A DNA stretch of 31,395 nt from a virus (IMGVR_UViG_3300050010_000331:1-31395), one strand, 5' to 3'. Shown: positions 1 to 31,395, numbered from the stretch's first letter. A program made the numbers and translations. The notes: generated by a model from the letters alone, not told the origin.

Positions 1-161
1 GCGCATCGTTAACTGCGCCGGAACTCACAACTATCAGCGGCTCCGTGGATGTCGAGGTGGGCGGGGCGTTGACCGTGCCGAAACTCACAAAAGTAAGCCG
101 CTACGTGATTGTCCGTGAAGGCGCGACGTTGAACGCGCCGAAGTTGAAAATAAAAGTGTAG
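1..161 (+). CDS. C-terminal end of a beta-solenoid-like repeat protein (5' partial)
   Basis: An open frame runs in from the window edge (first complete codon at 3) and stops at TAG 159-161, giving 52 residues. The sequence is a short-period repeat of the form G-A-x-L-T-x-P-x-L-T-x-I/V-S-G-S-V-D-V, with Leu, Val and Ile at regular spacing, as in a small beta-solenoid. A second gene at 941-1093 encodes the same motif with long stretches of identical DNA, so the frame is probably real. No catalytic motif is visible and the function is unknown. It could be a surface or structural repeat domain, but the N-terminus lies outside the window. It sits just upstream of the recombination genes on the same strand. 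Confidence 0.55.
   Translation, partial: ASLTAPELTTISGSVDVEVGGALTVPKLTKVSRYVIVREGATLNAPKLKIKV
18..154 (+). repeat. Direct repeat copy 1 (repeat-protein coding)
   Basis: Two blocks here recur exactly downstream. Bases 18-53 (36 nt) equal 1013-1048, and bases 111-154 (44 nt) equal 1046-1089. In copy 1 the blocks are separated by one extra repeat turn (54-110). In copy 2 they are fused, overlapping by 3 nt. The difference looks like gain or loss of one repeat unit by recombination. Confidence 0.85.
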
Positions 162-196
162 ATTAACGGCGGTGGTAATCATTTGTAAAGATTTAC

Positions 197-613
197 GTGA
201 ATAGCCTGCAAAAAATAAAGCTGCCATTGTCGCCTGACACCGTGAAGCTTAATCCACATTTAACCGGAGGGGTTTCGCCGATCATTGAGGAAGGTAAGCG
301 TGTACGGCAATCGAATAAGCCAAATCTGAATAAGTTAGAAACGGAATTTTTACAAGTTTTAAAGACATATTACCCTGGGACAACTATAAACGCCCAAAAT
401 AGGCGTTATAAATTAGGAAATGGTATCTGGTACAAGCCCGACTTCACCGCTCTAATTAAATCTTGCGAATTTGCATGGGAGGTTAAAGGGCCTCACGCTT
501 TTCGCGGCGGAATTGAAAACTTGAAAGTTGTTGCCGCTTGCTGGCCCGATGTTGTTTGGATTTTAATATGGAAAGAAAGCGGCAATTGGAAACAACAGAA
601 AATTTTAGCATGA
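197..613 (+). CDS. PD-(D/E)XK phage nuclease, possibly Holliday-junction-resolvase-like
   Basis: The 138-residue protein has a nuclease-type core: Glu48/Glu50 on a helix, Pro-Asp at 81-82 after a predicted strand (WYKPDF), then Glu95-Val-Lys97 (WEVKG). This is the PD...ExK arrangement of small phage endonucleases such as the DUF1064 group. The segment after it (ENLKVVAACWPDVVWILIW) fits the conserved helix-strand that follows the active site. The start is GTG at 197 with no good Shine-Dalgarno sequence. The stop overlaps the next start as ATGA (610-613). Location just ahead of recT and a RecE-like exonuclease suggests processing of branched recombination or replication DNA. The fold assignment is fairly secure; the exact substrate is inference. 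Confidence 0.7.
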   Translation: MNSLQKIKLPLSPDTVKLNPHLTGGVSPIIEEGKRVRQSNKPNLNKLETEFLQVLKTYYPGTTINAQNRRYKLGNGIWYKPDFTALIKSCEFAWEVKGPHAFRGGIENLKVVAACWPDVVWILIWKESGNWKQQKILA

Positions 614-918
614 AAACGAGTGAACAAATGAACCCCGAAATTAAAAACTACGCCAAGTTGCGCTCTAGCAGAGCATTCGGAGAAACGAAGATTGGTTTGC
701 GCATTCAGAAAGACGATTTTTTGGAGTGGGTAAAAAGCCTACCCGCCGACGAAAAAGGAATTGTCAAATTTATAATTGCTCCCCGACGCACGCCGAGCGA
801 TTCAAACAGCTTCACCATGTTTGAGGATACATGGAAGCCGAGTAAAGAGAATTTTGAACGGATGCGCAAGGATGCACAGATTAATCCAAATCCGGTTAGC
901 AACGAATGTCTATTTTAA
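610..918 (+). CDS. Hypothetical phage protein, 102 residues
   Basis: Start ATG 610 is chosen because it forms an ATGA overlap with the stop of the nuclease gene; a longer frame from 538 would run deep into that gene. ATG 628 is an alternative. The protein is mixed alpha/beta with a predicted helix (KDDFLEWVKSLPADEKG), a strand (IVKFIIAPRR) and a charged C-terminal half. There is no signal peptide, membrane segment or recognisable catalytic motif. Its coupling to the nuclease suggests a role in early DNA metabolism, but I do not recognise the family. Confidence 0.65.
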   Translation: MKTSEQMNPEIKNYAKLRSSRAFGETKIGLRIQKDDFLEWVKSLPADEKGIVKFIIAPRRTPSDSNSFTMFEDTWKPSKENFERMRKDAQINPNPVSNECLF

Positions 919-940
919 TTACGATAAAAACTGAAAAACC

Positions 941-1089
941 ATGAAAAATGAAAATGAAGTGATAAAAGTCACCGACACCGTGTATGTCGAGGACGGCGCG
1001 ACGTTGACCGTGCCGGAACTCACAACTATCAGCGGCTCCGTGGATGTCCGTGAAGGCGCGACGTTGAACGCGCCGAAGTTGAAAATAAA
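941..1089 (+). repeat. Direct repeat copy 2 (repeat-protein coding)
   Basis: Contains exact copies of 18-53 (at 1013-1048) and 111-154 (at 1046-1089), now joined without the intervening unit. Together with copy 1 it brackets the nuclease gene and the 102-residue gene, so homologous exchange between copies would delete or duplicate both. Confidence 0.85.
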
Positions 1090-1093
1090 TTAA
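941..1093 (+). CDS. Small beta-solenoid-like repeat protein, 50 residues
   Basis: A complete frame from ATG 941 to TAA 1093 encodes 50 residues. After a short charged leader (MKNENEVIKV) it has about two repeat turns (GATLTVPELTTISGSVDV, then GATLNAPKLKI), the same unit as the protein ending at 161. The DNA identity between the two is far higher than protein conservation would need, which points to a recent duplication. The end gives way to an AT-rich 16-nt spacer before recT. Function is unknown. A stand-alone solenoid this short would probably need to oligomerise or cap another protein. Confidence 0.6.
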   Translation: MKNENEVIKVTDTVYVEDGATLTVPELTTISGSVDVREGATLNAPKLKIN

Positions 1094-1109
1094 TTTAACC
1101 AATAAAAAT

Positions 1110-2234
1110 ATGACAAACACACTACAAAAAACAACAACACAACAAAATCCTGCCACAGTCCGAGATCATCTGGAAAGTAAAGCCTTCCAAGAACAGATTG
1201 CTCGGGTGTTACCAAAACACATGACGCCAGAAAGGTTTGTGCGTGTTGCTATAACAACGATGACACGCACGCCAAAGCTATTGGAATGCACGCAAGCTAG
1301 TCTCTTTAATTGTCTCCTGTCACTTTCCCAGTTTGGGCTTGAGCCGGATGGGCGCAGGGCTCATTTGATACCGTATAAAAACGCCAAGTCAGGAAAATAT
1401 GAATGCCAGCTTATAGTGGATTATAAAGGACTCGCCGAATTGGTTTACCGTTCTGGCATCGTCTCAACCCTTCATGCCGACGTTGTGAGGGATGGGGATA
1501 TTTTTGTCTACAACAAAGGAACACTCACCTCACATGTGCCTTGGTTTTTACGGAGAGATTTGCGCCCAGATCAACCTGGAGAGGTTTACGCCGTGTATGC
1601 ACTCGTGACGATGAAGGATGGGACAGAAAAAGTTGAAGTGGTATCGCTTGACGACGTTTATTCGATCCGAGACAACTCGCAAGGTTGGCGTGCTTTTAAG
1701 GCTGGATTTGCCTCCCAATGCCCTTGGGATCCAAAAAACCCCGTGAGTGAACAAGAGATGATGAAAAAAACGGCTTTTCGCCGCTTGTCAAAGTGGTTGC
1801 CGTTGTCCCCTGAGATACGCGATGGAATTGAGGCTGAGGATGAAACCACAATTGATATTCCAACCAAAATCGTCAATGAAAAGCCGCTATTCAGCGGTGT
1901 CACCGAAAGTAAATTGATTGAACCAGAAGGCCAGCAGACGGAAGAAGCCGAACCTGGCCAAGAAACACAAACACTCCCAACCAAAGAGGTTAATAAACCC
2001 AAAGAAACTACCAATATTAATTTTGTAAAAGGATTACGCGGCCTGTTGGATTTGCATAAAAAAACTGAGGCTGAATTTTTAGACTTCATGCGTGTTACTG
2101 CCAGTTGGGATGATTCGCTCGCATCACTCGAAGAAGTGAGCACCGTTGCGCCAGTGAAACTTGAGCACGCTTACAATAATTGGGAAAATATTTTTGCCCG
2201 AATGGATGAAATCAAGAAAGGGCTGTTGAAATGA
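1110..2234 (+). CDS. recT: RecT family single-strand annealing protein
   Basis: 374 residues. The N-terminal 240 residues match the RecT family: an N-terminal helical part (LPKHMTPERFVRVAITTMTR), the signature FNCLLSLSQFGLEPDGRRAHLIPY, CQLIVDYKGLAELVYRSG with later Asp/Gly-rich strands, and a late segment in which AFRRLSKWLPLSP follows a Met-Lys-Lys. The last 130 residues are Glu/Thr/Pro-rich and then helical, longer than many RecT proteins. This tail may bind the partner nuclease or SSB. RecT anneals complementary single strands produced by a 5'-3' exonuclease. The next gene, which overlaps by ATGA, is exactly such an enzyme, so the pair forms a RecET-type module. ATG 1110 is preceded by an AT-rich leader without a clear Shine-Dalgarno sequence. 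Confidence 0.95.
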   Translation: MTNTLQKTTTQQNPATVRDHLESKAFQEQIARVLPKHMTPERFVRVAITTMTRTPKLLECTQASLFNCLLSLSQFGLEPDGRRAHLIPYKNAKSGKYECQLIVDYKGLAELVYRSGIVSTLHADVVRDGDIFVYNKGTLTSHVPWFLRRDLRPDQPGEVYAVYALVTMKDGTEKVEVVSLDDVYSIRDNSQGWRAFKAGFASQCPWDPKNPVSEQEMMKKTAFRRLSKWLPLSPEIRDGIEAEDETTIDIPTKIVNEKPLFSGVTESKLIEPEGQQTEEAEPGQETQTLPTKEVNKPKETTNINFVKGLRGLLDLHKKTEAEFLDFMRVTASWDDSLASLEEVSTVAPVKLEHAYNNWENIFARMDEIKKGLLK

Positions 2235-3106
2235 ATGCGATAGTTTATGACCAACCAGACGAGGAATACCGTAAAGCAGAGGGATTTAATGCCAGCGGAC
2301 TTAAAAATTTTATTCGATCCCCTGCGCACTTTAAAGCCAGTTTGGATGAACCCCAAGAGTATACGCCCGCCCTTGTTAAAGGTATCCTATTCCATCACCT
2401 TCTATTGACTCCCAATGCGCCATTACGGGTGGCCATCAAGCCTGCTGGTTTAGATGGGCGCAAACCTGAAGGAAAAGCTTGGAAAATGCAACACGAAGGA
2501 ATGCCAATTTGCGACCAAGAGGACTTGGACTCCTGCCAGCGCATGGTTAACTCCATTCGTAATCATCCCAATGCAGCCGCCGCTTTTGGCATGGGAAAAC
2601 CTGAAGTTTCCGTTTTTCACGAATATAAATGTCTACTGAGCGGAGATATGATTCAGCTTAAGGGGCGCATGGATTTTGTTAATGACGGAGCCGCAATTGT
2701 TGACGCCAAGACTTGCGAGGATGCACGCCCGGCCAGCTTTGCATCGGCGGCGGTTGATTTTGGATATTTTTGGCAGGCTACTATCTACCTTCACTTCCTT
2801 TGGAACCCTGTATGTCGTCTGCTCGGTAAGCCGGAGTTGCAAAAGACTGACTTTGTGTTTGTGGCCGTTGAAAAAACGCCACCGTATGCCACAAAGTGTT
2901 TCTGTGTCGGTGCAGGTGTGTACAACTTGTACATACCTAAAATTGAAGAAGAACTAATGAATTACAACAAAGCTAAGCTTAGTGGATTCTATCCCGCTTA
3001 CCCAACCGACGTTGCTATCTTAACACCGCCCGAGTGGGGTGTCCGTCGCGAGGTTAACAACGCAATGAAATTGGAGGCAACCATTGAGAACCCCATCGCT
3101 AAATAA
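2231..3106 (+). CDS. RecE-like PD-(D/E)XK exonuclease (YqaJ/DUF3799 type)
   Basis: 291 residues, starting at the ATGA overlap with recT. Visible hallmarks are the N-terminal SxLK...SPAHFK helix, His55 in GILFHHLLLTP, Glu125 (GKPEVSVF), Asp148 (LKGRMD), Asp158-Ala-Lys160 (IVDAKT) and the Q-x3-Y motif at Gln182/Tyr186 (WQATIY). These are the metal-binding and catalytic positions of RecE C-terminal domain and lambda-exonuclease-like nucleases. The protein lacks the long N-terminal region of E. coli RecE, which is usual in phages. It probably degrades the 5' strand of double-stranded ends to produce substrate for the adjacent RecT. Confidence 0.92.
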   Translation: MNAIVYDQPDEEYRKAEGFNASGLKNFIRSPAHFKASLDEPQEYTPALVKGILFHHLLLTPNAPLRVAIKPAGLDGRKPEGKAWKMQHEGMPICDQEDLDSCQRMVNSIRNHPNAAAAFGMGKPEVSVFHEYKCLLSGDMIQLKGRMDFVNDGAAIVDAKTCEDARPASFASAAVDFGYFWQATIYLHFLWNPVCRLLGKPELQKTDFVFVAVEKTPPYATKCFCVGAGVYNLYIPKIEEELMNYNKAKLSGFYPAYPTDVAILTPPEWGVRREVNNAMKLEATIENPIAK

Positions 3107-3236
3107 ATCCCACCGAACGCTCAACGGCGAACCGCCCAACGTTGGCAGAGGTTGGACGGCTTGGCTTAAAGCCAACCGCAATCCAGCGGAAAATTGGAAG
3201 GCGAGGAAGGTTTTTTTAAAGAAGAAATCACCTTAA
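3084..3236 (+). CDS. Candidate small gene with TTG start, 50 residues
   Basis: A frame opened by TTG 3084 runs to TAA 3236 and fills the otherwise empty space between the exonuclease and the next gene. A perfect GGAGG lies at 3073-3077, six bases before the TTG, one of the best ribosome-binding sites in this arm. The product is basic and polar, with GWTAWLKANRNPAENWKARK in its middle. This W-x-x-x-N...W-K pattern loosely resembles the next gene product (KWRERNQAKG). There is no known family. The GGAGG is inside exonuclease codons (Leu-Glu-Ala), so it may be chance. Without a translated product the alternative is a short non-coding spacer. Confidence 0.35.
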   Translation: MRTPSLNKSHRTLNGEPPNVGRGWTAWLKANRNPAENWKARKVFLKKKSP

Positions 3237-3243
3237 CCAGGAT

Positions 3244-3528
3244 ATGAACTCCTACCGAATCCAGCTTGGATTTGAGCCTGCTGATTTTATGCGGCAGCAA
3301 TCGGTAATTAATAAAATGCTAACGCCACGCGTGACGCGCAAAGACCCGCTCATCGCGCGACGCAAATGGCGCGAGCGGAATCAAGCCAAGGGGTTGCGGG
3401 CGGATGGCAAGCCGCGCAAGCGTCCGCCCTGCAAATGGCCCTTGCTGGACAAGCAAAATCACGCCGCCTATGTCCGCCTTTGGCGGGCCGAGAAGAAAAA
3501 AGCCTTCGCACCCCAAATAGCACACTAG
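3244..3528 (+). CDS. Small, very basic hypothetical protein, 94 residues
   Basis: ATG 3244 to TAG 3528. The product is rich in Arg and Lys. The middle holds ARRKWRERNQAKGLRADGKP and later YVRLWRAEKKK, a spaced W-R/N-K pattern seen in small nucleic-acid-binding phage proteins, including ones next to HNH domains; no HNH catalytic residues are present. Bases about 3320-3500 are visibly richer in G+C than the flanking genes, with runs such as GCGCGACGC, hinting at separate origin or codon bias from Arg. The AGGA upstream is too close to the start to be a good ribosome-binding site. A nucleic-acid-binding role is inference. Confidence 0.6.
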   Translation: MNSYRIQLGFEPADFMRQQSVINKMLTPRVTRKDPLIARRKWRERNQAKGLRADGKPRKRPPCKWPLLDKQNHAAYVRLWRAEKKKAFAPQIAH

Positions 3529-3557
3529 ATCGCTGAAATTCTAACCCGCTCCTAAAT

Positions 3558-4358
3558 ATGCCAACCCGAATCCTTCGAGAAGGGATAATTTCCAGCGAAT
3601 CGGTAAACTCGATCTCCGAACGCGCTGAATTATTTTACCGCAAGCTTATGTCTGTGGTGGATGATTACGGGCGGTATTATGCGAACCCAATCTCTCTTTT
3701 AGGGGCCTGTTACCCCCTACGCCCGACCGTCTGTGAAGCAGATGTAAAGCAAATGCTAAGCGAATGTATAGCAGCCAAATTACTCGTCATTTATGGGGGG
3801 GGGAAATTCCTTCTGTTGTTGAATTTTAAGCAACAGACACGATCTAAGTCTAAATTTCCAGAACCAACTGAGAATGAATTGCTTAGCAAATGCACATCAA
3901 ATGATAAGCAAATGTGTAGGGTAGTCGGAGTCGAAGACGTAGGCGTAGGCGAAGGCGTAAGGGTTATCATTTCGCTGCGGGAAAAAATGAATAAGCTCTA
4001 TCGCCGAGACGCAAATGTCCGATGGGAATACGCAGAGGAAAGTCAGCTAGTCGAAATTGCCAAGCGACCAGGTGTAGCTGCTGAAGCGGATCGAATTATT
4101 TTGTACCAACGAAAACTGCCGTATGAGGATCGAAAATATTTTCCAAACTCGGTGTACTCGTTGCTGAACAAATGGTCTGAGGTTCTGGACAAGATAAACT
4201 TCTGCAAGCCCCAAGTGGCTACGCCTACGCCAGAGCCGAGGCTTACCGGCGCGGTAATAAGCGACGAATTTCGATTAAAAGCCGCTGCTGAACTAGCCAG
4301 CCTAAAAAGTCAAATTAACAAAAATGGGCACACCGGATCAACTGATTTTGAAACATAA
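3558..4358 (+). CDS. Phage replication-type protein with N-terminal winged helix
   Basis: 266 residues. The N-terminus (RILREGIISSESVNS, then ERAELFYRKLMSVVDDYGRYYANP) is a recurrent opening of phage replication or replisome-organiser proteins, with a winged-helix DNA-binding fold over residues 1-100. The glycine-rich turn GGGKF is likely the wing. A linker of Val/Gly/Glu repeats (about residues 122-134, encoded by an imperfect hexamer repeat at 3925-3962) joins it to a helical C-terminal domain (about 135-230). The linker makes a modular initiator or helicase-loader architecture plausible, but no Walker motif is present, so it is not itself an ATPase. It lies in the same-strand block as recT. 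The wing is encoded by a run of nine G (3795-3803). Confidence 0.65.
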   Translation: MPTRILREGIISSESVNSISERAELFYRKLMSVVDDYGRYYANPISLLGACYPLRPTVCEADVKQMLSECIAAKLLVIYGGGKFLLLLNFKQQTRSKSKFPEPTENELLSKCTSNDKQMCRVVGVEDVGVGEGVRVIISLREKMNKLYRRDANVRWEYAEESQLVEIAKRPGVAAEADRIILYQRKLPYEDRKYFPNSVYSLLNKWSEVLDKINFCKPQVATPTPEPRLTGAVISDEFRLKAAAELASLKSQINKNGHTGSTDFET

Positions 4359-4369
4359 AAATTTTATTT

Positions 4370-5293
4370 ATGAGTAAAAAAACAACAATAAGCTGGTGCG
4401 ACTCAACACTTAATTTTTGGGAAGGTTGCACCAAAGTAAGTCCCGGCTGTGCCCAGTGCTACGCTGAGGCGCGGGACAAACGGTTCACAGGCGGAAAGCT
4501 TTGGGGTAGAGGCGCATTACGCCGCAAGAGCAAGAGTGCGGTCAAAGATGCTGTTCGATTGAACAGTTTTCCATGGATTTGCGACGAGTGCGGTCAAGAG
4601 CACGCGCTCTTAAGTCAAATCTGTTTAACGCCTGGCTGCGAGTGTGAGACAAACCACCGTCGGCGCATCTTTAGTCTGAGCTTGGGTGATTGGTTGGACG
4701 ATGAAGTGCCAATTGAGTGGTTAGCAGAAATGCTGGATACCATTCGCCAATGCGACCGGGTAGTTTGGATTCTTTGTTCAAAACGCATTGATAAATGGCG
4801 GAAGAGATTGGAAGAAGTTCAAAATTATGATTTTGATAATGGCAACAGATTTTTGTGCGGCTGGATACATGATTGGCTGGAATGGACTGTGATACCGAAA
4901 AACATTTGCCTGCTCACCAGCACAGAAAATCAAGCGATGGTAAATAATCGCATCCTCGACCTTATTAAAATTCCCGCTAGTTGGCGCGGGCTAAGTCTGG
5001 AGCCGTTGCTAGAGTCAATCGACTTGAATCCTGATGTCTATCGGCTACTCGACTGGCTTATCATCGGCGGTGAGAGCGGCCCGCACGCCCGACCCTGCAA
5101 CGTTGACTGGATTAGGTCATTAGTCGATCAAGGAGCCAAACTTGGTGTTGCAACCTTTGTTAAGCAGCTTGGGACAAAGCCGCTAAATTATTCATCCCCC
5201 ATCCCCCTCCTGCCTCAGAAGGACAAAAAAGGCGGAGACTTCGACAAATTTCCAGACGAACTCAAGGTTAGGCAATACCCGATTGGGTTATGA
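4370..5293 (+). CDS. Phage Gp37/Gp68 family protein (DUF5131)
   Basis: 307 residues. It has the family's opening (ISWCDSTLNFWEGC) and the cysteine cluster C20-x6-C27-x2-C30 (GCTKVSPGCAQCYAE). It also has FSLSLGDWLDDEVP at 101-114, WILCSKR and the late IIGGESGPHARPC signature. The three-cysteine group resembles an iron-sulfur site of radical-SAM-like enzymes. A radical chemistry role is family-level speculation; the biochemical activity is not established to my knowledge. Residues 71-92 add CxxC...C...CxC, a likely zinc ribbon that I read as an insert. The gene follows the replication protein after 11 bp and begins MSKKTTISW. It probably acts on nucleic acid in the infected cell. Confidence 0.85.
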   Translation: MSKKTTISWCDSTLNFWEGCTKVSPGCAQCYAEARDKRFTGGKLWGRGALRRKSKSAVKDAVRLNSFPWICDECGQEHALLSQICLTPGCECETNHRRRIFSLSLGDWLDDEVPIEWLAEMLDTIRQCDRVVWILCSKRIDKWRKRLEEVQNYDFDNGNRFLCGWIHDWLEWTVIPKNICLLTSTENQAMVNNRILDLIKIPASWRGLSLEPLLESIDLNPDVYRLLDWLIIGGESGPHARPCNVDWIRSLVDQGAKLGVATFVKQLGTKPLNYSSPIPLLPQKDKKGGDFDKFPDELKVRQYPIGL

Positions 5294-5354
5294 AATCCAA
5301 TTCTAAAAATATCGGTATTAAAAAACTATGAAAACAAATGAAAGGAACAAAAGT

Positions 5355-6374
5355 ATGAGCAAGGACATTTTAGTTATTTATCATAAGGCAGATTTTGATG
5401 GGATTTTCTGCCGGGAGATTGCTTGGCGCAGGTTCGGGGTTGTCGCAGAATATATCGGCTGGGATTATGGGGATGCAGTGCCCGTTATCCAACCATCGGC
5501 GCGGTTGTACATGTTGGACATTTCGGTGGAAGGGCTGATGGATCATCCAAATTTGGTTTGGATAGATCATCATAATTCAGCCATGGAAAAGTTTGACCCG
5601 AGGATTGCGGGGCTGAGGATTGATGGGGTGGCAGCATGTCGGTTGGCGTGGCAGTTCTTCTTTGCGGAAGAATATTTTAAACCCGGTTTCAACCAGCGAT
5701 GGCCGACGAAACAGGATTTCGTTGATCGGAACGTGAAGGAGCCGCAGGCGGTGAGGCTGGCCGGCGAGTACGACGTTTGGGACAAGCGTGACCCAGACGC
5801 GGAGGTTTTTCAGTTTGGGCTACGGTCAACCGAACTTACGAAATCGCAATGGGAATGGTTGTTCATTGGGGATACAGGGCCAAATGGCGCTGTACCGCAC
5901 CGACATAATAGCCTGGTCATAGAATTGTTGTATGATGGTAAAAGGCTTCAAAAGTATCAGCGGGCGCAGGACGCGGAAATCGTGAAGGAACGGAGCTTTA
6001 CCGTGACGTTTGATGGGTTGACGTTCCTGGCGTTGAACACGGCGCGGTGCAATTCGTTGACGTTCACAGTGGCGATTAAACCGGAGCATGATGCGCTGCT
6101 GGGGTACTGGTTTAATGGGACGAGGTGGAAAGTGTCGCTGTATCACGCGCCAGGGAAGGAGCAGCATGACCTCAGCTCGATAGCCAAGCGGTGCGGTGGC
6201 GGTGGACATCGCGGTGCGTGCGGTTTTATAGCGCAGCACCTTTTGATAGTGGAAGGAAAAATGTATTGTTTGGACGATTTGGGTAACCCTCTTCCAGTTT
6301 ATACGGCCAGATGGAAGCCGAATTGGCCTGCTAACTTGCCATTCTGTGGAAAGGTGGAAAGGCAAGACCGCTAA
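5355..6374 (+). CDS. DHH/DHHA1 family phosphoesterase
   Basis: 339 residues from ATG 5355, preferred over ATG 5328 because AAAGGA lies eight bases upstream. Metal-binding motifs in order: HKADFDG (Asp13, Asp15), MLDIS (Asp55), IDHH (Asp71-His72-His73) and GEYDVWD. The C-terminal DHHA1 signature GGGGHRGACGF follows. This is the arrangement of NrnA/NrnB-like nano-RNases and cyclic dinucleotide/pApA phosphodiesterases, enzymes that hydrolyse short oligonucleotides using two Mn ions in the cytoplasm. In a phage it could recycle short RNA or DNA ends or destroy a nucleotide second messenger used in defence; the sequence does not decide. It is the last gene of the plus-strand arm; its stop abuts the stop of the opposing gene. 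Confidence 0.88.
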   Translation: MSKDILVIYHKADFDGIFCREIAWRRFGVVAEYIGWDYGDAVPVIQPSARLYMLDISVEGLMDHPNLVWIDHHNSAMEKFDPRIAGLRIDGVAACRLAWQFFFAEEYFKPGFNQRWPTKQDFVDRNVKEPQAVRLAGEYDVWDKRDPDAEVFQFGLRSTELTKSQWEWLFIGDTGPNGAVPHRHNSLVIELLYDGKRLQKYQRAQDAEIVKERSFTVTFDGLTFLALNTARCNSLTFTVAIKPEHDALLGYWFNGTRWKVSLYHAPGKEQHDLSSIAKRCGGGGHRGACGFIAQHLLIVEGKMYCLDDLGNPLPVYTARWKPNWPANLPFCGKVERQDR

Positions 6375-9300
6375 TCACTTCAACTTCATCACCAAGCTTA
6401 ACTCTTTCTGTTTGGCTTCTTGGGCATTTTTAAACTCCTGTTTTCCGCCATCATCCAACGTGCTAAAAAATTTAGCATCGGCGGCTTTTGAGCCTGTCCA
6501 CGGACGATTAAGGCTTTCTTTGAAATGCTTGTGAATTTTGGCTGCCGAAGTTGTTTGTTTCAGCTTATTGAATTGAGCTTGAGCGGCTTCTTGATCGCCA
6601 TCCCTCAAAGCAAGCTTTAAAGCAGCGTATTTATCCTCGTCGGCATTGTAAACGATGTCTACCGGTGATTTGATGCCGTTTTTAGCTTTCCAATCCTGAG
6701 CTTTCTGAGCAATCGTTTGCTGCGTGTCATAGCGTTGTTCCTGAACACCGAGGGAGTTAACGAAGTATTCCCACCACTTTTGACCTAAACGCGATTTAAG
6801 GCTGATGGGGACAGGCATGGAAACCAAGTCTTTAGTCTGCTCAACGATGTCACGTTTTAGCCCTCTATCATCGCGGCCTGTCATAGCTTCCAAGCCGGTG
6901 CGTGATAGTGGGGAAATGCGGTTAAACGTAAAGGAGCGCGGATCAGAGACAAGGTGGAGCACGTCACCAGGGATAGTCCTCACTCCGTAAGCGTGATTTC
7001 CAATCACTATTTTAAAAGCATTTTTTAACTCCCAATGCGCGTCTTTATTCATAACCTGATTAGCAATGCGGGCGGTAATATACTGCGTGGCGGCAAGCGC
7101 CCCTAACGCCATCATCTGTTCACGGCCAAACGGTTTTAAGGCACCGCCAACGAAACGAGCGCGAGCCTCCAGAAAGTCAGGAGCAAGCAAGAACGTTCGT
7201 AGTGCATCTTGCAAGGTTGGATTACGCCCCCAATAACGGTAAGGCAGTTCACCAAATGCAGCGTTAGCTTGGCTGGCGGTCATTTCCTGTAACTTGTCAG
7301 GATTCATATTGGGATACCTTGCTCGGTTTCGTTCAAGGGCTAGGCGAGCCATTTGTAGCTTAAGCCGGGGGATATAATCCTGAAACAACCATTCGTTATA
7401 GGCGTGAAGTTTAGTGCCGACGTAAGGAAGTTTTGTTGCCAGACCGCCACCCGACAACCCTTCGCCAAAATCAGCAGCAGCGCGGTAATCGGCGAGCTGT
7501 AACCCGTGCTCAACTAAACCGCGAGTTACAGGGTTTTCAAAGTCAAGTTCTGGCAAGCTGGTCGGGTTAACCTTGTGCGATAATGCGTGAATACCTTCCT
7601 GAACTTGATGAAACGCGGATAAGGACATCAGGTTTTGTTTGATGCCAGATTGAACAGTCTTTAAAGCACGGCCCACGGGATGATTGGCAAACCCAGACGT
7701 AGAAAGCCGGTTCTTGAGTTTTACGAACGCCTCTGGGTGGACTAGCATGTCGCCTTTGACAAAGATTGGCGTTCCATCAGGAGCCTTGGCTGCCCACGCC
7801 CAGCCGCGCATTGCCGGATGGTCAATAGTGCGGTAATCGCCCAATTCTTCCGGTTTAGCATGCGGTTGAATCAACACGGCGGGTTTTTCTTTAGGCCCAA
7901 TAAGTTTGCCTTCGCTGACAACCTCGACCAACGGCCTGCCATCGGACGCCTTGCCATCGTGCAAGTCTTTAATGAAAGCGCGAGCAGCAAGCGAACGGTT
8001 GAAAGATTGATCGTAATGGCTGACTAGATAACCGGCATCTTTCATCGGCTGATAACCAGCCTGTTCACCCTCAAAAAATGAGTCAAATATACGCTTTTTG
8101 GCGTATTTGAAATTAGGCGTCAACTTGCCATAAGCAATGTCAGATTGCAGCTTTTTAGTGACCGGATTCTCACGCTTCCAAACTTGGGTTATATAATTAT
8201 CTAAACCATCCTTAAGAATGCCGGATTGAATACCGCGCTCAAGCTGTTGATCGTAGTAACGACTAATCATTTCCGCAATTTCCTTTTCTCGGGAAGTTAA
8301 ATTCTGGGCAATCTCGTAACCTTTGCGTAAATCGCCCTTGGACGCGGCTGCGCGGGATTTTAGCGTATCAAGATTACCTTCCGCCTGTATCCAGTTGGTA
8401 ATAGCTTCGCGGCGAACTTTACTAGGCACCTCGCGCAAGATTTGCTTCGAGAATTGCTGCGCCTCGTGGTCGGATCGCTGAATGGCATAATTCCATTTAC
8501 CCACCGAACGCTGTTCGTCTCCGTACTCCGGCAATCCAGTGTACTTTTTCCAGACAGCATCAGAAATGGCTTTGACGCTTGCTGCACTACGCGCAACGAC
8601 ATCCTTGACGCTTTGAACCGCGCCTTTGGCCTTTTCAATGGCGTTTATTTGTTCGTTTATAGGAGCTTTCGGATCGTAGGTAGTCGCCAGCCGGTCAGAC
8701 ATTTCACGAATAGGGCGGTAGGTTCCCGGTTCACCTGCCGCTGCCGCGCCTGGCCCGACCGACTCCTGAACTTGATTTTCCCCCGTTTTACCCTTAACGT
8801 TACCGATAACCGGGGCGGTTTCATTACCACTCACCCCCGTTTTAGACTCACCTTCGGTAGGTGTCTGGGGACTCCCAGAAGGCTCCTGATTGGCTTGAGG
8901 CTGCGCACGTATAGTAGGCGGCGGGACTGACTCCGAAGGTGTTGTTTTTGGTTGAATGACCAATTTATCCAAGGCGGCACCGGCTTTTGTTTCACCAATT
9001 GGCACGCCAAAGCCGTTTCCCGAAGCTTTAGGAGGAACTAAAGATGGATTTTTAAAGCCTTTTACTGCACCGTGACCCAGAAGCAGAGCCATAAGCGTAT
9101 TTCCGGTGACATCTATGCCCGCTGCTGCTTTCTGTCCGGGCGTGAGTGTATTCCATTTATCGGTTATCTCGTTTGCTTTGGTGACGACATGTTTTCCGGC
9201 GTCTGCCGCAAACAAACCGGAAATGATTCGGGGGAACACATTTCCTGTGGCAGCGGAAGCAACGCCTAACGGGCTGGCAGCAAAGCTGGGTATAGAGGAT

Positions 9301-9695
9301 AACAGGTTAGCTGCGGTCTTGGCAGAGGCCTTTACTATGCTGTCATCTTTCGTTACCTCGAAGTTTGTCGCCGGAATAGGAGATCGAGAAACGTCCTGCA
9401 TCAACTGACCTCTAGTCTCCGCATCTGGCAATTGATTTTTTACGTCCGCAATACTAGGCAGTAAAGGTTCTGTCCTTGAGGCTGCTATTCCTGCCGTACC
9501 ACCCGAGGTGTTTAGCTGTGGTTGAGTGATCTTAGCTTGGCTGGCGAGGTACTGTTGTTCGGGGATGTCACTGAATAGGGCTTTTTGTTGTTTTTGATTG
9601 AGATGTCTCTTAATTGCCCCTGCGATGTCATTGTCTGACATCCCGTCAGGAAACTCCACCAATCCCTCACCGACGACATGAATTGTCTGTGGCAT
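6375..9695 (-). CDS. Very large internal virion / DNA-ejection-type protein, 1106 residues
   Basis: Last gene of the late arm. The N-terminus (VEFPDGMSDNDIAGAIKRH) is a short module often found at the start of large phage internal proteins and lytic transglycosylases. Residues about 125-215 hold two Ala/Gly-rich amphipathic or hydrophobic stretches. About 235-335 is a Pro/Thr/Gly/Gln linker, and the rest is mostly helical with charged coiled segments. The region around WELKNAFKIVIGNHAYGVR and DVLHLVSDPRSFTFNRISP may be a large-polyvalent-protein-associated domain; this is uncertain. No transglycosylase Glu motif was identified. Size, position after the smaller internal proteins and composition fit an ejected core protein of a short-tailed phage. 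The start ATG 9695 is three bases after the previous stop. Confidence 0.6.
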   Translation of the reverse strand: MPQTIHVVGEGLVEFPDGMSDNDIAGAIKRHLNQKQQKALFSDIPEQQYLASQAKITQPQLNTSGGTAGIAASRTEPLLPSIADVKNQLPDAETRGQLMQDVSRSPIPATNFEVTKDDSIVKASAKTAANLLSSIPSFAASPLGVASAATGNVFPRIISGLFAADAGKHVVTKANEITDKWNTLTPGQKAAAGIDVTGNTLMALLLGHGAVKGFKNPSLVPPKASGNGFGVPIGETKAGAALDKLVIQPKTTPSESVPPPTIRAQPQANQEPSGSPQTPTEGESKTGVSGNETAPVIGNVKGKTGENQVQESVGPGAAAAGEPGTYRPIREMSDRLATTYDPKAPINEQINAIEKAKGAVQSVKDVVARSAASVKAISDAVWKKYTGLPEYGDEQRSVGKWNYAIQRSDHEAQQFSKQILREVPSKVRREAITNWIQAEGNLDTLKSRAAASKGDLRKGYEIAQNLTSREKEIAEMISRYYDQQLERGIQSGILKDGLDNYITQVWKRENPVTKKLQSDIAYGKLTPNFKYAKKRIFDSFFEGEQAGYQPMKDAGYLVSHYDQSFNRSLAARAFIKDLHDGKASDGRPLVEVVSEGKLIGPKEKPAVLIQPHAKPEELGDYRTIDHPAMRGWAWAAKAPDGTPIFVKGDMLVHPEAFVKLKNRLSTSGFANHPVGRALKTVQSGIKQNLMSLSAFHQVQEGIHALSHKVNPTSLPELDFENPVTRGLVEHGLQLADYRAAADFGEGLSGGGLATKLPYVGTKLHAYNEWLFQDYIPRLKLQMARLALERNRARYPNMNPDKLQEMTASQANAAFGELPYRYWGRNPTLQDALRTFLLAPDFLEARARFVGGALKPFGREQMMALGALAATQYITARIANQVMNKDAHWELKNAFKIVIGNHAYGVRTIPGDVLHLVSDPRSFTFNRISPLSRTGLEAMTGRDDRGLKRDIVEQTKDLVSMPVPISLKSRLGQKWWEYFVNSLGVQEQRYDTQQTIAQKAQDWKAKNGIKSPVDIVYNADEDKYAALKLALRDGDQEAAQAQFNKLKQTTSAAKIHKHFKESLNRPWTGSKAADAKFFSTLDDGGKQEFKNAQEAKQKELSLVMKLK

Positions 9696-9698
9696 AAA

Positions 9699-10442
9699 CT
9701 ATTCAATTTGACCAGTAGCAGGGTTGTACTTCCGAACTTTTCCAGTCGGCGATACGCCACTCGGCGCTTGGTCGGGTAACGGTATATTCAATGGCGTCGT
9801 TGTGTTTGTCAAAGACAGAAAAGCGGGGGTGTTCGTGTCTACCACCCCATTAGCCACATGTGCCGGGTTCAATACCTGGCGAATTTCTTGTCTAGGGGTA
9901 AAGCCAACCGGTTTTTGTTGTTTAGCCTTCTGGAAGATCTCGTACGTTTCGGCGTATTTGTTTGGATCAACATGAATAATGCTACCATCCGGCGAAGCGA
10001 TTGGCACTTTTTCTTTGGGTGGTTCGGGTGAAATGTATAAATCTGCATCGGGCTTTTTAGCTTTCGTTTGATTCAAAACCTGTTGCGCCGAAGCTATGTC
10101 AGGGTACGGCCCAATTGCGTTGCCGCTGCCGTCATTAGTGTAAACGTAAAATAGCTTTTCATTCTTGGTTGCTTGCGATTTCTGCGCTGCTTGTGCTGTT
10201 TGCGCTTTCTGCGCTTCAATATCGAGTAATTTACGGCGTAACCCTTCGTCTGCCTGTTCATGCGCCGTTTTTTCATCCAAGGATTGATTACGATATTGTG
10301 CAACAGCTTGGCTTTGTTGCTGTAATCGTTGTTGCTCCTGCTCAAACCGTTGCTTTTGCAATTTCAACATGCGGTTGCGGTTAATGGTATCATTGAGATT
10401 TCCAAAACTCCGGTCGAGTGCTGCCAAGTCGTTAAATGTCAT
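9699..10442 (-). CDS. Gln-rich coiled-coil virion protein, probably internal
   Basis: 247 residues. Residues about 20-95 form a long Gln/Arg/Lys/Glu helix (KLQKQRFEQEQQRLQQQ...), a likely coiled coil. A compact segment around FYVYTNDGSGNAIGPYPDIASAQQVL follows, then a Pro/Asn-rich tail. No enzymatic motif is seen. It lies between two candidate ejection proteins with 3-bp gaps on both sides, so co-assembly into the virion core is the simplest reading. A minor structural or chaperone role cannot be excluded. Confidence 0.55.
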   Translation of the reverse strand: MTFNDLAALDRSFGNLNDTINRNRMLKLQKQRFEQEQQRLQQQSQAVAQYRNQSLDEKTAHEQADEGLRRKLLDIEAQKAQTAQAAQKSQATKNEKLFYVYTNDGSGNAIGPYPDIASAQQVLNQTKAKKPDADLYISPEPPKEKVPIASPDGSIIHVDPNKYAETYEIFQKAKQQKPVGFTPRQEIRQVLNPAHVANGVVDTNTPAFLSLTNTTTPLNIPLPDQAPSGVSPTGKVRKYNPATGQIE

Positions 10443-10445
10443 AAA

Positions 10446-11594
10446 TTAACCTCCTGCTAGATTTGCAGCTAAATTACCGGCACCCAGCACAGTAGTTAAT
10501 CCGGTTGTCCACGGGTTCGGTTGAGATAGTTGTTGGCCGTATTGTGTCAAACCAGCTTGAGCACCTTGGGTAGCGGCGTTAAGATTTGATTCTGGTAGCG
10601 GTGTTCCACTGACATTCGGAGTAGGGCCAGCCTGCGCGCCGGATAGCTGTGCAAACTGGCTCTGGGGCGTTTTACCAGAAATGAAGCTGGAAAGGTTGGA
10701 TAAATCTTGCTGTTGTTTGCGAAATTCGATGTCGGCGGGAGTATTTCCAGATGCTAGCCATTGTCCACCTGTAGCAGAATTATTCAAAGCTCTTTGCTCA
10801 CCAGCAAATCCTGTCGTTAAAGCCCGTTCAAAATCGGGTGTACCTGTGGTTCCGGTCAACCCACCTGTTTGCGACACTTCTTTGTTAAGCATTGCTTGTT
10901 CTTCCGGGGTTAACCCACTACCGGCTGAAACCTGTTCGCCAACTTGGCGCTGCATTTCATTAGCGACGGGTGAATTTGGGTTGCTGTTAAGTTGTTGTTC
11001 GAGTTGGTTGTACAAATCCGATCTGGCTTGAACGCCCTGGGGATTTGCCTGTTGTTGCTGCTGTAACGCCTGCGCGATAAACTGAGGATCGTATTTATTC
11101 GCATTAGCCAGTTGACCTTGAACTTGTTGCGTCAAAAGCTGTTTCTGAATGTCGGCAGTGGAATTTCCTTGAAAATCGGCTAGGGCTTGATTGGCGGGCA
11201 CAATGTTGCCGTTGCCATCTTTATAGATAGTTCCACCACCTTGCGGGATATTTTTAAGCTGGTTTTGTAGCCGTGTAATTTCATTGACGTAAGACTGTGA
11301 ATCCTTTGCACTGGATTTTTGTTGTTGATTTTGTAATTTGTCAATCTGATCCTGAATAGCCTGCCGTTGGTTGTCACTCGCGGTTTCTTGCGTATACCCC
11401 GGCAAAAGCTGGGTTCCACCAAGTTCGGCTTCTTTTTGTAATCCAAGAATCTCAGGTAATAGAGCCGCCTGCGTGTTCGCCATCTGCTGACTATCCGCCG
11501 TAAGGTTTGGTTGCGATGGAGAAAAGGCACCTGCTGCGCTTGCCGCGCCTAAACCGATGCCTACCGCACTGACTGCGACCCCGATAAAGCTCAT
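10446..11594 (-). CDS. Internal virion protein with hydrophobic N-terminus; paralogue of the 12073-13209 product
   Basis: 382 residues, start ATG 11594 overlapping the upstream stop (ATGA). Residues 1-24 are an Ala/Gly/Val hydrophobic stretch (VAVSAVGIGLGAASAAGAF), as found in ejection proteins that insert in membranes. Residues 70-210 are Gln/Asn-rich coiled coil. The block at about 190-366 matches the product of 12073-13209: LTPEEQ/LTPDQ, TPADIEFR/TPSDIQFR, FISGKTPQSQF/FINGQTPTAQF, LSGAQAG/LSGAQGG. The pair presumably arose by duplication. The composition resembles P22 gp7/gp20-type DNA-transfer proteins, but homology to those is not claimed. Confidence 0.6.
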   Translation of the reverse strand: MSFIGVAVSAVGIGLGAASAAGAFSPSQPNLTADSQQMANTQAALLPEILGLQKEAELGGTQLLPGYTQETASDNQRQAIQDQIDKLQNQQQKSSAKDSQSYVNEITRLQNQLKNIPQGGGTIYKDGNGNIVPANQALADFQGNSTADIQKQLLTQQVQGQLANANKYDPQFIAQALQQQQQANPQGVQARSDLYNQLEQQLNSNPNSPVANEMQRQVGEQVSAGSGLTPEEQAMLNKEVSQTGGLTGTTGTPDFERALTTGFAGEQRALNNSATGGQWLASGNTPADIEFRKQQQDLSNLSSFISGKTPQSQFAQLSGAQAGPTPNVSGTPLPESNLNAATQGAQAGLTQYGQQLSQPNPWTTGLTTVLGAGNLAANLAGG

Positions 11595-12076
11595 TTTTTT
11601 TCCTTTAACATATTAATAATTTCGGATTCTATTTCAACATCCATTTGATCTTCAGATGGTGTGTAAATAATATCCTTTTCAATCTCAGCCACATCCGTTT
11701 TGTTGCCAACGTAATGAACGGTTGTCCAATCCACATCCGTATGGTGCATGATGATTCTTCGCGCTCCCGCATTCGTGAATCCCCAAAAAGGAGCTTCAAT
11801 ATGCTTGATTCCCATTCTTTCAACCCACACAGAAACCTGGCCTTTGGAAATAAAAAATGGAAAATCGGCCTTGAATATCTTGGAGATTACCACCGTGCCA
11901 GCCGGAACGTGAACCGTCCGAAGGTAAAATCCGTCCTTAAAACTATGATCGAGTGGGCATTCAATCTGCTTTTTTTTGGCCCAATCGCGTTGCAATTCAT
12001 CCACGGCTTTTTGCGCGGGCGTTTCCATGGCTTTACGGGCAAAGTCTTCACCGGTTAATGTTTGTAATTGGTTCAT
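11591..12076 (-). CDS. Phage cupin-fold protein
   Basis: 161 residues. A helical N-terminus (residues 1-35) leads into a small beta-barrel pattern: VHVPAGTVVISKIFKADFPFFISKGQVSVWVE, then APFWGFTNAGARRIIMHHTDVDWTTVHY. This matches a cupin found repeatedly in podovirus structural operons, with His and Gly positions of cupin motifs 1 and 2, although the canonical H-x-H of motif 1 is reduced here (K-A-D-F). A metal site is therefore doubtful and the fold may be purely structural. It is joined by ATGA overlaps to the two paralogous internal proteins on both sides, suggesting that it works with them. Confidence 0.65.
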   Translation of the reverse strand: MNQLQTLTGEDFARKAMETPAQKAVDELQRDWAKKKQIECPLDHSFKDGFYLRTVHVPAGTVVISKIFKADFPFFISKGQVSVWVERMGIKHIEAPFWGFTNAGARRIIMHHTDVDWTTVHYVGNKTDVAEIEKDIIYTPSEDQMDVEIESEIINMLKEKK

Positions 12077-13209
12077 GCTAAATTTGTGTTGGTGCTTGAA
12101 GTATTATAATCACCTGTCGGCAAAGAGCCAGAACCAGTTGTGCCCGCCGATCCAACGCCATTAAACTCATTCAAAACTGCTGAACTGGTTGCCGGACTTG
12201 TGGTCGTGCTTGAATACGGGCTGCTAAACGCATTGTACAAATTATTACCTGTCGATATACCCTGAGACGCCAGATTTAGACCAGCTAAATAAGGATTGGC
12301 TACTTGTTGATTCAGTCCGAAAAGTGTATTCGCTTCACTCAATCCTTGTTGAGCCGCCGAACTTTCGTTGATCGTCGGAGTTTGATAACCGGTGTTTGGG
12401 GTCGGCACAGCCCCACCTTGCGCACCTGATAATTCAGAAAACTGCGCAGTCGGCGTCTGCCCGTTAATAAACGCTCCTAAATCAGCCAAGTTCTGTTGAA
12501 TCGTCCTGAACTGAATATCCGAAGGTGTCACACCCTCCGAAAGATATTTTGTTGCCGCACTCTGCGCCTGCTGGTTCTGAACGTCGGTAGCTCCCACCAC
12601 AGCATTAGCTTCGGCCTGTGCGGGCGCATTACCAAGATAAACTCCCGAGCCAACGTTTTGACCGCGAGCCGAGTTCTGAACCTGGTTTAATTGATCTGGC
12701 GTCAACGATTGGCTTTGCTGCAAAACGTTGTTAATTGCGCCTTGGGTGGACTCGCTCAACGGTTGGTTCGGCGGGTTCTGGTTAATGTCGTTTTGAATCT
12801 GGCCAAACAATTGACCATAGGCCGCATAACCATTCGGGTCAGCCTGCTTTAAATCAGCCAACCTTTGCGCAATCTCTTGACCGCTGTAGCCCTGCTGAAT
12901 ATCCAACAATACCTGGGCCATTTGGTCGGAAACTTGAGCCTGTACCTGTTGATTGCCTAAACCGGTGAAATCGTAGGTTGTCGGCGTGTTTGTTCCTGGA
13001 GCGGGAAGAGTTGCCGAACCGCCCGTCTGTGACAACGCATTAATTAAGTATTCAAATGGGTAGTTTTGAACAGATTGATTAATACCTGCTACGGCTGCCT
13101 GATTGGGGTCAGGAACACTACCGCCATTGTAACACCGCAACAAAACAAAATCATACCCCGGCAATATTTGCCTGCGCGGTTCACACCCTTCGTTTTGAAA
13201 TAGTTTCAT
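12073..13209 (-). CDS. Internal virion protein paralogous to the 10446-11594 product
   Basis: 378 residues, start ATG 13209 in an ATGA overlap with the preceding gene. After an odd Cys/Arg-containing N-terminus (residues 1-28) comes GGSVPDPNQAAVAGINQ, a common beginning of internal proteins in environmental podoviruses, so the first residues may be an extension. The middle is Gln/Asn-rich and helical. Residues about 165-313 align with the C-terminal half of the 10446-11594 product (SDIQFR, LGAFINGQTP, FSELSGAQGG, PTPN). The tail is Ser/Thr/Asn-rich. Probably carried in the particle or ejected with DNA; the exact role is unknown. Confidence 0.6.
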   Translation of the reverse strand: MKLFQNEGCEPRRQILPGYDFVLLRCYNGGSVPDPNQAAVAGINQSVQNYPFEYLINALSQTGGSATLPAPGTNTPTTYDFTGLGNQQVQAQVSDQMAQVLLDIQQGYSGQEIAQRLADLKQADPNGYAAYGQLFGQIQNDINQNPPNQPLSESTQGAINNVLQQSQSLTPDQLNQVQNSARGQNVGSGVYLGNAPAQAEANAVVGATDVQNQQAQSAATKYLSEGVTPSDIQFRTIQQNLADLGAFINGQTPTAQFSELSGAQGGAVPTPNTGYQTPTINESSAAQQGLSEANTLFGLNQQVANPYLAGLNLASQGISTGNNLYNAFSSPYSSTTTSPATSSAVLNEFNGVGSAGTTGSGSLPTGDYNTSSTNTNLA

Positions 13210-13643
13210 AGCGTAAATCGGTGCAACACTTTCATACTGATTTTAACCAGTTTTCCGCGCCTCAGTGTGTAAACCGGAGTCGTTAATAGTATAGGCCATT
13301 CCGCTAATGACGCATTGATTATTTGTGAAACAAAATGTCGGCTTCCAATGACATCACCCACAAATAAAGCATCGCCTTTCCTGACGGTATTCCACTCAAA
13401 CTGCGGCCTGTGCTGTTCGGCTTTCATTTCGATATGCTCAATATAATCCATCCAATAAAAAACCACAGCTTTAACGTTATTATTGTCCCATGCCACGGCA
13501 ATTTTGCCAGTCAATACACAAAAAGCCACAAACCGAAACATTTTATCACGCGTGCTGGCCCAAGCCATGATCTGGCCACGGTTTACCAGACAAAAATCAG
13601 TAATCTGATTGATGGTGTTTTGTAGTTTTAACGTGACTTGCAT
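13206..13643 (-). CDS. Conserved virion-operon protein, possibly GNAT-like
   Basis: 145 residues, starting at a TAATG junction with the gene before it and ending in an ATGA overlap with the gene after it. Alternating strands and helices (AFCVLTGKIAVAWDNNNVKAVVFYW, then GDALFVGDVIGSRHFVSQIINASLAEWP, then a final R-R-G-K strand) recall small acyltransferase (GNAT-like) folds found beside tail-adaptor genes of podoviruses. The acetyl-CoA loop (R/Q-x-x-G-x-G/A) is not evident, so catalysis is unproven. It may instead be a structural or assembly protein. It lies between tail and internal-protein genes. Confidence 0.45.
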   Translation of the reverse strand: MQVTLKLQNTINQITDFCLVNRGQIMAWASTRDKMFRFVAFCVLTGKIAVAWDNNNVKAVVFYWMDYIEHIEMKAEQHRPQFEWNTVRKGDALFVGDVIGSRHFVSQIINASLAEWPILLTTPVYTLRRGKLVKISMKVLHRFTL

Positions 13644-15337
13644 TAGGCGCTAGGGTCTGGGGCAAACTTAATGTAACCACAAACTAAAATCTCGCGCACG
13701 TCCATAAAGCCAGAGTTGGCTTGAATCGAAACGTACATTTCAAAACAATATGGCAATTCTAAAAGGCTTTGATAAGCAACCTGCGGCTTGGAGCTGGCGA
13801 GCGTAAAAGGCAAAATCACCGGCAACGTGGTTTGACCAACACCCAAATCGGCAGAAGCCGAATCGCTCATTGCTGTGTCAAAGTAATAATACAGATTAAC
13901 GTTCGCGGTGCCCTGGTTAAACCTCACCTGAGCACTACGCATCTTCTTTTGAAGATCGTAATTTCCAAAAATGAATGAGCGGGTGTCAATCCTTTGAAAA
14001 ATAGCTACGCCATTGTCCAAATACGTTCCCACCAAATATTGTAAACTGGTGGAATCCTTCCATACCGTAACAGTGCCATCACTGTTGCCGATGATAAGTT
14101 GTTGACCAGCTTGACTAAAACCCCCGTTAAAACTGGTTCCCGTTGCAAAGCGGGCTGCTACGGCGCAAGTTGGCGTCCAACCTGACCAAATCATCCACTG
14201 CCCCAGACGCCCGTCCCATACCAAAGCATAATTATTCACCGTGGAATTATCCAAGGGCACAAAGAAAATAGCCCAACGGCGATACTTGACCGCCTGAATT
14301 ATTGACCCGTAAGACCAATTGATTCGATCAATGTAATTTTGAATCGGCTCACTGAGCGGCGCGGTAAGCTGGTATTGACCGGCTGCCGCCTGCATTCGCT
14401 GTAAACTTTGAACGCCATCCTGCGACATGAAAAGCAGGTCATTTTGATACAAGCAATAAGCCGCCTTGCCAACGCAACCAATACCTGTGCCAACCTGATC
14501 CCCTTGCGGATTAGCCGACAACTGGGCAAACATTGCCGCTATGCCTGACGGTGTGCCGGACGTTGAATAATTCTGCGGATTGATCGTTACCACCCAGACC
14601 GAGTTTTGTTTCAAAACCGCAAGTTGATAAACCGGCACCGTTGAAGCCGTGGACTGAATTGCAGCCAGACCAACAATCGGTTCTCCGTCACCATTACCTA
14701 CTCTAAACGATTGGCTAACTGACCACTGCCCCGATTTTACTGCAAGGTAATTCGAGAAAAAAAGCGTGTCAGGCGGATAGACGACACTATTTTGAATCAT
14801 CGCATTCCCCGAGGCGACAAACATTCCTGCAATCTGGGAAAGACAATTGACGCCCGCCGGCGCGTTGGTCGCTGAATTGGTCGCGCCACAACTGATAAAC
14901 GTAGTTCCATTCCAGAATGCCATTGGGTTAACACCATCACTAGCGAGAATCACCGTACCATAGGTTGAATCAACTCCCTGAACCATAACCACCTGTTGAG
15001 ATGCCAAAAGCGTCTGCGGCCAGCTCGCAATAGCAACTGACCACACTGAACCATTCCAAGTATAGAATTGGCCACCCTGAGCCATAATTAGCTCTTGAAA
15101 CGGGACACCCTGATTAGTCATGCTGTCGTAGAAGCCAATCCCTTGAACCGGCCCGCTAGGATTAAAAACTGTCGTCGCCAGCAAATCCGCCCCAGGTCTG
15201 GTAACCGCCCTGCCATTATCCAGCACAATGAAATTTTGAATTAACTGGCTCTGATTGCGCTTCAAATCTGCGGCGTAATGGAATGAATCCATTCCGTCGG
15301 AGAAATTTGGCTGACGATCATAGCTTTTTGGTATCAT
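13643..15337 (-). CDS. Beta-propeller-like tail protein (nozzle / DNA-stabilisation type)
   Basis: 564 residues. The N-terminus (NQSQLIQNFIVLDNGRAVTRPGADLL) matches the opening of T7 gp12-like tail tube and P22 gp10-like stabilisation proteins, where R-x-N/Q...N-x...R-P-G is usual. The body consists of repeated beta blades (FYTWNGSVWSVAIASW; MAFWNGTTFISCG; YALVWDGRLGQWMIWSG), as in the propeller of such tail proteins. Length falls between P22 gp10 and T7 gp12. The next gene upstream is the probable adaptor, giving the common adaptor-then-nozzle order. No enzymatic motif is seen. Confidence 0.7.
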   Translation of the reverse strand: MIPKSYDRQPNFSDGMDSFHYAADLKRNQSQLIQNFIVLDNGRAVTRPGADLLATTVFNPSGPVQGIGFYDSMTNQGVPFQELIMAQGGQFYTWNGSVWSVAIASWPQTLLASQQVVMVQGVDSTYGTVILASDGVNPMAFWNGTTFISCGATNSATNAPAGVNCLSQIAGMFVASGNAMIQNSVVYPPDTLFFSNYLAVKSGQWSVSQSFRVGNGDGEPIVGLAAIQSTASTVPVYQLAVLKQNSVWVVTINPQNYSTSGTPSGIAAMFAQLSANPQGDQVGTGIGCVGKAAYCLYQNDLLFMSQDGVQSLQRMQAAAGQYQLTAPLSEPIQNYIDRINWSYGSIIQAVKYRRWAIFFVPLDNSTVNNYALVWDGRLGQWMIWSGWTPTCAVAARFATGTSFNGGFSQAGQQLIIGNSDGTVTVWKDSTSLQYLVGTYLDNGVAIFQRIDTRSFIFGNYDLQKKMRSAQVRFNQGTANVNLYYYFDTAMSDSASADLGVGQTTLPVILPFTLASSKPQVAYQSLLELPYCFEMYVSIQANSGFMDVREILVCGYIKFAPDPSA

Positions 15338-15340
15338 GGC

Positions 15341-16702
15341 TCAACCTTCGGCGTATGGATAAGATTTGCTGCCGAACGGCTCGTCGTAATAGTTGCAGCC
15401 GCCAAATCCTTGTTCTGGAATAATGCGAGTATTATAAGCCGCCTGAACCACTTCCTCCTTAATCAACAAGCCAAGCCATCCCCCAGGAACGCCTTGGGAC
15501 ATAAACTTAGGCCCAACTGCCTCCATTAATGCCGCTTGCGCATCCGGGCCACCGCCCTGCTCATCGCGCCCCCGGAAATGGTAATAAGCCATGGCAATCA
15601 AAATTCCGTCCAAACCGCTAATGCCCGGGATGTCAGTATCAACTAAAAACGGAGGCGTAGTGCGCTTGCCCAACACATCAAGGTTATTGTTCGTCTGATT
15701 CGGCGTTACCGGCTTACCAACCAACTGAATGCGCTGACACTTCGGAGCCGCAATATACGAAGAATTTAACGTTAAAATATTATACGAACCAGTTGAAGCA
15801 ACGATGGTTGGTGTAGGCAGTGAGCCATTTACAGCTGCCCAATTTGTCACTTGGTCTGGCGTGCTGACGAAAGAAGGGCTAGCCATGTAAAGAACGGTAT
15901 TGGCCGTAATAATCCACTCAGCCCCGAAGGCATACATTAGCGGATAGGTTGACGAAGAACCATTTTCCTGTCCGCTGGTGATCGGGGGGTTTCCAACCAA
16001 TGAATAGCCTTTGTTGCCAGTCGGAACCCAGACGCCGTTTACGACCGGCGTTCCTGCGCCAGACGCGATTACGCAATTTGCGGGCGGATTAACCACCAAG
16101 GAAACCGTTCCCGGCGTGGCTGTCGTGGATGATGGCAACGTCGGGATGATAATGTCATCAATCCTGTCCGTAGTTCCTAATGGAACCACAGTGTTCAGCG
16201 TGGCGTAGGAACGGGAAACTGTCACCTCATCAGACTGTAAACTGTCTACGGTTATAATAGAACCGTAATCAACCAATTGACTGTTGCTTAAATACAGAGC
16301 AGCTTGCGGCGTGTCAAACTCCCAAACGCACGACGAAAGCAGTTGATACTGCGAAGTGTATTGCGAGCTTAAAAACTGGTTGTAATCGGCGCGGTAATAC
16401 AGCATTGGCCGCTGCACATTTAGACTGGTGTACCCATAGTTTACACCTAGCACGAGCTGGAAAATGGGAGGCAAGATCACCCGCCCCTTGGAAGGCATAT
16501 AATTTGCACCTGGAATATAAGGCGTCGCCGGATTTACCGGTATAGTCATTTGAATAATGGAATCTTTCCATAGGAATTGCCTCCACAATTGATCGTGCGT
16601 TATCGAAAGGAAAGCGCGTATGGCATTGCCGTCGCGGGTTCCAGCGGAAACATTATTGCCCAACCGCTGCCCAACAATCATTGCAAGTTGTCCTAAATTC
16701 AT
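15341..16702 (-). CDS. Head-tail adaptor-like protein with an inserted beta domain
   Basis: 453 residues. Residues 1-45 (LGQLAMIVGQRLGN...AIRAFLSITHDQLWRQFLWKD) and the helical segment at about 365-400 (GILIAMAYYHFRGRDEQGG) resemble the helical ends of T7 gp11/P22 gp4-type adaptors. Those families are usually under about 250 residues. The extra length comes mostly from beta-rich sequence between, including about 205-302 with ASGAGTPVVNGVW, AEWIITAN, LYMASPS and a NW...NGSLPTPT ending. That pattern is familiar from adhesion-like modules of environmental phage tail proteins. The protein would sit between portal and nozzle in the virion. Confidence 0.65.
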   Translation of the reverse strand: MNLGQLAMIVGQRLGNNVSAGTRDGNAIRAFLSITHDQLWRQFLWKDSIIQMTIPVNPATPYIPGANYMPSKGRVILPPIFQLVLGVNYGYTSLNVQRPMLYYRADYNQFLSSQYTSQYQLLSSCVWEFDTPQAALYLSNSQLVDYGSIITVDSLQSDEVTVSRSYATLNTVVPLGTTDRIDDIIIPTLPSSTTATPGTVSLVVNPPANCVIASGAGTPVVNGVWVPTGNKGYSLVGNPPITSGQENGSSSTYPLMYAFGAEWIITANTVLYMASPSFVSTPDQVTNWAAVNGSLPTPTIVASTGSYNILTLNSSYIAAPKCQRIQLVGKPVTPNQTNNNLDVLGKRTTPPFLVDTDIPGISGLDGILIAMAYYHFRGRDEQGGGPDAQAALMEAVGPKFMSQGVPGGWLGLLIKEEVVQAAYNTRIIPEQGFGGCNYYDEPFGSKSYPYAEG

Positions 16703-16703
16703 A

Positions 16704-18374
16704 TCATTGCGGACTGATTAGCACATTAACCAGCGGAAAAAGGTCGAGGGAATTGTTTGCGTTAAACGTTTCGATCCGCACAAAATTTGTTGTAATTAGA
16801 TTATCAGGCGATATGTCCAAGCTACCCGCATGGGTGCCATTGTTCCGAACTGAGCCAGTCACGTAGTAAAATGGTGTCGGTGATGGGCTGCGAAAATAAA
16901 CATCGTAAACAGACGATCTCACGGAAGTTGCAGAGCTAACCTGAATTGCATCAGCATTAAACCCCGTAAAATTAGTCATCCAAAAAATATTGCCAGGACT
17001 CAACGCCGCGCAAACACTGCCAAGGATTGGATTGGTGCGTGCCACTGCTGCCGCATAATTCGTAAACAACTGAAAGCCGGTCATCGGGCTGGAATTGGTG
17101 AAAAATGCATAGAGAAGTTGGTTGCTGGTTGTCACCGGTGAAGTGGCAAAGCTTGTAGTCCACCCCTTAAGAGAAACCGCCGTTGGCATTGTCCAGTTAA
17201 CGGCATCTGCCAAGTTTGTTATAATTCCCGTAGTTGTCCCCATATTAGTAAACGTCTCAGTCACAGGGTTGCCGTTAAATTGAACCCGTCCTTGAGTATA
17301 GTTCGGCAACGCGTTTACATTTGTAAAATACTGGTACAACGCGCCAAGCGTCACGATTGTGTTAGTTTGCTGTAACGCCGATTGAACGGGGATAATGTCC
17401 GTGTTCGTCAGAGTCGGAGCATTTGTGTTGTACATGAAAATTCCCGTAATAGGAAAATTGGTTTGAAACCCCCACAAATTGGTAAAACCGTAAGTATTCG
17501 TTCCGTAAATTGTCCACGGAGCAAAGTCAAATTGCCATGACGATCCCAGTAAAAGGTTTGTTCCTAATGTGGAAGAAATCCCCTGCAAAAAATTTGTAAG
17601 CGTGATTTGATGGGGAACTCCATTCGTACCCCACATTAAAAGCTCTGGTTGATTATTAGTACTGTACGGCACAAAAACACCGTAAGGCGGTAAAGAAAAA
17701 ACATTCGATCCTGAACTATTGGTTAAAGCATACGGAAAAGCGGCAACGTTTGCATTACTTGAAACAACGTTCACCAGATTGGAAAACGTGATGGACTGCA
17801 AATTGGTTCCTGCCGCACTGTAGAACTGAAATAAATCAGAGTTCGTATAATTTGGATAACCTTGAGGCAATAAAGTAAAGCTTTGCGGGTTTGCTAAAAT
17901 AGCCGAAACCGCGGTGTAATAAAGCAGTGTTCCACCACGCGACAACATAACAAAATCTCCGGCTGTATATGATCCCGAACCGACACCGACAATAAAAGTC
18001 GGTGAAGGGGTTGCGCCGTTCACAAGGTTGTTTAAGTCGCTCGCATGAACGATTTGACCGTCAACAAAATTTTCCCCGCTGTTAAAAAATGTTCCCGCCG
18101 TGCTGGAATGAACCAGCAGAAAAAACACCAACAAACAACTAAACGCCTTGGGATTTCCTTTTGACCACGTTTTTTTAATGAAGTCGGTGGACATGCCAAA
18201 TAGCTTGCTGATGTCCCGGGCGCCAATTGGGTGTTTCTGCTTCCTTTCGCCGCGCTCAATTTCCCTCAATGCCCTTGGCACCTTCGCGTAAACAGAATCA
18301 GGATTGACCGATGGTTCACCGCAACGCACGCCAGGCGCACGTCCACTCAAAATGATTTCTTTTAAACCGTTCAT
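16704..18374 (-). CDS. Fibre-like beta protein with chimeric N-terminus and membrane/signal segment
   Basis: 556 residues from ATG 18374 (ATGA overlap). Residues 1-75 are basic and include GARDISKLFGMSTDFIKKTW, which looks like a helix-turn-helix. Residues 78-94 (FSCLLVFFLLVHSSTAG) are a hydrophobic segment followed by a plausible signal-peptidase site. A fibre-type opening follows (GENFVDGQIVHASDLNNLVNG), then about 430 residues of Thr/Asn/Phe-rich beta sequence. Translation from the internal ATG 18194 (Met61) would give a conventional signal peptide, so the first 60 codons might not be used. The overlap supports the long form; the signal supports the short one. Likely tail fibre or cell-surface protein. 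Confidence 0.6.
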   Translation of the reverse strand: MNGLKEIILSGRAPGVRCGEPSVNPDSVYAKVPRALREIERGERKQKHPIGARDISKLFGMSTDFIKKTWSKGNPKAFSCLLVFFLLVHSSTAGTFFNSGENFVDGQIVHASDLNNLVNGATPSPTFIVGVGSGSYTAGDFVMLSRGGTLLYYTAVSAILANPQSFTLLPQGYPNYTNSDLFQFYSAAGTNLQSITFSNLVNVVSSNANVAAFPYALTNSSGSNVFSLPPYGVFVPYSTNNQPELLMWGTNGVPHQITLTNFLQGISSTLGTNLLLGSSWQFDFAPWTIYGTNTYGFTNLWGFQTNFPITGIFMYNTNAPTLTNTDIIPVQSALQQTNTIVTLGALYQYFTNVNALPNYTQGRVQFNGNPVTETFTNMGTTTGIITNLADAVNWTMPTAVSLKGWTTSFATSPVTTSNQLLYAFFTNSSPMTGFQLFTNYAAAVARTNPILGSVCAALSPGNIFWMTNFTGFNADAIQVSSATSVRSSVYDVYFRSPSPTPFYYVTGSVRNNGTHAGSLDISPDNLITTNFVRIETFNANNSLDLFPLVNVLISPQ

Positions 18375-18874
18375 GATTTTAAAGGTTCACCCAACTTAAC
18401 CAAAGGAGACCAGGCAATGTGTCCAGGATCGACCTGATAACTTGGCGCATTCAACAACACAATTCCAGCCGCCTTAACGCAATCCAAGTCGTACTGACTG
18501 CAAATCAAGTGCGCGTGCGGGCTGCCGTCGTCAACCGCTTGGCCCAGTAATCCACGAAAGACGGGATTAAACCGGAAAAGATTTGCGATTGAATACGGCT
18601 CAAGTGCCGCCTCACGTTTAGCGCATTCAGCCAAGATCAAATCGGATTGTTCCTGAGTCAGTCCAACAATGTCAAAAACGTCAATGCCCGCCAGTTCAGA
18701 ACTGGCAAGCACCCGTCTGCGGACGTGAGGCGCGTAAGCCTCGGAAATCTCATTCTTAGACCGATCCGTTACGATTGCCGCATGCGTGTACTCGGTATCC
18801 GTTTCCTCGGTGATTAACCAAGACAACGGGTCGACGGCGTGCTTTCGGAATAAAACAATTTGAATGAGTGACAT
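18371..18874 (-). CDS. Permuted papain-like (YiiX/NlpC-P60 type) cysteine hydrolase
   Basis: 167 residues from ATG 18874; an in-frame TTG at 18883 would add three residues and overlap the preceding stop. His31 in YTHAAIV, Glu45 in NEISEAY and Cys125 in LICSQYDLDCVKAAG followed by DPGHIAWSPL give the His...Glu...Cys order of circularly permuted NlpC/P60 enzymes such as YiiX. These hydrolyse amide or ester bonds in cell-wall peptides or lipids. There is no signal peptide, so access to the wall would need a holin. It lies near two small membrane proteins, making it a candidate endolysin; a virion-associated hydrolase is the alternative. Confidence 0.68.
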   Translation of the reverse strand: MSLIQIVLFRKHAVDPLSWLITEETDTEYTHAAIVTDRSKNEISEAYAPHVRRRVLASSELAGIDVFDIVGLTQEQSDLILAECAKREAALEPYSIANLFRFNPVFRGLLGQAVDDGSPHAHLICSQYDLDCVKAAGIVLLNAPSYQVDPGHIAWSPLVKLGEPLKS

Positions 18875-18879
18875 AAAAC

Positions 18880-19389
18880 TCAATAGGTGAACCCAGTTTC
18901 AGCGTAAAACGTTGGGTTGGTATTCTGTTTGCCTTTAAAATAAAAAGGCAACGAAGCGCCAATGCGGAAGAACGTATTTGGCGTAGGTTTCTTGGACAAA
19001 AACAGAGTCGGCTCAACAACCTCAGTATTTCTGTTCCAGTCGTACCCGGCTCTAATATCGGCGTCAACCTTCAGATCAAGATGTTCAATTAGCGCATAGC
19101 CACCCTGAACAACTGCGCCATTTATCGGCGAACCAACGCCGGAAAATTGAAGACCTGCACCGATGTTGAACCGTTCAAAATCATATTGTCCGTCCAGGGT
19201 GGAAGCTGCGTTTACTCCGGTAACCTGCTTGTAGCCGGTGGCAATTTCCAAGCTGTTACTTACCCAGGAATAGTTTGTATTGAATGACGTGAAATAACTT
19301 TCAGCCGTTCCAATAAACGTTTGGTTTGTTTGCGCCCGGGCCGTAAAGCATAGGGCGGTGAGTGCGATCAGTGCGAATATTTTTTTCAT
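18880..19389 (-). CDS. Outer-membrane beta-barrel protein with signal peptide
   Basis: 169 residues. A clear Sec signal peptide, MKKIFALIALTALCFTARAQ, cuts after Ala19 or Gln20. The mature part has alternating strand patterns (FNIGAGLQFSGVG, VQGGYALIEHLDLKVDADIRAGYDW, FFRIGASLPFYFKG) and ends FYAETGFTY, an aromatic C-terminus recognised by the BAM complex. With about 150 mature residues an eight-strand barrel would fit. Phage-encoded barrels can change the host surface (superinfection exclusion), block receptors or help lysis. The family was not identified by name. It is placed in a late operon, between small membrane proteins and the hydrolase. Confidence 0.72.
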   Translation of the reverse strand: MKKIFALIALTALCFTARAQTNQTFIGTAESYFTSFNTNYSWVSNSLEIATGYKQVTGVNAASTLDGQYDFERFNIGAGLQFSGVGSPINGAVVQGGYALIEHLDLKVDADIRAGYDWNRNTEVVEPTLFLSKKPTPNTFFRIGASLPFYFKGKQNTNPTFYAETGFTY

Positions 19390-19392
19390 AAT

Positions 19393-19599
19393 TTACTTTG
19401 TTTCTTTGGTTGTTGGTTGTTCATTTGGTGACGACTGCAAAGCGTGATAAACGTTTGTTGCCGCTACGCCGATACCGATACCGATTGACGCATATTTATT
19501 TGCCCCGCTCGCCGCTGCCGCGAAGGCTGCCGCTGAGCCGGTGCCGATCACCAGGCTAGCCAAAATTATCCAAGACTTAACTTGAGGGGAAAAATTCAT
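19393..19599 (-). CDS. Small membrane protein, holin candidate, 68 residues
   Basis: From ATG 19599. TTG 19605 is also in frame, and its TTGA would overlap the preceding stop. A hydrophobic segment (SWIILASLVIGTGSAAAFAAAAS) and a second Gly/Ile/Ala segment (YASIGIGIGVAATNVYHAL) are separated by a short Lys-containing turn. The hydrophilic tail ends in Lys/Glu. Two transmembrane helices with a charged tail, small size and proximity to a hydrolase gene fit a class II holin. No sequence family was recognised, so this rests on topology and context. Confidence 0.55.
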   Translation of the reverse strand: MNFSPQVKSWIILASLVIGTGSAAAFAAAASGANKYASIGIGIGVAATNVYHALQSSPNEQPTTKETK

Positions 19600-19601
19600 A
19601 A

Positions 19602-19844
19602 TCAATTGTCCTTCTCAACAATACGCGTTGGCTCGGGCGTCACATTTTTGGTATGCTCCTTTTGCCATTCGTCCATGGCCGACATGTGAATCTCAAGCTG
19701 GGTAACTTTTTCCGTCAGCTTGTCAATCTTGTCCGGGCTTTCCCATTGATGGACTTGGCTAATGATTACAAACCCAACCACGGGGGCCAATAATGCCAAT
19801 GTTTGGAGTTTGGTTGGATTAAATCCTTTGGTCGAATTTGGCAT
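19602..19844 (-). CDS. Single-pass membrane protein with coiled coil, 80 residues
   Basis: From ATG 19844, with TTG 19850 as alternative start; the junction (TTG, ATT, ATG) is the same as for the following gene. A hydrophobic segment at about residues 15-34 (LQTLALLAPVVGFVIISQVH) is followed by a charged heptad-like helix, KIDKLTEKVTQLEIHMSAMDEW, and a polar tail. This N-terminal anchor plus coiled coil is the layout of inner-membrane spanins and of some holin accessories. No lipoprotein partner with a lipobox was found nearby, so a spanin role is uncertain. Confidence 0.5.
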   Translation of the reverse strand: MPNSTKGFNPTKLQTLALLAPVVGFVIISQVHQWESPDKIDKLTEKVTQLEIHMSAMDEWQKEHTKNVTPEPTRIVEKDN

Positions 19845-19846
19845 AA

Positions 19847-20317
19847 TCAAGGTAATGTTATGATGTTTGTTATTGTCGGAATCGTTGGATGCAACCCGGA
19901 CGGCGGAAGGAGTGGCGCATAATTCGTCACGGTCTCAACGAAACTATTTGTATCAAACAATATAGGGGCAGCATAAGCCGACTGCGTTCCATTCGTTCCA
20001 TTGGCTGTCGCTGTAATGTAGGCTGGATTTGATGGCAATTGGCTTGCCGAAAAATTGATATTGCTTTGACTTGAAGAACACTGACCAAGCCAAATCCAGT
20101 TATTTTTCAACAGCGTAGTCGGTGACTGACCCCATGCGTTGTAGTTCTGTATTTGAGGTTGTGGTGATATTGACGGAGTAAAGGATAGCGTTACCGTCTG
20201 TCCCATCACCCCCGTCACGCTCATCCCCAGCAAAATAAACAGTAGCAGACAGAGTAAAATCCACGCTACCACCTTCAGGCTGGAAGTTTCGTAATGATTA
20301 AATTGCTCGTTTTTCAT
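19847..20317 (-). CDS. Membrane-anchored or secreted beta protein, 156 residues
   Basis: Start ATG 20317 forms ATGA with the preceding stop; a longer frame to 20371 is less likely. Residues 14-38 are strongly hydrophobic (VVAWILLCLLLFILLGMSV), then GVMGQ, compatible with a signal anchor or a cleaved signal peptide. The rest is beta-rich: VTLSFTPSISP...YNAWGQ and NPAYITATANGTNGTQS loosely recall a fibronectin-III-like domain in which strands begin V-T-L and end Y-x-A-x-A. The tail repeats Asn/Thr/Pro. Function unknown. It belongs to a run of genes with export signals. Confidence 0.5.
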   Translation of the reverse strand: MKNEQFNHYETSSLKVVAWILLCLLLFILLGMSVTGVMGQTVTLSFTPSISPQPQIQNYNAWGQSPTTLLKNNWIWLGQCSSSQSNINFSASQLPSNPAYITATANGTNGTQSAYAAPILFDTNSFVETVTNYAPLLPPSGLHPTIPTITNIITLP

Positions 20318-20805
20318 GGCCCAATTTTTACGACGGGATTTGTTACCGTGGCGCTCACCACGAACAGCCAATTATTGCTGGGAACATATTTAAAATACGT
20401 CGCCGGTGGCGGTGCAAAATTGGCGGCTACATAGTTTGTGACTTGGTTGTACAAACCATTCGTATCAATCGTCAAACTCGTATTCGCCGCGTGCATGTTC
20501 CCGCTGGTATCCGCAATGGCTGACGGTGTATTCGTATTGCACGCCCACCAGAACGAGCCGCTAGGTGAAATAATATATTGATTCGTCTTGTTCTGATTCG
20601 GGTAGTACGTCCCATCCCCCAGCATGATTGGATTATGTGTGCCCGCCCCGCTGTAGAGTCCACCATTGCCGCCCGGATAGGCGAAAATGAAGGACGTTGA
20701 GGAAACGTTCGTAGCTGACACCGTGCCCGAAAACACAGCGGTCGGGGCAGCAAACACGGTCATGGCCAAGAGAGTTGCCATCAAAGTTAAGAGTATTTTA
20801 TTCAT
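20314..20805 (-). CDS. Secreted beta-rich protein with signal peptide, 163 residues
   Basis: ATG 20805 is chosen because it lies four bases past the previous stop and yields a typical signal peptide (MNKILLTLMATLLAMTVFAA, cleavage near Ala19/Ala20-Pro). The longer frame to 20853 overlaps the previous gene. The mature region contains VFSGTVSATNVSSTSFIF, a Gly/Tyr-rich loop and a C-terminal V-rich part, without catalytic motif. It resembles the style of the neighbouring fibre-like proteins (Thr/Asn/Ser-rich strands). It may be a surface or fibre accessory. Confidence 0.5.
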   Translation of the reverse strand: MNKILLTLMATLLAMTVFAAPTAVFSGTVSATNVSSTSFIFAYPGGNGGLYSGAGTHNPIMLGDGTYYPNQNKTNQYIISPSGSFWWACNTNTPSAIADTSGNMHAANTSLTIDTNGLYNQVTNYVAANFAPPPATYFKYVPSNNWLFVVSATVTNPVVKIGP

Positions 20806-20809
20806 AATT

Positions 20810-21934
20810 TTAAAACGTTGGATAAGCAGCCAGCGAAATATTTGACGGCGCATAAACAGTCATTCCGTTACTGGTTGAGAGGGTGGCCATTTGGGCAATA
20901 ATATTACTACGTACAAGAGGGTCAGCATACCACGGCGAAAGCTTCTGACCTCCACCCCCAGCAAAATTGTGCCCCACCAGAACTGCGTTTGTTCCTACCA
21001 CCATGATCCAAGGACAGCCAGAATCACCGCCGGTGAGGTTGTGGAACATTCCAATTGGCAACCAATATGAGCTTGAGCTAACAACCAGGCTCACCGAGTT
21101 GTCTGTAAGATAGCTTTCATTATAGGCAAAATATTGAACGACATTAGGTGTCAGAAATTGCCCTTGATCTCCGGTTACAATTGGAAAGAACGTGCTGTTC
21201 GTAATGCTGGGAAAGTAGTTTCCTACATTGGTTGCCAGCATCGGCAAAGGAATCACCGTTGCGGGTAGTGGTGAATTAAGCAAACACACCTCGATGTCGG
21301 CCCCCGGATTAAAATTCGTGCTGATCGCGTAAACCGTCCGCTGCACAAGATTGCCATCAGTCCCGAGCCAGACCAATGTCTGGCCCACAGAATACGGCGC
21401 ATGCTGACAAACCAGCACATGAAGTGGCGATATTGCGCAACCGCATTCTTGCCCAGTCAATGAGGAATTACCCACCAACCCTTCACCCACGATCCACGCT
21501 GAGAGCTGGTACAAATTATTCAGCCAGAATGCCGGATTAGCGGTAAAGTTCGTTGTGGTATAGTTTGCTACTGACAATCTAGAACAATTGACGGAAACAT
21601 TCGTGGCCGCTTGCAGATTCGTTACCGAATTGAAAGCCAAACTTGTTGGCGCAAAGGTTGCAAAGCTGGGAGAATAGCTTCCCGGCACCGTCACCGCGCT
21701 CTGATAACCCCAACCCAACCCTGTGTCCACCGTATAATTTCCAGTATTCGTAATGATTGGATTCTGATTCCCGTTAACATCATAATAGTTATAACCGACG
21801 ATAGACATTGAATGCCCACTCCCGAGCACAACATCGCGATTCGTAGTCGATCCTGAGGTCGGCACTGAGTTTGAAATCAGCGTCAACGTAATATTCGTCA
21901 GCCCGGCAAAAATTTGTATACTGTTCACAATCAC
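20810..21934 (-). CDS. Trypsin-like serine protease domain protein in the fibre/surface block
   Basis: 374 residues, GTG start in a GTGA overlap. Residues 1-100 are beta-rich and fibre-like. Residues about 105-345 carry a chymotrypsin-type triad in order: His178 (SPLHVLVCQHAP), Asp213 (PGADIEVCLL) and Ser305 (GGDSGCPWI), where the family consensus is GDSGGP. A VLVGHNFAGG strand follows the serine, as expected after the nucleophile. Six cysteines (117, 164, 166, 176, 217, 307) could form disulfides outside the cell. No signal peptide of its own is visible. It could be a virion surface protease acting on host surface proteins or on neighbouring fibre proteins; activity is inferred from motifs only. 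Confidence 0.68.
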   Translation of the reverse strand: MIVNSIQIFAGLTNITLTLISNSVPTSGSTTNRDVVLGSGHSMSIVGYNYYDVNGNQNPIITNTGNYTVDTGLGWGYQSAVTVPGSYSPSFATFAPTSLAFNSVTNLQAATNVSVNCSRLSVANYTTTNFTANPAFWLNNLYQLSAWIVGEGLVGNSSLTGQECGCAISPLHVLVCQHAPYSVGQTLVWLGTDGNLVQRTVYAISTNFNPGADIEVCLLNSPLPATVIPLPMLATNVGNYFPSITNSTFFPIVTGDQGQFLTPNVVQYFAYNESYLTDNSVSLVVSSSSYWLPIGMFHNLTGGDSGCPWIMVVGTNAVLVGHNFAGGGGQKLSPWYADPLVRSNIIAQMATLSTSNGMTVYAPSNISLAAYPTF

Positions 21935-22869
21935 TGCAAAGGCCCTCCATTAAACGAACTCGGGGCAATGACATTCGTGTCCGTGTACAAAGTGCCCGTT
22001 AACGTAATTCCGGCTTGAAATGCAGGGTCGAGGTTGTTGCAAAGCATGCGGTCGAAATGCAGTGTAATCCCCGAATCATTACCAAAAATGCTTGCCGTAT
22101 TTGAAGTGACCATTGTAGGAGCCTGTAAAATTGAGCCAGAAGCAAAATTGGCAGCATTGGTAAAAGTCATGGATTTGTTCGCGTAAATCTCAAACCCAGG
22201 GTAACCGCCCCCGCCAAAATGGGGATTTTGAATATAACAATTGTCGCAAAAAATAATATAATCAGACACCAATAATGAAGCCCCGTTTCCGCCTTCACCA
22301 ATCGAATTTGCCGTCTGACAATGTACCGTTGCGAATGAACCATTTGCTTGTGCATCACCAGCATAACCATTGAAAGTTGCACAAGTGATGGACACGTTAA
22401 ATGGAGCGACACCACCTTGCAATGTAATGTTCCCCGTCCCGCTAATTGTATTTGTTCCGTTGTTGGCGTAGACAGTTACATTCGCCCCGCTCGCCAGAAA
22501 CCATCCATAAACCAGATTTGTCACCGAGTCCGAATAGGTTCCCGGGTTCACCGCAATCGTCCAACCCACCGGCGTGTTCCCATTCGTCTGCGCGTGATTA
22601 ATCGTCGCCCAGGGAAAGTTAATCGACCCGTTGTTAGCATCACTACCGTGCAATGCGTCCACATACTTGACGTTGACATTAGCCCAGTTGGTTCCAGTTG
22701 CAAAAAAAGCTGCATTTATATTTGTTATATTCGCCCCATTCCCTGTAATCACACCATTAACTAAAACATTTCCAATCGTACCAAACGACCCCTGACCAGA
22801 CCCGAACTGAGCACGCGCTGTCACGCACATTAAAAATGTGACGATGAATAAGCCGATGATATTTTTCAT
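21931..22869 (-). CDS. Secreted right-handed beta-helix protein (tailspike-like)
   Basis: 312 residues. Signal peptide MKNIIGLFIVTFLMCVTARA with likely cleavage near ARA-Q, the same end as the outer-membrane barrel gene. Residues about 66-105 (VKYVDALHGSDANNGS followed by PWATINHAQ) match the DUF1565/pectate-lyase-like start, where Y-V-D-x-x-x-G-x-D and P-x-x-T-I are typical. The following 200 residues show repeating turns (VTVYANNGTNTISGTG, ITLQGG, FEIYANKSMTF) as in a parallel beta-helix. Such domains bind or cleave polysaccharide in tailspikes; catalytic residues cannot be named here. A Sec signal on a tailspike-like protein is unusual. Confidence 0.62.
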   Translation of the reverse strand: MKNIIGLFIVTFLMCVTARAQFGSGQGSFGTIGNVLVNGVITGNGANITNINAAFFATGTNWANVNVKYVDALHGSDANNGSINFPWATINHAQTNGNTPVGWTIAVNPGTYSDSVTNLVYGWFLASGANVTVYANNGTNTISGTGNITLQGGVAPFNVSITCATFNGYAGDAQANGSFATVHCQTANSIGEGGNGASLLVSDYIIFCDNCYIQNPHFGGGGYPGFEIYANKSMTFTNAANFASGSILQAPTMVTSNTASIFGNDSGITLHFDRMLCNNLDPAFQAGITLTGTLYTDTNVIAPSSFNGGPLQ

Positions 22870-22870
22870 G

Positions 22871-23476
22871 TTAACCTTTTACAACAATCCAAATCGGGCC
22901 AGACGATCCGGCAGCGGTATACGTGAGCGCCGTACTTGACCATGCACAGAAAATGCCGTCCATGTCGACACTGCGGCCTAATGTGCCACCGAGGCCAGGT
23001 TGAACCGGGAATGAAAACTTGGGAACTGTTGCGCCAGCCGGTGCTACCGCAATTGGAGCGGTAAACGAAGGTGCGGGAGCCGTTCCATTTCCAGCGACCG
23101 TCAACCAAGTGCCCTCCCAAGGAACTTGCGCAGCGTTCGTATAAAGCGGCGTGGCCCCAGACAAGATTTTCCAATAAAGATTAGTCGTGTCCCAAACCAA
23201 ACTGTAGTTCGTGTCTGCCGACTGCCATTGCTGCCGTCCACCTGAAAGCGTTGATTGCAAATTAAATGCCTGATTAACGCCCGCCGTGCCTGCGCCACTG
23301 GCTGTGATCTGCGTATTCTGAATTTCAAACACCTGCATGTACAGCGTACCGTTGGTGTTGTTCAGGCAAAGAACATCCAAAAGCTTTTCAGGACGAACGA
23401 TTGGGCCTGCGTTCTCAGTGCCGAACCGGCTCGCAACCGATGCGGCTGTCCCGATTGTGTGTGTCGCATGGTTCAT
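22871..23476 (-). CDS. Probable structural (decoration/tail) protein, 201 residues
   Basis: Start ATG 23476 is preceded at nine bases by GGAGG, one of the few convincing ribosome-binding sites in the late arm. The first 110 residues are mixed, with short strands (TLYMQVFEIQNT; YSLVWDTTNLYWKIL). The last 60 are smooth beta (FTAPIAVAPAGATVPKF, then GPIWIVVKG at the end). There is no signal peptide or enzyme motif. Position right after the capsid genes and before the beta-helix gene suggests a capsid-surface or base-of-spike protein. I do not recognise a family. Confidence 0.5.
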   Translation of the reverse strand: MNHATHTIGTAASVASRFGTENAGPIVRPEKLLDVLCLNNTNGTLYMQVFEIQNTQITASGAGTAGVNQAFNLQSTLSGGRQQWQSADTNYSLVWDTTNLYWKILSGATPLYTNAAQVPWEGTWLTVAGNGTAPAPSFTAPIAVAPAGATVPKFSFPVQPGLGGTLGRSVDMDGIFCAWSSTALTYTAAGSSGPIWIVVKG

Positions 23477-23479
23477 GGG

Positions 23480-23833
23480 TTACATCCTCCCTTGCTGAGC
23501 CGCCATTGTCTTGAGCTGCTCAAATTCGTCGTCTTGCTCCGGCGTGTCATTCGTGAATGCCGCCTCTTTGCTGACCGGTTTGCCATTCACGGTTTCAATC
23601 GTTACCACCGCATTTTCGCCCTGAACACTCGCAACTTTGCCTTCCACATGAAACGACACCATGTCGCCTTCACCGGGATTGTTCATCATTTCATCTTCGC
23701 CCGGCGTAGCCAAAGCAGTCACGGGCACGGTAATACTAGCCCCCACTTGCGACTTCATGTCCGGCTTAGCGGCCATTGGCGGCATGGCAGAACCTTCACT
23801 CATCGTTTCATCAGTAGGCATGTTGTCATTCAT
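23480..23833 (-). CDS. Small acidic protein downstream of the capsid gene, 117 residues
   Basis: Residues 1-28 are Met/Pro/Glu-rich and probably disordered. A compact beta segment follows (VSFHVEGKVASVQGENAVVTIETVNGKPV), resembling a small SH3/OB-like barrel, and the last 30 residues form an acidic helix. Small beta-barrel proteins at this map position are often head decoration or capsid-accessory proteins, which is the working guess. Transcription from the capsid gene would have to pass the terminator at 23841-23877. Confidence 0.5.
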   Translation of the reverse strand: MNDNMPTDETMSEGSAMPPMAAKPDMKSQVGASITVPVTALATPGEDEMMNNPGEGDMVSFHVEGKVASVQGENAVVTIETVNGKPVSKEAAFTNDTPEQDDEFEQLKTMAAQQGRM

Positions 23834-23840
23834 AAAATCG

Positions 23841-23877
23841 TAAAAGAAAGCTGGCGGCGGGATAGACCACCGCCAGC
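23841..23877 (-). terminator. Rho-independent terminator after the major capsid gene
   Basis: On the minus strand GCTGGCGG (23877-23870) pairs perfectly with CCGCCAGC (23857-23850) around a 12-nt loop, which can extend by two more GG/CC pairs. The stem is followed at once by TTTCTTTTA (23849-23841). It lies directly after the capsid stop (23885) and before the next ATG (23833). Incomplete termination would give much more capsid transcript than downstream transcript. Confidence 0.8.
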
Positions 23878-23884
23878 AAGGTTA

Positions 23885-25015
23885 TCATTGGAACGAGGAT
23901 TGAACACGGAGCGCACAGACATGCGGCACATCCGTAGGATCGCTCGTAATTTTCAGGATGGAGCCATAGTAGGCTTTCCACGATCCAATCACGTATTGAT
24001 TGTAGGGATCAGTTTTATCCGGTTGATCAAGCACCACAATCTTTGGAGCAGCCGGAGAAGTGCCGGCCCGTTTGTCGCTGATTGTGATGGTGCCATACGG
24101 ATCGTCACCAACGTACATGCAAGTATAGATGTTGCCCGCACTGTTGTACGTGCCGTAACCGCCTGCTGCTTCCTGCCAGGGGTTGGTGGTTTCAATGAAC
24201 GCGCCGCCGTCCAGTTCAAACTCTTCCCATTTGTACAGTTTAGCGTTGTCGCGCTGTGTCATAGCCGCAACCAAAGTGCCGTCTTGGCGAATATCGAACA
24301 TGACTTGTGGGGCCACACAAACCGGGAACACCATACCGTCCTTAGGCTTAACGTCATTCGCCTTAAGCTGCGTTAAAGCGCGAAGATGTTCCAGCCGGGT
24401 AAACTTGCCATTGGCGCGGGTTAAACCGGCCAAAGTTCCAAAGTCCGTTGGGCTAACACCAGTGTTAACCACGCCCGCAAACCGTTCAAAATAGTTTGCC
24501 GAGGTGATACCGTAGGTGTTGTTTGAATTGTACAACGTGGTTTGAGCTGCGCCTAAGCCAAGAGCTTTGGCCAACGCTCCCGTTGTGGCATTACCCATGA
24601 TGGAGTTCAAGATGATCGTGTCGTAATCCAACGCGGCATCTTGTCCGATGGTTTTCATGTAGATACGCAAGGTATCCAGCACATCCGTTGCTTCCGCAAT
24701 GTCGGAGATTTGGAAGTCGTCACCCCGTTGATTCAGATAACAATCGAGTGACCCGACTGATACTTGATCTTTACGCAGGTTAAGAGAGCCTTCCGTGAGG
24801 TTTTGAGGACCAACCGTAGCTGTGGCACGTTGGGCTTTTCGGGCGCGGAAAAACCGCACTGAAAGCGTGCCTTTGGCCGGGGCCGTCTTTTTCTCTGAAA
24901 ATTGCTCCATACGGAGCTGAAATTCAAGAGTCTGGAGCATTTCACGCTCCAAGTATGCGACTCGCCGTTGAGCGAAATCGGCTGGTGAAGTAGTTGTTGC
25001 TTGTCCTGTAGCCAT
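23885..25015 (-). CDS. Major capsid protein (HK97-fold, N4-gp56-like)
   Basis: 376 residues from ATG 25015; an in-frame TTG at 25030 is possible but less likely. The pattern fits N4-gp56-type coat proteins: an N-terminal helix with EMLQTLEFQLRMEQF, then KGTLSVRFFRARK, a long spine-like helix (VLDTLRIYMKTIGQDAALDYDTII), FTRLEHLRALTQLKAN, VAPQVMFDIRQDG and a C-terminal strand region with YVIGSWKAYYGS. It follows the scaffold-like gene and is followed by a strong terminator, as expected for the most abundant virion protein. No protease gene is visible nearby, and the N-terminus shows no delta-domain. Confidence 0.85.
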   Translation of the reverse strand: MATGQATTTSPADFAQRRVAYLEREMLQTLEFQLRMEQFSEKKTAPAKGTLSVRFFRARKAQRATATVGPQNLTEGSLNLRKDQVSVGSLDCYLNQRGDDFQISDIAEATDVLDTLRIYMKTIGQDAALDYDTIILNSIMGNATTGALAKALGLGAAQTTLYNSNNTYGITSANYFERFAGVVNTGVSPTDFGTLAGLTRANGKFTRLEHLRALTQLKANDVKPKDGMVFPVCVAPQVMFDIRQDGTLVAAMTQRDNAKLYKWEEFELDGGAFIETTNPWQEAAGGYGTYNSAGNIYTCMYVGDDPYGTITISDKRAGTSPAAPKIVVLDQPDKTDPYNQYVIGSWKAYYGSILKITSDPTDVPHVCALRVQSSFQ

Positions 25016-25042
25016 TTGTCGTGATGACAAAGGCTCAAATTA

Positions 25043-26188
25043 CTATCTGCGCTGACTCGCTTCTTGTCGCAAGGCGTCGAATTGTTCTTCGGAACTCATT
25101 TGATCCCAACCTTTAGGGGATTTGGGCCGTTGAACACCGCCACCGCCGCGTGGTGAAGGATTGGTGAGCGCATCCAGTTCTTTGACCTTTGTGCGTAACT
25201 CGCCTAATTCCTTTTCAAGATTTGGAACACGATCAGCCGCCAATTTTAACGCGGCCCGTTCTGCGCAGTAATAGATAAAACCCGGCAGTTTTGCAACCGC
25301 AGGTTCTTTTTCAGACATTTGCTTGAAATAATTAGCCGCCTCTTGTTGTAGGGGAGAATTTTTCTTGCCAAACTCGGGGAAGTCAATCGCAGCTTTGTCA
25401 ATCCATTGACGTTGATACGCCTGAAATTGTTCCTGCTGCTTCTGTGCATCCAACGGAGGATTTTTGCGGGCTTCTTCTGCTGCCGACTTGGCTGATTGAG
25501 CTTTATCTTTAGCCAGAATTATTTCCGCTTTAAGCTGTTCAACCTTATCAAAGTCCCCCGCTGCCTCTGCTTTTACCATTTCCGCTTCTTTAAGCGTAAC
25601 CAGGCTCTGCAATTGGCTGGCGTACGCTTCAAACCGTTCTGGAGTTGGCTGGGCAGCTTGCTGCTCCGCTCGGAACGTCTGAACATCAGCGTCGAATTTG
25701 GCGCGAGCCTGGGCAAACTTGGTTTCGGTTTCTTTGGAAACAGTCGCAAGGCGGGTTTCTTCCTCCTTGATCTTGTCCCAACGAATCAACCGCTTGCCTT
25801 CGTCGTGCGCGTACTTCGATTTGCTGTGTTTTAACCATTGGCTGAACTTCTTTTCTTCCTCCGGCGTGAGTTTTGGCGCAGGTTCGTTTACAGTTTTAAC
25901 CGGTTCGGTATTCTGCTTGGTGAACTTGCCGTCCTCACTCCGTTTGGCATCCGTTTTGTCTGTGGTTTTATCATTAACTGGAGCGTTTTCGTCTTGTGAA
26001 GAATCAGGTTTTGCCGCTTCCGTCATGTCAGCATCCTCAGCACGGTCTGAGTTGTGCAACGTGTCATCCGTTTTGGATTCGCTCGTGACTTCCCCCAACT
26101 CTTTGGCCTGTTCGGCTTCAAGTTGGGCTAAACGTTCAGAGGCGGCCTCCAATTCAGATTGATTTGCTGGTGTCAGGGGAGTGGCCAT
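25043..26188 (-). CDS. Scaffolding-like protein
   Basis: 381 residues, highly charged and largely helical. Residues 1-110 are acidic and low-complexity (Glu/Asp/Lys/Thr). About 150-250 form a long coiled coil (ETRLATVSKETETKFAQARA, then TLKEAEMVKAEAAGDFDKVE). The C-terminus is Lys/Arg-rich (VQRPKSPKGWDQMSSEEQFD), the kind of basic helical tail that binds coat protein in P22 scaffolds. It sits immediately upstream of the capsid gene, the standard order. No protease motif is visible. Confidence 0.72.
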   Translation of the reverse strand: MATPLTPANQSELEAASERLAQLEAEQAKELGEVTSESKTDDTLHNSDRAEDADMTEAAKPDSSQDENAPVNDKTTDKTDAKRSEDGKFTKQNTEPVKTVNEPAPKLTPEEEKKFSQWLKHSKSKYAHDEGKRLIRWDKIKEEETRLATVSKETETKFAQARAKFDADVQTFRAEQQAAQPTPERFEAYASQLQSLVTLKEAEMVKAEAAGDFDKVEQLKAEIILAKDKAQSAKSAAEEARKNPPLDAQKQQEQFQAYQRQWIDKAAIDFPEFGKKNSPLQQEAANYFKQMSEKEPAVAKLPGFIYYCAERAALKLAADRVPNLEKELGELRTKVKELDALTNPSPRGGGGVQRPKSPKGWDQMSSEEQFDALRQEASQRR

Positions 26189-26192
26189 ATTC

Positions 26193-26552
26193 TTAACTGT
26201 AGCTCATTTGAGTATCGACATCCTGCTCTTGAGCATGGGCAGGCTCGTCATTTGAGTCTTGAACGGGGGACTCTCCCGAAATTTTTGCCAGGTTCTCAAA
26301 CCAGTTAATGGCGAAACCAAAGCCAGAAGCCACCTTTACATCGTGCAATCCATCGCAGGCCTCAATACACAAGGACGCCTGACGGGCACGGGCACGGGTT
26401 AACAGTGCTTGGCCGGTGGGGTTTAACAGAAAGGTTCGTAGATGATCCGCATTCTCTTTTGTCCATTGTGGAGCGGTGGGGACAGCAAGCAAAGGAGAAC
26501 TATGAAAACTCTCTTTCTTGTGTCCCCACCAGTTTGGGAGAAATGATTTCAT
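26193..26552 (-). CDS. Hypothetical head-module protein, 119 residues
   Basis: Residues 1-25 are Ser/Pro/aromatic and may be flexible. Residues 28-93 are a helical segment (WTKENADHLRTFLLNPTGQALLTRARARQ, then EACDGLHDVKVASGFGFAINWFENLAKI) recurring in podovirus head operons to my knowledge. The last 25 residues are acidic. There is no enzymatic motif or membrane segment. It lies four bases before the scaffold gene, so an assembly role is likely but unproven. Confidence 0.5.
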   Translation of the reverse strand: MKSFLPNWWGHKKESFHSSPLLAVPTAPQWTKENADHLRTFLLNPTGQALLTRARARQASLCIEACDGLHDVKVASGFGFAINWFENLAKISGESPVQDSNDEPAHAQEQDVDTQMSYS

Positions 26553-26566
26553 GTAACGATAAAGTT

Positions 26567-27034
26567 TTACACTTCGACAGTTGTTTTGTCAACTACATTT
26601 GCAGCGCCAGCCCGACGGTAGAAAAATCCTTCGGTAAACTTGTGAAAATCTTCGACTGGCTTCCAAACCGTTTCCATGCCCATGAACTCAAGGGGGTTGT
26701 TTTTCGCCAAGGCTTGCTCAACTTCTTCCCGGTTCATGTATTTTGGCGCTGGCATCTTCAAAACCGGTGGTTTTTCAACTTGCTTGGGCGGTTCAACTGG
26801 CAGGATTTTCTTCTTGCCCTCAGTTGTTTCGATAGGTAATCGCTTGGCGCGAAGGTCTTTCTGACTGAACTCAACCGGAATTGTGTACGGTGTCACAAAA
26901 CGGTCATTTTCCCAATGAACATAAATTTCATGCGTTTCCAAGTTCAGCTCCACTTTGTTAACGTGGCTTTTTGAAGGTAGCGACTGGATTAATTCCTCAA
27001 TTCCAGTCGGCAGTTTGGTGATGAATAGGCTCAT
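26567..27034 (-). CDS. Hypothetical head-module protein, 155 residues
   Basis: The N-terminal 55 residues look like a small beta-domain (VNKVELNLETHEIYVHWENDRFVTPYTIPVEF) with Trp and Tyr in strand positions. A Lys/Pro-rich linker (about 75-105) leads to a helical C-terminal part (NREEVEQALAKNNPLEF). No family was recognised and no catalytic residues can be named. It sits between the ATP-grasp and the 119-residue protein, with a 4-bp gap to the former. Confidence 0.5.
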   Translation of the reverse strand: MSLFITKLPTGIEELIQSLPSKSHVNKVELNLETHEIYVHWENDRFVTPYTIPVEFSQKDLRAKRLPIETTEGKKKILPVEPPKQVEKPPVLKMPAPKYMNREEVEQALAKNNPLEFMGMETVWKPVEDFHKFTEGFFYRRAGAANVVDKTTVEV

Positions 27035-27038
27035 AAAA

Positions 27039-28328
27039 TCATTCTAACACAATTGCGGGTTCAGGAACAGGTTTATCAGTAAAGTTTATTCCTTCTTCTT
27101 GTTCGGAATTTATTTCTTTAATCACAGACGAAAGGTCTTCAACGCTCGCGATCACGCCATCGGGCAGCATGTCGGCCAGTTCATTCAGCTTCAACGCTAC
27201 TTCTTCCAGCGTGTCGCCGGTCGCCACCAGCCAGCCAATCTCATCCTCAATGATGCCAGGCTCTGGCGGAAACCACGGCTGCCCATTACACCAACAACAA
27301 CCTGATATTTGTAAATGTTCCTTTATCTCTGACACCATCTCCATTGTATTCCAGCTATTCACTTCGCCATGTATCTTGGTCATGACCTCGCCGGTGAATT
27401 TGCAATTGTATTCCGGTTCTACCAATTGACCCTGTGCGCCGTAAAAAATGATGTCATCCAGATTGTCCAGGGCCAGCAGTTGCGATCCAGTTGAGGGCAA
27501 TCCGCCGCGACAAGTGGGGTCGATAAAATAGTCAGCATCTTCTGCCACCCTGACTTCCATACTCCACTGACAACGATATTTCGCCTCCATTAATTTTTCG
27601 CTAAACGCTTCCATGATCGGCAGCAATTCTTGCGGCATATCCTCTTTTCTTGTCACCGCTGATAGATACGCCTCATCCTTAGCCTCTATCCCGTGCAACA
27701 TGGTTGAAGGGAATTGACCGTCTATACAGAAAGTGTCTGCGCCAATCTCAAGCTTGGTGTCAATCTTCGGAAAGCATAAAAATGTTATCACATTCTGCAA
27801 CCCACCAAACCGAACCGCCCATTGATCCAGCAAGCCTGAGTCTGAATCCATGTTCCGAAAATGCTTGGTTTCAAATGACCCGCGCCATTTACTCATTTTT
27901 ATCCAAATATCCTGTTTGTCTTTTAGAAAAACCCGAAGATTAACCAACCCTTTGATTGGAAAACATTCCGGCACTGACAATCCCAGCTCTTCCAATGTTT
28001 GCAAAAAGTATTGTCTGTCTATCTCCAGCTTCATTCCATCCGCCGATCCCCACACATTTTTGCCAATATCCCGCAAATGTTTTTGCAAACCGTAGTGGTA
28101 AATGTCTGGAAAAACAAAGCAATCCACTTCATTAAGCACGTCAAACAAATCAGGCACGCATTCAATGTCCGGGAAACCGTCCCCCTGTACACCTTCTTCA
28201 GCACGCGGATAAGCCTTTTGCCAGTCCAGTTTGTGGTACAGCACGCGATGTCCGTACTTGGCCAGAGTGAGGGCAATCGGCAGAAATATTCCGTGGTCAG
28301 CAACTAGGTATGTGCGGGTTTTAGTCAC
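27039..28328 (-). CDS. ATP-grasp superfamily protein in the head module
   Basis: 429 residues, GTG start in a GTGA overlap with the HExxE gene. Residues 1-95 resemble the pre-ATP-grasp domain of phosphoribosylamine-glycine ligase-like enzymes (TYLVADHGIFLPIALTLAKYGHRVL, then VDCFVFPDIYH). Next come G-S-A-D-G-M-K-L-E-I-D-R (about 94-105), a strand with Lys144 (DIWIKMSKWRG), Glu194 (KLEIGADTF) and SMEVRV...YFIDPTCR (Glu248, Asp260, Arg264). These are the positions where ATP-grasp enzymes bind ATP and metal ions. The reaction would be ATP-dependent ligation of a carboxylate to an amine or similar nucleophile; the substrate is unknown. A catalytic function within capsid genes is unusual, though not unknown in phages. 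Confidence 0.72.
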   Translation of the reverse strand: MTKTRTYLVADHGIFLPIALTLAKYGHRVLYHKLDWQKAYPRAEEGVQGDGFPDIECVPDLFDVLNEVDCFVFPDIYHYGLQKHLRDIGKNVWGSADGMKLEIDRQYFLQTLEELGLSVPECFPIKGLVNLRVFLKDKQDIWIKMSKWRGSFETKHFRNMDSDSGLLDQWAVRFGGLQNVITFLCFPKIDTKLEIGADTFCIDGQFPSTMLHGIEAKDEAYLSAVTRKEDMPQELLPIMEAFSEKLMEAKYRCQWSMEVRVAEDADYFIDPTCRGGLPSTGSQLLALDNLDDIIFYGAQGQLVEPEYNCKFTGEVMTKIHGEVNSWNTMEMVSEIKEHLQISGCCWCNGQPWFPPEPGIIEDEIGWLVATGDTLEEVALKLNELADMLPDGVIASVEDLSSVIKEINSEQEEGINFTDKPVPEPAIVLE

Positions 28329-28702
28329 GGCAATTCATTGATATGTGACTCGTACAACATCCAGTCAACGCCAAACTCAGCCGCTATCAACCGTTCGATG
28401 CTCGTCGCAAAGAAATGTTCGTTGCGGTAAGGTGCATCTGGGCTGTCCCCAGGTTCCGAATCGTCACCGTCTGGCCGGGTTTTCTCATAAGCCATATCAA
28501 ACACATCCACCTGCTCCGTCGTTATGCCACGATCCTCGCAAAGCGATTGTTCAATAAATTCGTGAATGGCGACCAGCAAAGCTTCTTTGGTTGGCAATTC
28601 TTCGCTCACTTTAATCATGAGTGTTTCGCCTTCTTTGTACCAGTCACCAACCGTTGGATAACGCTGGCTGGCGTGCGGGATGGTTTCGATGATAATTTTC
28701 AC
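28325..28702 (-). CDS. Small HExxE-motif protein, possible metal-binding hydrolase
   Basis: 125 residues from GTG 28702, in GTGA overlaps with its neighbours on both sides. The motif H47-E-F-I-E51 lies in a helix (LVAIHEFIEQSLC), followed by Asp69, His96 and Glu103 (NEHFFATSIERLIAAE). Conserved acidic and His positions of this type occur in a phage protein family of unknown function. They could form a metal site as in minimal zincins, but HExxH is not present. The GEPGDDP-like acidic loop (EPGDSPDAPYRNEH) is also characteristic. Coupling with the ATP-grasp gene hints at joint function. Confidence 0.55.
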   Translation of the reverse strand: MKIIIETIPHASQRYPTVGDWYKEGETLMIKVSEELPTKEALLVAIHEFIEQSLCEDRGITTEQVDVFDMAYEKTRPDGDDSEPGDSPDAPYRNEHFFATSIERLIAAEFGVDWMLYESHINELP

Positions 28703-28854
28703 AACTTTTTGACTTTCTTAAATCTGGCATTCCTTTTCAATCTTTGTTTCTCATCGTGCAACTGTTTGTTCTGCCTGAATTTAATCAGAGCCAGCGCGGC
28801 GAGTTTGCTAGCGTCGCTCACCTGGGTTTTTTTTGAAAATGGTGAAGCGTCCAT
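28699..28854 (-). CDS. Small basic protein between portal and HExxE gene, 51 residues
   Basis: ATG 28854 shares its A with the portal stop (TAATG) and the stop TGA overlaps the next GTG start (GTGA), so the frame fits exactly between two genes. The protein begins MDASPFSKKTQVSD and ends in a Lys/Arg-rich helix (about residues 30-51: EKQRLKRNARFKKVKK). It is probably real because of this double coupling. Its start contains a run of eight A (28834-28827 on this strand). Function is unknown; a nucleic-acid or protein-binding peptide is possible. Confidence 0.6.
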   Translation of the reverse strand: MDASPFSKKTQVSDASKLAALALIKFRQNKQLHDEKQRLKRNARFKKVKKL

Positions 28855-30851
28855 TAAATCATCCTCATCGCTCCCATCGGTTGCGGTTGTGGCGGCGCTG
28901 CCATCTGACGTGGCATTCGTCCGCCGATATACCGCTTGGCCATTGGGGGCGTGCCGGGTGGAATCATTGGTTTCTGTTGGCCTTGCGCTTCCATTTGTCG
29001 GATAATCATTTCAAGTTGTTGATACCCTTTCGGGTTCATCTTCTTCAACATCATCATGTGCTGCTGCAACCGTTGGAACAAACGTTGTTTCTCCGCTGTC
29101 GTCTGCGGCGTTCCCATCTTGTTCGCCGCATCCATCCATTGCAAGATTGTTTTCGCCCGCGTCAAGTGATCTTGACCAGGCAAAACCGGGATCGGAAAGC
29201 TTGGCCGATTCGGGCCGGGACACATGTCATTAATGATGGTGTTCTCATCCAAAGCCTCCGTAGCGGCCTTCTCATTGGTCGGCACCACGAGTTTCTTGAC
29301 CAAACGCGGATCGTCCGAAGCAATTAAATCGGTCACCAAAGCATCCTGATCTATGTTCGGTTTTCCCCCCAACAACTCAAACCTCTGAACTGCCAGCTGT
29401 ACTCGTTGCGCTTTGTCCCAGTTCGCCGTCCCCCCTCCCGCCGTAATCTGATACGCCTCGTGCAAGGCTTGCTGTGGCATTTCGTTAAGTTCACCGTCAA
29501 TAAAGTACATCATGTCCTTACGTTTATACTGCAACATCAGCCCCCAGACGTGGCGGTATAACCGGCTCAAATCGTCGTTTTGCACGAAATTATCCAAAGT
29601 CTGCCCAATCTGAGCGATGGAACTCGCTACCCCAACCTCTTTGGCTGTTCGCTTTTCGTGGCCGCGTTGATTCGGTTTTTCAATCCCTAAATCAGGTGAC
29701 TGCGCCGACAACTCAGCTTCACCGCGAGCGAACGCTATTTCTTGATCGAACGCGATTGGCGGGTTTTGCAGTGGCACAGGCGCAATTCCAGGTGGCAGAA
29801 CTTCACCGGGTGCCAACCGATAGTTTGCCGGGTTCTGCACCCCCACTTCGGACGTATATTGCGGCGTTGTAAAGAAGGTCATCGCGTCTGCTTTCGCGTT
29901 CCATACCTTGCACCCGTAGATTTCCTTGTCCGCAATCATCTCAGCCACTCCCCGCGACGAGTACCAGCCTTCATCCTTTAATTCCGCATTAAATTCAAAC
30001 AAAGGAGCTGAAACCCGACCCATTACCTTGTAAGGAACGCCGTACGGCTTGCGGATTTCGATGTCTAACGCCGACGGGCAGTATGGGTAAACCATAATTC
30101 CGCCCATGGTTCTCACGTAATGTTCCCAAATTATAACGGTGTCCGAGCTGTACGAGTGTGTGTAACCTTCGCGCAGCTCTTTATCCTCTTGGATCAATTC
30201 AAAATTGCGCCCCCGCTGCGTTGCTATCCGCCGTGCTGCATCTTTTCCGCCACGACATTTGTCCAAAACCTTCTTGTTAATGTCTCCGTCATCGTCCCGG
30301 TAGTCCTGACAGTAACGCGGATCGTTACAGAACTGTTTGACGTTCATCTGCCGCACATGAACCCACTCATACGAATCCTCAAACCCGTTCACGTCGTCCG
30401 GCATCAGGATGTACAACGGGTCTACGTTCTCGCAAACGATCCGGTAATCGTCGTACGGGTCTACGTAAACCTTCATAACACCTTTTCCGCGCAACCATTT
30501 GGCGTCAACCACAGAAATCATTTGGCGTAGAAAATTCGTGCGGTTTTTTATCTCGTAATCAAAGAAGTTTGCAGCTGCTTCCGTGTCCTCCGGTTGCTGT
30601 TGCTTCATCGCCAGGAACGTTGAGAGTCTTGGGATGCCCAAGATCGTTGCCATGGTGAACGCTTTCTTCTGGTTTACCTTCTCGTCAATGAGCTTAAGAT
30701 GCAGGTCAGCCGCGTTAGGGAATGGCTTCCGGGAACGGCGCAAGCCCTCGTGTCTCATTATGTAGTATTTGCGTTGGCGTTCCTCGTAAACCTGCCGGTT
30801 ATTCAGGATTTGAAACCCTGACATGAAATATTCTTCGTAGCGTACGCTCAT
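28854..30851 (-). CDS. Portal protein
   Basis: 665 residues from ATG 30851, in an ATGA overlap with the terminase stop; a TTG six bases earlier was not chosen. Length and secondary structure (helical stem, wing, long Gln/Met-rich C-terminal barrel helix: FQRLQQHMMMLKKMNPKGYQQLEMIIRQMEAQ) fit P22-like portals of about 700 residues. Recognisable stretches are FPNAADLHLKLIDEK near the N-terminus, MKVYVDPYDDYRIVCENVDPLYILMPDD in the middle and APGEVLPPGIAPVPLQNPP. The C-terminal helix suggests an extended barrel. It forms the vertex through which DNA is packaged, together with the terminase encoded just upstream. Confidence 0.85.
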   Translation of the reverse strand: MSVRYEEYFMSGFQILNNRQVYEERQRKYYIMRHEGLRRSRKPFPNAADLHLKLIDEKVNQKKAFTMATILGIPRLSTFLAMKQQQPEDTEAAANFFDYEIKNRTNFLRQMISVVDAKWLRGKGVMKVYVDPYDDYRIVCENVDPLYILMPDDVNGFEDSYEWVHVRQMNVKQFCNDPRYCQDYRDDDGDINKKVLDKCRGGKDAARRIATQRGRNFELIQEDKELREGYTHSYSSDTVIIWEHYVRTMGGIMVYPYCPSALDIEIRKPYGVPYKVMGRVSAPLFEFNAELKDEGWYSSRGVAEMIADKEIYGCKVWNAKADAMTFFTTPQYTSEVGVQNPANYRLAPGEVLPPGIAPVPLQNPPIAFDQEIAFARGEAELSAQSPDLGIEKPNQRGHEKRTAKEVGVASSIAQIGQTLDNFVQNDDLSRLYRHVWGLMLQYKRKDMMYFIDGELNEMPQQALHEAYQITAGGGTANWDKAQRVQLAVQRFELLGGKPNIDQDALVTDLIASDDPRLVKKLVVPTNEKAATEALDENTIINDMCPGPNRPSFPIPVLPGQDHLTRAKTILQWMDAANKMGTPQTTAEKQRLFQRLQQHMMMLKKMNPKGYQQLEMIIRQMEAQGQQKPMIPPGTPPMAKRYIGGRMPRQMAAPPQPQPMGAMRMI

Positions 30852-31395
30852 AAGCAACTCTCGGCTGGTAACGTGAAGTGTTGGTGTTGTTCGTCCCTCG
30901 CACGCTCAAGCCACCCTCGTTCGTCGGGCTCGCGATAGGCAAGGTTAAAGCTCTGCGTGCTGCGTACCTTCGTCATCGCCCCAAAGATCGCGTCAGCCTC
31001 ATGCGGAGACTCGAAACCGCGCTTGCAATACTCGTCCTTAGGCTCAACTTGGAGCTTTCCGCTCGTCCCAACCCGCTGCAACCGGCTCAAGCATTGGGCG
31101 CGAAAGTTGTCGTTGTCGGGGATGATGTGGTCACAAGCTTTAATCTTCGCGATACCGGCTAAGTAAGCCTCACTGATTCGGTTTGCGTACTCAGGATCAT
31201 CTGTCTCCTTGGTCTGCCCGAAGAACCGGTTAATAGACCAGCCAGACGCTTGCAGGGCATCACCGACTAGCTTGCCGTAGTTGCCTGAACCATCAATCGT
31301 GATCTCCCCGGGTATTAATCCAATCTCCTGCTTGAGAGACACGGCCATTCGGATGATCTGACCAACGATCTGGTCAATCTCATTCACCCCCGAGA
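30848..31395 (-). CDS. terL: Terminase large subunit, C-terminal nuclease part (5' end cut by window)
   Basis: The frame is open to the window edge, so the ATPase domain lies outside. Visible are the nuclease strand with Asp32 counted from the in-frame GTG 31387 (GEITIDGSGNYG), the region GKLQVEPKDEYCKRG and S-P-H-E-A-D-A-I-F near the end, which supplies the last metal-binding Asp. These are typical for large terminases. The nuclease cuts concatemeric DNA during packaging. The GTG at 31387 is an internal in-frame codon, not a start. The stop overlaps the portal start as ATGA. Confidence 0.85.
   Translation of the reverse strand, partial: SGVNEIDQIVGQIIRMAVSLKQEIGLIPGEITIDGSGNYGKLVGDALQASGWSINRFFGQTKETDDPEYANRISEAYLAGIAKIKACDHIIPDNDNFRAQCLSRLQRVGTSGKLQVEPKDEYCKRGFESPHEADAIFGAMTKVRSTQSFNLAYREPDERGWLERARDEQHQHFTLPAESCL

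Follow-up and report, generated by a model that had tools for sequence, protein, structure and literature searches.

Why should a phage carry, between the head and tail genes of its virion operon, a series of proteins that appear to be addressed to the outside of the cytoplasm? The question is raised by a gene cluster in a viral genome fragment, the preliminary description of which reported Sec-type signal peptides or signal anchors on four proteins and an internal signal in a fifth. It suggested that these proteins might form a surface-modifying system made during infection (receptor masking, exclusion or the coating of released particles) rather than ordinary tail parts. Here, we analyze the export signals, the domain organization and the relatives of this cluster, and we weigh several explanations for its presence among virion genes.

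Results

Genomic Context

The window, that is, the whole stretch of DNA that was analyzed, is one virus record, a linear fragment of 31,395 bases. Its right part is taken up by late genes of podovirus type, all in one minus-strand operon, in which a terminase fragment, the portal, a scaffold-like protein and the major capsid protein (MCP) are followed by the cluster and then by tail-hub and ejection-type genes. The virion-operon context is set by the MCP (23885-25006, minus strand; phrog_1357, E 1.6e-19). The head-side neighbor of the cluster is a small beta-protein without a signal peptide (22871-23476, minus strand) that is conserved in the relatives L003 and L004. On its other flank lies a tail-hub/stabilization-type protein (13643-15337, minus strand), 25% identical over 97% of length to a protein annotated as "phage stabilization protein" in Podoviridae sp. 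MW202524.1, a phage that the portal of the window also matches. With its HK97-type MCP, portal and stabilization/tail-hub protein, this uncultivated virus is a podovirus (Caudoviricetes).

All of the ORFs of the cluster are present on the minus strand, and among them are two small membrane genes (19393-19599 and 19602-19844) that the preliminary description had passed over. The cluster is co-directional and overlapping with the late genes and shows no excess of promoter-like sites; repeats within the region are short pairs at chance level. No tRNA was found in the window, and Shine-Dalgarno-like sequences precede few of its genes (5/33). Directly 3' of the MCP gene there is a strong terminator-like hairpin (23850-23877, minus strand; 11 pairs, 9 of them G-C), which would reduce expression of the exported cluster relative to that of the capsid. 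Elsewhere in the window, a 429-aa protein encoded between portal and scaffold (27039-28328, minus strand) is conserved (51-59%) in L004 and in L008; it has, by eye only, the look of an ATP-grasp-type enzyme and found no match in Pfam, PHROGs, the PDB or the phage collection. A RecT/PDDEXK recombination pair in the early region is followed by two neighboring plus-strand genes, one for a phrog_2045 member (Gp37/Gp68-like; 4370-5293) and one for a DHH phosphoesterase (5328-6374).

Relatives of the virus are the handful that emerged from MCP and portal searches of IMG/VR; single-sequence searches of viral contigs with the proteins 20810, 18880 and 16704 (named here, as below, by the lower coordinate of their genes) found nothing. 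The podovirus L004 is syntenic with the window through the tail hub, and its MCP and portal are 77% and 67% identical to those of the window. Between its MCP and tail hub are encoded two exported proteins (8037-8516 and 8504-10399), a couple of small membrane proteins, a barrel-like exported protein, a candidate spanin-like pair, a TIG-domain protein and a homologue of 16704. The gene plan of the cluster, exported proteins included, is retained in this diverged relative. The candidate pair consists of two overlapping small ORFs (L004:11326-11662) which on inspection, and from weak PHROG matches, resemble an Rz/Rz1-type spanin pair; one of them has a lipoprotein-like ILTVTGC start.

Predicted Export Signals

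Signals were scored with a simple heuristic of our own, not with SignalP; it combines a hydrophobic 11-mer, a preceding positive charge and a signal peptidase I (SPI)-type site, and whole-protein shuffles pass it falsely at a rate of 1.8%. By this heuristic, three proteins begin with canonical SPI signals in which a positive n-region, a hydrophobic core and small residues at -3 and -1 are all found: 18880-19389 (169 aa; site MKKIFALIALTALCFTARA↓Q, ending TARA↓Q), 20314-20805 (163 aa, T/N-rich; site MNKILLTLMATLLAMTVFA↓A, ending VFA↓A) and 21931-22869 (312 aa; site MKNIIGLFIVTFLMCVTARA↓Q). The same heuristic reads the very hydrophobic N-terminus of 19847-20317 (156 aa, with a T/N-rich mature part) as a signal anchor, or else as a signal peptide with a possible site VMG↓Q, and finds in 16704-18374 an internal signal-like segment at residues 78-93 with a possible site STA↓G. 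The four N-terminal signals and the internal fifth are thus borne out at the level of this heuristic, and T-A-R-A-Q does occur twice, as had been claimed.

A strong hydrophobic segment is present in 7 of the 9 genes of the interval versus 2 of 24 elsewhere (Fisher p = 2.6e-4). The lysis-type ones aside, the cluster proteins are unusually rich in N+T (18-23%), an extracellular-type composition that would count in favor of a role at the envelope. Their charged residues amount to 4-9%, except in 18880 (15%), against about 20-35% in head proteins.

Glutamine occupies +1 in 8 of 10 predicted cleavage sites (window, L004 and MW202510.1); at 5% Q the chance of this is about 1.6e-9, an optimistic figure since some sites were chosen by eye. 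Q at +1 is the pattern reported for SPI substrates of Bacteroidetes, in a paper that makes no mention of Verrucomicrobia (PMC5837995). It has also been seen in exported proteins of P. gingivalis prophages, at predicted sites (PMC10367356). By contrast, 0 of the 52 proteins of the verrucomicrobial phage P8625 carry a signal peptide (PMC4642752). The Q rule and the scarcity of Shine-Dalgarno-like sequences would fit a Bacteroidota-like or other Shine-Dalgarno-poor diderm host, and we assign none.

The Tagged Protein 21931

Immediately behind its predicted signal peptide, 21931 carries a tag, QFGSGQGSFGTIG, which is followed by a T/N-rich beta-helix-like domain. In the form Q-[FY]-GSGQGS-[FY]-GT the tag is common to 21931 and two exported L004 proteins, and in all three it starts exactly at the predicted mature N-terminus (+1). 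Most codons differ between the two L004 copies; all of the changes are synonymous and no residue differs, whereas the signal peptides of the same two proteins agree at no more than 4 of 18 positions. What follows the tag varies as well: the domain is beta-helix-like in 21931 and, in L004, either putatively LamG-like with a putative SGNH hydrolase or of unknown type. The SGNH-like blocks (GSS, CPRND and DSPPTH, candidates for the S...N...D-x-x-H series) of L004:8504-10399 were recognized by eye only, and comparison of this protein with Pfam, NCBIfam and the PDB yielded no match. When 2.9 million viral contigs were scanned with a degenerate DNA pattern for the tag, hits came from this phage group only.

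Because the signal peptides have diverged around the tag and the domains behind it differ, the tag is, on the evidence of these alignments, under selection on the exported, cleaved form of the proteins. That conservation begins at +1 is the strongest evidence for signal-peptide cleavage. The combination of a constant mature N-terminus with exchangeable domains further implies that the tagged proteins would dock to a common partner.

The beta-helix that had been attributed to the exported proteins gains indirect support from a homologue of 21931 in Podoviridae sp. ct3Et533 (MW202510.1, L011). This protein, annotated as "rhamnogalacturonan lyase," is 50% identical to 21931 over 68 aa and 33% overall, and has below-cut-off matches to DUF1565 (E 9e-4) and to a Pel9A-like beta-helix (E 0.015). 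The window protein itself has a weak match, also below the cut-off, to the LIC10774/LIC10365 surface-protein family (E 1.6e-8); its first 170 aa are identical in the metagenome contig L002, and a beta-helix alignment search gained no further phage.

The Serine Protease and Its Distant Relatives

A serine protease had been placed amid the exported proteins, and it is indeed there: a trypsin-like protein with a GDSG motif (20810-21934, minus strand), whose gene overlaps the stop of 21931. Its triad is assigned by conservation, since H178, D213 and S305 are invariant between it and a 28% identical homologue in MW202510.1 (L011:21864-23099). It found no Pfam, PHROG or PDB match, Trypsin_2 (PF13365) was not found in the window, and the heuristic detects no clear signal peptide.

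In MW202510.1 the homologues of 21931 and 20810 are adjacent, in the same order and with a 4-base overlap, and the next gene after the protease, in the slot of 20314, encodes an exported FN3 protein (site MKHLLIILLFAVCAHA↓Q). Gene order, overlaps, the homologous beta-helix and protease and the exported protein that follows are thus alike in the two phages. Unlike in the window, the trio comes last among the tail genes, and only its third member has a signal peptide. The signal-less beta-helix of MW202510.1 means that the module exists in a form in which this protein would be a normal cytoplasmic spike, and suggests that proteins of the 21931 and 20810 type may have had an ancestral spike role in the virion. 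In the distant relative MW202524.1 (L010), a fibre-like gene of low charge and without a signal stands between MCP and tail hub, along with small membrane proteins; genes annotated as glycosyltransferases and methyltransferases are also inserted there (3147-11978).

The predicted signals, Q at +1, the tag and the gene plan of L004 together lend good support to the view that several proteins encoded in this virion operon are meant for export. The contrast with ordinary tail parts drawn in the preliminary description is too sharp in view of the signal-less fibre-like gene of MW202524.1 and the signal-less beta-helix and protease homologues of MW202510.1.

Lysis-Type and Barrel-Like Proteins

The small membrane protein of 19393-19599 (68 aa) is holin-like, with a weak match to the phrog_1299 holin (E 0.0015). 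That of 19602-19844 (80 aa) has one N-terminal transmembrane segment and a probable coiled coil, is presumably also lysis-type and found no significant family match.

The product of 18880 ends in ...FTY and has a positional homologue in L004 (10781-11329; 25% identity), which likewise carries a signal peptide and an aromatic C-terminus (F, in place of the Y of 18880). It is possibly an outer-membrane barrel. The barrel claimed in the preliminary description is nonetheless not established, for the excess of amphipathic strands over shuffles is z = 1.3 (1.5 in the L004 homologue). AlphaFold2, given 18880 and this single homologue, returned a pLDDT of 28; members of the Lom/Ail/OmpX family were not found by Pfam or PHROG matching, and the E value of an NCBIfam match to omptin, 0.035, falls short of significance. 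The adjacent 18371-18874 (minus strand) encodes a putative permuted papain-like (YiiX-type) protein, recognized by inspection from its H...C order, and possibly a lysis or envelope enzyme; its match to phrog_1128 (E 5e-8) supplies a family name only.

The Fibre-Like Protein 16704

The largest of the proteins, 16704-18374 (556 aa, minus strand), is fibre-like and T/N-rich. It comprises a conserved, cytoplasmic-type N-domain (residues 1-72), the signal-like segment (about 73-94) and a low-charge C-terminal part. Its full-length homologue in L004 (12221-13939; 39% identity) has the same layout, with 64% identity in the N-domain, 32% in the hydrophobic segment and 36% over residues 126-556. With 32% in the segment against 64% in the N-domain, the hydrophobic stretch has preserved its character through sequence drift, in the manner of signals and anchors.

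Residues 1-72 are the best conserved part of the gene and include an HTH-like stretch at about residues 50-71; AlphaFold2 gave the N-domain a pLDDT of 49. A ToxR-like membrane regulator, with a DNA-binding HTH in the N-domain, was considered and rejected, the match, to the repeats of a single PDB chain at about 7 bits each, being too weak. We also rejected the idea that residues 1-60 are an artefact and that translation starts at the conserved M61 with an ordinary signal peptide, as no Shine-Dalgarno-like sequence precedes M61 in either phage. This, together with its conservation, indicates that the N-domain is probably translated; dual starts, one with the full N-domain and one at M61, may conceivably be used.

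Discussion

Modification of the cell surface by exported proteins, through masking, exclusion or coating, is the leading reading of this locus and a plausible one. In the form that we tentatively favor, and to which we would grant a little less than an even chance, which is also the simplest, the cluster would be a late envelope module, situated between head and tail genes, that combines lysis proteins with Sec-exported, tagged and probably carbohydrate-active surface proteins altering or shielding the infected cell. Starting from the signals and their conservation, the tag and the operon context, the following course can be proposed. Late in infection, the signal peptides would route 21931, 20314, 18880 and probably 19847 across the inner membrane, where SPI would cleave them, mostly exposing an N-terminal glutamine. 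The constant tag would then dock the 21931-type proteins to one envelope partner, and the exchangeable domain behind it (beta-helix-like here; LamG-like with an SGNH-type hydrolase in L004) could act on surface carbohydrate. The capsule or receptor of the dying cell would thereby be altered or covered, and re-adsorption of progeny and superinfection might be reduced and release facilitated.

Several features are consistent with such an envelope module. Lysis-type membrane genes are interleaved with the predicted exported genes, and L004 keeps this plan; 21931 resembles, below the cut-off, a bacterial surface-protein family, as well as a lyase-annotated beta-helix. Tailed phages encode a number of envelope proteins, among them Bor, Cor and T5 Llp in addition to lambda Lom. 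Lom, a beta-barrel, is made with a signal peptide, and its gene lies between those of spike and fibre (PMC12309495), so that exported phage proteins, even a barrel between tail genes, are known already, and a possibly barrel-like exported late gene such as 18880 would have a precedent. Like the proteins of the window, these envelope proteins are exported by a signal peptide, small and encoded near tail or late genes. In the window, by contrast, several exported proteins occur together, lysis genes are interleaved with them, the post-cleavage tag is shared and the domains are exchangeable and probably active on carbohydrate; no sequence homology to the known examples was found. Against an envelope module stand the signal-less homologues of 21931 and 20810 in MW202510.1 and the signal-less protease lying between exported genes.

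The same facts bring the spike back into consideration: the exported proteins may be spikes that have been diverted to the envelope, or spikes that join the virions no earlier than lysis. A broader formulation, which we regard as somewhat unlikely, holds that they are Sec-exported spike-type proteins, trimmed to a common docking tag, and either presented on the surface of the infected cell or added to virions from outside; such a modular, tag-based extracytoplasmic spike system would include the fibre 16704, with its internal signal behind a conserved cytoplasmic domain. The narrower version, in which virion spikes are completed outside the cytoplasm, is the main rival to an envelope module, though unlikely. 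Here the exported tagged proteins would wait in the periplasm and join progeny tails at lysis, the constant tag being the virion-docking end and the variable part a receptor-binding or depolymerase domain. A constant N-terminus before an exchangeable C-terminal domain is indeed the arrangement of tail spikes, the genes belong to the virion operon and neighbor the tail hub, and both the signal-less beta-helix of MW202510.1 and the fibre-like gene in the same slot of MW202524.1 agree with a virion role. Yet we know of no tailed phage that completes its tail from outside at lysis, dilution would make attachment at that moment inefficient, and the barrel-like 18880 and the anchor 19847 are a poor fit to a tail part. 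Podovirus beta-helix tailspikes and depolymerases similarly join a beta-helix-like domain, encoded in the tail region, to a variable C-terminal domain behind a constant N-terminus; they have no signal peptide and are assembled in the cytoplasm, whereas 21931 has a clear one that is predicted to be cleaved.

It is improbable that the hydrophobic N-termini are not export signals in practice but serve ordinary virion proteins for membrane activity or packing, like the hydrophobic N-termini of ejection proteins. A hydrophobic N-terminus of small residues does occur in 10446-11594 of the same genome, the segment of 16704 is internal, and capsid proteins of P. gingivalis phages have been flagged with signal peptides that are probably prohead-protease sites (PMC10367356). 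Against this reading stand the canonical succession of n-, h- and c-regions, the AxA-type sites, Q at +1, and a conservation that sets in right behind the site, next to a hydrophobic part free to diverge. Accessory (moron) cargo for a lysogen, i.e., lysogenic-conversion surface genes that happen to occupy a late operon, has equally little likelihood: genes for exported phage proteins are a typical class of conversion gene, the PHROG matched by 18371 is classed with the morons and glycosyltransferase-annotated genes share the slot in MW202524.1, but the cluster is co-directional and overlapping with the late genes, lacks a promoter-like excess and is kept in the diverged L004, no integrase was recognized among the ORFs of the window, and alignment-based patterns for the MCP and the 16704 N-domain found no match in 84,980 bacterial and archaeal species genomes.

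Prophage proteins of P. gingivalis that follow the Q rule are comparable to those of the window in that they are phage-encoded, have no known function and would begin with glutamine after the predicted cleavage; neither a tag nor a link to spike-like domains was noticed in their description (PMC10367356). Exchangeable exported domains that carry a common tag after cleavage, combined with a fibre whose internal signal is conserved, did not come up in the literature consulted and are apparently new. The accepted site of adhesin assembly in tailed phages is the cytoplasm, and Sec-exported beta-helix and hydrolase-like proteins would depart from that scheme. If the proposal is true, the locus would provide these phages with a way to strip or mask the host surface before lysis, or to finish their virions outside the cytoplasm.
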